This document shows, in pieces, positions 1 through 42,479 of a stretch of DNA of 42,479 bases. Where the stretch lies: contig CALZJE010000040.1 of assembly GCA_945787715.1 (NCBI GenBank), forward strand, positions 1 through 42,479, read 5' to 3'. Origin of the DNA: an uncultured Ectothiorhodospiraceae bacterium (GTDB lineage: Bacteria > Pseudomonadota > Gammaproteobacteria > S012-40). The position numbers and the translations under genes were made by a program. Under the pieces are notes generated by a model. It was given only the letters and a program-made list of their open reading frames with translations. It did no database searches and was not told the DNA's origin. How positions within the stretch are numbered: the first letter of the stretch is position 1; the number at the start of each line of letters is the position of its first letter.

Positions 1-1109
1 CCATCAGGATTGTTAGTTTCATTTTTGACTATTTCAGTTCTTCGCCAGGAATCTTCTGCGATGACAAGAAAGGGACGATCAGGAAAACAGGCTTTAAAAG
101 CGTCGGTTGCTTTTTTAGTGAATGATTGAATAAACTCCCAGTTATCAATACCACGAAATTCATCAATGCGAAAACCATCTATGCGGTAATTTTGAATCCA
201 AAACTCTGCAGCTTGATAATGGAAGTCACGAGCCCGATGAACGCCATTAGCGTCGGCTTGTCGAAAGCGAAACAATCTGGCGCCATAATCTTCACCTCGA
301 CCAGGTTCTTCATCCCTATCATGCAAGAAATAGTTGTTTTCTGCCAAGGCTTCAAGTGGACATTCGCGTGCGTGATTCATGACGATATCAAGAAAAACAC
401 GAATACCTTTTTGGTGGCAACATTTAATGAAAAACTTTAAATCTACCGGGGCACCCATATCGAAATCTGTGGTAAAAAAGAAACGTGTACCATAGCCCCA
501 GTTTAGGGTGTCTGCCGAGTCTTGCGTGGGCAATAATTCAATGGCATTAATGCCAAGTTCCGCGAGCTCATTCAGCCGCTCGAATATCACTTTATCGAAA
601 GTACCGAGCCCAATTTGTCTTAATTTTGCAGTCTCACCAGCCGGAGAGCTCATCCAGCGCAGTGGCATTTCATAGATGATGATTTCATTATTATTTGCTA
701 AGTTTATATTTTCAGGCAGTTCATCATCCCATGAAAAGGGCTGTTGCCATCGTTTACCATTTTTAATATGAAAGACACCTCGATAACCGCCGAATCGTGT
801 TATTTCTTCAGCATAAGGATCAGCAACTGGTTTATGAATATTTCCATTGATGACAAATTCGTATTCGTAGCTACCATCCGCCAATGTTTGTGTCTCAAGA
901 TCTAGCTCGAAAAAATGTGAATCTTCGCCACTCATCCGCATAGGTATGCTTACCCAATTAAGTGGATCAAAACAATCTCGAGCGCAAAGTAATGCAAAAC
1001 GCATTTCTACTGATTGCGCATTTTCAACAGGAATGCGCATGATTGATGATGTTTTATTTTCAACGGCAATATTAGTGATCGTTGATTTAGTGATTAAGGA
1101 TGTGGTCAT
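1..1109 (-). CDS. GH13 alpha-amylase-family glycoside hydrolase, C-terminus cut by window edge
   Basis: An open frame runs from an ATG at 1109, with GGAGG just upstream, to the left edge (369 codons, no stop). Residues about 30-115 look like an N-terminal carbohydrate-binding/E-set domain of the CBM48 type (DGSYEYEFVING, DPYAEE). The GH13 catalytic barrel follows. Conserved region I is DIVMNH (241-246), region II is GFRIDEF with D316 as expected nucleophile, and region III is VIAEDSW with E352 as expected acid/base. The family cleaves or transfers alpha-1,4/1,6-glucan bonds. The E-set plus barrel layout fits glycogen-branching, debranching or trehalohydrolase-like enzymes, but the missing C-terminus prevents a choice. 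No secretion signal is visible, so it is probably cytoplasmic. It is separated from the next gene upstream by about 210 bp and is likely transcribed on its own. Confidence 0.88.
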   Translation of the reverse strand, partial: MTTSLITKSTITNIAVENKTSSIMRIPVENAQSVEMRFALLCARDCFDPLNWVSIPMRMSGEDSHFFELDLETQTLADGSYEYEFVINGNIHKPVADPYAEEITRFGGYRGVFHIKNGKRWQQPFSWDDELPENINLANNNEIIIYEMPLRWMSSPAGETAKLRQIGLGTFDKVIFERLNELAELGINAIELLPTQDSADTLNWGYGTRFFFTTDFDMGAPVDLKFFIKCCHQKGIRVFLDIVMNHARECPLEALAENNYFLHDRDEEPGRGEDYGARLFRFRQADANGVHRARDFHYQAAEFWIQNYRIDGFRIDEFRGIDNWEFIQSFTKKATDAFKACFPDRPFLVIAEDSWRRTEIVKNETNNPD

Positions 1110-1321
1110 AGACGGACCTCCGTGTTGTCGTGTTTATAAGCAGCTTACCAAACGAGCTAAGAAAATCTGTGATTGTGAAAGGGCGATTACTGGTAAGTAT
1201 TGTCTATATATTGTGGCGGTCAAGTTAATTTCAAAATATAGTTTGCATGAATCTGTATTCCAGTCTCATTTCATACTGAAGCACTATGTGATTGTGGTCT
1301 GTTATTTACAGAATAGTACCA

Positions 1322-2593
1322 TTAACGATCAATTTTAATGTGAGTAGAGTAGCGATCATGCTCGGAATTGAAATTATAGATAATCATGTCTGTGACTTCT
1401 ATTTTTTCATCTCCGTATTCAGTATCGGAGTATGAGAGTGTATAGCGAGGAGATCGTGATTGCTCTGATTCATTAACCAGTTTGGAGATGTCATTTTTGA
1501 ATTCAACAAAGTTCATTTCTAAAATTGCTTCGAGGTTTGTTTCGATTTTTCCATTTCCTATCTCGTTAATGCTTAACAATCTGTTATGCATATCGTATTC
1601 ATGTTTGATGATTGAAAAACTAGTGTGTTCTGCAGAGTTGGTTGTCGAAATGGCACTGCCATGGATAGTTGTAACCTCTTTGGTATTCAATGAGCCAAAT
1701 TCACTATATTCTGTAACGACATACCCTGTAAGAGCGGATACATATTCACCATTTAACGGGTAATCATAGTATTTTTTCTGGTATTCTGCCTCCAGCTTAC
1801 CACTATTAGAATACACAAATTCTGTTACAGCTGCTAAGTGCTCAACAACATTGATTTCATCATAAGTGTAATAATACGCTCTGGAGCTTAAAACGTCGCC
1901 GGTTTCATTTGTCGTGTTAATAACACATCGGTTTGGAAAGTCATCGTCTGTTAAGAAAATTTGGTCTATCCCTGGTTCCAAGTATGTGCAGAATATTTCG
2001 CCATTTTCTACGGTTTCATAAGTTTGAATTTTAGCATATAGGTCATTAATGAATTCATAGTTTTCTATAAAGTCTACATCTTTATCCAACGCATTATAAA
2101 CTATACTATCGACTGTCAAATCATCATCAAAGATGACTTTAAAAGATTTTTCAGAATGAGTGTTAATACTGAGTGCTACCGAACTAAATAGGTTACCATT
2201 CGATGAAGCAGGCATAACTTTCAGATGCAATAAGTCATCTTCTACAACGTATTCAATTCCGCTTGATATAACGTCATCGTCTGTCAACCAAATATTATCA
2301 TTTCCCGGAGAGTTGTATGTGTAAGTAATTGACTCCTGTGTCTCAGTATTTAGAGTGACTTTTTTTGAGTAGCTTGCTATGTCGTCGTCAAATGTACCGT
2401 AGATCGTATCAGTACTAGAACCTTGTCCGCCATTTTTATATTTTATAAAAGTAATAGTGTCTTGTGATTGTTCAATTTTTTCATGAATTGTTGCTGATGT
2501 GTTCATGAGATAGTTTTCTTCTGATGTGATACATGCGGTTAGGGTTAAAATTATAAATGTAGAAATAATTGTATTGTACATTGTTTTGTACAT
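1322..2593 (-). CDS. Predicted lipoprotein with acidic G-x-D-x-I-W/F-x-T-D-D repeats (paralog 1)
   Basis: This 423-residue protein has a lipoprotein signal: a hydrophobic stretch ending in LTAC with C21 as the lipidated cysteine. The ATG at 2593 follows GGGGAG. I do not recognise a named family. The visible feature is a short acidic motif found three times: around residues 56-71 (ends YGTFDDD), 97-107 (PGNDNIWLTDDD) and near 207-219 (PGIDQIFLTDDD). The rest is beta-rich, with many Tyr and Thr residues. It is clearly paralogous to the next gene upstream; compare residues 92-115 here with 96-119 there, sharing IW-TxDD, SG and IEY. It is the last gene of the sigma/anti-sigma/caspase cassette. 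The repeats could bind metal or form a surface scaffold, but that is inference. Confidence 0.8.
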   Translation of the reverse strand: MYKTMYNTIISTFIILTLTACITSEENYLMNTSATIHEKIEQSQDTITFIKYKNGGQGSSTDTIYGTFDDDIASYSKKVTLNTETQESITYTYNSPGNDNIWLTDDDVISSGIEYVVEDDLLHLKVMPASSNGNLFSSVALSINTHSEKSFKVIFDDDLTVDSIVYNALDKDVDFIENYEFINDLYAKIQTYETVENGEIFCTYLEPGIDQIFLTDDDFPNRCVINTTNETGDVLSSRAYYYTYDEINVVEHLAAVTEFVYSNSGKLEAEYQKKYYDYPLNGEYVSALTGYVVTEYSEFGSLNTKEVTTIHGSAISTTNSAEHTSFSIIKHEYDMHNRLLSINEIGNGKIETNLEAILEMNFVEFKNDISKLVNESEQSRSPRYTLSYSDTEYGDEKIEVTDMIIYNFNSEHDRYSTHIKIDR

Positions 2594-2656
2594 TGTATTC
2601 TCCCCAGGAAAGACATTGGATTCTTTGGAATTAAGAACTAAAGTTATTTTATTTGT

Positions 2657-3949
2657 TTACCGGAAAATAGAAATATATTTTGACGTATAAATTGGTTGGT
2701 CATTATTGATATTAAATTCTACTCTTTTTGTGGTTACTATTGTTTCGTTCGGACCTTCGTAAGTTGATTTGGATTGTTCCAGTTTTCGGTTTTCTAAAAC
2801 CTCGCCGTTATTAATCATATCAGTGATCATTTGTTCCATTTTTAATGAATCAATTGTTGAATCTGCGTTAAACTGAATTGGGATGTTTCCTGTATACGCC
2901 TTCTCGATATTTTTATCGCCATTAATTTCAATGGTTGCAAATAGAAAGTCAGCGTATTCGGCGTATGAGTTTGTCTCGTAATCATACATATTGACAATGT
3001 TGATATATGTTTCAATTAATGAGGATTCTGTTGTTGAGATAGTGAGGCTGAATGTCGCGTTTAAAAAACTATTTTCAAGATCTGGTATGTCATGTGATGT
3101 TGTAAATTGATGGGTTACTTCTCTTTCTAACTCGTTTTCATTCGTGTAAAAATATTCTTTGGTGTTATGAATAAAATCGTCAGCGGTGTTGAGAATGACA
3201 TCTTCACCTGAATCAATGACTGAAATACTTGATTCTATATTTCCATGTTCATTTTTTTTTGAAATTATGCATTCTTCGAAGACATCATCAGTGGTTAGAA
3301 AAATCATATCATCCCCAGGGGCAGAGAAATGGCAAGTTAAAATTTGATTGTCTTCTATTTTTTCTGATTTTATAGATTCGTATCTATTGTGACTGGGAGG
3401 ATTTTCAAAAGCGGCCTGGTTTTGATAAAAAGAGTTTTCATCTTTATCAAATGTATAGTCTTTGGAATTGGTGTTAATGCTGAGTTTTACTGTTTCTTTC
3501 GCAGGGGTGTAAATGATATTGCGTGTATCGCTATCAATATAGAAGGATTTTGGTGTAGATACGATTTTTTGTAACAAGTTTCCTGTCATCTTATATTCTA
3601 TTGTGCCTGATGTGATGTCATCATTCGTAAACCAAATGCCATCTTCTCCCCTATCATTGTAGTAACGTGTGATTGATTCATCAGTATCAGGATTGATAAT
3701 TGTTTTAATTGAGTAGTTTAATACCTTATCATCGGTGGTTCCATAAACTTTGTCCTCTCCATGCCCGGCATCTGTCATATATTGAATATAGCTGATTGTA
3801 TCTCTCTGTTGATGATCTTTTGTATGTAATTCTACTTTTAAATCAAAATTACTGATTATATTTTTAGTTTCATCATCGCTAAGCGTATCATCTGTATTAC
3901 AAGCTGTGATAGCAGGTAATAGAAAAAGAAAATATCTTAATTTATTCAT
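2657..3949 (-). CDS. Predicted lipoprotein with acidic G-x-D-x-I-W/F-x-T-D-D repeats (paralog 2)
   Basis: This 430-residue protein has a lipoprotein signal ending in ITAC (C17). It carries four copies of the acidic motif seen in its paralog: GEDKVYGTTDD (64-74), GEDGIWFTNDD (101-111), PGDDMIFLTTDD and GEDVILNTADD in the middle third. The motif is always followed by a strand-like segment. It lies 18 bp downstream of the caspase-like gene and 63 bp upstream of the second lipoprotein, so co-transcription is likely. The ribosome binding site is weak. No enzyme motif is visible. The two lipoproteins probably arose by tandem duplication and then diverged; only the repeat and its flanks remain clearly alike. 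Confidence 0.8.
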   Translation of the reverse strand: MNKLRYFLFLLPAITACNTDDTLSDDETKNIISNFDLKVELHTKDHQQRDTISYIQYMTDAGHGEDKVYGTTDDKVLNYSIKTIINPDTDESITRYYNDRGEDGIWFTNDDITSGTIEYKMTGNLLQKIVSTPKSFYIDSDTRNIIYTPAKETVKLSINTNSKDYTFDKDENSFYQNQAAFENPPSHNRYESIKSEKIEDNQILTCHFSAPGDDMIFLTTDDVFEECIISKKNEHGNIESSISVIDSGEDVILNTADDFIHNTKEYFYTNENELEREVTHQFTTSHDIPDLENSFLNATFSLTISTTESSLIETYINIVNMYDYETNSYAEYADFLFATIEINGDKNIEKAYTGNIPIQFNADSTIDSLKMEQMITDMINNGEVLENRKLEQSKSTYEGPNETIVTTKRVEFNINNDQPIYTSKYISIFR

Positions 3950-3967
3950 TTTATATGTCTCGTGATA

Positions 3968-5602
3968 TTAGAATCTGTAACCAATATTTATGTTGATATG
4001 TTTAAGCTGAGAATTGTTGCCATATACTCTATCGTTCATTACGCTTAATTTGGCGCCTGTTTCTGCACTGATAATCATTGCATCATTTTCAAAACTAACA
4101 CTTAGTGGTAATCTAAGCCCGTAGACATTCTCTTTGCTTAATCGTTGGCCTGCACGATAAACGGATAGATTGTTGGGAAATGAAGAAAGCCGTTCTTGAA
4201 GAACGCCCAAGCCGATATCAAAACGAATTTTGTCTTTACCTCCGAATGATTTGGTGAATAGGTTCTTCATCCAGGTGATATGTTTTCCTTTTAGTATTCC
4301 CCAGCCACCGAGTTCATACATACCGATTTCCAGGTAATAATCCGGGCTGAAACTTCTTCTCAAATTGATGTTATATCCTGTGTACTTTTTATCGACATCT
4401 GGGTACTCAGGTTCATCTCCCCAGCCTTGATAATATTCATACTGTAATATAGATTGTGAATATCCGGTGTGTATAGACGTAATTCCCTTTTGCGATATAT
4501 CGTAAAAAGAATAATCGTTGCTTTTGAGGGGGATGGCTCCCCTTGTTCTGTTTACAACTTTCTGTGTCGGTGTTAGGGATGCATAGTCGATGTGATGTAT
4601 GGTCGAATCATCGAGTGTTATTTGAGTTGTGTATAGCTGTGCTGGTTCATCAATGGTAATATCATATTTACCAGGTTCCAGGCTTACTGCAATGTCTCTA
4701 TGGGTGTTTTTATTAAGCTCTGCGATTAAAGTACCAAAGCTATCACGTACAAAAACATGGCCTATCACTTCCTCCGGGATCACGAGTGAAGTAGAAGACG
4801 TTTTTAGATCTGTCAAAACCAGATCGCCGGCTCCGGCTAGTTGAATGTTATATGCTGGGTGTTGCGCTCCAGCAACAGAATTTTCAGTATGTGAAACAGT
4901 TTCATGAAATGCATATTGATAGGCTTCGTTAAGTGTTACCTGGTTATCACCGCTTATATCGGAAGCACCACGTAATGCTGATATTAGATGATGGGTAAAA
5001 AATGATCCGCCAATATTGTCGGATTCCTGCGCAGCTTCATCTGCTGAGCTGGCAGTAAGGAATACATGTCCCTTAACTTGATTTGCGGAATTTAGTAAGA
5101 ATGGGGATTTTCTAGTGCCTCCTTTTAAGCGCGTGAATGCGCCAGATTGACAGGAATCCAGTATTGCTACATGTATATCAGAATCAATTTCCTGCAATGA
5201 TTTTTTTAATATTGAATATTGCATTTTTCCATCTCGGAGTAATAATCCCTCTTCATCAGAGTGTCCTGAATAGTAGAAGAAGAACTCCATACGCGATTCA
5301 CTGACTTTTAACCGAGACACAATCGATTTGAGATTTTCTAAAGTCTTCTCAAATTGTTGTTTGCTTGGGCTGAGGAGTAGTGTTTTATTTTGCGGGTCAA
5401 GCCCTCCGATTTCTTCGAATACTTTTGTTAATGCAAGCGCGTCGGATTCTGCATAACGAAGCATTGGCCTGTCTGAGCCCCCATTGTTTGACGCAGTGAT
5501 GAATGCATACCGTGTTACCTCTGTTTTTTCACTATTAATTGAATGTGCTTGTTGAGTGATGAATAACAATAGAGTACCTAAAACAAGAGAGAATACTTTC
5601 AT
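3968..5602 (-). CDS. Secreted caspase-like (peptidase C14) protein with beta-barrel-like C-terminus
   Basis: 544 residues. A signal peptide (about 1-21) ends near QAHS. Residues 30-270 form a caspase/metacaspase p20-type domain with the catalytic dyad visible: His114 in YYSGHSDE and Cys151 in LDSCQSG. A later GGSFFTHHLISAL segment is typical of the family. ISGDNQVTLNEAY near 215-230 resembles an EF-hand loop and a helper helix common in bacterial C14 proteins. The last 130 or so residues alternate polar and aromatic positions and end in INIGYRF, as in outer membrane beta-barrels, so the protease may be tethered at the outer membrane; that is inference. It overlaps the anti-sigma gene by 4 nt (ATGA), which argues for translational coupling. 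Substrate unknown. Confidence 0.85.
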   Translation of the reverse strand: MKVFSLVLGTLLLFITQQAHSINSEKTEVTRYAFITASNNGGSDRPMLRYAESDALALTKVFEEIGGLDPQNKTLLLSPSKQQFEKTLENLKSIVSRLKVSESRMEFFFYYSGHSDEEGLLLRDGKMQYSILKKSLQEIDSDIHVAILDSCQSGAFTRLKGGTRKSPFLLNSANQVKGHVFLTASSADEAAQESDNIGGSFFTHHLISALRGASDISGDNQVTLNEAYQYAFHETVSHTENSVAGAQHPAYNIQLAGAGDLVLTDLKTSSTSLVIPEEVIGHVFVRDSFGTLIAELNKNTHRDIAVSLEPGKYDITIDEPAQLYTTQITLDDSTIHHIDYASLTPTQKVVNRTRGAIPLKSNDYSFYDISQKGITSIHTGYSQSILQYEYYQGWGDEPEYPDVDKKYTGYNINLRRSFSPDYYLEIGMYELGGWGILKGKHITWMKNLFTKSFGGKDKIRFDIGLGVLQERLSSFPNNLSVYRAGQRLSKENVYGLRLPLSVSFENDAMIISAETGAKLSVMNDRVYGNNSQLKHININIGYRF

Positions 5603-6396
5603 TGTTTTTCCTTATTAAGTAATAATGATGTTTGATGAACGTTGTCGTTGATAGTTAGGGATTTTTCTTTTGCTTGTTCTATGTTTTGAGCTAATAATTT
5701 ACCTTGTTCAATAATTTCTTTTGGATTTAAAGGGTGGTTAGCCGTTACCATAAAAAATCGTTCAAAGTGAGGGGCGTTATCCAGTTCATAGGAGTAGGGT
5801 AGGTCTACACTGTTTTTAGAATCCAGTTTTGTGCTGTCAAGTGGTGTGCTAGGGAAGTGTAAGGTTACATCTCCTCGTCCATCGATAGAGAGTATGACGC
5901 CGTACTGATAATTTGCTCGTTGATAACGAATCTGTAATTTATCGCTTTTATTGACTAGGCTGTTCTGAGTGAGTTGCTCTATGTTGTCTGCTTGTTTTCG
6001 ATAAATTGAAAGCGAAGGTTGTATGCCTTTTAAGCGTATTGTGTCATCGGTAGAATGAAAAATCTGTGTATCAAATTCGTTACTGATAAAACCACCAGGA
6101 GATACAATTATTAAACAAATTATAAGACTAAGCGCGATAGCCAAGCCCGGGGGAGAGAAATACTTGCTTGTTTTTCCTTTGTTAAGATCGGCTTTAAAAC
6201 GGATGTTTTTAATTGTTTGCTGCCGATTAAATTTCTCATCAAAGCACTGATTCGCATTTAAAATCGATTGATAACGTTGTTTCACTAAAGGGTCTGTCGA
6301 AACTTTCTGTTTAACAATATCACTCTCTTCGGATGTTGTTTCCCCAAGAATATAGCGTTCTAACAAAATATCGGATATAGGATTGTTACCTTTCAT
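5599..6396 (-). CDS. Anti-sigma-like single-pass membrane protein with DUF4384-like domain
   Basis: 265 residues with no signal peptide. The N-terminus (about 1-75, LLERYILGETTSEESDIV) resembles the short helical anti-sigma segment seen next to ECF sigma genes. One membrane helix lies at 82-99 (GLAIALSLIICLIIV). The exported part (about 120-240) includes YGVILSIDGRGDVTLHFP and ERFFMVTAN, a pattern I associate with DUF4384-like domains that accompany bacterial caspases. It begins immediately after the sigma factor stop and overlaps the caspase gene. Expected role: hold the sigma factor at the inner membrane and release it on an envelope signal. The sigma partner is inferred from adjacency. Confidence 0.72.
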   Translation of the reverse strand: MKGNNPISDILLERYILGETTSEESDIVKQKVSTDPLVKQRYQSILNANQCFDEKFNRQQTIKNIRFKADLNKGKTSKYFSPPGLAIALSLIICLIIVSPGGFISNEFDTQIFHSTDDTIRLKGIQPSLSIYRKQADNIEQLTQNSLVNKSDKLQIRYQRANYQYGVILSIDGRGDVTLHFPSTPLDSTKLDSKNSVDLPYSYELDNAPHFERFFMVTANHPLNPKEIIEQGKLLAQNIEQAKEKSLTINDNVHQTSLLLNKEKQ

Positions 6397-6879
6397 TTAA
6401 ATATCACTCAATTCATTCAGTTTTTGATTTAGTTGTCTTAACCGCTTCCTGATGCCGGATTCAGACATATTCATTTCTTTAGCAACTTCTTGCAGCGTTA
6501 AACCATCGACTAGGTGGAGAACTGCGATTGTTCTGCTACTTTCGGGTACTCGTTTAAAAAGCATAGATAAGACTCTTGCTGCATGTGTCTGTGACTCTAT
6601 GTCTTCTAAAGTGGCGATTCGTACTAACAAATCATCACTATTATGCTCATGCCAGCTATGCTCTTTTTGATATTTGCGTATAATATTTAGGCAAGTGTTT
6701 GTCGCAATTCGATAGAGCAGTGAAGATGGCGTGGTGAGATCCAGCTCATTTTCCTTAATTATTATCTGGACAAACACATCCTGCATAGCTTCGTAGGCAA
6801 GTGATTCATTTTTAAGTAACTTTTGACATCGCCTGAATACCATGGAAGCATAGCTGTCATATAAATCTTCGATATTAAT
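6397..6879 (-). CDS. ECF-type RNA polymerase sigma factor, probable ATT start
   Basis: Region 2 is visible as LYDSYASMVFRRCQ...AYEAMQDVFVQI, followed by YRIATNTCLNIIRKYQ. Region 4 is VLHLVDGLTLQEVAKEMNMSES...IRKRL. The first ATG in frame is at 6843, but it falls inside the region 2 helix: seven codons upstream of it read LYDSYAS, which belongs to the fold. No ATG, GTG or TTG lies between the in-frame stop at 6898-6900 and 6843. An ATT at 6877-6879 has GGGGA six bases upstream. I therefore place the start there (160 residues), as in infC-type starts. It heads the sigma/anti-sigma/caspase/lipoprotein cassette. Group assignment within ECF factors is not possible by eye. Confidence 0.82.
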   Translation of the reverse strand: MNIEDLYDSYASMVFRRCQKLLKNESLAYEAMQDVFVQIIIKENELDLTTPSSLLYRIATNTCLNIIRKYQKEHSWHEHNSDDLLVRIATLEDIESQTHAARVLSMLFKRVPESSRTIAVLHLVDGLTLQEVAKEMNMSESGIRKRLRQLNQKLNELSDI

Positions 6880-6885
6880 TGTTGT

Positions 6886-6890
6886 TCCCC
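6886..6890 (-). promoter_or_regulatory. Ribosome binding site (GGGGA) supporting an ATT start of the sigma gene
   Basis: On the minus strand GGGGA lies six bases before the ATT at 6879-6877. No equally placed site precedes the internal ATG at 6843. A rare start codon would limit translation, which fits a low-abundance sigma factor. Confidence 0.45.
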
Positions 6891-7125
6891 GTTTGTTTTA
6901 TTTATTAAACACATCAACTAACGGAATGTGTTACTTTTATTTGAGGGAATTATAAACGACTGGTTAATGAAAATACTGGGCCTCCAGGGCTGCCTATGAA
7001 CATATAGGGGGAATGTTTAGAAGTTTAACGATAAAATAGTTTAAAACTGATCTGAGTTTGCTAAATTAGGTTTTCACTTCGGTGTATCATTTATAACTGG
7101 AAACTTTACAATCCGAGGAATAATT

Positions 7126-7377
7126 ATGGGAATTTTGGATAAAGCAAAAGGCCTTTCCAATAAAGTAATTGATAAGGCGGGTGAATTTAGTAGTGATGAA
7201 TTAATTGCAGATACGATCATCAAAGCTGTTGAGAAGCAGGAGAAAGTTAATAAAGTACTCGAAGCCAGAGGCTCAAAATATCGAGTGGCCGATATTAATT
7301 TGCAGATGGGTATACCGCCAAATGTGGAGTTCGGAATTCGCAGGATTTCTGATGAAAGTTCGGAAGATGAAGATTAA
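7126..7377 (+). CDS. Small hypothetical protein (83 aa)
   Basis: An ATG with GAGGAA seven bases upstream makes this a credible gene. The N-terminal half is an amphipathic, Lys-rich helix pattern (ILDKAKGLSNKVIDKAGEF, then IIKAVEKQEKVNKVLEARG). The middle (YRVADINLQMGIPPNVEFGI) looks like two strands. The tail is acidic (DESSEDED). There is no membrane segment or signal. It is transcribed divergently from the sigma factor gene, with about 245 bp between. I recognise no family and assign no function. Confidence 0.6.
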   Translation: MGILDKAKGLSNKVIDKAGEFSSDELIADTIIKAVEKQEKVNKVLEARGSKYRVADINLQMGIPPNVEFGIRRISDESSEDED

Positions 7378-7601
7378 AAGTAACTGTAACATTAAAGACG
7401 ATTAGCTTGCATTCGCAGGAATTAGGTTGCGAAGTTGTTGAAATATCGGGCACTAAACAAGACTAGACACCATCAGGTTTCGTTATTCAAAAAAACAATC
7501 TGTACGATTAAACGAAGGTAGTTAAAGTCGCGAGCGATTAATGTTTAATTAATTTGACTAACAGAGTTTTCACTTTTGTTGTTTTTCGTACGGGCAACTA
7601 G

Positions 7602-8444
7602 CTAATTGATGTAGTCACCCCATAGCAGTGTAATCCAGCCTGCAGATGCGAGGAATGGGCCGAATGGAATTGGCATATTTTTATCTCGGCCATGTATTAT
7701 AATGAGTGTAATACCCACTACAATTCCCACTAATGATGAGAGTAGAATGATCGGAAGCAGGGATTGCCAGCCCATCCACACGCCTAACATTGCGAGCAGT
7801 TTGAAATCGCCATGTCCTATACCCTCTTTACCCGTGGTTAATTTAAACAAAATGTAAACTGACCACAGGCTCAGATAGCCGAGGATCCCGCCGACGATTG
7901 CGGATTCCGCATCAGTGAAAATGCCCGCAAGACTTAGCCCGAGACCAAGCCAAAGAAAAGGGAGAGTGATGCTGTCTGGTAATAGTTGATGATCAAAATC
8001 GATGATGCTGAGCGTGACGAGTGCCCATGTTAGCAGTAGTGCTGCGATCGTTTCCCAGGTTGGGCCTAAGTGCCATGCCACGGCTATCGATAACAGTGCC
8101 GTGATTGCTTCGATAGCGGGATAGCGAAGTGGAATGTTTGTGCCACAATCGCTGCAGCGACCTTTGAGGAACAAATAACTGAGGATAGGAATGTTCTCCA
8201 TCGCCTTAATTTCGTGGCTGCACTTTGGGCAGTGTGAGTTGGGCGTGATTAGATTGAAGGGTGCGTCTTCCTTTTCGTCGGAAGATGTTTTTCGAAAACG
8301 TGCGTGACCCAGAGCGTACCATTCGTTTTCCATCATCACCGGTAGACGTAAGATGACGACATTGAGGAAGCTGCCGACCAGTAATCCTAAAACGCCAATC
8401 ACAGTGATAAAAAAGAGGGGGTTGTGGCTAAAAAATATTAACAT
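7602..8444 (-). CDS. Prepilin peptidase (PilD/GspO family, A24)
   Basis: 280 residues, polytopic inner membrane aspartic protease that cleaves and N-methylates type IV prepilins. The cytoplasmic zinc-binding tetracysteine is complete (C72, C75, C97, C100 in CPKC and CSDC). Both catalytic aspartates are visible: D149 in SIIDFDHQLLPD and D213 in GHGDFKLLA. About seven to eight membrane segments surround them. It is the last gene of the pilus operon, 63 bp after the protease gene, and would process the three prepilins encoded at the other end of the same operon. Having its own peptidase suggests the system can work independently of a housekeeping PilD. Confidence 0.95.
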   Translation of the reverse strand: MLIFFSHNPLFFITVIGVLGLLVGSFLNVVILRLPVMMENEWYALGHARFRKTSSDEKEDAPFNLITPNSHCPKCSHEIKAMENIPILSYLFLKGRCSDCGTNIPLRYPAIEAITALLSIAVAWHLGPTWETIAALLLTWALVTLSIIDFDHQLLPDSITLPFLWLGLGLSLAGIFTDAESAIVGGILGYLSLWSVYILFKLTTGKEGIGHGDFKLLAMLGVWMGWQSLLPIILLSSLVGIVVGITLIIIHGRDKNMPIPFGPFLASAGWITLLWGDYIN

Positions 8445-8507
8445 AGTGTTTACACTTCAAGGTTTGATTTTCAGTCTCTATCCGAGCAAAAAATTTCATT
8501 AGATAAT

Positions 8508-11093
8508 TTAAAATTCATTGCGCCAAGCAAGCAGCAATTGAATATCCTCTTTCCCTTTTTGATGACCTGCATCAAAACTGTATTGGAGCGAAGTTTTGAT
8601 GTGCCCAGTTCGTGATAGCACACCACTGAAAAACAACTCTACATTGCGTTGGTGTCCGCTGGGTCGCAATGAAAAAGCGGTAGTTTGATATCCCAATTTT
8701 TTGCCGTCAAGATAACCGGTGGAACTTTGCGTCTGCAATTCACCCTTGTTGACTCGCAAAGGTTGATATGCCGCAATTCCATAGCGGTTTTGTGACGATT
8801 CTTGCCATAGTGCGAAGCCACCGGTCGAGCTGCGAAGTGTGCTGATAGACTGCACCAGTGTTCTTGCTTCTATTGTAGGAGTGTAAGCGGTGTGGTAGCT
8901 GGCAAGAAAATACGTCTTCTTGTTGAGTTGGGCTTGCAGTATCGCTCCAGCGTAATAAGTATGAACACTTCCCAGAGAAAATGCACCTTCGGTTCGACTA
9001 CCGAGAACGCCCTGGGTTTCCATCAGCAAACCGGTTCGTGTGTGAAGTGTTGTGTCGTCGCCAACCGCCCAATCATTGTTGACAAATAGCGTTTGACTTT
9101 GTGCGTTTCGGCTATTCTCCCAAGCGAGATAATGCTGCGTTGATAGCCGGGCGGCAACGGTGAAGTTAGAACGCTGAAGTGCGGAAAATGGCGTTAATAG
9201 TGAAGCGCCGGCCTGAGATTCGTGACGTAGTGTAAGCACCTCGCTGGGTAGTATTAACGCGCTTGCATCATATTGATAAGCTGCCGCAAAGTGCTGGGAG
9301 CGTAAACCTAATGAGGTATAGGTTTGCCTATCGCGATCATTGAATCTGGCCTCGACCCCTTCGGATACGGTTTGCCACAGCGCATTTGGTTTGGACCATT
9401 TGGTTACGATATCCGCCATTGGTTGATCATTGACGTTGCCGACGATATTTTTCAAATCCATAAAATATGCCCTTTGCCGTTCGTCAACCAAGGCAAGGCT
9501 GGCAGAACTTTTCCGCAGGGCATCGCCAAACGGGGCGCTCAATGACAGTACCGAGTGTGACAGACGCCACTCGCCACTACCAATTTTTTGTTGCTTGGTG
9601 AAAGCCAGTCCGCCAATGGGTTGAGTGGCTTGAGCCAAGTTGAGTAGCCCATGACCGTAGACGTCATCGACACCAGATTCACCCAGATCGGTGGCCGTCT
9701 CCAGTAGAATGTCAACGATCGCTTCCGGTGTTTTATTAGGAAACGCTTGCAGCAGCACCGCCACTGCACCGGTAACGTGGGGTGCAGCCATGGAGGAGCC
9801 AGACAGTCTAAAATAGCCGCCCTCAACCGTGGAAAGAATATCCACGCCGGGTGCGGCAAGACAATACGCCTTAGTAACGCCGCAACGATTGGAGAATGTT
9901 GCCACCTCATTATTCTCATCAACTGCGACTACTGCTAGCCAATGTTCACGAAACTCTGGAAAGAGTTGAGGTAGAAAGGCGTTATTGGAGGGCTGGTCAT
10001 TTTCATCATTACCCGCTCCCCAAACGAAAATAATATCGGCATCGATTGCGTCACGAATGGCATTGATCTCAATATTTGGTTGTACCAAATATGAACCCCA
10101 ACTGTTATTAATCACCTGAACATTGTTGGCAATTGCGTGGCTAACCATCTGCTTGTAACCTTCGGCCGAGCTAGCTATAGGGACGCCCGTTTCATCGATA
10201 CCTAGGAGGCGATACGGTGCGATGCTGGCGTTATAAGCCACACCCTGCATCCCAACACCATTTTTTGTCGCGGCGATAATGCCAGCGACATGAGTGCCAT
10301 GCATATCGATACTAGAACTTGGACTTGGATCACCATCATTATCAATCCCATCGTAACCAGCCACAATGTTCGGGCTCAGATCTGGATGATTTTGGACAAC
10401 GCCAGTGTCGAACAAACCCACCTTAATCCCCAACCCGGTCCAGCCTCGGGCATGAGCTACCGAGGCATTGATCGCCTGTAGCCCGGGCTGATTATCACCC
10501 TCTGGTGTAGCAGGCGGCGGCAAAGGCGTGAATCCACTAAAGGGATTTTCCTCTTTATCTTTCGAAATACTGTTGCCACCACGAGCGTACGTTACGATCC
10601 CTGCAATACCTGCCACTACTCCGAATGCCGACAAGGTTTTCTTTGCCGACCATGGCCATCTTCTTGCTACGCCGTCAGCGTAGGCTACCAGTAGCTCGTC
10701 TTTATGATGACCAAAACGTTCATGCAACGTCATAATCAATTCATAGCCATAGTCTGAAAATTGATAAAATAACCACGATACACGCTGTTGATTCCACACG
10801 CGATATTCATCAAGTCGCTTGGTCAGTTTCTCTGATAATGGTTGTTTGCTTGCGCTCAGGGCTTGTAATGCTTTATAGGCTTGCGGTAGTTGGGTGGCAT
10901 CGTGATTGGCAATCTGTTGCAACAACATGCTAGCCGATGAGCCTTGTGCTAGGCCATCTTCCATCTCCTGAACCAGACCTGTCCGATGACGGGAAACATC
11001 TTCGGCTATATCTGCCAGAGCCACCGTTGAAGTGATGAGCAGTGATAGGGCAATAGATACGGTGACAATCACAGTAAAAGTGAGCCTCATCAT
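8508..11093 (-). CDS. Subtilisin-like (S8) serine protease with barrel-like C-terminal region
   Basis: 861 residues. Signal peptide about 1-27 (VALA/D). Residues 30-170 are a helical prodomain-like region ending in a hydrophobic stretch (155-170); no classic I9 inhibitor motif is seen. The S8 catalytic domain (about 205-490) has Asp229 (GLFDTGV), His265 (MHGTHVAG), oxyanion Asn362 (GAGND) and Ser434 (SGSSMAAPH). The C-terminal 370 residues are rich in alternating strand patterns and end in LLAWRNEF. This resembles autotransporter-type S8 proteases, though the barrel assignment is by eye only. It overlaps the Sel1 lipoprotein gene by 4 nt and sits between secretin and prepilin peptidase genes, so it is made with the pilus machine. 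Possible roles: maturation or shedding of surface proteins. Confidence 0.88.
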   Translation of the reverse strand: MMRLTFTVIVTVSIALSLLITSTVALADIAEDVSRHRTGLVQEMEDGLAQGSSASMLLQQIANHDATQLPQAYKALQALSASKQPLSEKLTKRLDEYRVWNQQRVSWLFYQFSDYGYELIMTLHERFGHHKDELLVAYADGVARRWPWSAKKTLSAFGVVAGIAGIVTYARGGNSISKDKEENPFSGFTPLPPPATPEGDNQPGLQAINASVAHARGWTGLGIKVGLFDTGVVQNHPDLSPNIVAGYDGIDNDGDPSPSSSIDMHGTHVAGIIAATKNGVGMQGVAYNASIAPYRLLGIDETGVPIASSAEGYKQMVSHAIANNVQVINNSWGSYLVQPNIEINAIRDAIDADIIFVWGAGNDENDQPSNNAFLPQLFPEFREHWLAVVAVDENNEVATFSNRCGVTKAYCLAAPGVDILSTVEGGYFRLSGSSMAAPHVTGAVAVLLQAFPNKTPEAIVDILLETATDLGESGVDDVYGHGLLNLAQATQPIGGLAFTKQQKIGSGEWRLSHSVLSLSAPFGDALRKSSASLALVDERQRAYFMDLKNIVGNVNDQPMADIVTKWSKPNALWQTVSEGVEARFNDRDRQTYTSLGLRSQHFAAAYQYDASALILPSEVLTLRHESQAGASLLTPFSALQRSNFTVAARLSTQHYLAWENSRNAQSQTLFVNNDWAVGDDTTLHTRTGLLMETQGVLGSRTEGAFSLGSVHTYYAGAILQAQLNKKTYFLASYHTAYTPTIEARTLVQSISTLRSSTGGFALWQESSQNRYGIAAYQPLRVNKGELQTQSSTGYLDGKKLGYQTTAFSLRPSGHQRNVELFFSGVLSRTGHIKTSLQYSFDAGHQKGKEDIQLLLAWRNEF

Positions 11094-11608
11094 CGGGCTC
11101 CCTGAGTTTCCAACAACATCTGAGCCTGAGAATGACCGCTAGCAGCGGATAACTCTAACCACTGTATGGCCCGACTGCCGTCAGGAAGTGTGCCGAGACC
11201 ATCGCTAAGCATATGATGAAGCATAAACTGGGCATGAGTGTGACTTTGTTCGGCCGCTTGTTCATACCAATACATAGCTTTGTAATAGTCCTGAGGAATA
11301 CCGAGACCGAAAAAATGAAGCTCTGCCAGCAACGCTTGTGAACTGGCAATTCCCTCATTCGCTCCGCGTCGGCACCACTGTAATGCCCGACGATAGTCGG
11401 ACGTTGTGCCGTATTCGCCATAGAGATATTGATAACAATAGTTGTGTGTTAACTGTTGCTTTGCAGAGTGACTCTGAGAGGGCGGTGCAATTTTTCCTGG
11501 CGCAGCACAACCGCCCACCAAAGCAACCAACATAGTCACAAAAACCAAAACAACGTTGTTCATCTGAAGCATTATTTTATTCATATCTTGTGTCATTTTT
11601 AGTATCAT
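11090..11608 (-). CDS. Sel1-repeat lipoprotein
   Basis: About 172 residues from the ATG at 11608, which has AAGA a few bases upstream. The frame stays open to a GTG at 11641 inside the secretin gene, and a later ATG at 11584 is also possible. All choices leave a lipobox (LVGGC) after a hydrophobic segment. The mature part has about three Sel1 repeats, each with the A-x-x-W-(Y/C/L)-x-x-(A/S)-A pattern (RALQWCRRGA, KAMYWYEQAA, RAIQWLELSA) and the intervening A-Q/S-x-x-L turn. Sel1 repeats mediate protein-protein contacts, in pili often as secretin pilotin-like or assembly adaptors. Its place directly after the secretin gene, overlapping the S8 protease gene, suggests a helper for one of these. 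That role is inferred. Confidence 0.85.
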   Translation of the reverse strand: MILKMTQDMNKIMLQMNNVVLVFVTMLVALVGGCAAPGKIAPPSQSHSAKQQLTHNYCYQYLYGEYGTTSDYRRALQWCRRGANEGIASSQALLAELHFFGLGIPQDYYKAMYWYEQAAEQSHTHAQFMLHHMLSDGLGTLPDGSRAIQWLELSAASGHSQAQMLLETQGAR

Positions 11609-11628
11609 TTTTCTTACAATAAATCGTA

Positions 11629-13236
11629 TTACAAACGACACCGTTCACCACAGCGTAATGCAATATCGATCGCGGCGATGGGTGTCTCATTCTTCGCCGG
11701 CGCGGTGTCGATCAAATGCGGGGTAATCATCAAAATCAATTCGCTGCGTTCATCGATTTGTTTGGTGGAAGTAAACAGTTGCCCCAGGCCGGGGATGTCC
11801 GACAGCCACGGCACCCGCTGCTCGCGGTCGCTACGGGTCTCCCTCACCAGGCCGCCAACGGCAATGGTGAAGTTGTCCTTAGCGATCACGGTGCCTTCCA
11901 GGCGTGCTGTGTTGATGGTATCCATGGGCAGTTGCAATACCTGCCCTCCGGAAACTACTGCTATTGATGCAGAGCCATCCTTAACTGTGGAGCTCTCTTG
12001 CTTCAACACCAAGGTGATGGTGTTGTCTGCATTAATATAAGGAGTGATTTCAATGACATTACCCACCTCCTCGATTTGTGTGGTGGGTACAATATTTGAA
12101 GAATTGAGGTTAACATTGCTGCCACTGTTATGGATCTCGGCGATTTTGTATCCAGTCACTATTATTCGCTGTTCACCAACGAAGAGCTTGGCGGGGCGAT
12201 TATTGGAGGCGAGTACCATGGGGGTAGACTGGATACGCACTCGATTATTCTGTTGAAAAAATTCGATGTTGGCTTTGAGGCGATCGTTAAGAAATTCAAA
12301 AACGAAACTGCCATTGGTCAAGGCGTTATTGCCCAGCAAAATAGGTTTCTCGCTATCACCGGTTAAACCAGAATTGGTAACCCCGAAGTTAAACACCGAA
12401 CTGAAATCGTCACCCACCAGCACGTCAAGCACCTTCATCTCCAGTAGTACTTGCGGTACCTGCCGATCCAAAGATTTAACTAGTTCGGTAATGCTACGCA
12501 AGGCAGCTTTGTCGCCCGTACGCACCACCACCAAATTATGTTCTGCGGCAATCGTGACAAAAATAGGTTCTTTTTGAGTCGAGATTTGTTGCAACTGATT
12601 TGAAGAAACCAAATTCCCACTATCGCCACTCGTCACTAGCCCCGCCAATTGGTCAACACTTAGGCCAGCATCCACCGTTTCCTTAACCGCGACACTTCCT
12701 CCAGAACCACTGGAACTGCCGCCCTGTTGAGAGCCGCTATTAATGCTTTCCTGACCCGAACCCTTGCCTGAGCTACTAAGCTGCACCCGCTTCCCGTAGA
12801 GATTGGCAATCGTCTCGGCCACTAGGTTGACATTAGGATTGCGCAGGGTAAACACCTGGGTTTTTTCGTCACGGTGAACCACTAGATCGCGGTTATATTC
12901 CTCGACCTCCATGATACGGAAAGTATCTGACGCAGTGTCAAGCCGATACCACAGACCAGTGATTTTACACAGTGTTTCGATCGCGTCCTTCACTGCCACA
13001 TGGCGCAGATAAAGTGTTACCTCTTTCTGACCCGCACTACGCGTGGCAACGATATTGACGCCGTACAACTCAGAGATAATGCGTGCTGCATCCACCACCT
13101 TGGCTGCTTTTAGTTCGAGTTGCTCGATGCGATGTTCTGCACCTCCGTGGGCCTGAGCAACCAAGGTAACAATCAACAAACAAATCAGAATAACTGTTTT
13201 GCCTGCTCGTGAAAAACTAGTGCTGCTCTTCAACAT
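11629..13236 (-). CDS. Secretin (PilQ/MshL/GspD family outer membrane channel)
   Basis: 535 residues with a signal peptide (about 1-29). Residues 34-110 form an STN-like N-domain (LELKAAKVVDAARIISELYGVNIV). An N1-type domain follows (TLRNPNVNLVAETIANLYG). There is a Ser/Gly-rich linker near 155-180. The secretin core (about 255-520) has the conserved segment VPWLSDIPGLGQLF and the terminal ELILMITPHLI. It forms the gated outer membrane pore for the pilus fibre. At 535 residues it lacks the AMIN domains of PilQ and is closer in size to MshL. Its start overlaps the PilP-like stop (TAATG). The short Cys-containing tail after the conserved end (RCGERCRL) is unusual. Confidence 0.93.
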   Translation of the reverse strand: MLKSSTSFSRAGKTVILICLLIVTLVAQAHGGAEHRIEQLELKAAKVVDAARIISELYGVNIVATRSAGQKEVTLYLRHVAVKDAIETLCKITGLWYRLDTASDTFRIMEVEEYNRDLVVHRDEKTQVFTLRNPNVNLVAETIANLYGKRVQLSSSGKGSGQESINSGSQQGGSSSGSGGSVAVKETVDAGLSVDQLAGLVTSGDSGNLVSSNQLQQISTQKEPIFVTIAAEHNLVVVRTGDKAALRSITELVKSLDRQVPQVLLEMKVLDVLVGDDFSSVFNFGVTNSGLTGDSEKPILLGNNALTNGSFVFEFLNDRLKANIEFFQQNNRVRIQSTPMVLASNNRPAKLFVGEQRIIVTGYKIAEIHNSGSNVNLNSSNIVPTTQIEEVGNVIEITPYINADNTITLVLKQESSTVKDGSASIAVVSGGQVLQLPMDTINTARLEGTVIAKDNFTIAVGGLVRETRSDREQRVPWLSDIPGLGQLFTSTKQIDERSELILMITPHLIDTAPAKNETPIAAIDIALRCGERCRL

Positions 13237-13814
13237 TACCGCACCACCATAATATCGCCGACTGTCCCGACTTCTACTACCACGCTGAGCCGGGCGATGG
13301 ACTTCACTTTGAGCACCTGACCGGGTTGGGTTGGGTCGAAGCTGATCTCGTCACCTCGGTTTACCATATAAACATCATGGCCACCGATCTCCAACAGAGC
13401 CAACGGCTCGCTGCCTTTAGTGCGGGTGATAACACCTCGCAGTTTGAGTGCAGGCAAACGCATTGCTCCTCTTACGGGTTGAAACGCCAGCACGTCGTTA
13501 TCCTGTGGCTTTGTCTTTCCAATCATTTCCGGTGTCACTGTAAACGGATCGCGCAGTCCGTCTCGAAACGCGTTATGAACGGGTGCTTCGGTTTTAGCAC
13601 TAAGAGCTGGTGTTTTTGTTACGGTCGCTTTAGGATCATCGAAACGACGCATCATCTCATCGTTTAACTGCTGGCGTTCTTGAAGCATCTGCAATAGACC
13701 GGGCAAGTCCCCTGTCAATCCAGTTGTAGATTGCTCGGCTCGTAGTGGTGATGCCATCATTAAAAGCACGGGCAAAAGACATCCCACACAGTAGTCAATT
13801 GTTCTCAAATTCAT
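13236..13814 (-). CDS. PilP/GspC-like periplasmic alignment protein
   Basis: 192 residues with a signal-type N-terminus (about 1-26, ends LRAEQ). A long charged and coiled region (about 35-95) follows, then a compact beta domain: LPALKLRGVITRTKGSEPLALLE, VYMVNRGDEI, GQVLKVKSIARLSVVVEV and IMVVR. This is the pattern of the GspC homology region and the PilP beta domain, which bind the secretin N-domain and connect it to the PilN/PilO complex. It overlaps the PilC-like gene by 4 nt and the secretin gene by 1 nt. MshK is a possible alternative label. Confidence 0.8.
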   Translation of the reverse strand: MNLRTIDYCVGCLLPVLLMMASPLRAEQSTTGLTGDLPGLLQMLQERQQLNDEMMRRFDDPKATVTKTPALSAKTEAPVHNAFRDGLRDPFTVTPEMIGKTKPQDNDVLAFQPVRGAMRLPALKLRGVITRTKGSEPLALLEIGGHDVYMVNRGDEISFDPTQPGQVLKVKSIARLSVVVEVGTVGDIMVVR

Positions 13815-15043
13815 CCTCCCGAAACTGCAAAAATTGCTTTGAAAAAAGCGATATAGACATAGGCCACCATACCGCCGATGATTAAAATGGCCACCGGTTC
13901 GATCATACTGCCTAAAAATTTGTTTTTTGCCTCCAGCATCTGATGATAAAAACGACCGGCTTCCTGCATGATCTGATCAAGGCTGCCGGAACGTTCGCCG
14001 ACCGACGCCAATTGCCGTACCATGGGCGTGATGTAGGGAGAATTCAGGCTGTTGCCTAAATCTCGACCACGCAGCACGCCTTCGGCGGCTTGCTGAAAGG
14101 CCATGGAAATGATCCGATTGGTGGTTATCTGTTTAACAATGTTGAGGGAATCCACCAAGGGTAGACCACTACGCAGCAGCATAGAGAGACTCCAAGCAGC
14201 CTGTGACATCGCTCCGAGCATAATGATTGAACCGATCACGGGAACTTTAAGTAAAAAACGATCTATCAATAAACGGCCACCTGGTCGGTGGTAGGTGTAA
14301 ATAATCACGGCGATAACAACCCCAATGCCAACAACAATATAGAGACCCCATTGAGTGAAAAACGCGGAGATATCCAACAATGATTGAGTCTGTGGTGGAA
14401 TCGGTTTGTTGTTGTTTTCAAAAAATTTAGCGAACTTGGGAATGACGCCGGTGACCAAAAAATAAAACATGCCCACTGCAATCAGAAGTGTGACCATCGG
14501 ATAAAACAGCGTCGTGAGTACATCACGTTTTAACTTCGCTTTGAGTTCCATATGGTCAGCGATGCGGTCCATCACCTCGTCAAGTTGGCCGCTTGCTTCG
14601 GCACTACGAATCATGTACTCAGCCATTTCAGGAAAAAAACTGTCATGTCTGGCGATCGCAATGGAAAGACTATCGCCAGATTGAATATCATCGAGCAAGG
14701 TGTTGATCGTTGTTTTCAATTTGCCAGATGCTAGATCGCGAACAGTTTTCATTGCCTCGGTCAAGGACAAACCTGAACGTAACATCAAAGCAATTTGGCG
14801 AAAGAAAAAAATCTTATTAGACACGGTTACCGGCAGATAATTTTTAAATGCATTAGCTATTTTTTTAGTCTCTAATGGACTATTCAAAGAAAAATTCTGC
14901 TCTGCATCAGCATCGTTTACTCCCAACACATAAAGACCCTGATTACGAAGTTTCTTACCAGCACTCTGTCGATCTTCGGCTTCAATGCTACCTTGCTGTT
15001 CCTGCCCCTGCTTATCGAGAACAATGTAACGATAAAGCTTCAT
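13811..15043 (-). CDS. PilC/GspF-family inner membrane platform protein
   Basis: 410 residues. An N-terminal YRYIVLDKQGQEQQGSIEAED segment is typical of the family. Two GspF (T2SSF) domains follow: one around 75-200 (FFRQIALMLRSGLSLTEAM, membrane helix near 175-200) and one around 275-400 (WSLSMLLRSGLPLVDSL, last helix VAILIIGGMVAYVYIAFFKAI). The platform protein couples the assembly ATPases to pilin extraction from the inner membrane. Length matches the family. It overlaps both neighbours by 4 nt. Confidence 0.95.
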   Translation of the reverse strand: MKLYRYIVLDKQGQEQQGSIEAEDRQSAGKKLRNQGLYVLGVNDADAEQNFSLNSPLETKKIANAFKNYLPVTVSNKIFFFRQIALMLRSGLSLTEAMKTVRDLASGKLKTTINTLLDDIQSGDSLSIAIARHDSFFPEMAEYMIRSAEASGQLDEVMDRIADHMELKAKLKRDVLTTLFYPMVTLLIAVGMFYFLVTGVIPKFAKFFENNNKPIPPQTQSLLDISAFFTQWGLYIVVGIGVVIAVIIYTYHRPGGRLLIDRFLLKVPVIGSIIMLGAMSQAAWSLSMLLRSGLPLVDSLNIVKQITTNRIISMAFQQAAEGVLRGRDLGNSLNSPYITPMVRQLASVGERSGSLDQIMQEAGRFYHQMLEAKNKFLGSMIEPVAILIIGGMVAYVYIAFFKAIFAVSGG

Positions 15044-16791
15044 GCCGTACTCTCCGCATCTTTTTCATTCATGTCCCAAGCATCATGGCCAATGAGTGAA
15101 AGGCGGGCCAGCTCTTCCCAAGAGGTTGAACCGGCGATTAATTTATCGCGGCCATCTTGGGAAAGACTGGAGAAATGGCTCGCCTCTTGGCGCAAGGTGA
15201 TCTCGTCTGCATCTCGGGTGATTAACTCTCCCATGGCATCATCAATCCATAAGGTTTCAAACAGGGCCAGACGACCCCGGTAGCCGCTGCCCAGGCAGTG
15301 CGCACAACCTTTGGGCCGGTAAAGTTTAAAATCGTTACCTTCTTTATTCACATCACTCAACAAGCTTTTTTGCTGCGCATCGGGTTCGTAGGCTTCTTTA
15401 CAGGTATCGCAAAGCCGTCGCACCAAACGTTGGGCGATCACCGCTGCCAAGGTAGAGCCAATTAGATAGCGTTCTACGCCCATATCAATCAAGCGATTAA
15501 TGCTGGCAATGGCTGAGTTGGTGTGCAGTGTGGAAAAAACGAGATGGCCGGTCATAGCAGCCTTTAACGCGATACTGGCTGTCTCACCATCTCGAATTTC
15601 TCCGACCATGATGACATCGGGGTCATGGCGTAAAAAAGAGCGCAAGGCACTGGCAAAAGAGACCTTGCCGCTTACATGCACTTGCGATATACCATCCATA
15701 ACATATTCGATAGGATCTTCAGCGGTCATGATGTTAGTGTCACTGCCAACGATTTCTTGTAGCGCACTATAGAGCGTGGTGGATTTGCCGCTGCCCGTTG
15801 GGCCAGTGATCAACACCATGCCGTAGGGGCGACGAATCGTGGCCCGGAATTGAGCGAGACTGGTCGAAGAAAAACCGATTTGCTCCAGCGTCAATGCCTC
15901 AGCATCCGTACCCAAAAGACGCAAGGTTGCGCGCTCACCAAAACGGGTTGGCAGGCAAGCCGCACGGACGTCGAAGGTGGCATTAGTCTCGATGATCTCG
16001 TGGCTCATACTGCCATCTTGGGGTTGGCGCTGTTCGGCGATATCCATGCCGGCCAACACCTTCATGCGGCTCATCAAGCTCTGTCCATCGGCCGGCGAGA
16101 GTCGTTCCGGGTAGTATTGCAAACGACCATCAACACGCAGTCGAATTTGAAAGCTTTCTTTTAATGGTTCAAAGTGGATATCAGAAGCGCGTTGCAAGTA
16201 AGCCTCTTCAAATAAGGTATCAAGCAGAGCCACCGGATCAAAAGCTTTTGCCTGACTTGATTTGCCATCCGTTGTAGCTGATGCTAGCACTAGGGGGCTA
16301 TGCTGTTCGATGACGCGTTGTATAGTATTGGGTAGTGCTAAACGAACATCCATGTTGCCACCCAAAATACGCCGTGCCTGTTCAATGCCGGCGTGATCTT
16401 CGGGATCGGCAACGGCCAAAATAAATCGCTCGGTGTGTTCTGTGTTGTCGCCATCATTTCCAGACTTTTGTAGCCCTGTTCCGCTCAACTTTTTTTCCTT
16501 CAACCCTCTTCCAATCAACAATGGCACCATCAACCGCCTTTCCGATAATGAGCGAGGTAATTTACGCAGGCGCTTAGGATCGGGCTGCAAGGTATCGTCG
16601 ATATAAACAATGGCATGCAGTTCGGCATAGGCCCGATAGAGAGCAGCCAACGGTGTGCGTGTAGAAAAGCACACAAATGTTAATAAGTTTCGTCGCTCTC
16701 GACGCGCTTGGAGCTGTAAACGCGCCACTTCGTCAGCGGCTAGCAGCCCCTGTTCAATAGCGGCATTAATTAGGGTGGTATCGCGTAACAT
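15040..16791 (-). CDS. PilB/GspE-family assembly ATPase
   Basis: 583 residues. The N-terminal domain (about 1-165) is of the GspE/MshE N-type, with a Lys/Gly-rich insertion near 95-120. The ATPase part has ASDIHFEP (202-209), Walker A GPTGSGKST (330-338), an Asp box, Walker B (DPDVIMVGEIRD) and the His box (TGHLVFSTLHTN). A zinc tetracysteine follows (CDTC and CAHC about 30 residues apart), which distinguishes extension/secretion ATPases from PilT. It powers pilus extension at the inner membrane. It overlaps the PilC-like gene by 4 nt and the PilT-like gene by 1 nt. Confidence 0.95.
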   Translation of the reverse strand: MLRDTTLINAAIEQGLLAADEVARLQLQARRERRNLLTFVCFSTRTPLAALYRAYAELHAIVYIDDTLQPDPKRLRKLPRSLSERRLMVPLLIGRGLKEKKLSGTGLQKSGNDGDNTEHTERFILAVADPEDHAGIEQARRILGGNMDVRLALPNTIQRVIEQHSPLVLASATTDGKSSQAKAFDPVALLDTLFEEAYLQRASDIHFEPLKESFQIRLRVDGRLQYYPERLSPADGQSLMSRMKVLAGMDIAEQRQPQDGSMSHEIIETNATFDVRAACLPTRFGERATLRLLGTDAEALTLEQIGFSSTSLAQFRATIRRPYGMVLITGPTGSGKSTTLYSALQEIVGSDTNIMTAEDPIEYVMDGISQVHVSGKVSFASALRSFLRHDPDVIMVGEIRDGETASIALKAAMTGHLVFSTLHTNSAIASINRLIDMGVERYLIGSTLAAVIAQRLVRRLCDTCKEAYEPDAQQKSLLSDVNKEGNDFKLYRPKGCAHCLGSGYRGRLALFETLWIDDAMGELITRDADEITLRQEASHFSSLSQDGRDKLIAGSTSWEELARLSLIGHDAWDMNEKDAESTA

Positions 16792-17915
16792 TAGCTCGCT
16801 GCACCCAGTCGTTCGCGGGATTCAGCCTGTAAAACACGAAGCAAATCTTCGAGATGTTCACCCCGAGGGGTATGAGAAAGGGCCAAGGTTTTGCTGATTA
16901 AACGTTCTTTAACACGCAGCGCTAACGCTAACTCCAGGGTCTGGTTTCCCTGATTTCGACCAGTCTCCATGACAGAGCGGATTTGTTCAGGTTTGTGATG
17001 GCGAATCAGGCTGGCCACGGCGTTATTAACCATCAAAATTTCATTGATTGGAATACGCCCGCCTTGCTCTGAACGCAACAAACGCTGGGTCACTACTGCT
17101 CTTAACACCATTGATAACTGTTTACGTACGCCATCCTGTTCATCACCTGCAAAAGCACCCACTAAACGGTCGATAACACCAACCGCATCGTTGGTGTGCA
17201 GGGTGGAAAAAACCAAATGACCCGTTTCAGCTGCCGTTAAGGCCGCACTCATGGTTTCTGCATCACGCATTTCTCCCAATAAAATAACATCAGGATCTTC
17301 ACGTAACGCATCTTTAATCGCCTGGGCAAAAGAAATTGAATCAGCACCAACTTCACGCTGATGTACCGTCGCCAGCTGATTGCGATGAATATACTCCACT
17401 GGTTCTTCAATGGTGAGAATATGGCAACGACGTTGACGATTGATCTCATTGATCAAGCTTGCCAAAGTGGTTGACTTGCCACTGCCGGTAGCACCGGTGA
17501 TTAACACTAAACCTTCGTGAAAACGTGTCAATTCTTCCAATTGTGGTGGCAGGCGAAGTGCAGCCAGCGTATGAGTGGTGCCGTCTAGACGCCGTGCTGC
17601 TACGGCAATGCCGCCCCGTTCGCGATAGAGGTTAATTCGAAAACGCTCGCTGTTGCAACTGTAGCTTAAATCGGCACTACCTTGACGATCAAACGATTCA
17701 CGCCGAACTGGGCTAAGCAGGGATTGCAGAATAGCTTCGAGTCGTGGTTCATCCATCAGTTCCAGTGCTTCATCAGCAATCAACTCACCACCGATACGGT
17801 AAGTGGGGTGGCAGTGACGAGAGAGATGCAGATCGGATGCGCCTTTTTCGTTGGCGATAATCAACAGACGATCAAGCAACGATTGACTCGCTGCTGCAGA
17901 ATTATTTGAGTTCAT
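16791..17915 (-). CDS. PilT-like retraction ATPase
   Basis: 374 residues starting LLDRLLIIANEKGASDLHLS, typical of PilT/PilU. Walker A is GATGSGKST (141-149), Walker B is EDPDVILLGEMRD and the His box is TGHLVFSTLHTNDAV. There is no zinc tetracysteine. The C-terminal segment (SLIRHHKPEQIRSVMETGR) matches the PilT C-domain, and a nonstandard tail follows. A dedicated retraction-type ATPase beside the extension ATPase implies a retractable filament rather than a simple type II secretion pseudopilus; MSHA loci usually lack one. The gap to the upstream PilO-like gene is 62 bp. Confidence 0.93.
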   Translation of the reverse strand: MNSNNSAAASQSLLDRLLIIANEKGASDLHLSRHCHPTYRIGGELIADEALELMDEPRLEAILQSLLSPVRRESFDRQGSADLSYSCNSERFRINLYRERGGIAVAARRLDGTTHTLAALRLPPQLEELTRFHEGLVLITGATGSGKSTTLASLINEINRQRRCHILTIEEPVEYIHRNQLATVHQREVGADSISFAQAIKDALREDPDVILLGEMRDAETMSAALTAAETGHLVFSTLHTNDAVGVIDRLVGAFAGDEQDGVRKQLSMVLRAVVTQRLLRSEQGGRIPINEILMVNNAVASLIRHHKPEQIRSVMETGRNQGNQTLELALALRVKERLISKTLALSHTPRGEHLEDLLRVLQAESRERLGAAS

Positions 17916-17977
17916 GGCTGTTATTTATTAAGGTTATTTTCAAAAGTTATTTTTTAGAATATTTTTTGTGTGGCTGT

Positions 17978-18604
17978 CTAAAAGGCCAAGGTAAGTGCAG
18001 CTTGCAACACAGCATTGGGGGTACGCTCTTGCTCTATACTGAAAGCAAAACGAGTAACCACGACCGCATGCGGCAATTGTCTGAACGAGGTAATAAACTG
18101 GTTGAGCTGATAGAAATCACCACGCAACGTAATATCAAACAGACGACGGTTTAACAATGCATAAGCCTTTGCTTTCTCACCGGATCTTCCTGCATCGGTG
18201 GCCAGTTGTGTTAGATCCATGCTGGAAGCACTGATTTTCAAAATTCTGACGCGGCTTTCCGTCGCCAGCTGGGTAATTTGCTTGCGCATACTAGCTTCAG
18301 CATCACTGCGTCTCAGGTCGATGAAATTACTCTCAAATCCTTCCAGCGTGGATTGCTCTTTGGCCACCTTGGCTTTGAGCGACTCGACCTCCTGTCTCAG
18401 TGTGGCACTATTGTTAGCCCCAGGACGCAGGGGTTTTGCACTGTTCATCTCGGATTGACTTTTAGTAAGCTGCTCATCCAATACCTGCATGTCTGTTTGT
18501 AAGGGCTGGTATCGCAGCATCAGATAAGCACTAGCTATTCCAATCAAAGCTAGTATGCAAAGCAAAGCTGACTCGCGCTTTGATTTTGGCTTTAATGATT
18601 TCAT
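17978..18604 (-). CDS. PilO/MshJ-like inner membrane assembly protein
   Basis: 208 residues with a basic N-terminus, one membrane helix (about 14-30, LLCILALIGIASAYLML), a coiled-coil stretch (about 38-105) and a C-terminal ferredoxin-like domain pattern (LLNRRLFDITLRGDFYQLNQFITSFRQLPHAVVVTRFAF). This topology is that of PilO/GspM, which heterodimerises with PilN. It overlaps the upstream PilM-PilN fusion by 4 nt. Sequence similarity to PilO proteins is usually low, so the call rests on topology, domain pattern and position. Confidence 0.8.
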   Translation of the reverse strand: MKSLKPKSKRESALLCILALIGIASAYLMLRYQPLQTDMQVLDEQLTKSQSEMNSAKPLRPGANNSATLRQEVESLKAKVAKEQSTLEGFESNFIDLRRSDAEASMRKQITQLATESRVRILKISASSMDLTQLATDAGRSGEKAKAYALLNRRLFDITLRGDFYQLNQFITSFRQLPHAVVVTRFAFSIEQERTPNAVLQAALTLAF

Positions 18605-20418
18605 CGGCTAGGCTCTTGGTCGTTTGTTAATAGAGGTTTCAGCATAAATGAGAAACGATAACCTTCAATGCCATTACGATGCTCCACTTCGCTTGGACTA
18701 TTGGCGATATAGAGTCCCCAACTCTCCAACTCGTAGATAAGCAGTTCATTAAAGCTGTCGATGGCCTCTTGGTTCATTCCCCAGCCATTGAGTTTAAATC
18801 GATACCATTGCTGCTCTTCGAATGCTGTTACCACCACGCGATCGGGCACGACTCGCCCCAACATCGGCAGTAATGCCTCAACAAACTGCTGACGTTTAAT
18901 TAACACTGATTCGATGGCCTGCTTGCGAGCACTTTCCTTTTGAAAGGTTGCAGCCCACTCATCCCGTGACTTTTTTACCGACTGATATTCATCATCTTTG
19001 CTAGCCAATTTTTCGTTGGCAGCCAAAATCAGCGACGTCTTATGTTCGTTTTCAGCAATTTCTGCATCGATCTGTTTTGTTTTCCAGAGAGCCCAAGCCT
19101 CGTTACCTGTCATTATCATCAATAGCAAACCTAGGGCGGCGCCCAGCTGCACAATCGATTGTTTATACAATGGGGGAGGTGGTGGTTCACCCTGAAGTTG
19201 AATAGCACTGTCGGCAGATGTTAGCCCATAAAAATGAAAACAACTTGATAGCATGCCGCCAAATTCATCGGCCTTATTCGATTCGATACCGTGTTCGACA
19301 CCCGGTTCGAGAGCGGATTGAAACACGCAATGCGCCGATAACAGTTCTTGCAGCGGCACAAAGGGGCGTTGAAGTTTCTCGCTCAAGGTCTTCGCCAAGT
19401 TTTCACGCCGAGGATGACAGCCGGTCAGATATATCTTTTCAATATCGCTGCTCAATGCCGACTGACAGAGTTCGATAATTTCATCGGCTTTCACCGTGTG
19501 ATCACAGCACTTTATCAGCCCCAAGAAAACCACTTGCCCCTCTTCCACGCGACTGCAGACCACCACGCCGGGCTGAATCTCAACAACTACCTGAGGAGAT
19601 TTAAACTGCGCCAAACTTGGCGCAGTAGCACCAGCGGCAGGATAGAGCCACTGCAAGCGAACTTGATGGTGGGCAAAAGCTTCAACCCAGCTCTGGCGTA
19701 AGGTTGAGCTCATAGCAGCACACAACCACAAACCCGGCTGTCGACCTGCCTGAATTGGGCTGGGCTGCCAGCTGCAATCGACGCTACTATCAAACAGGTG
19801 CAGACTTTCCTGCAATGCCAGGCACTCTTCTAGTTGTTCGCGATTAATCCACTCACGTTTGATCGCCTCCTCGCCAAAACGCGCAGGCGTGCGACCACCA
19901 CTGGCTTGTGTCGCCAGCTTGAGTGCTTGCATGTCATCAATAATTTCATCACGTTGTTCCTCTGTAAGATAACCCCGGCCAATCAGCAGCCAACCGAGAT
20001 TCCATTGCGATAACTGCTCGGTAAGCAGCGCTTCCATCTCCCAGCGCACCAGCTCCAGCATGCGTTGATCTGGCAAGACTTCTTTACCTTCAATGGGTAA
20101 TTCTAATAGTGTAGGTATAATGTTTGTGTTAAGTAAGATGGCCTGTTTGGGTGGCGTTACACCGCGTTCTTCTAATTGTTTTAGGAGATCGCCTATCGCT
20201 GCCCGCGGCTCCATAGCGCGGGATTTCAATGTCTGTTCTACGATGACTTTGTCGCCATGTAGACCTACCACCAGGGCACGCAGGGTGAGGCCGTCGCTTT
20301 CGGCGACTAGGAGTCGGTTGGATTTTTTGGGGATTCGGGCTCGCAGGGTTTTGGCGTCAGGGAGACCACTAATTAGTGAATTGAGTTGCGTAGAGTTTTT
20401 GAGGATACGACGGTTCAA
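18601..20418 (-). CDS. GspL/PilM-PilN-like fusion with internal MshEN-like repeats
   Basis: 605 residues. The start is TTG at 20418, chosen because GGAGG lies seven bases upstream and TTGA overlaps the preceding stop. The cytoplasmic part (1-410) looks like an actin-fold PilM/GspL domain (LLVAESDGLTLRALVVG, later QVVVEIQPGVVVCSRVEEG). Inserted at about 139-206 are two copies of an L/F-G-x(4)-G/R-x-(L/I)-x-x-x-Q motif: 141-164 (LGWLLIGRGYLTEEQ) and 180-203 (RFGEEAIKREWINREQLEEC). This is the signature of MshEN-type modules. A membrane helix at about 421-437, a coiled coil (445-500) and a PilN-like periplasmic domain follow. It would bridge ATPase and periplasmic complex. The insertion is unusual for this protein type. 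Confidence 0.82.
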   Translation of the reverse strand: MNRRILKNSTQLNSLISGLPDAKTLRARIPKKSNRLLVAESDGLTLRALVVGLHGDKVIVEQTLKSRAMEPRAAIGDLLKQLEERGVTPPKQAILLNTNIIPTLLELPIEGKEVLPDQRMLELVRWEMEALLTEQLSQWNLGWLLIGRGYLTEEQRDEIIDDMQALKLATQASGGRTPARFGEEAIKREWINREQLEECLALQESLHLFDSSVDCSWQPSPIQAGRQPGLWLCAAMSSTLRQSWVEAFAHHQVRLQWLYPAAGATAPSLAQFKSPQVVVEIQPGVVVCSRVEEGQVVFLGLIKCCDHTVKADEIIELCQSALSSDIEKIYLTGCHPRRENLAKTLSEKLQRPFVPLQELLSAHCVFQSALEPGVEHGIESNKADEFGGMLSSCFHFYGLTSADSAIQLQGEPPPPPLYKQSIVQLGAALGLLLMIMTGNEAWALWKTKQIDAEIAENEHKTSLILAANEKLASKDDEYQSVKKSRDEWAATFQKESARKQAIESVLIKRQQFVEALLPMLGRVVPDRVVVTAFEEQQWYRFKLNGWGMNQEAIDSFNELLIYELESWGLYIANSPSEVEHRNGIEGYRFSFMLKPLLTNDQEPSR

Positions 20419-21389
20419 GGAGTGACCTCCAGAGAAATAGTCGGGGTTGAACTTCGTGGAAAAAGGTGTAAGGTTTGAAAATCACGAACTGCGTCACTGG
20501 ACTCATTAAATACAACAATGGGGTGAACTCCCACAGGAATAGTCGAGCCAACAGTAACAGCTACGCCATTTTCCAACCAGGCCGTGGTTGGTGAGGATGT
20601 TTCACTGGCGCCGACAGCTAAATTAGATAAATTAAAATAGTAGGTTGTCCATTTATCTGCCATTGCAACCGCGCTGTTCTCATATATGAGAATAGCCGCT
20701 GTATGATCGGTACCAAGTTCAGCGGCCAAGTTATTAGTAACAGTTACCTGGAGTGTAAACAGGTCAACGCGCCAGTCGTTCGGGCCGACTTCGTGCTCTA
20801 TGGGACCGCTAACCGCGTTGGCGGCAAGCTCATATTTATAGGTTTCGCTTGTTGAATCGTCTATGTCAAACTCCCGTCCCCAACCATCACGAAATTCGTT
20901 TTGTGAATCAAGATGTGCACGCACATAAGGCCCACGATACCCTTTGTAGATCTGTTCAGTTAGTGTTTCGTTTGTTGCTGGAGATTGAGAGCTGTCTTCA
21001 TAGATCGGATTTTTGGATCCATATAAATCCCACTTTTCGCCGCTATTTTCGGCCCAACCTGTACTTGCTGTATCATCGAAGTTGATCAGCGGATTCAGCG
21101 CTATTTCCGGGGTATCTGTTGGCGGTAATGTACCGTTATCAAAAATGAAGCCGGACATTATCGACTGATCGCCATGCGACCGAATCCCGAGAAGAGCGTC
21201 ATCAATTAATGTCATTTTCTGCAACGACTCTTCGTAACGATGATGCCCATCCTCTTTCTCAATAAAACTTAAAGACACCGCCGCCAGCGTACCCATGATG
21301 AATACCACTAATACCAATTCAAGTAAGGTAAAACCGCGTTGTTGGCTGAGACTTGTGCGTCGTGCGCACCACTCCCATTTGGTATTCAT
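20415..21389 (-). CDS. Type IV prepilin-like protein (324 aa)
   Basis: A class III leader is visible: 18 residues ending RG, then FTLLELVLVVFIMGTLAAVSLSF with Glu at mature position 5. The large C-terminal domain (about 250 residues) contains two segments like those in another prepilin of the operon (GYRGPYVRAHLDSQNEFRDGWG versus NGWRGPYLSGGDSG), suggesting a common ancestor. Its size is larger than typical major pilins, so it may be a minor pilin or tip component. It overlaps the periplasmic protein gene upstream and the PilM-PilN fusion downstream by 4 nt each. Confidence 0.87.
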   Translation of the reverse strand: MNTKWEWCARRTSLSQQRGFTLLELVLVVFIMGTLAAVSLSFIEKEDGHHRYEESLQKMTLIDDALLGIRSHGDQSIMSGFIFDNGTLPPTDTPEIALNPLINFDDTASTGWAENSGEKWDLYGSKNPIYEDSSQSPATNETLTEQIYKGYRGPYVRAHLDSQNEFRDGWGREFDIDDSTSETYKYELAANAVSGPIEHEVGPNDWRVDLFTLQVTVTNNLAAELGTDHTAAILIYENSAVAMADKWTTYYFNLSNLAVGASETSSPTTAWLENGVAVTVGSTIPVGVHPIVVFNESSDAVRDFQTLHLFPRSSTPTISLEVTP

Positions 21390-21916
21390 TTATCGCTATC
21401 ACTCCACCATTGCTTTGCTTGATTTAACAAAGTCGGTTTTGCATGACGATCGAAAGCATAAACCAACAAGCCGGGGCCATAAGGTGAGTTGTAGGCATGG
21501 TAGCTGTAAAAGGTCACCTTATCCCCCTTGCGCAATAATTCCTTAACCTGAGTCAGCAGCTCATCCACCACATAAAGGTGGTATTCAGTTCCATTTATGG
21601 AGCGCACATCCATCAACTCGGAAACACTTGGGGGCGTCTCGCCGCCAAATTCACGCAGCAGGCCTTGCAGGTATTTGCTTTTTCGTGGCTCTGGAAGGGT
21701 GACAATCTCCGCATCAAAATACAGCTTGCGAAAGAAAGTGATTTCTACCTTGCCCTTTTTGCTGCGGAAATTATCGATCATATAATCGAAATCCTGTTGC
21801 GTAACGCCGCTACGCGGGTCGCTGCTGCTTTCATCCGCTGGCTTGTTGGCGAAGAGAGGAGTTTGAATCATTAACAACAAGAATAAAATCGTGATTAAAC
21901 GCATAATTTTTTCCAT
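21386..21916 (-). CDS. Putative periplasmic protein of the pilus operon
   Basis: 176 residues from ATG 21916; an ATG at 21904 (MRLITILF) with GGA upstream is equally plausible. A signal peptide (about 1-23, ends LFA/N) precedes a soluble domain of mixed strands and helices (KVEITFFRKLYFDAEIVTL, LLREFGGETPPSVSELMDV, VTFYSYHAYNSPYGPGLLVYAF). I recognise no family. It lies between two prepilin genes and overlaps the downstream one by 4 nt, so a role in filament assembly or stability is likely but not shown. Confidence 0.72.
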   Translation of the reverse strand: MEKIMRLITILFLLLMIQTPLFANKPADESSSDPRSGVTQQDFDYMIDNFRSKKGKVEITFFRKLYFDAEIVTLPEPRKSKYLQGLLREFGGETPPSVSELMDVRSINGTEYHLYVVDELLTQVKELLRKGDKVTFYSYHAYNSPYGPGLLVYAFDRHAKPTLLNQAKQWWSDSDK

Positions 21917-21931
21917 TTTTTATTATTCAAC

Positions 21932-22675
21932 TCAATACAGACATAACACCAGATCATCAGTGTTGCCTAAGTTTGGTGGGCAGGTGAGCGTTTGATTAAG
22001 ATCATACTTGCCGTTTAGCCCCATGCTGACGATGCGAGCATCCGTTTGATCAAGATCGAACAGTAGGTAAGGGCGGCCGTATTTGTCATGAGGAGCATCA
22101 CTGTTCAATTGACCAACAAAACGCCAGTCCAACAAGCAATCGTCATTAACACCGACTGCATCATTCTCAATACATGATGTAAATGCAGATCCAGGATTAT
22201 CATTAGCAACCGGTGAAAAAGTGAAAGGATCAGGCACTCCACGAATAAGCGTTATCGCATTGATGTAGATGTTATAAGGTGTGCCGGAACCAGTGGTGAG
22301 CAGTGCATCGCCCACATCTACTAATCCAGAATCGCCACCCGAAAGATAAGGCCCGCGCCAGCCGTTTTGATAATCAATGTTCCAATTGGTAACAGCAGTG
22401 GGTAGGTTAAACATAAATCTAAAGTCTGCAGGCGATGTTTGAGCGATACCATTAAAATTTCCCACATCCTGCTTGTATTTCAGTAACGCTTGACGAATTT
22501 GCTCCATTTCGAAACGTGCGGCTTGAATTTTAGCGTTAGTTTGCACCGAGCCACTGCCGGTACCAAAACTACTTACTGCCATACTACCCAAGACTGCCAG
22601 AATTATTACAACCACCACCAATTCAAGCAAGGTAAATCCCTGCTCATAACGGCGTTTGTCAACTCTCTCATTCAT
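21932..22675 (-). CDS. Type IV prepilin-like protein (GspG/H type, 247 aa)
   Basis: I choose the ATG at 22675, with AGGA seven bases upstream; an upstream in-frame start at 22729 lacks this. The leader is short and basic (NERVDKRRYEQG), cleaved before FTLLELVVVVIILAVLGSMAVSSF, with Glu5 present. The mature domain contains WRGPYLSGGDSG and DKYGRPYLLFDLD, a GspG-like pattern of small disordered loops. Two Cys pairs near the C-terminus (SCIENDAVGVNDDCLLDW, TCPPNLGNTDDLVLCLY) could form disulfides, as in classic pilin D-loops. It is transcribed between the largest prepilin gene and the periplasmic protein gene. Confidence 0.87.
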   Translation of the reverse strand: MNERVDKRRYEQGFTLLELVVVVIILAVLGSMAVSSFGTGSGSVQTNAKIQAARFEMEQIRQALLKYKQDVGNFNGIAQTSPADFRFMFNLPTAVTNWNIDYQNGWRGPYLSGGDSGLVDVGDALLTTGSGTPYNIYINAITLIRGVPDPFTFSPVANDNPGSAFTSCIENDAVGVNDDCLLDWRFVGQLNSDAPHDKYGRPYLLFDLDQTDARIVSMGLNGKYDLNQTLTCPPNLGNTDDLVLCLY

Positions 22676-22783
22676 ATTTTTTTCCTGAAAAAAACGAGGA
22701 GACGCCGATGGACGCCACCCCGTTTTCATATGTCCCGCTAATTAAATCAATGATGGCGGGTCAAACTAACGAACTAAACGAAT

Positions 22784-23884
22784 TTAGCCCTTCTGACCGC
22801 TGAACTCAGCGATTTCTTCATCAAGAAAATCACCTCGGGCATCAATGATTGCTTGAACGTAGGCCTTACCGCCGCTCAAAGGAACATCAGTGGCGGTGGC
22901 AGTTAACAATCGACCATCGGCATCCCCATCGGTACCCACATTAATCAGTGCGATATAATGCGCATATTTATCCTTGCCAATTTGCCCGTAGAATGGTGCT
23001 TTAGCATAGGGTGAATCAGGCCCTCCAATGAAATCAGACGCTTGACCGATACCTAATCCAATCAACACCGCATTTTCATCAGCACCCACTTTTTTATTGT
23101 TATAGCCACCATCACCACGCTTCCATATCATCACTGGCTCAAGGGCCGCCATGGGAACGGAGAAACCACGTCCGCGGTTGTTCCATTCAGCGCCATTTGG
23201 CTGAGGATCTTCAAAGGCATGGTTGGGGATATCAGCATTAATTAGGAAATGCGCTGCATCACCAAAATCGGCTGCTGCTGTAATTGTAGAACCGCCGATA
23301 GTCGCGGTGTTTTCTACAGTGGTGGCATCATTGTCGCAAGCAGCTGCAACTGCATAGCGAACATTCAACACGCCTACATCAGTAAGTGCTAGCGCTTCTT
23401 TAGCGTCGGCAGCAACTAAGTCAAACTTACCCGCTAGCTTGGCACCGATACCGCCACCGATTCCGGAAATGTCGGATATACCACCAAATTTGTAGGACGT
23501 GGCAGCTAAAACTGGGGAAGGTGCCGCGGCATTAACAATTGCACCAGCTGCAGCCAAAGGACGGCAGGCCAGAGATTCCAGATTGTCCGGCAGACGCTTT
23601 TCGGCCGTTTGGTAATAGCGCAAGTTGCTTTCAATGCTCGCAATAACATTAGTCGCAGTTCCTTGTGCTGCTTTAGTTTCCTGACCGCCGAAAGACCCAA
23701 TTGCGGCACCACCAACAATCGCTAGAATCGCGACAACCACCAGAAGCTCAAGTAGCGTGAACCCACCTTCTTTGCGCTTCAGGCGCAAGGCTTTTTTGCG
23801 GAGTTTTTTATCTTCAATGCATTCAACGGATTTGATGTCTAGCGCATTGAATTTTGCGACTACTTCTTTTGCATTTTTTATCAT
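22784..23884 (-). CDS. Type IV prepilin with unusually long leader (366 aa)
   Basis: The ATG at 23884 follows GGAA; an upstream TTG at 23899 is less likely. The leader is 41 residues, very basic near its end (KKLRKKALRLKRKEGG), before FTLLELLVVVAILAIVGGAAIGSF with Glu5. Most prepilin leaders have 6-25 residues. The mature part is about 325 residues, Ala/Gly-rich, with a Cys in SLACRPL and another in AAACDND. As the first prepilin gene of the operon it is a good candidate for the major subunit, but its size is large for one. The gap to the next prepilin is about 110 bp. Confidence 0.87.
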   Translation of the reverse strand: MIKNAKEVVAKFNALDIKSVECIEDKKLRKKALRLKRKEGGFTLLELLVVVAILAIVGGAAIGSFGGQETKAAQGTATNVIASIESNLRYYQTAEKRLPDNLESLACRPLAAAGAIVNAAAPSPVLAATSYKFGGISDISGIGGGIGAKLAGKFDLVAADAKEALALTDVGVLNVRYAVAAACDNDATTVENTATIGGSTITAAADFGDAAHFLINADIPNHAFEDPQPNGAEWNNRGRGFSVPMAALEPVMIWKRGDGGYNNKKVGADENAVLIGLGIGQASDFIGGPDSPYAKAPFYGQIGKDKYAHYIALINVGTDGDADGRLLTATATDVPLSGGKAYVQAIIDARGDFLDEEIAEFSGQKG

Positions 23885-24012
23885 TACAATGTATTCCAAT
23901 TAGTTAATTTATCCGGGCCACTCCACTCGCAGGAGCTGGTTGTCGGTATTGATCATTTAGGGAAGAATGTGCGACCCCGCGCCGCCACGAAAATTAGTTT
24001 TACCTGGTGTTT

Positions 24013-24390
24013 CTAATCTCTTCGTTCTCTTCGTTCGCCGCCCATTCGCCGCTCCAGCTTAAAATCTCGAGGGCTCGATTGCCGTCGTCGCTCGGGGTTG
24101 ATGCGTCTACCGCTGTCGAGTGTGGAAGGGGTGTTGCTAGGATTTTGGTTGTGATAATCCACCACATACCGATATTGTTTGCCGCAGTAAATGATGACTT
24201 CTTTTTGCTGGCGTCGCAGTAGCCTTACTTCGACCCGTAGATCGCCGTAACCTTCATGGGAAAAAATTTCATCATAAAGTGCGCAGAGACGCTGTTTAAC
24301 CATGTGGTTAGTGTTGGTCTTCACGCCTTGACGTTCGTTACTGCCAATCGCTACAGCGATGCTTTTACTACGGACCTGATTTTCAGGCAT
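24013..24390 (-). CDS. Small basic protein, first gene of the pilus operon
   Basis: 125 residues with a strong AAGGAGG site before the ATG. The N-terminal part (about 30-80, VKQRLCALYDEIFSHEGYGDLRVEVRLLRRQQKEVIIYCGKQYRYVV, read in short segments) is mixed helix/strand. The C-terminus is an Arg-rich tail (NPERRRQ, LERRMGGERRERRD). There is no signal or membrane segment, so it is likely cytoplasmic. I do not recognise a family. The basic tail could bind nucleic acid or membrane lipid. It is about 130 bp upstream of the first prepilin gene and shares its promoter. Confidence 0.68.
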   Translation of the reverse strand: MPENQVRSKSIAVAIGSNERQGVKTNTNHMVKQRLCALYDEIFSHEGYGDLRVEVRLLRRQQKEVIIYCGKQYRYVVDYHNQNPSNTPSTLDSGRRINPERRRQSSPRDFKLERRMGGERRERRD

Positions 24391-24483
24391 AAAAAAACCT
24401 CCTTGAATAAAGTACTCTAGCCAAAAAAAATACTGTTGGCTGGCTACCTTTACCGGGAGGCATGGGGGGCTTGCTACAAATGA
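24391..24483 (-). promoter_or_regulatory. 5' leader of the pilus operon with hairpin potential
   Basis: This is the stretch between the predicted transcription start and the first ATG. On the minus strand it contains a GC-rich segment (AAGCCCCCCATGCCTCCCGG), then AGCCAA and TTGGCT arms (24419-24441, 11-nt loop), then the AAGGAGG site. It could fold and influence translation. It lacks the core of the known c-di-GMP riboswitch classes. Confidence 0.35.
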
Positions 24484-24489
24484 ATGCTA

Positions 24490-24518
24490 ATAATAGTGAT
24501 TCTCATTCGCGATGTCAA
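24490..24518 (-). promoter_or_regulatory. Sigma-70 promoter of the pilus operon
   Basis: On the minus strand TTGACA (24518-24513) and TATTAT (24495-24490) are separated by exactly 17 bp. This gives a start near 24483 and a leader of about 93 nt before the first operon gene. Confidence 0.65.
24492..24510. promoter_or_regulatory. Fur-box-like sequence inside the pilus promoter
   Basis: The plus-strand 19-mer AATAGTGATTCTCATTCGC matches the classical Fur consensus GATAATGATAATCATTATC at 13 of 19 positions. It spans the spacer and part of the -10 box, where a bound repressor would block RNA polymerase. This is a motif match only. Confidence 0.35.
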
Positions 24519-24640
24519 CAATAAATCCACCTTTGACCCTGTAAAGTGCGAAATGCTAATTCAGGTTCTGTCTCAAACAGTTACGATTGGATTTTAGACA
24601 GTCATGGAGTGCTGTGTAATTTTGATCAAACCTGACCACA

Positions 24641-24669
24641 TAGACCTCGTAAAATGGTGTTGTTATAAT
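24641..24669 (+). promoter_or_regulatory. Candidate promoter of the giant repeat protein gene
   Basis: A perfect TATAAT lies at 24664-24669, with TAGACC (4 of 6 to TTGACA) 17 bp upstream. The predicted leader is about 95 nt. The promoter is divergent from that of the pilus operon, about 120 bp away. Confidence 0.5.
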
Positions 24670-24772
24670 TATGCTTAGTGAGGACGGCAGACGGTTAATA
24701 GTAACTTAGTGTTTGTCGAATAATGTTATACATATAGCGGATATAGCAGTTACAACAGGTAAGGAAAGCCAA

Positions 24773-27700
24773 ATGAAGCACGGAATGAAGATCACTTTTG
24801 TGGCAAAGATATTGGATTGTCGTTTGTGGTTCACCCCGTTATTTCTTCTATTCACTTTAATGAGTTCACAAGCTGTTTTCGCTGGCGAAACTTATCTCAC
24901 TAACACGGACAACGAAAATAATGCGCTAGAAGGCGTGGCTGATTTCGATTTAGATAATTTCATCACTCGTGGGGACGATCGTTCCCCAATAGAATTCAAC
25001 ATCAATCTCACTGGCGATCTCCCTACTGAATCTGCTCATTTAACATTACGTACGTTTGATATTGATGAAAAATCGGGTGAAATTGATAACGTTTATTTGA
25101 ACGGTAATTTTATTGGTTTTTTAACCGGTATGAATGGGCAGTGGAGCACATCAGTATTCGAAGTTGACAAAGACTTTATCGTTGCCGGCAATAATCTCAT
25201 TGAAATTCAGGTTAATGCGGGCTATCCCGATGTCACCAGTTCTATTAAGTGGGCGGTTACCGTTGATTGGGCACAGTTGTTGATCGATGGTGGTATCGCA
25301 GGCCGCGCTGATAACAAAGATATATCAATTATCGCTTACCTTGTTAATGACAATGACATCACTATTAACACACGTTCCGAAGTGTTTACTACGGTGGGGG
25401 GGCAATTTCTTGTCGAAATTAAACTGATAGACCCGAATGGAAATGTTATCAGTGTAGATTCGGAAAGTTTTAGTACTAATCCAGGCGCTACGCAAATTAT
25501 TGAACAAGTATCTGATTACAGTCTTACCGGTTCTACCGGTACTTACACCATTCAGGCGCTGCTATTTTTTGTTGATGCAGATGGGATACTGCAACAACAG
25601 GATATCGAAGCACTAGAGTTTGTGCATACCGCAGGAGTCGGCGCTATTGATATGGATGGCGATACATTAACCAATGAAGAAGAAAAGCAGATTGGCACCA
25701 GCCCATATAACTCGGATACTGATGGTGACGGAGTTGGTGATGCTGAAGAAGTTGGACCCGATATCAATTCACCACTTGATTCAGACGATGATGGTGTCAT
25801 GGATGCGCTTGAGTCCTCATTTTTAGATAGTGATAATGATGGTGTGCATGATCAGAGTGACCCGGAAGATAGTAATCCCTGTGCGCCCAACCTGGTAAGC
25901 GATGCCTGTTTATCGTTGGATACGGATAACGATGGATTAACCAATGGACAAGAAATACTTTTAGGAACAAATCTCAATGAGGCGGACACTGACGGCGATG
26001 GCATTGAAGACCTAAGCGAAGTTGGGAATGATGTAAACTTGCCACTCAATGCTGACAGTGATGATTTTATTGATGCGCTAGAGTCGGCGATAAATGATAG
26101 CGATGGTGATGGTGCCAGTGACCAAAACGATGCTGAGAACACAAATCCGTGTGTGCCTTTTCCCGATGCAGCAGAATGTTTAAACATTGATTCAGATGGT
26201 GATGGCTTGAGCAATGCGCAGGAAATTGCGTTGGGTACAAATCAAAATAATCCTGATACCGATGGCGATCAAATCCCGGATGGTGTGGAAGTAGGCAATA
26301 ATTTTAGTAATCCAATCGATAGCGACATTGATAGCCGAATCGATGCGTTGGAATCTGCCATTGCCGATGCGGACAGTGATGGCTGGAATGATCAGATTGA
26401 TCCCGCTAACAATAATCCTTGTATTCCCAATGTAAACAGCAACACCTGTGTTGGCCTGGACAATGACGGTGATGGTGTCCCGAATGCACAAGACACAGAT
26501 GCAGATAACGACGGCATTCCGAACATCGTGGAAGGCACAAGTGACAATGATGGCGATGGTGTTCCAAACCACCTCGATCTTGACAGTGATGGCGACGGCA
26601 TCAGTGACATCATCGAAGCGGGCGGCATTGACAGCAATGTTGACGGCGTGCTGGATAACGCTAACGACAGTGACGGCGATGGTCTGGCCGATTTGGTTGA
26701 TCTCGATAGCGGCGGCACTCCAATCATCCCACAGGACGCTGATGCAGACGGCATTCCCGACTTTGCTGAATCCAATACCATTGACGCCGATGGTGACGGC
26801 TTAAGTAACGCCGCCGATAAAGACGCAGACAATGATGGTATCCCCGATGGAGTGGAAGCCGGTAGCAATCCCAACTCACCGGTTGATACAGACAACGACG
26901 GCCTAGAGGATTATCTCGACCTTGATAGTGATAACGATGGTCTAACTGATCTCATTGAAGCTGGCGGAATTGACGGCAATGGCGATGGCAAGTTGGATGA
27001 TTTTGCGGATAGTGACAATGATGGACTTGCTGATCTGGTTGATTCCGATAATGGGGGCACGGCATTACCGATCCCGGATACAGATAATGATGGTATTAAA
27101 GATTTCCGTGACTGGGATAGCGACAACGACAGCATCGCAGACCTGGTCGAAGCTGGAGGCGTCGATGCTAATGGGGATGGCAAGACAGACGAGCAAACCG
27201 ACACTGATAATGATGGTTTAGTAGACCTCTTCGACCCCGACAATAGTGGTTCGCCACTGACCACCGATGATAGCGATGGCGACGATCTACACAACGGAAT
27301 AGATTCAGGAGCGGCGGATCAGGACAATGACGGTGTTAATGACCAGGATGATCTTTCAAATAATAACGCCTGTGATCCTAATCCTAATAGCATGGCTTGC
27401 TTCAGTGGCTCAGCCGATCGTGATGATGATGGTTTAACTAATACTCAGGAAGCAGCATTAGGTACCGATCCCACACAGCTAGATAGTGATGGCGATGGAC
27501 AATCAGATCTGGCCGAAGTGAGTGATCCAGACTCTCCAACAGATACTGACGGCGACGGAATCATAGATGCCATTGAATCCAACAACCACGACACGGATGG
27601 TGACAGCATTGTTGACGCGCAGGATATGGATACGGATGGTGACGGTATTCCAGATGTTATTGAAAAAGGCGGCAGTCCTGCCGTTGCAGATAGTGATGAT

Positions 27701-30700
27701 GATGGTGTGCCAGACTATCGTGACCTCGACAGTGACAATGACGGTCTTACCGATTTAGTTGAGGGTGGTGGTATTGACCGCAACGGTGACGGTTTGTTAG
27801 ATGATCAACAGGATTCTGGTGATGATGGTTTGGCTGATCTAGTTGATTTCAAAGATGGTGGTACGCCGCTAACACTTCCTGACAGCGATAATGATGGCAT
27901 GCGAGATTACGTTGATTTAGACAGTGATGCTGATGGTTATAGTGACTTGCTCGAATCGGGTGTTACTCACAACAGTGTCGACGGCCGCCAGGACAATCTC
28001 ACCGATACCGACGGTGACGGCTTGGTAGATACGGTTGATTCTGATAATGGCGGGATACCATTAGCGGCGATTGATACCGACTTGGATGGTTTATTAGATT
28101 ATCGGGATAGCGACAGTGATGCGGATGGCGCATTGGACCTCACTGACCCCGCACGCACAGATCCATGTAACCCAAAACTTGATACAGCTGCTTGCCTTGG
28201 TACTGAACACAGTGACGGTGATGGCTTGACCGATGCACAAGAAGTTGCTCTTGGCACTGATCCCAATAATGCGGATAGTGACGGAGACGGGGTTGACGAT
28301 GGTACCGAAGTCGGAGTCAATCCGAGCACACCGTTGGATACTGATAAAGACGGCATCATTGATGCGCTGGAGTCATCCAACGAAGATACAGACGGCGATG
28401 GCATAGTTAATTCCAGCGATGATGATAGCGATGGTGACGGTATACCTGATGTGCTCGAAGCAGGGCCAGCGAGTAATCTCTTGCTCGATACTGACAGTGA
28501 TGGTCTAACTGATGTCCACGATCCAGATTCTGATGGCGATGGCTTACCCGACTTTTTCGAAGGAGGTCTGAGTGGTATCGATACTGATGGTGATGGCATC
28601 GATGATGTGTTCGATGTTGATCAAACCGGTGGCGTCGATGCTAACAGTGACGGTATTGATGACCTTGTTCAAACACGAGACACTGATGGTGACGACTTTC
28701 CGGATTTTCGTGACATCGATACTGATAACGATGGCATATCCGATCAAGCAGAAGCAAACATGAGTGGTGCAGATGTCGATGGTGATGGTATCGACGATGT
28801 CATCGATGTTGATCAAACTAGTGGCACCGATAGCAACGGTGATGGCATTGATGACAGTTACTCACTCCCTGATACTGATGGTGATACTGTTGCTGATTTT
28901 CGTGATCTTGACAGCGACAACGACAGTATCAATGATGTTATCGAAGCAGATTTTAGTGATGCTAACAATGACGGTATGGCGGATAGTGGGCAAGTTGTGA
29001 CAAACAGTCCGCAAAATACTGACAGCGATGACTCACCGGATTACCGAGATCTCGATTCGAACAATGATGGCGTGTTCGATATCGATGACGCAGGGCTTGG
29101 TGATCTGGATGCTGATAATGATGGGCATATTGACAGCTCCACCGACAGCGACGGAGATGGTCTAGCTAATGTGACGGATGACAATCCCGATCGATTTGGT
29201 GAAGCTGTAAGCGAACCTAGCCGAGCACCATCACCATCAGATATTGATGGTGATGGCATTCTAAATACAGTGGATTTTGATGCGGACAATGACGGCATCC
29301 CTGATGCTGAAGAAGGCGCAGGTCATTCCGACAATGATGGTATTCCGAATAATCTAGATTTAGACAGTGACGGTGATGGTATTTACGACATCATCGAAGG
29401 TGGTGGCATTGATAGTGATAACGATGGCATGGTTGATAACTTCACTGATGACAATGCAAACGGTATTGCAGATGTTTATGACGCTGATGATCTCGACGGT
29501 GTACCACTCAAAGCAATCGATACTGACGGTGATGGTGTGCAAAATTATTTGGACTTGGATAGCGATGCAGACGGTTTCCCCGATGCGCAGGAAAAACTGA
29601 ATGACTTCGATGGCGACGGTATTGCGGATTACATTGATAAGAGTAAAAAACTGCGCACGGCTACCAGTGGCATCGGTGCAAATGGCCTGGAACTATTGTT
29701 GTTTTTCGCTTTACTACTTGTGATCAGAAAATTAATAAGGCGTCGTGAAAAATTTTTAGCAGCAATTTGTGTGATTATGAGTGCAAATGCTCAAGCAGCA
29801 ATGGATACAGAAGAAAAGATAGCAGAAATACCTGTGCATGATTGGCCAATTAAACGTTTGTACCTGGGGCTAGATCTTGGCGCATCATGGTTAGATCCTA
29901 GAGACAATGATTCCAATTTTCATGTTGCTGATAACACCAGTCAAGGAATGAGAATCGAAGTCGGATATGATTGGTCCAAGCACATAGCCTTCGAAGGTTT
30001 CTACCTTTATCCAGGGTCTGCAGTAATTAATCATGTAGATCCTGCGATTGGGCGTTTGGGCCGGGTGAATTATCATATCCTTGGCCTTGGTATCGACTAT
30101 CGTCCGTTGTGGCATGAAAAAGTGATATTGCCTCATCTTAAATTGGGCTTGTCGACCACGCGTAACATCACAACTGATGATCGCATAAACTACAAGCGCG
30201 AATCCACGATGGCTTTGTATTTTGGCGTAGGTGTCAGTTGGCGTTTTCGACAAGACTGGGCGGCAAACGCCGAGCTGGTCACGTATGACAATGACGAAGC
30301 GTTTTTGTCAGTAGGGCTGCGAAAATATTTCGGTGGCAAAAAGCAGGAAGAGATAATACCCATACCGATCGCAACACCCAAACCACCGATTGATAAAGAT
30401 GAAGACGGGGTTCCAGATTTTCGTGATCAATGTACAGACACACCTAAAGGTGAGAAAGTAGGGAAATGGGGATGCGAACTTGATGATGATAAAGATACTA
30501 TTGTCAACCGATTAGACATGTGTCCAGATACCAAACTCGATGCCAAAGTGGATAACAGCGGCTGTGAAATCCCCGAGATTATTATCCTTCGTGGCGTGAA
30601 TTTCGAAACCGGTTCAGAAAAGTTGAAACCGGATTCTAAATACGTCCTGGATGATGCTGCGGATATATTAGTTCGCTATCCCGCCTTGAAAGTGGAGATT

Positions 30701-30913
30701 GCCGGACACACTGATAATCGAGGTAATGCTGAATTCAATCTGCAACTCTCACAAAAACGTGCTGAATTGGTACGCGAATACCTTATAGGTAGGGGTGTAA
30801 TCAGCGAAAATCTTACAGCTAAAGGGTATGGTGAAACCCAGCCCTTGGATGATGCAGAGAACGACGACGCCTGGATGGTGAATCGTCGTGTAGAGCTGCA
30901 TATGCTCGAATGA
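24773..30913 (+). CDS. Giant TSP3-like repeat protein fused to OmpA-family barrel and peptidoglycan-binding domain
   Basis: I choose the ATG at 24773 (AAGGAAAG upstream) over an in-frame TTG at 24713; this gives 2046 residues. Order: signal peptide (1-37, AVFA/G); N-terminal beta domain (about 38-290); about 1330 residues of Asp-rich repeats such as DTDGDGIPD and DSDNDGLTD, typical of calcium-binding thrombospondin type 3 repeats; a GIGANG motif, hydrophobic helix and RRR (1633-1658), like GlyGly/PEP-CTERM sorting tails; a second signal-peptide-like segment ending ANAQA (1675); an outer membrane barrel (about 1690-1860); two short Cys-containing TSP3 units; an OmpA C-terminal domain (about 1935-2046) with AGHTDNRG and LSQKRAELV. 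A surface-exposed Ca-binding stalk anchored to outer membrane and peptidoglycan fits. The internal sorting tail plus signal peptide suggests two ancestral genes fused in frame. Confidence 0.85.
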   Translation: MKHGMKITFVAKILDCRLWFTPLFLLFTLMSSQAVFAGETYLTNTDNENNALEGVADFDLDNFITRGDDRSPIEFNINLTGDLPTESAHLTLRTFDIDEKSGEIDNVYLNGNFIGFLTGMNGQWSTSVFEVDKDFIVAGNNLIEIQVNAGYPDVTSSIKWAVTVDWAQLLIDGGIAGRADNKDISIIAYLVNDNDITINTRSEVFTTVGGQFLVEIKLIDPNGNVISVDSESFSTNPGATQIIEQVSDYSLTGSTGTYTIQALLFFVDADGILQQQDIEALEFVHTAGVGAIDMDGDTLTNEEEKQIGTSPYNSDTDGDGVGDAEEVGPDINSPLDSDDDGVMDALESSFLDSDNDGVHDQSDPEDSNPCAPNLVSDACLSLDTDNDGLTNGQEILLGTNLNEADTDGDGIEDLSEVGNDVNLPLNADSDDFIDALESAINDSDGDGASDQNDAENTNPCVPFPDAAECLNIDSDGDGLSNAQEIALGTNQNNPDTDGDQIPDGVEVGNNFSNPIDSDIDSRIDALESAIADADSDGWNDQIDPANNNPCIPNVNSNTCVGLDNDGDGVPNAQDTDADNDGIPNIVEGTSDNDGDGVPNHLDLDSDGDGISDIIEAGGIDSNVDGVLDNANDSDGDGLADLVDLDSGGTPIIPQDADADGIPDFAESNTIDADGDGLSNAADKDADNDGIPDGVEAGSNPNSPVDTDNDGLEDYLDLDSDNDGLTDLIEAGGIDGNGDGKLDDFADSDNDGLADLVDSDNGGTALPIPDTDNDGIKDFRDWDSDNDSIADLVEAGGVDANGDGKTDEQTDTDNDGLVDLFDPDNSGSPLTTDDSDGDDLHNGIDSGAADQDNDGVNDQDDLSNNNACDPNPNSMACFSGSADRDDDGLTNTQEAALGTDPTQLDSDGDGQSDLAEVSDPDSPTDTDGDGIIDAIESNNHDTDGDSIVDAQDMDTDGDGIPDVIEKGGSPAVADSDDDGVPDYRDLDSDNDGLTDLVEGGGIDRNGDGLLDDQQDSGDDGLADLVDFKDGGTPLTLPDSDNDGMRDYVDLDSDADGYSDLLESGVTHNSVDGRQDNLTDTDGDGLVDTVDSDNGGIPLAAIDTDLDGLLDYRDSDSDADGALDLTDPARTDPCNPKLDTAACLGTEHSDGDGLTDAQEVALGTDPNNADSDGDGVDDGTEVGVNPSTPLDTDKDGIIDALESSNEDTDGDGIVNSSDDDSDGDGIPDVLEAGPASNLLLDTDSDGLTDVHDPDSDGDGLPDFFEGGLSGIDTDGDGIDDVFDVDQTGGVDANSDGIDDLVQTRDTDGDDFPDFRDIDTDNDGISDQAEANMSGADVDGDGIDDVIDVDQTSGTDSNGDGIDDSYSLPDTDGDTVADFRDLDSDNDSINDVIEADFSDANNDGMADSGQVVTNSPQNTDSDDSPDYRDLDSNNDGVFDIDDAGLGDLDADNDGHIDSSTDSDGDGLANVTDDNPDRFGEAVSEPSRAPSPSDIDGDGILNTVDFDADNDGIPDAEEGAGHSDNDGIPNNLDLDSDGDGIYDIIEGGGIDSDNDGMVDNFTDDNANGIADVYDADDLDGVPLKAIDTDGDGVQNYLDLDSDADGFPDAQEKLNDFDGDGIADYIDKSKKLRTATSGIGANGLELLLFFALLLVIRKLIRRREKFLAAICVIMSANAQAAMDTEEKIAEIPVHDWPIKRLYLGLDLGASWLDPRDNDSNFHVADNTSQGMRIEVGYDWSKHIAFEGFYLYPGSAVINHVDPAIGRLGRVNYHILGLGIDYRPLWHEKVILPHLKLGLSTTRNITTDDRINYKRESTMALYFGVGVSWRFRQDWAANAELVTYDNDEAFLSVGLRKYFGGKKQEEIIPIPIATPKPPIDKDEDGVPDFRDQCTDTPKGEKVGKWGCELDDDKDTIVNRLDMCPDTKLDAKVDNSGCEIPEIIILRGVNFETGSEKLKPDSKYVLDDAADILVRYPALKVEIAGHTDNRGNAEFNLQLSQKRAELVREYLIGRGVISENLTAKGYGETQPLDDAENDDAWMVNRRVELHMLE
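25651..29640 (+). repeat. Coding Asp-rich TSP3-like repeat tract
   Basis: About 4 kb encodes degenerate D-x-D-x-D-G-x-x-D units, mostly GATAGTGATGGCGATGG-like DNA. Superimposed is a larger module marked by a Cys pair (NPC-P-x(5-7)-C), with the first Cys at 25880, 26150, 26420, 27371 and 28166. The first three are exactly 270 bp apart. The Ser/Pro-rich open frames on the opposite strand are by-products of this codon pattern. Confidence 0.9.
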
Positions 30914-31454
30914 TAATGCTGGAGGGTGATAGTTAGCGTACTCAGAAAGCTAGATTTTTACGTGGAGCTAGCAACGTGCTACAGGTTGCTCATACGTAGG
31001 TCTTGTGCCGTGCGTATTATTTTTTCTTAAGTGCAGTGCTAGTTCGTAAATATTTCGAACGGTTAATGAAATACATGTCAAAAGGAAAGTAAGCGCTCCA
31101 AATCCCCATCTTTAAATCTGAGTTAAATTTTCGCACCATTGTCTCATCAACATGACTGGCTGACTCATATGATTGCGACTAGTGAAGCCTAGTCGATGAC
31201 TGAGCATGCATGCTTCGAGATTTGACCCCGTAAACTCCTCCAAGAATACTTCTGCCAAATCCTGGTGCATCAGAAATTAAAAGATTCAATGAGCCAAAAG
31301 TGTATGCGAACAAAAATGCGCCTATCGCTGCGATAAGGAGCCTTTACGAGTGTTGATTGGTTTGCGGTAGAGTACGCGGTAGCGAATTGCAAACCAAGCT
31401 TTGCTGGAAAAAGTCACATTGAATGTGTTGTTAGCTGAATATATTGATTATATT
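30914..31454. other. Intergenic region without a recognised gene
   Basis: No credible coding frame. I see three inverted repeats: AGCAAC/GTTGCT soon after the preceding gene, CGACTAG/CTAGTCG at 31176-31195 (6-nt loop), and TTGGTTTGC/GCAAACCAA near 31360-31400 (about 22-nt loop). None has a clear U-tract, so I do not call a terminator. Confidence 0.5.
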
Positions 31455-32054
31455 TCATTGTTCTGGGTGTATTAGCTTTACTTGGGGATAATATGTTTTA
31501 TATTTACTCAAGTCTCTGGTTATAAGATCAAGTTTTGATACCGACGCATGTGCGCCGATGAAGAAATCGGGTAATGCCGAAGTTTTTGTTCCTTTATTTC
31601 TTCGGTATTTGAGGAATACTTTTCCTGTAAGAAATAGTGCCTCACGAGGTAATTCCAAGACCTTGATTCCCAGTTCAGAGATAGCTTGTTCCAATTCTTC
31701 TATTTGAGTAAAACCAATTGATATTTCTGTATAGACAATAGAGTTTATGTACAAAGTGTTTCTTTGGCTATATTGCTCCAGTATACTTTCAGACCAATCA
31801 GCCCAGTGAGGATCATCTGTAAATAAATCGAGTAAAACGCATGAGTCAACAAGGATTCCATTCATCAAATTTTTGGCGGTTGCTATCCCTCTGAATTTAT
31901 TGAATTTTCCTTCAGTATGAGTAGGTTCGCCGGTCTTGATAATATAGAATTTTCCATCATCTTCCACAAAATCAATTTCAGTTTCGGGCACAATGCCTAG
32001 ACTTTCTCTTACATTGCGTGGAATTGTCACTTGCCCCTTTGTTGTGACTCGCAT
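31455..32054 (-). CDS. AbrB/MazE-type antitoxin fused to PIN-domain toxin
   Basis: 199 residues; ATG with GGAG eight bases upstream. Residues 1-60 are a SpoVT/AbrB DNA-binding swapped-hairpin domain (MRVTTKGQVTIPRNVRESLGI...EIDFVEDDGKFYIIK). Residues 64-199 are a complete VapC-like PIN nuclease beginning MNGILVDSCVLLDLF, with the acidic residues D70, E110, D163 and D181 present. In the usual two-gene arrangement the antitoxin ends with a toxin-binding tail and a stop before this methionine. Here FRGIATAKNL runs straight into it, so the tail seems deleted and the two proteins joined. The toxin may also start internally at 31865, but no good ribosome site precedes it. Self-inhibited fusion and inactivated remnant are both possible. 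Confidence 0.85.
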   Translation of the reverse strand: MRVTTKGQVTIPRNVRESLGIVPETEIDFVEDDGKFYIIKTGEPTHTEGKFNKFRGIATAKNLMNGILVDSCVLLDLFTDDPHWADWSESILEQYSQRNTLYINSIVYTEISIGFTQIEELEQAISELGIKVLELPREALFLTGKVFLKYRRNKGTKTSALPDFFIGAHASVSKLDLITRDLSKYKTYYPQVKLIHPEQ

Positions 32055-32396
32055 AATTTAGACTCCATAAAAGCAGAAAAGTAATACAATTATGGTATTA
32101 CCTTCATCTAGATGCAAGTTTTAAACTGTGAACTACGAACTATTTCAGTTAATAATAAATAGATGAAGAATTGCCAGCCTGCTATTGTAGAAATTTTTCT
32201 ATGCTTCTTTTTCAAACGCTAGCGATAGACGGAAACTTCTGAGATTAAACTAGGGCAACAAGTAATCTTATTATATATAAGATGGCTCGTGTTCAATTGG
32301 GGAATTTCCCGAAATATTGATGATAGTATGTGTTTGGCATTTGTAAGCTAATGAAATACTGCGACATAGATCAAATAATAATCAGAAAATATCGAG
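32055..32396. other. Intergenic region without a recognised gene
   Basis: AT-rich spacer between the divergent antitoxin-toxin fusion and the small membrane protein gene. It must hold both promoters; I could not pick a convincing -35/-10 pair on either strand. No structured RNA or repeat was seen. Confidence 0.45.
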
Positions 32397-32819
32397 GTGT
32401 GTAAAATTAAAGTGGAAGATTTGAAAAAAGAATGGGAGATTCTGCATGGGGATAATGAAAAATATGAGCGCTATTCCTTACTCATAAAACTTGCGTGTAT
32501 TTTAGTAACACTTTCATTGATTATATTTTCGGCAAATATTATTTTATCGCTATTTATTATCGCAATATTTTGGGGGCAGGAAGCGATTTGGAAAACTTTT
32601 CAAGAGAGATTGTGCGAAAGAATATTGGTGCTAGAAAAAGCGTTAGGTAGTGACTCACAAAGTCTACCTCAGTCTTTTCAATTCTATTCAGAGTGGATAA
32701 AAAACAAACCATCCACTTCTGGTGTCATTAAAGCGTACGCAAAAAATGCATTAAAACCGACAGTAATCTACCCCTATATCATTTTAATGTTACTACCATT
32801 GATAATTGCCAGCATATAG
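32397..32819 (+). CDS. Small hypothetical membrane protein
   Basis: 140 residues from GTG 32397; a second GTG at 32412 is possible and is better spaced from the GAGG at 32394. The N-terminus is charged (VEDLKKEWEILHGDNEKYERY). Two closely spaced helices form a hairpin (about 28-60, LACILVTLSLIIFSANIILSLFIIAIF). A cytoplasmic helical segment (WKTFQERLCERILVLEKAL) follows, then a C-terminal membrane segment (YPYIILMLLPLIIASI). I recognise no family. It stands alone between the toxin fusion and the ccm operon. Confidence 0.6.
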   Translation: MCKIKVEDLKKEWEILHGDNEKYERYSLLIKLACILVTLSLIIFSANIILSLFIIAIFWGQEAIWKTFQERLCERILVLEKALGSDSQSLPQSFQFYSEWIKNKPSTSGVIKAYAKNALKPTVIYPYIILMLLPLIIASI

Positions 32820-33157
32820 CGACCTCTTCCTTTTTGTTGAGTTAACATGTTGAATAACTGAAAATTAATACGTATTCTACGGAGGGGTAATTGCTGTCTG
32901 ATGGATGTAAATGAACATTAAATAAACAGCTCAAGAAGTGGTTCACGACTTATTGCCAAATTGTAATGACTTAGTAGAATACTCAGGCTGGTTAGAGCGA
33001 TAGGTTAATGCTAACATGCGGCACGAAAGGTAAGAATTAGGCGAATGCTTTGTAGGAAAAGATTGTTTTTTATACAGAGTTTTCGAAGTAGTTATAAGAA
33101 CATAATTCAGATGGAAATCTTCGAAGTTTTTAACATTTCCCCATTGGAGTTGTATTG
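32820..33157. other. Intergenic region upstream of ccmA
   Basis: About 340 bp without a credible gene. One frame near 32930-33110 gives short protein-like segments but is broken by several stops, so I do not call a pseudogene. The ccm promoter should lie here; a TATACA near 33072 is a weak candidate -10. GGAG at 33146-33149 is the ccmA ribosome site. Confidence 0.4.
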
Positions 33158-33805
33158 ATGCTCGAATGCATTAACCTGGAATGTATGCGAGGCGATCGCA
33201 GGCTCTTTAGTGGGCTTAACTTCTCATTGAATGAAGGTGAATTGCTGCATATAAAAGGTGCCAATGGTAGTGGTAAAACTTCGCTGATGCGAATCATGGC
33301 CGGCCTCATGTTAGAAGAAGATGGGGAAATACGCTGGAATGGCAAATGTATTCGCAAGCTTAGGGAAGAATATCAAAAAGATATGCTCTACTTGGGCCAT
33401 TTGCCTGGAATAAAAGCAGATCTCACCGCTTTGGAAAACCTTCGCGTTAACAGCGCAATGTCGGGCAATGAAATTTCCGAAGATGTTGCGTGGGCTGCAC
33501 TTGGAAAAATAGGTTTAAAAGGTAGGGAAGATCTACCAGCGCGAGTATTATCGCAGGGTCAGCAAAGAAGGGTAGCATTAGCTGGAATGTTGGTTTCCAA
33601 AGCGAAAATTTGGATTTTAGACGAGCCGTTTACAGCGCTGGATGTAAAAGCAGTGGTAATGCTACAAGATGTTTTGGCTGAACATCTTGAGAATAACGGC
33701 ATGATTGTTTTGTCTACCCATCAGGATTTTACGGTTTCCAGGGGGAGTTTGAGAATGATTGACCTGGGAGCATTGTCGCATGAAGTGGGGGAGGCGCATC
33801 AATGA
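33158..33805 (+). CDS. ccmA: CcmA, heme exporter ATP-binding protein
   Basis: 215 residues from the ATG at 33158 (GGAG 8 bp upstream). Walker A is GANGSGKTS (34-42), the ABC signature LSQGQQRRVALAG (family norm LSAGQQRRVALAR) and Walker B IWILDEPFTALD. CcmA is the cytoplasmic ATPase of the CcmABCD complex, which releases holo-CcmE during cytochrome c maturation. It overlaps ccmB by 4 nt (ATGA), as is usual. Length is normal. Confidence 0.95.
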   Translation: MLECINLECMRGDRRLFSGLNFSLNEGELLHIKGANGSGKTSLMRIMAGLMLEEDGEIRWNGKCIRKLREEYQKDMLYLGHLPGIKADLTALENLRVNSAMSGNEISEDVAWAALGKIGLKGREDLPARVLSQGQQRRVALAGMLVSKAKIWILDEPFTALDVKAVVMLQDVLAEHLENNGMIVLSTHQDFTVSRGSLRMIDLGALSHEVGEAHQ

Positions 33806-34454
33806 TTCAGGTAATGCGCTGGCTAATTTGGCGTGATATGACGCTAGCAATGCGTCGTAAAGCAGAAGTGCTGACTACATTGTTATTCTTTGTTATTGTT
33901 GTCACACTTTTTCCATTGGGTGTTGGTCCGGATATCGACATGCTTCAGGAAATAGCCCCCGGTGTTTTGTGGGTTGCTGCATTATTAGCATCCATGTTGT
34001 CGCTTAATCGTTTATTTGCTGATGATTATGTAGACGGATAATTTCATCACAGCCATTAGCATTGTTAGTGCTGAGTAAAATATTAAGCCATTGGTTTTTA
34101 ACCGGCTTACCGCTGGTACTGATTTCACCGATATTGGGATTCCAGTTAGGATTGGAAACAGAAAGCATCATAATATTGATGATGACACTTTTAATAGGTA
34201 CACCTGTCCTAAGTTTAATAGGTGCAGTTGGTGCTGGTTTAACATTGGGTGTACGTGGTGGGGGAGTATTACTTTCTCTTTTGGTTTTACCACTTTACAT
34301 CCCAGTGTTGATTTTTGGATCAGGTGCCGTAGACGCTGCCAGGTCTGGTTTGGGCGTAGAAGCACATTTTTCATTGTTGGGTGCGTTTTTGGTGGGAGCG
34401 CTTCTGTTAGCACCACTGGGCGCAGCGGCAGCTTTGAGAATTTCATTAGATTAA
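33802..34454 (+). pseudogene. ccmB: ccmB, frameshifted by an apparent 16-nt deletion
   Basis: The first frame encodes a normal CcmB start (79 residues: RDMTLAMRRKAEV, ITLFPLGV-like, APGVLWVAALLASML, DDYVDG) and stops at 34039-34041. A second frame resumes at 34044 with SSQPLALLVLSKILSHW and continues to the usual C-terminus AAALRISLD at 34454. In E. coli CcmB the loop reads DGSLEQLML before the next conserved stretch. Here only five bases (34039-34043) remain where about 21 are expected, so roughly 16 nt are missing. The rest is intact, which suggests a recent event or an assembly artefact. CcmB is the membrane subunit of the CcmABCD complex; loss should impair release of heme-CcmE. Confidence 0.85.
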
Positions 34455-34526
34455 TTCATACCTGTATTAATCAAGATGTTAAAAAGTATAGATATTTATG
34501 CTTTTAGTAAGAGGTATTAAGGGTTG

Positions 34527-35279
34527 ATGAGTATATTTACTAAGGCTTTTTGGTTGCAGCTTTCTTCACCAAAAGTATTTTATCCCATAGCTGATAAGTC
34601 AATTCCGTGGCTTTTAACAGCGACTGTTTTATTATTATTAGTTGGACTTTATTACGCATTCATCGTTGCGCCAGTGGATTACCAACAAGGAAACAGCTAC
34701 CGCATTATGTTTATCCATGTGCCCGCCGCATGGATGGGAATGTGGATTTATGTGGTTATGTGTATATATGCGATTATCGGTTTGATTTGGAATACCCGGT
34801 TATCCAATATGATGGCTGCAGCACTTGCACCAACTGGAGCCTTGTTCACCTTCCTCGCTTTATGGACAGGGGCTTTATGGGGTAAACCCACTTGGGGTGC
34901 TTATTGGGTTTGGGATGCTCGATTAACTTCCTTTCTTATTTTGCTCTTTTTATATTTTGGCTTTATGTCTTTGAGGGCTGCTATCGATGACCCTCGACGA
35001 GCGGCCAGGGCCAGTGCATTACTCGCGATGGTTGGTATCGTTAATATTCCGATTATTTATTTTTCTGTAAAGTGGTGGAACACATTGCACCAAGGTGCGT
35101 CTATAACATTAGATAAAGCACCCACTATGGCAGCATCCATGTTTACGGCAATGATGATTATGGCAGCAGCATTTTTAACATACACGTTTGCTGTCGCATT
35201 TATGCGCATTAGAAATGAGATATTAGAAAAAGAAAAAAATAGTGCTTGGGTAAACGAAATAGTAGGGCCAGAAAAATGA
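34527..35279 (+). CDS. ccmC: CcmC, heme-handling permease
   Basis: 250 residues from the ATG at 34527; a TTG just before it is less likely. Six membrane segments are visible. The tryptophan-rich heme-binding motif is WGAYWVWDARLTSFLI, and the expected periplasmic histidines occur in FIHVPAAWMGM and NTLHQGAS. CcmC loads heme onto CcmE at the periplasmic face. Its last codon overlaps ccmD (ATGA). Confidence 0.95.
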   Translation: MSIFTKAFWLQLSSPKVFYPIADKSIPWLLTATVLLLLVGLYYAFIVAPVDYQQGNSYRIMFIHVPAAWMGMWIYVVMCIYAIIGLIWNTRLSNMMAAALAPTGALFTFLALWTGALWGKPTWGAYWVWDARLTSFLILLFLYFGFMSLRAAIDDPRRAARASALLAMVGIVNIPIIYFSVKWWNTLHQGASITLDKAPTMAASMFTAMMIMAAAFLTYTFAVAFMRIRNEILEKEKNSAWVNEIVGPEK

Positions 35280-35440
35280 ACTTGCCAGAATTTTTAGACA
35301 TGGGCAAACACGCTTTTTACGTTTGGGGTTCTTACGGAGTAGTTGCATTATTTATGCTGTTAGAGGTTGTATTGTTGGTTTTGAAAAAACGCTCTCTGAC
35401 ACAAAGTATTGCGCGGTTAGCAAGATTGAATAGAGAGTAA
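35276..35440 (+). CDS. ccmD: CcmD, small heme-exporter subunit
   Basis: 54 residues starting MNLPEFLDMGKHAFYVWGSYG at an ATG that overlaps the ccmC stop. A longer in-frame start at 35246 lies inside ccmC and is unlikely. It has one membrane helix (VVALFMLLEVVLLVL) followed by a basic cytoplasmic tail. The GKHAFYVWGSYG segment is characteristic. CcmD stabilises the CcmABC-CcmE complex. Confidence 0.93.
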   Translation: MNLPEFLDMGKHAFYVWGSYGVVALFMLLEVVLLVLKKRSLTQSIARLARLNRE

Positions 35441-35445
35441 TCATT

Positions 35446-35904
35446 ATGAAGCAAAGACATAAACGACTGGCTGCTATTATCGGAGGGTTATCGGCATTAG
35501 CTGTTATCACTGCCTTATTGCTTAACGCATTTAATAGCAATATGGTTTTCTTTTTCAGCCCCAGTGACGTAGTTGCTAAGAAGGCGCCACAAAGTGGTAG
35601 TTTTCGCTTAGGCGGATTGGTTGGTGAAGGCTCTTTGGTGCGTGAAGACGATGGGCTGACTGTTCATTTTGATGTCACTGATAATGCAGAAACCATCAAT
35701 GTTACGTATAAAGGAATTCTCCCTGACCTATTTAGGGAAGGACAGGGTGTTGTAACGCAAGGTTCATTTGATTCTGTTGGCAATTTTGTTGCGTCTGAAG
35801 TGCTAGCAAAACATGATGAAACTTATATGCCACCAGAGGTTGCTGAGGCGCTTGAAAAGGCTGAACAGGCGGCTAAAAAAGTAGATAACGGAGGGGCTAT
35901 TTAA
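35446..35904 (+). CDS. ccmE: CcmE, periplasmic heme chaperone
   Basis: 152 residues with an N-terminal membrane anchor (about 8-28) and an OB-fold periplasmic domain. The heme-attachment histidine is H123 in LAKHDETYMPP, with the conserved tyrosine at 127, equivalent to E. coli H130 and Y134. It carries heme from CcmC to CcmF. The stop overlaps the ccmF start (TAATG). Confidence 0.95.
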   Translation: MKQRHKRLAAIIGGLSALAVITALLLNAFNSNMVFFFSPSDVVAKKAPQSGSFRLGGLVGEGSLVREDDGLTVHFDVTDNAETINVTYKGILPDLFREGQGVVTQGSFDSVGNFVASEVLAKHDETYMPPEVAEALEKAEQAAKKVDNGGAI

Positions 35905-37931
35905 TGTTACCTGAAATAGGCAATATCGCTTTGATAATGGCATTAGTAATTGCTGTTATTCAAGGCACGTTTCCCATTTATGGCGCTGCGAAAGGAAATG
36001 TTGCGATGATGTCTATCGCACGTCCAGCAGCAGCAGCGCAATTTATTTTTGTTGCAATTTCTTTCGGTTGTTTAGTGGCAGCATTTGTTACTAACGATTT
36101 TTCTGTGCTTTATGCAACAAACCATTCAAACTCTCAACTGCCTATGCTTTATAAAGTATCAGCTGTATGGGGCGGACATGAAGGCTCTATGCTTTTGTGG
36201 ATGCTAATGATAGCTGGTTGGGGTTGGTCAGTTGCTTTGTTTAGTCGCAAGTTGCCTTTAGAAATGGTCGCTCGCGTCATTGGTGTAATGGGATTACTTG
36301 CTGTTGGATTTTTCTGGTTTGTACTAGAAACTTCAAATCCTTTTGAACGTATTTTGCCGGCACTGGCTGACGGTCGAGATTTGAATCCTTTGTTGCAAGA
36401 TCCTGGTCTAGCTATTCATCCACCTATGTTATACATGGGATATGTGGGTTTCTCTGTTGCATTTGCATTTGCCATTGCAGCACTACTTAGTGGGAAAATG
36501 GATGCAACCTGGGCGCGTTGGTCTCGTCCATGGACAACTATTGCGTGGGTATTCCTGACATTTGGTATCGCACTTGGTTCGTGGTGGGCTTATTACGAAT
36601 TGGGCTGGGGCGGTTGGTGGTTCTGGGATCCCGTAGAAAATGCTTCCTTCATGCCTTGGATAGTGGGAACTGCTTTGGTGCATTCACTGGCTGTTACCGA
36701 GAAGCGTGGTAGTTTCAAAAACTGGACAGTATTGCTGGCTATTTTCGCATTCTCGTTGAGCCTATTGGGTACATTCCTGGTTCGTTCAGGTGTCTTAACT
36801 TCGGTCCATTCATTTGCAGTTGATCCGGAGCGTGGTCTGTTTATTCTTATTTATTTAGGTGTTGTTGTTGGCACGAGCCTAATCCTGTATGCATGGCGTG
36901 CTCCGAAAGTTGGTTTGGGAGGAAGGTTCGCTCTGGTTTCACGAGAGACTTTTCTGTTAACCAACAATGTTCTACTCATTGTTGCATGCGGGGCGGTATT
37001 GCTGGGTACTTTATATCCATTAGTTCTCGATGCACTGGGTGTTGGTAAAATTTCTGTCGGCCCTCCTTATTTCGATATGGTTTTTGTACCTATTATGGCC
37101 GTACTTGTATTTTTCATGGGAATTGGACCATTGGTTCGCTGGAAAAAAGCAGAGATACCAGATCTAGTGTCTAAATTAAAATACGCCGCTGGGGTAAGTG
37201 TTGTTACTGCGGTACTTGTGCCTTTCATCATGGGTGAATGGTCATTTATGAAGAGTCTGGGGATTTTGATGGCCGCTTGGATTCTCTCTAGTATTTTTGT
37301 TGGTATACGCAATCGTATTGTATTGAGTGCCAAAGCAGGTGGTAAAATCGGTAGTTTATCACGCAGCTATTATGGTATGCAGTTAGCGCATTTTGGTGTT
37401 GCTGTTTTTATTATCGGTGTAACCATGGTAAATGGTTATGAAGAAGATAAAGATGTGAGCATGAATGTTGGTGATACGGTTGAAGTTGGTGGTTATACTT
37501 TCCGATTTGATGGTGTTAAGAGCGCCCAAGGCCCAAATTATGAAACTCAAATCGGTACGTTGACGCTTTTTCACGATGGTGTGGAAATTGATGTTATGCG
37601 TCCTGAAAAACGTTATTACAATGTTCAGCAGCAGGTTATGACTGAAGCAGCAATTGACACCGGAATTTTTGGTGATCGTTATGTTTCCTTGGGTGAGCCA
37701 CTAGGTACACGTGGAGGATGGAGTGTTCGTGTATACAGCAAACCGTTTGTTGACTGGATATGGGCAGGTTGTTTCTTGATGGGTGTGGGTGGTTTTCTAG
37801 CCGTCAGCGATAAACGATATCGCCTTTCTTCGCGCAAAAAATCAAAAAGGGGAATTGATGAGACTCCAGATACAGAAAATGATGAGTCAGCTAAACCCGT
37901 GATGGTTTCTGTGAATGAGGGTAAGGTTTAA
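35904..37931 (+). CDS. ccmF: CcmF, cytochrome c heme lyase subunit
   Basis: 675 residues, about 15 membrane helices. The WWD heme-handling motif is ELGWGGWWFWDPVENASFMP. The family also shows GGHEGSMLLW and HPPMLYMGYVG with conserved histidines, and a long C-terminal periplasmic domain before the last helix. CcmF with CcmH and CcmI attaches heme to apocytochrome c. Length is typical. It overlaps ccmE and ccmG by one base each. Confidence 0.96.
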   Translation: MLPEIGNIALIMALVIAVIQGTFPIYGAAKGNVAMMSIARPAAAAQFIFVAISFGCLVAAFVTNDFSVLYATNHSNSQLPMLYKVSAVWGGHEGSMLLWMLMIAGWGWSVALFSRKLPLEMVARVIGVMGLLAVGFFWFVLETSNPFERILPALADGRDLNPLLQDPGLAIHPPMLYMGYVGFSVAFAFAIAALLSGKMDATWARWSRPWTTIAWVFLTFGIALGSWWAYYELGWGGWWFWDPVENASFMPWIVGTALVHSLAVTEKRGSFKNWTVLLAIFAFSLSLLGTFLVRSGVLTSVHSFAVDPERGLFILIYLGVVVGTSLILYAWRAPKVGLGGRFALVSRETFLLTNNVLLIVACGAVLLGTLYPLVLDALGVGKISVGPPYFDMVFVPIMAVLVFFMGIGPLVRWKKAEIPDLVSKLKYAAGVSVVTAVLVPFIMGEWSFMKSLGILMAAWILSSIFVGIRNRIVLSAKAGGKIGSLSRSYYGMQLAHFGVAVFIIGVTMVNGYEEDKDVSMNVGDTVEVGGYTFRFDGVKSAQGPNYETQIGTLTLFHDGVEIDVMRPEKRYYNVQQQVMTEAAIDTGIFGDRYVSLGEPLGTRGGWSVRVYSKPFVDWIWAGCFLMGVGGFLAVSDKRYRLSSRKKSKRGIDETPDTENDESAKPVMVSVNEGKV

Positions 37932-38464
37932 TGTCTCGTAGAGTTTTACCTATTACTGTTATTGTTATGTTTCTTGCGATGCTGGGTTTCTTTTATAAAG
38001 GATTGCAGCTTGATCCTCAAAAGTTACCTTCAGCGTTGTTGGATAAAGCCGCTCCGTCATTTACGTTACCTCAACTACATGATGCATCCAAAACGTTTAG
38101 CTTAGAAGATATGAAAGGCAAAGTTTGGTTGTTAAATGTGTGGGCGTCATGGTGTGCAGCATGTAGACAAGAGCATCCGCTATTTATGCAACTTGCGCGT
38201 CAAGGTGGTTTCCCTATTTATGGATTAAACTATAAAGACGAGGTAGCAGATGCCAAGCAGTGGCTCAAGCAATTGGGCGATCCGTACATTGTTAGTATTT
38301 CAGATTTAGAGGGTAACGTCGGCATTGATTATGGCGTTTACGGTGTACCTGAAACATTTCTTATCGATAAAGAAGGTGTTATCAGATACAAGCATGTCGG
38401 CCCTGTGAGTCGAACAGATTGGACTGAAATTATTGAGCCTAAAATGAAGGAGCTTGAAGGATGA
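37931..38464 (+). CDS. ccmG: CcmG/DsbE, thioredoxin-like thiol-disulfide oxidoreductase
   Basis: 177 residues with an N-terminal signal anchor (about 5-25) and a thioredoxin fold. The active site is WASWCAACRQEH (C75, C78) and the cis-Pro segment is YGVYGVPETFLID. It keeps apocytochrome CXXCH cysteines reduced in the periplasm. The start overlaps ccmF (TAATG) and the end overlaps ccmH (ATGA). Confidence 0.95.
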   Translation: MSRRVLPITVIVMFLAMLGFFYKGLQLDPQKLPSALLDKAAPSFTLPQLHDASKTFSLEDMKGKVWLLNVWASWCAACRQEHPLFMQLARQGGFPIYGLNYKDEVADAKQWLKQLGDPYIVSISDLEGNVGIDYGVYGVPETFLIDKEGVIRYKHVGPVSRTDWTEIIEPKMKELEG

Positions 38465-38931
38465 ATCGCAAAATAGTATTACTTATCGTGATGCTTCTGT
38501 GTGCCCCATTTTTACAGGCAAATGAAGCCCAATTAAGAGAAGACCCTGCCATTAAAGAGCGCTTTAAAGCGATAGCTTCAGAGCTGCGTTGTTTGAAATG
38601 TCAGAATCAAACAATTTACGATTCCCATGCCGGCCTAGCCGATGATTTGAAAAAACAGATCAGAAATCAGATAAATGCAGGAAAAACAGACGCAGAAATT
38701 GTCGATTATATGGTGACACGTTACGGTGATTTTGTTCGCTTTAACCCGGCAGTTGATACGAAAAATATTTTTCTCTGGGTTGGTCCCTTCGTATTCCTGG
38801 TTATTGGTGGTTTGTTACTTTATCGCTACATCAATGTTCGACGTAATGAGGCTGTCGATGATAATGAATCAATAAGTGAAGATGATCGTTTGAAAGCGAA
38901 ATCAATATTAGAGCAGAGTGGGGATAAGTAA
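38461..38931 (+). CDS. ccmH: CcmH, apocytochrome thiol reductase subunit
   Basis: 156 residues, signal peptide (1-20, LQA/N). The family motif LRCLKCQNQTI carries C44 and C47. A conserved helical stretch (ADDLKKQIRNQI, YMVTRYGDFVRFNP) and a C-terminal membrane helix (FLWVGPFVFLVIGGLLLY) follow. It works with CcmG and CcmF. It is the short CcmH form; the TPR part is encoded separately as ccmI. Confidence 0.95.
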   Translation: MNRKIVLLIVMLLCAPFLQANEAQLREDPAIKERFKAIASELRCLKCQNQTIYDSHAGLADDLKKQIRNQINAGKTDAEIVDYMVTRYGDFVRFNPAVDTKNIFLWVGPFVFLVIGGLLLYRYINVRRNEAVDDNESISEDDRLKAKSILEQSGDK

Positions 38932-38933
38932 TT

Positions 38934-40220
38934 ATGTTGGCTTTTTGGGCTATTGTGGCCGTGTTTGTTATTGTGACACTGATTTTATTATTACCACCCT
39001 TGTTAAAACATCGAGAAGTGAAAGGTGTTGTAGCGCGTAAAGACCTTACTATTACTGTTTATCAAGACCAGTTCGATGAACTTGAAAATGATCTAAAAAA
39101 CGGAACAATTAGTGAGGAACAATATAAACTGGCAAAAATTGATTTAGAAAAAAATCTGCTTGAAGACATGGATAAAGCACAAAAGTTAGATGATGTGGTA
39201 GTTACAAAAACGCCAGTGTCTAACAAAATTGTCGCTGCTTTTATCATGATATGTGTGCCTACAATTTCATTGAGTTTATATAATATTTGGGGTGCCGGTG
39301 TTGAGGCGATCGCGCCAGAAAGCATACCTGAAGAAGTTAGATTGGCTAAGCAACAACATAATCAGCAAGAGTCGATTGAATCGATGATTCAACAGCTTAC
39401 CGAAAAACTGGATGTAGATCCAACTGATGGTGAAAGTTGGTTTATGCTGGCAAGAACCTACGCTTTCTTGAAACGCTTCGATGAGTCTGTTGCTGCCTAT
39501 GAAAAGACACTTCCTTTAGGGGGGAATCAAAGTGCAGAAGTCCTCTCAAGTTATGCCGATGCTGTAGCGATGGCAAGTGGCCGTAATTTGAGCGAAAAAG
39601 CTGTTTCTATTCTGGAGCAGGCGATTCAATTAGATCCGAATCACGTTAAATCGCTTTGGCTGTTAGGTACCGCTGCGTATCAAAATCAAGATTTCCGTGA
39701 AGCTTTAAAATATTGGGAAAAGCTCTACACCGTCATGGAGCCGGGGTCAGATGATGCTATTCAAATTAGCAGTAGTGTTAATGAGATTAGAAGTCGACTA
39801 GGCATGCCTCCAATGGATGTCAGTAAAATCCAAACAGCGCCAGTTGCGCCAGAAGCAAATGAAGAAACAAGTAATGCTCGTATTCAGGGCTCAGTCAGTC
39901 TGGCTGACGATATGACATCGAAGGTTTCTGATAGTGATACAGTGTTTGTGTTCGCAAGAGCTGCTTCTGGATCTAGAATGCCATTAGCAATAATTCGTAA
40001 ACAAGTTAAAGATATGCCTTTTGATTTTACTTTGGACGATTCTTTAGCAATGAACCCATCGCTGAAATTATCATCAGTACCTGAGGTGATTGTTAGTGCA
40101 AGAATCTCAAAGACAGGTGATGCCATGCCGCAAGCTGGTGATCTACAAGGTGTGAGTAGTATATTGTCAGTTACAACCACAGATCCCATTGCACTGGTAA
40201 TAGATACTATTATTCAATAA
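38934..40220 (+). CDS. ccmI: CcmI, TPR apocytochrome c chaperone
   Basis: 428 residues. Two membrane helices, at the N-terminus (FWAIVAVFVIVTLILLLPPLL) and near 100-118, flank a cytoplasmic coiled-coil segment (YQDQFDELENDLKNGTISEEQY). TPR repeats span about 150-290 (DGESWFMLARTYAFLKRFDESVAAYEK, VKSLWLLGTAAYQNQDFREALKYWEKL). A C-terminal beta domain (about 310-428) is of the kind seen in gammaproteobacterial CcmI. It holds the apocytochrome C-terminus for heme ligation. It is the last ccm gene and is followed by a terminator. Confidence 0.93.
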   Translation: MLAFWAIVAVFVIVTLILLLPPLLKHREVKGVVARKDLTITVYQDQFDELENDLKNGTISEEQYKLAKIDLEKNLLEDMDKAQKLDDVVVTKTPVSNKIVAAFIMICVPTISLSLYNIWGAGVEAIAPESIPEEVRLAKQQHNQQESIESMIQQLTEKLDVDPTDGESWFMLARTYAFLKRFDESVAAYEKTLPLGGNQSAEVLSSYADAVAMASGRNLSEKAVSILEQAIQLDPNHVKSLWLLGTAAYQNQDFREALKYWEKLYTVMEPGSDDAIQISSSVNEIRSRLGMPPMDVSKIQTAPVAPEANEETSNARIQGSVSLADDMTSKVSDSDTVFVFARAASGSRMPLAIIRKQVKDMPFDFTLDDSLAMNPSLKLSSVPEVIVSARISKTGDAMPQAGDLQGVSSILSVTTTDPIALVIDTIIQ

Positions 40221-40239
40221 ATATTTCTATTTGTTGCTG

Positions 40240-40269
40240 AAAAAGCCGGTTATATAACCGGCTTTTTTT
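40240..40269 (+). terminator. Rho-independent terminator after ccmI
   Basis: AAAAAGCCGGTTA and TAACCGGCTTTTT form a perfect stem around a 2-nt centre, followed by more T. It lies 20 bp after the ccmI stop. Being palindromic with A and T tracts on both sides it could work in both directions. Confidence 0.9.
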
Positions 40270-40395
40270 ATTATCTTATAAAAATTTATTCTACTCCTAC
40301 AAACGTGCTACGGATTTTGCATATCATTAGTTGATCGGATTTCGTTCTTTTTTTAGGTTAATCCGTTTCATACGTATATGCCATTGGAAGCACAC

Positions 40396-42141
40396 ATGAA
40401 TACTCGTTTAGTAAATCCTTTTCTACAGCTAAATATTAGATTCCGACTAATTGTTGGTTTTGGATTCTTCATCGCACTTCTAATGCTTGTTGGCATCTAT
40501 TTTCTCGTCGAACTAACTAATATTGGGGACGATCAGAAAGGTATTCTGAATACAATGGAAGAGCTAGCAGTATCCGAGACAGATAAATCTAAGGTTTTAC
40601 AGACAGAATATCTCGCCCTGACATGGGTAAATCCCATCATGCAACAAGCTGTCATTATTCATAAATATGTTATGGAGAGCAATGCTCGCAATCAAAAAAG
40701 ATTACTAAATAAGCTCAACACAAATGCTAATGAAGTGATAGAGATTGGCGAAAGGCTCAAGGAGCAATTTACAGATCAATCTCTCATTCAGGTAGTCGAT
40801 CGCGTAAATGCTCATCAGGTCGAACTAAAAAAATTGATCAAGCAAATGATATTAGCATTTAAAGAAGAAGGGTTTGTTGGCATCAATACTAGTCGATATT
40901 TGCAGGAATTTGATACGACTATTGACAACCTAATTGCAGCGACGGAAGAATTCCATAGGGACTTTAGTGCAAAAGTTGCCATATCAAATAGCCAAATTTT
41001 ACAATCAATTGTCGATGCACAGGATGGTGTAAATGGATCGCTATCTACGGTAGATAAATCTTCGAAGGTAGTTCTGGCATTTATGGTGGCAAGTCTTTTC
41101 ATTGCGTTTATAATTTCCAGTTTGATTTACCATTCAATTACGCAACCATTAAACGCAGCAATTAAACTCGCGCGTAGAATCGCAAAATATGATCTTTCGA
41201 GTCATGGCACCTCACGTGGAAATTTAACTGAGAAAAAAGATGAAATATCAGTCCTAATGATAGATCTCTATAATATGCGTGCGGCATTAAGATTATTGTT
41301 AAAAAATATTAAAGACACAGGTGATGCGCTGGGTAGATCTTCTGGTGAATTAGGGAATGCTGCACAAGAGATTACGGTTGTTACTAACGAACAATTGGAG
41401 CTCTCTGGTAAATCAGTAGATATTGCTGCATATCTACAAAATTCTGCAGAAAATATGTCAATTCATGCGCTAGAAGGTGCCGATTTAGCGAAAAAAGCAG
41501 ATTCGTTGGTGGATAAATGTATACGAGAAGAAGTTGAACACGCAAGTAGTGCTATGACCCATGTGCGTCAAGAGATGTCGAACACCGGTGAGCGTATACA
41601 GGGATTATCAGAAAGTGCAGAACAAATTGGTGACATAGTAACGGTGATAACAAATATTGCTGAACAAACCAACCTACTAGCACTTAATGCAGCTATTGAG
41701 GCAGCCAGGGCAGGCGAGCAGGGTCGAGGATTTGCTGTAGTTGCAGATGAAGTGCGTACGCTGGCAGAACGTACTGCGGATTCCACGTCAACGATTTCTA
41801 AAATGATTAATAAAGTGCAATCACAAGTTAAAGATGCTGCAGTGTCAATGACAGCGAGTGAAAGCTCGGTGAATAAAGGCAACAAAACTGTGGGTGAAAT
41901 CGTTGAAGTGCTTAAGTCCATTGCTGCTGTGAATCATCAGTTGAATAAAGATAATGAAACAGTCGCAGGCAGTACGAGTGAACAAAAAGTTTCAGCGGAT
42001 AAAATTACAAGTAATTTAGAGCGCGCAAGAGCTGCTACTTCAAATCTTTACGATCATGCTCAAAATATCAATTCTCAATCTCAAAACCTGAATACTATTG
42101 TGAAAGAAATTAACGATTCAGTTTCTCGATTTAAGATATGA
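40396..42141 (+). CDS. Methyl-accepting chemotaxis protein
   Basis: 581 residues from the ATG at 40396 (GGAAG six bases upstream); an in-frame ATG at 40378 lacks a site. Membrane helix 1 is about residues 17-37 ([20 protein letters not shown]). A helical periplasmic ligand domain of about 190 residues follows, then helix 2 ([21 protein letters not shown]) and a HAMP domain ([20 protein letters not shown]). The signalling hairpin is highly conserved ([37 protein letters not shown]). There is no C-terminal CheR-binding pentapeptide; the protein ends VSRFKI. The helical sensor gives no ligand. It is transcribed alone after the ccm terminator. Confidence 0.93.
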
Positions 42142-42191
42142 TTTCAAAAACCTGGCAGGGTACTAAATATCAATGTAAATCTTAATTCCCC

Positions 42192-42283
42192 GTCCGCTTG
42201 CGGCGGACACCAACCCGATGGGGTCTCCAAAGGGGAGAAGCGAAGCGCTCCCCTTTGGTCGGCTGCGGGGTGCATACCCCCCG
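42192..42283. repeat. Compact element of four consecutive hairpins
   Basis: Four inverted repeats lie almost back to back: GTCCGC/GCGGAC (42192-42208), ACCC/GGGT (42213-42224), CCAAAGGGGAG/CTCCCCTTTGG (42227-42258, perfect 11-bp stem, loop AAGCGAAGCG) and GGGGT/ACCCC (42267-42280). The GC content is much higher than the flanks. It could be a REP/MITE-like palindromic element or a structured RNA. It may also act as a terminator for the chemotaxis gene. Confidence 0.6.
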
Positions 42284-42411
42284 TTGACGATATAAAATTG
42301 ATTAATATTTCAAACAAATGGGTAACTTTGCCTTTGATGAAGTACATTCTTGACGTTAAATTCTGAAATTATATTCCTTTTCTCTTGATTGCATTTTTCT
42401 CATACAGTGGA

Positions 42412-42440
42412 TTGACATAAAAGTTTAACAAAATTGTTAT
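42412..42440 (+). promoter_or_regulatory. Candidate sigma-70 promoter facing out of the window
   Basis: TTGACA (42412-42417), a 17-bp AT-rich spacer and TGTTAT (4 of 6 to TATAAT). Its target lies beyond the right edge. Confidence 0.45.
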
Positions 42441-42479
42441 ATTGCTTCTTATCCAGTCTGTGCTCAAATTGATACCAAC

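Follow-up and report, generated by a model that had tools for sequence, protein, structure and literature searches.

The closest described counterparts of the domain reported here are the MshEN_N domains of V. cholerae MshE (5HTL) and T. thermophilus PilF GSPII-B (8PFA/8PDK), in which tandem 24-residue motifs form a four-helix bundle. In MshE, one guanine pocket (Gua1) consists of R9, G11, L25, L29, Q32 and L39 and the other (Gua2) of L10, R38, G40, L54, L58 and Q61, and the isolated MshEN_N (VcMshE 1-62) binds c-di-GMP with a KD of 0.35 uM, so MshEN_C is dispensable for binding (PMC5013675). The domain is portable, and fusions with REC, HD-GYP, CheA, CheX, cyclase, kinase and glycosyltransferase domains are described in the same paper, whose section on them mentions neither scaffolds of pili or secretion systems nor a domain inserted into another fold. 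Our search of titles and abstract openings turned up no report of MshEN in a PilM or GspL protein. The degenerate GSPII/ND0 domains of XpsE, PilF GSPII-A and X. citri PilB, which also lie in the ATPase, have the same fold with the ligand motif partly lost. The part that MshEN/N1 plays in catalysis and in pilus extension is, according to PMC11656802, poorly understood. On the scaffold side, GspL, PilM with PilN, and MshI provide a cytoplasmic PilM-like part, a transmembrane (TM) helix and a PilN-like periplasmic part.

Both elements meet in one protein encoded in the window, by which we mean the whole analysed stretch of 42,479 nucleotides from an uncultured Ectothiorhodospiraceae bacterium. 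Sequence comparison identifies this protein as a GspL-like PilM-PilN fusion, by homology the stator or socket subunit of a type IV pilus or type II-like machine, and places a predicted MshEN_N (ND0) four-helix domain inside its PilM-like part. We regard this anatomy and homology as nearly certain. The features of the locus are as follows.

7602..8444, minus strand, prepilin peptidase (Peptidase_A24, 3.9e-25)
11629..13236, minus strand, secretin (Secretin, 2.3e-36)
13236..13814, minus strand, PilP/GspC-like gene (by position; syntenic homologues in relatives' loci)
13811..15043, minus strand, PilC/GspF platform protein (T2SSF, 9.8e-53)
15040..16791, minus strand, assembly ATPase (PilB/GspE) with a degenerate ND0 (T2SSE, 1.8e-120; PF05157 match at profile positions 39-84 only)
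16791..17915, minus strand, PilT-like ATPase without an N-terminal GSPII domain (T2SSE, 4.1e-45)
17978..18604, minus strand, PilO/GspM-like gene (PilO E 0.027, below cut-off; synteny; its relative in L003 matches T2SSM at E 6.5e-4)
18601..20418, minus strand, gene of the 605-aa GspL-like scaffold, with a cytoplasmic PilM-like part, a TM helix and a periplasmic PilN-like part
18604..19167, minus strand, TM helix predicted by eye, followed by the PilN-like periplasmic part, together residues about 418-605 (match to the PilN-type protein L058)
19183..19797, minus strand, remainder of the PilM-like part beyond the insert, residues 208-412 (aligned on its own with L056, P 3.9e-4)
19798..20007, minus strand, MshEN_N/ND0-like four-helix insert, residues 138-207 (profile, PDB, fold and insertion comparisons)
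19810..19881, minus strand, motif II, residues 180-203, which retains the ligand positions (R180, F181, G182, L196, L200, Q203; E189 replaces Gly)
19930..20001, minus strand, degenerate motif I, residues 140-163 (Arg, Leu and Gln replaced by N140, R156 and M163; G142 and G149 retained)
20008..20331, minus strand, PilM-like part before the insert, residues 30-137 (P 2.1e-7 to L056, N part alone)
20415..21389, minus strand, pilin-like protein directly upstream of the scaffold gene (N-methylation motif)
21932..22729, minus strand, pilin-like protein
22784..23899, minus strand, pilin-like protein

The scaffold reading frame begins with a TTG at 20418 and ends with the stop codon 18601-18603. Three pilin-like genes precede it, and the PilO/GspM-like gene, the PilT-like gene, the assembly ATPase, GspF/PilC, the PilP-like gene and the secretin follow, with the prepilin peptidase further on. 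PilO/GspM, ATPase, platform protein and secretin are the neighbours expected for GspL or PilM-PilN, and all are present. No MshEN was found among the best 25 Pfam families for the PilT-like ATPase, and the Pfam search with the PilP/GspC-like gene gave zero matches. An identical scaffold protein occurs on CAMYNQ010000047.1, from an uncultured Chromatiaceae bacterium (MAG). Between the secretin and prepilin peptidase genes (8508-11641) lie genes for an 861-aa subtilase (S8) and a Sel1-repeat protein, homologues of which are not labelled in the relatives' loci, these being cut at no more than 20 kb. Elsewhere in the window, 24713-30913 encodes a divergent protein of 2066 aa that has an OmpA domain at its C-terminus besides TSP3 repeats and a match to a beta-barrel, and a sigma-70-like factor, a 265-aa protein and a caspase-like (Peptidase_C14) protein stand in a row at 3968-6843.

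The scaffold belongs to a family for which we assembled 26 rows, namely the window protein and 25 further complete or near-complete members (L004 by its PilM half only), from five GTDB families; identity to the window protein is 21-31% for 24 relatives. The genome search found a member in 1 of 13 genomes of the window's own order, in 3 of 53 in the order of genome G130 and in 1 of 5 in that of G257. In the order of G171, 22 of 63 genomes gave matches, comprising 20 full-length members, one fragment cut by a contig end (L049) and one weak PilN-region match with stops outside the family (L050), the last two being left out. Draws from the class and the phylum, which overlap with each other and with the order searches, gave 4 family genomes among 11 tallied (of 369) and 2 among 32 tallied (of 398). 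L024, L027-L029, L051 and L076 were left out as repeats of loci already counted. Similar gene order, pilin-PilMN-PilO-(PilT)-ATPase-GspF-type, is seen in 16 further loci, two of them (L060 and L072) truncated at a contig end; six of the 16, like the window, have the PilT-like gene and ten lack it. In L004 (758-2526, minus strand, genome G257), separate ORFs in different frames encode the PilM half and the PilN half and overlap at an ATGA.

Pfam assigns 0 families to the window scaffold protein. The initial annotation had called it a PilM-PilN (GspL-like) fusion, and this stands on homology to PilM/MshI and to the fusion L056, a PilN-type match and one relative matching TIGR01709. For the PilN-like part, the corresponding region of profile A1 found the PilN-type protein L058, which matches Pfam PilN at E 0.0011. 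TIGR01709 (GspL) finds 2 of the 25 members with E no higher than 0.1 and is not listed for the window protein; in the one member shown with bits, L034, residues 215-462, starting just after the insert, score 21.7 of 65 bits, far below the cut-off. Since TIGR01709 stays below its cut-off, we call the scaffold GspL-like rather than GspL. Unlike GspL, PilM with PilN, and MshI, it carries an insert of about 70 residues.

Within this insert, repeats resembling MshEN modules had been noticed at residues 141-164 and 180-203. Both segments read as given, but copy 1 is in register at 140-163, because its first residue, N140, takes the position of the motif Arg; the aligned repeats are NLGWLLIGRGYLTEEQRDEIIDDM (140-163) and RFGEEAIKREWINREQLEECLALQ (180-203). 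The terminal Gln of the pattern first proposed is motif position 16 (Q155/Q195), and the Gln that contacts the ligand in MshEN stands at position 24, occupied by M163 in the first copy and by Q203 in the second. The remark that the conserved Arg is present only in the second copy applies to the window and to the whole family (copy 1, 0/26; copy 2, R in 25/26 and K in 1/26). The repeat observation is confirmed and the proposed MshEN homology is right, and c-di-GMP binding is putative.

Evidence for the homology comes from several kinds of search. Since the PF05157 match in the operon ATPase spans only profile positions 39-84, we built our own MshEN_N profile from six canonical segments, found independently in PF05157 ATPases of the window's own genome and three other searched genomes; PF05157 presumably covers mainly the second half of MshEN. 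The window protein scores 16.5 bits against this profile (E 3.5e-4 among 1050 sequences), while 1000 shuffles of family proteins reach at most 7.3 bits. In profile-profile comparison, the family aligns with the six canonical segments over 53 columns (P 6.4e-8, score 41.6), motif I on I and motif II on II; the best of 200 column-permuted controls reaches P 0.0081 (score 17.7). On the shuffles and permuted columns we reject a chance repeat. Against PDB sequences, the best phmmer match of the window protein is PilF GSPII-B, though weak (E 0.21), and the family profile A2 finds V. cholerae MshE first (5htl, E 0.012), with an alignment spanning the whole insert. The NCBIfam model NF053729 (c-di-GMP motif, MshE-related) places its positions 1-24 on window residues 180-203 (E 1.5e-4) at 21.5 of 38 bits, below the curated cut-off; it finds 21 of the 25 members with E no higher than 0.1, and the best of those shown with bits (24.7) is likewise below. 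Pfam, run on the 25 members, shows no MshEN among the 25 families listed.

The reverse search agrees. A search of 398 genomes of the phylum with the family profile listed 33 places, 2 of them family members and 31 others; 25 of these 31 match the insert part only, and the insert part alone retrieves MshEN proteins. All six insert-only matches tested against NF053729 (five from the phylum search and L057 from the class draw) are above its cut-off. As a separate observation, small proteins of 237-267 aa (L077, L078, L082, L094 and L099) carry a tandem MshEN at the N-terminus and then a hydrophobic segment, and the two scanned, L077 and L094, are above the c-di-GMP-motif cut-off; L081 and L104 are not counted in this survey.

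Structure prediction points the same way. A single-sequence AlphaFold2 model of residues 110-225 has four helices with a pLDDT of 71.9 (five models, 40.2-71.9). With the insert model, the first four Foldseek rows are MshE and PilF GSPII-B (first row: probability 0.97, E 0.56), and VIA-align superposes it on these structures with Z 8.9 over 57-60 residues (rmsd 2.2-3.1), the best unrelated row having 7.5; since middling Z is common for helical bundles, this value is only moderate evidence alone. The window protein has the two tandem 24-residue motifs, aligning motif to motif, and a predicted four-helix bundle, and lacks the motif I Arg and Gln, the five-residue spacer and a score above the NF053729 curated cut-off. 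The spacer between motifs is 16 residues in the window and 11-19 across the family, versus 5 in canonical MshEN. Unlike the domains of MshE and PilF GSPII-B, the insert is not followed by MshEN_C. Profile search and structure prediction against MshEN, the check that the initial annotation had proposed, both favour homology of the insert, and the opposite outcomes it had named, a segment of the normal actin fold or no homology to MshEN, were not found for the insert.

The segment had also been read as an insertion in the actin-like cytoplasmic part, and the host alignments support an insertion in the PilM-like cytoplasmic part. L056, a PilM-PilN fusion of another genome in the class, is without the inserted segment, and its alignment with the PilM part of the family improves from P 1.9e-6 to 1.9e-9 once residues 138-207 are removed, on which ground we reject the insert as a normal part of the actin fold. 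Against a combined PilM and MshI profile, P changes from 0.0049 with the insert to 4.7e-5 without it; comparisons with four PilM alone (0.012 and 0.013) and with MshI-like L109 alone (0.19 and 0.16) are not significant either way. The insert follows a helix ending VRWEMEALL and precedes a strand at DCSW, where PilM has, in the alignment, a EADQYIPYPLEEV..DFE stretch; the insertion point is presumably subdomain 1C. The model of the PilM-like host part (residues 30-415) is poor, with a pLDDT of 44.4.

In order to predict the ligand site, positions were mapped from V. cholerae MshE as given in PMC5013675. The Gua2 equivalents are L141 (L/V/I in 26/26), R180 (R in 25, K in 1), G182 (26/26), L196 (L/V/I in 23/26), L200 (L/F/V/I in 26/26) and Q203 (26/26), and those of Gua1 are N140 (Arg in 0/26), G142 (25/26), R156, I160, M163 (Gln in 18/26) and F181 (hydrophobic in 26/26). 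Motif II of the window follows the consensus RLGxxLLxxGLLxxxxLxxxLxxQ apart from E189 at the turn Gly (Gly in 22/26 members), and its mean entropy in the family, 1.47 bits, is the lowest of seven regions compared (others, 1.69-2.36). These residue counts and the entropy indicate that the family has kept one whole predicted guanine pocket, built on motif II, and that the other is eroded, most in the window's clade. In VcMshE, changes of Arg9 or Gln32 alter affinity no more than fivefold (PMC5013675), and in PilF GSPII-A a Ser at the motif-II Arg position abolishes measurable binding (PMC12002112). Given this comparison and its eroded motif I, the window protein is a doubtful c-di-GMP binder, and relatives with the motif-I Gln are better candidates. 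That Gln is kept in 10 of 10 members without an operon PilT and lost in 7 of 7 with it. However, the association needs only one change on the tree, so descent alone may explain it, and we rejected it as a functional link. c-di-GMP itself is very likely available in these cells, as the genome has 40 GGDEF places.

The degenerate ND0 of the operon's own ATPase had not been noticed in the initial annotation, which placed the repeats in the scaffold and not in the ATPase. We compared 16 operon ATPases, the window's included; L072, whose contig is cut, is without the ATPase gene. Their N-termini align as ND0 (P 4.5e-6; 15 sequences, L062 with its disturbed N-terminus left out), and against the canonical MshEN_N profile the best score is 3.7 bits, so they have no MshEN_N consensus. 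NF053729 has no match in the complete list for the window ATPase, and is absent among the 25 families listed for the set of 16, in which a match of a single member could be hidden. Nine of the 16 match NfrB, a model of c-di-GMP-activated glycosyltransferase, which counts against clean loss. Judged from these alignments, the assembly ATPases of these operons have only a degenerate ND0/MshEN_N. Other ATPases of the same genome (L018 and L016) have a canonical MshEN domain. The degenerate ND0 of the operon's own motor strengthens the proposal that sensing was relocated to the scaffold, but alone proves nothing, because the PilB proteins of Xanthomonas and Pseudomonas lack the motif too (PMC8389850).

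Our best explanation, at roughly even chances, is a sensor module in the socket of the motor: for the family, binding of c-di-GMP or of a similar guanine nucleotide is plausible, and the window copy would bind weakly or with one pocket. It is supported by the insert in 26 of 26 members, by R180, G182 and Q203 and by the operon kept in 16 further loci; motif I without Arg in all members and, in the window, without Gln and with Arg at a pocket Leu, E189, the long spacer and the sub-threshold NF053729 score stand against it. The main rival, to which we give a little under an even chance, is a ligand-free ND0 fold acting as a docking or oligomerisation module that packs on the ATPase ND0/ND1 or on a neighbouring scaffold subunit. 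It would be analogous to the non-binding GSPII domains of XpsE and PilF GSPII-A, ND0 domains without the ligand motif are known (PMC8389850, PMC5013675, PMC12002112), and the missing motif-I Arg and the NF053729 score fit it. However, Arg, Gly and Gln of motif II are kept over deep divergence in the tree, while XpsE has lost R38, G40 and Q61 (PMC5013675) and no comparable consensus is visible in the degenerate ND0 of the operon ATPases.

Decay of a former c-di-GMP binder, with Arg, Gly and Gln of motif II surviving for structural reasons only, would account for the graded loss, in which the motif-I Gln is kept in operons without PilT and lost in those with it, the window included; as the motif II positions show little or no variation in either clade across an old split, we consider it very improbable. 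Alpha-helical repeats with G and Q are common and the host model is poor, so one might suppose that the segment is a chance repeat or consists of normal helices of the PilM actin-like fold, yet this reading is already contradicted by the insert-free L056 and its improved alignment, by the motif-to-motif match far beyond the permuted controls, and by MshEN proteins, MshE and PilF as the best matches in profile, PDB and fold searches, and we give it almost no weight.

With the sensor module in the socket as the preferred reading, a guanine nucleotide, most likely c-di-GMP, would be bound by the scaffold insert, the nucleotide-sensing ND0 thus probably sitting in the socket and not on the motor. 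The ligand-bound insert would change how the socket docks ND0/ND1 of the ATPase, and altered docking would bias pilus assembly; from the socket, the insert could influence the extension motor and also the PilT-like motor in operons that have one. Since PilM homologues bind the ATPase through its ND1, next to ND0 (PMC8389850), and PilMN stimulation of PilF requires GSPII-C (PMC6325625), we infer that a second ND0 inside a PilM homologue is placed where docking could be influenced. Whether some family member binds c-di-GMP at micromolar affinity or better could go either way, and for the window protein itself such binding is possible but the less probable outcome. A further reading, which we hold to be unlikely, takes the sensor as moved into a socket ring shared by the motors, with one complete pocket per scaffold subunit; c-di-GMP would then bridge two adjacent PilM-PilN subunits, with one guanine in each, or the pocket would read a mono-guanine nucleotide, and the ring, not the motor, would decide between extension and retraction.

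In summary, the anatomy of this scaffold is secure and its sensing is not. An ND0 fused to the socket, unlike those of XpsE, PilF GSPII-A and X. citri PilB in keeping Arg, Gly and Gln of motif II, lies beside a motor whose own ND0 is without the motif, which would separate sensing from ATP hydrolysis and makes the coupling of motor and socket directly testable. If ligand binding is true, GspL/PilM-type scaffolds would be a class of receptors overlooked by ATPase-only searches, which would miss them because NF053729 stays below its cut-off in the members shown with bits and Pfam is blank on the window protein, and the pilus may be controlled from its base rather than from its engine.

Follow-up and report, generated by a model that had tools for sequence, protein, structure and literature searches.

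Can a single bacterial gene encode two surface proteins, with the sorting tail of the first and the signal peptide of the second standing back to back in the middle of one chain? Inventories list sorting tails as features of the C-terminus and seek them at protein ends. The window (the whole stretch of DNA analysed here, 42,479 nucleotides long) poses this question at positions 24773-30913, where translation yields one stop-free frame of 2046 amino acids, running from an ATG at 24773, preceded by the Shine-Dalgarno-like GGAAAG, to the stop at 30913. The sequence-only reading had proposed that two surface proteins are joined here in frame, and this is confirmed: the chain carries, in order, a signal peptide, an N-terminal domain, TSP3 repeats, a sorting tail, an internal signal-peptide-like segment, a beta-barrel, a linker and an OmpA domain (Table 1).

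Table 1. Features along the fused frame of the window, with the evidence for each.
Feature	Positions	Strand	Basis
N-terminal signal peptide (residues 1-37, ...SSQAVFA/GETYL)	24773..24883	+	Sequence; equivalent in homologue L116, ...PASVFA/GTSYL
N-terminal domain, fold unknown (residues 38-289, ~250 aa)	24884..25639	+	44% identity to L116 across 267 aa
TSP3 Ca-binding repeats (residues ~290-1622, ~1300 aa)	25640..29638	+	Pfam TSP3_bac; motif count
Internal sorting tail: GIGANG (1633-1638), hydrophobic helix LELLLFFALLLVI, RKLIRRR (to 1658)	29669..29746	+	Hydropathy, charge, leave-out junction profile, homologous tails
Internal signal-peptide-like segment EKFLAAICVIMSANAQA (1659-1675)	29747..29797	+	Aligns with N-terminal signal peptides of unfused homologues
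Outer-membrane beta-barrel OMP_b-brl	29798..30340	+	Pfam PF13505; family barrel profile
TSP3-like linker with Cys, between barrel and OmpA	30341..30580	+	PF02412 16.2 bits, weak, under cut-off; sequence
OmpA C-terminal peptidoglycan-binding domain (HTDNRG...LSQKRA motif)	30581..30910	+	PF00691

A Pfam search with the N-terminal domain gave no match, and the strongly acidic repeat region that follows it scores 57 bits to TSP3_bac over 17 stretches and contains 64 DxDxDG-like motifs. Downstream of the junction, both the OMP_b-brl barrel (PF13505, about 47-48.4 bits, cut-off 28.7) and the OmpA domain (PF00691, about 69-75 bits, cut-off 27.2) exceed their thresholds, so that the second half has the N-terminal barrel and C-terminal domain of an OmpA-type outer membrane protein. 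A single-sequence structure model of the junction-barrel-OmpA segment was too poor for use (mean pLDDT 34.8). Elsewhere in the window, a long operon on the reverse strand (1322-24390) includes a secretin-like gene (11701-12876) and two genes for proteins with an N-methylation motif (21932-22729 and 22784-23899), and looks like an MSHA/type IV pilus or type II secretion-like locus. Downstream of the fused gene, a 199-residue reverse-strand frame (31455-32054) has a MazE/AbrB-type antitoxin domain (residues 2-43) followed by a PIN domain (67-181), so that the antitoxin and toxin of a VapBC-like pair share one chain in a second in-frame fusion beside the first; cytochrome c maturation genes follow on the forward strand (33155-38931), comprising an ABC ATPase (33155-33805), a CcmC-like protein, CcmE, CcmF, a thioredoxin-like CcmG candidate and CcmH.

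At the junction, GIGANG begins at residue 1633, EKFLAAIC at 1659 and AMDTEEK, the first residues after ANAQA, at 1676, with a signal peptidase I site predicted after residue 1675. Hydropathy analysis detects only four hydrophobic stretches in the whole protein (18-31 in the N-terminal signal peptide, a marginal one at 262-273, 1636-1655 and 1660-1673), and the RRR at 1656-1658, between the last two, is its only run of three or more Lys or Arg residues. The Gly motif, hydrophobic helix and Arg cluster thus lie where the sequence-only reading had placed them, with an apparent signal peptide and an OmpA-type protein directly behind, as it had also claimed. The junctions of the other fused genes, without that of the window, were made into a profile and run on all six-frame open reading frames of the window; the profile ranks the fused frame first (E = 1e-5; next best 0.039), which places the junction beyond chance and marks it as homologous to those of other family members.

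The window belongs to a draft genome, and relatives exist in which the two halves are separate genes, both of which would suit an assembly or sequencing error that joined genes separate in the organism. A scan of genome contigs returned one near-identical genome and otherwise only distant OmpA domains. That genome (FO_M_Gamma_043.1, an uncultured Chromatiaceae bacterium; locus L048) matches 10,694 bases across the junction up to its contig end within the barrel, with two mismatches, at 20257 and 20920. Both are far from the junction, which is identical base for base and shows neither the stop codon nor the frameshift that would betray an error. Fusions of the same layout occur in 25 other genomes, and clades of fused genes with long branches keep the frame open. 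Given the identical junction and the recurrence of the fusion, we reject an assembly error, whose chance of being real is very remote.

To describe the family, a barrel profile made from six sequences was run on 369 genomes of the class, and the regions of the stronger matches were retrieved and read frame by frame. This yielded 38 fused frames, including that of the window, in 26 genomes from 15 families. In each, a hydrophobic helix comes first and a basic cluster generally follows; a second hydrophobic stretch, whose end resembles a signal peptidase site, then leads to the barrel. L040 and L138 start at a contig edge, and L111, L113, L125 and L126 are divergent and less certain. Fused and split counts rest on this 369-genome draw and on hydropathy rules rather than on a trained signal-peptide predictor, and the ratio of fused to split genes is no population estimate because regions were chosen by match strength and frame length. 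A phylum-wide draw with the barrel profile added two weak matches, from the same class, and says little about range. The N-terminal parts of the fused frames differ, being TSP3 repeats or other regions that look adhesin-like by eye. One genome (G021; loci L038, L039 and L042) encodes at least four fused paralogues with differing N-terminal regions and similar barrel-OmpA halves, plus further split pairs. The closest barrels to that of the window in the barrel tree (L103 and L107) are also fused, and a full-length homologue from another family (L116, genome G067) retains the N-terminal domain, TSP3 repeats, tail, internal signal peptide and barrel, with 44% identity in the N-terminal domain, 41% in the repeats and 34% from junction to OmpA domain. 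Homologues therefore keep the tail and signal peptide in succession, and the contrary case, a continuous fold lacking the motif, was not borne out.

Separate genes at the junction point, which the sequence-only reading had suggested looking for in orthologues, are indeed present. Most unfused relatives consist of two adjacent genes, encoding a CTERM-tailed protein and then an OmpA protein, often followed by the protease MrtJ; a small number of the family's unfused OmpA genes lack a CTERM neighbour. In one such pair (L041, genome G055), a JDVT-CTERM tail (29.8 bits, cut-off 27) closes the product of the first gene. That gene overlaps the second, which has its own start, Shine-Dalgarno sequence and signal peptide and encodes a barrel-OmpA protein. 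The 20 split pairs measured have a median gap of 1 nt; in 18 of them the genes overlap or lie at most 30 nt apart, and no spacing is more frequent than a 4-nt overlap. At seven of the loci retrieved (L041, L128, L130, L131, L132, L137 and L148), MrtJ adjoins the split OmpA gene, and further such neighbours were found by coordinates beyond these seven, which suggests a three-gene cassette of JDVT protein, OmpA protein and MrtJ rather than the published two-gene neighbourhood. Because the layout recurs in many relatives, and as two adjacent genes in others, it is very probable that the window encodes a real polyprotein.

Fused and split labels are clustered on the barrel tree relative to shuffles; even so, the tree requires at least 12 changes between them, eight forced by well-supported branches. 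Fusion, fission or both must therefore have happened repeatedly, and a single ancestral fusion without later change is ruled out. One close pair from a single genus, fused in L102 (G213) and split in L136 (G086), differs at the junction by indels; either the genes were fused or split recently, or one of the two draft genomes is in error here.

Could the two halves nevertheless be translated separately, by ribosomes restarting within the frame just upstream of the internal signal peptide, so that no single chain is processed? A GTG at 29720 is in frame and, used as a start, would yield MIRKLIRRREKFLAAICVIMSANAQA, which makes a good signal peptide; in a few homologues, a Shine-Dalgarno-like sequence accompanies an internal start. 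In the window, however, no ATG lies upstream of the hydrophobic region and no Shine-Dalgarno sequence precedes the GTG. Across the family, the best in-frame ATG has a median Shine-Dalgarno energy of -0.6 kcal/mol at the 38 fused junctions versus -5.5 kcal/mol in unfused genes (p = 0.006), and an ATG with good pairing is found at 4 of the 38 junctions compared with 15 of 29 unfused genes. Six of the 38 have no start codon of any kind, and Gly codons in the GG motif account for several of the good scores at fused junctions. The contrast weakens once GTG and TTG are included (good pairing in 12 of 38 versus 19 of 29; energies p = 0.10), so internal starts are possible in some members. As a general mode, this comparison disfavors internal initiation, and we regard separate translation as quite unlikely.

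If one chain is made and sorted, which protease would recognize the tail? The sequence-only reading had likened its tripartite layout to that of GlyGly-CTERM and PEP-CTERM tails. Positions 29576-29850 gave no match to the GlyGly-CTERM model TIGR03501 even at E <= 10 (cut-off 15.5 bits), and the exosortase model PF09721 had no match in the genome of the window. Since no exosortase was found there, PEP-CTERM is unlikely and was dropped. The tail also lacks a Cys and does not match the JDVT-CTERM model NF033191 (cut-off 27 bits). That curated model exceeds its cut-off inside four fused frames and at the C-terminus of split partners, and JDVT-type Cys tails, fused or split, come from genomes with an MrtJ above its cut-off in 15 of 15 cases against 6 of 44 for other tails (Fisher p = 1.4e-9, ignoring kinship). 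Rhombosortase is found in 36 of 37 genomes with a strong barrel-family member versus 91 of 332 others (p = 1.4e-17, again ignoring kinship), an association that reflects shared ancestry in part. The genome of the window encodes a rhombosortase (TIGR03902, C9:58649-59104, 153 bits, cut-off 84), an MrtJ (C8:21875-22156, about 105 bits [104.8], cut-off 75), one separate JDVT protein on contig C16 and the type II secretion component GspD (579 bits). Lacking a Cys, the tail makes rhombosortase a better candidate than MrtJ, and with neither CTERM model fitted and no GG pair the sorting protease is uncertain; provided that one acts at all, the odds lean slightly towards rhombosortase. In VesB, the second Gly of the GG pair becomes the C-terminus (PMC6219818).

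Our favored reading, in which we have good though not full confidence, is a natural polyprotein: a fused form of a conserved two-gene module, made of an adhesin with its sorting tail and an OmpA-type partner, that forms a membrane hairpin and is cut twice. Both cleavages, the topology and the pairing of adhesin with barrel are what we infer from this arrangement. The N-terminal signal peptide would route the TSP3 half through Sec until the tail helix halts in the inner membrane, leaving RKLIRRR on the cytoplasmic side. The internal signal peptide would use the same basic cluster as its n-region, and its helix would re-enter the membrane, completing a two-helix hairpin, and export the barrel-OmpA half. 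Signal peptidase I would then cut after ANAQA and free the OmpA partner, with the barrel inserted in the outer membrane by BAM and the OmpA domain placed on peptidoglycan. An intramembrane sorting protease, probably rhombosortase, would cut near GIGANG, after which type II secretion would carry the freed, lipid-anchored adhesin to the surface. There it may dock on its barrel partner, as is thought for TraA on TraB. The layout is consistent with such a topology: one helix crosses to the cytoplasm from the periplasm, the basic residues lie inside, and a second helix leads back out to a signal peptidase site.

Were only signal peptidase I to cut, or no enzyme at all, the product would be an adhesin tethered to the inner membrane by its hairpin or a protein joining both membranes. 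Some members, such as L038_3 and L100_19, do have long linkers between internal signal peptide and barrel. In many others, however, between a few and about 25 residues separate the predicted cleavage site from the start of the barrel; on geometric grounds such a linker is too short to span the periplasm, so the barrel should not sit in the outer membrane with the helix still in the inner one. Moreover, sorting signals that match curated models occur in the family, as does a sorting protease linked to it, and we consider incomplete processing unlikely. We place at about even odds a more far-reaching proposal, built on the twice-cut polyprotein: a widespread class in which one basic cluster both ends a sorting tail and starts an internal signal peptide, two membrane proteases release adhesin and barrel anchor, and the fusion, gained or lost many times, provides a Gammaproteobacterial counterpart of TraA-TraB with a possible role in cell-cell recognition. 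If so, each surface adhesin and its dedicated barrel anchor would be released in a 1:1 ratio.

Because a curated sorting domain sits mid-protein in this recurrent family, inventories of protein ends would miss such proteins, whose annotation would probably read no more than 'OmpA family protein'. The fused genes serve as Rosetta stones: they lead one to expect that adjacent CTERM proteins and OmpA barrels cooperate, and that MrtJ systems comprise three genes in many cases. A large testable class of bacterial polyproteins with internal export signals is useful, given how rare such proteins are. One example is FbcH, the cytochrome b/c1 polyprotein of Bradyrhizobium, whose internal signal peptide is cut by signal peptidase; unlike the window protein, it is a respiratory enzyme of unrelated function with no sorting tail.

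Several sorting systems share parts of this design. As in GlyGly-CTERM/rhombosortase systems, the window tail combines a Gly-rich motif, a helix and a basic cluster, and its genome has rhombosortase and type II secretion (PMC3237569, PMC6219818); it differs in lacking GG and a TIGR03501 match, in the second export signal that follows it and in ending at residue 1658 of 2046 instead of at the extreme C-terminus, where GlyGly-CTERM is defined. JDVT-CTERM tails (NF033191) occur in several fused and split family members, and MrtJ (NF033192) lies beside the OmpA gene, whereas the window's own tail has no Cys motif; the published JDVT neighborhood, as relayed from earlier work in PMC11980579, is MrtJ plus its target, while here an OmpA gene lies between the two. 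TraA and TraB likewise pair a CTERM-tailed surface protein with an OmpA-domain partner, from genes that share four bases where they overlap (PMC3325183). Of the NCBIfam models, TraB (NF033763) matches the window OmpA half best, at 118.6 bits, which is far below its cut-off of 700. However, TraA/TraB are two genes and the window has one, no exchange function is implied, and neither a PA14 nor a Cys-repeat domain was detected in the window protein.

Among the closest known systems is also MXAN_5598 of Myxococcus xanthus, which by layout unites a large adhesin region, an internal sorting motif, an outer membrane beta-barrel and an OmpA domain in one chain. Mass spectrometry has listed it among proteins of outer-membrane vesicles (PMC4158809). 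In the sections of the 2025 mBio myxosortase paper that concern it, its internal MYXO-CTERM motif lies between adhesin and barrel-OmpA parts, the protein is likened to TraA plus TraB, and gene fusion with processing of the N-terminal half is proposed; precedents for functional internal sorting signals, among them an archaeosortase substrate, are cited there as well (PMC11980579). As presented in those sections, MXAN_5598 is the same kind of object, and the polyprotein idea is therefore not new. It is, however, a single case in a discussion, with MYXO-CTERM and the myxosortase MrtX in Myxococcota, and the internal signal peptide and split relatives of the present class do not figure in those sections (PMC11980579). 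In the open-licence papers searched, neither the Gammaproteobacterial class nor its JDVT or GlyGly-like versions, its internal signal peptide or an OmpA gene between JDVT protein and MrtJ was found described. What appears to be new here, beside MXAN_5598, is the breadth of the class, its repeated fusion or fission, the internal signal peptide, and the occurrence of JDVT and GlyGly-like versions.
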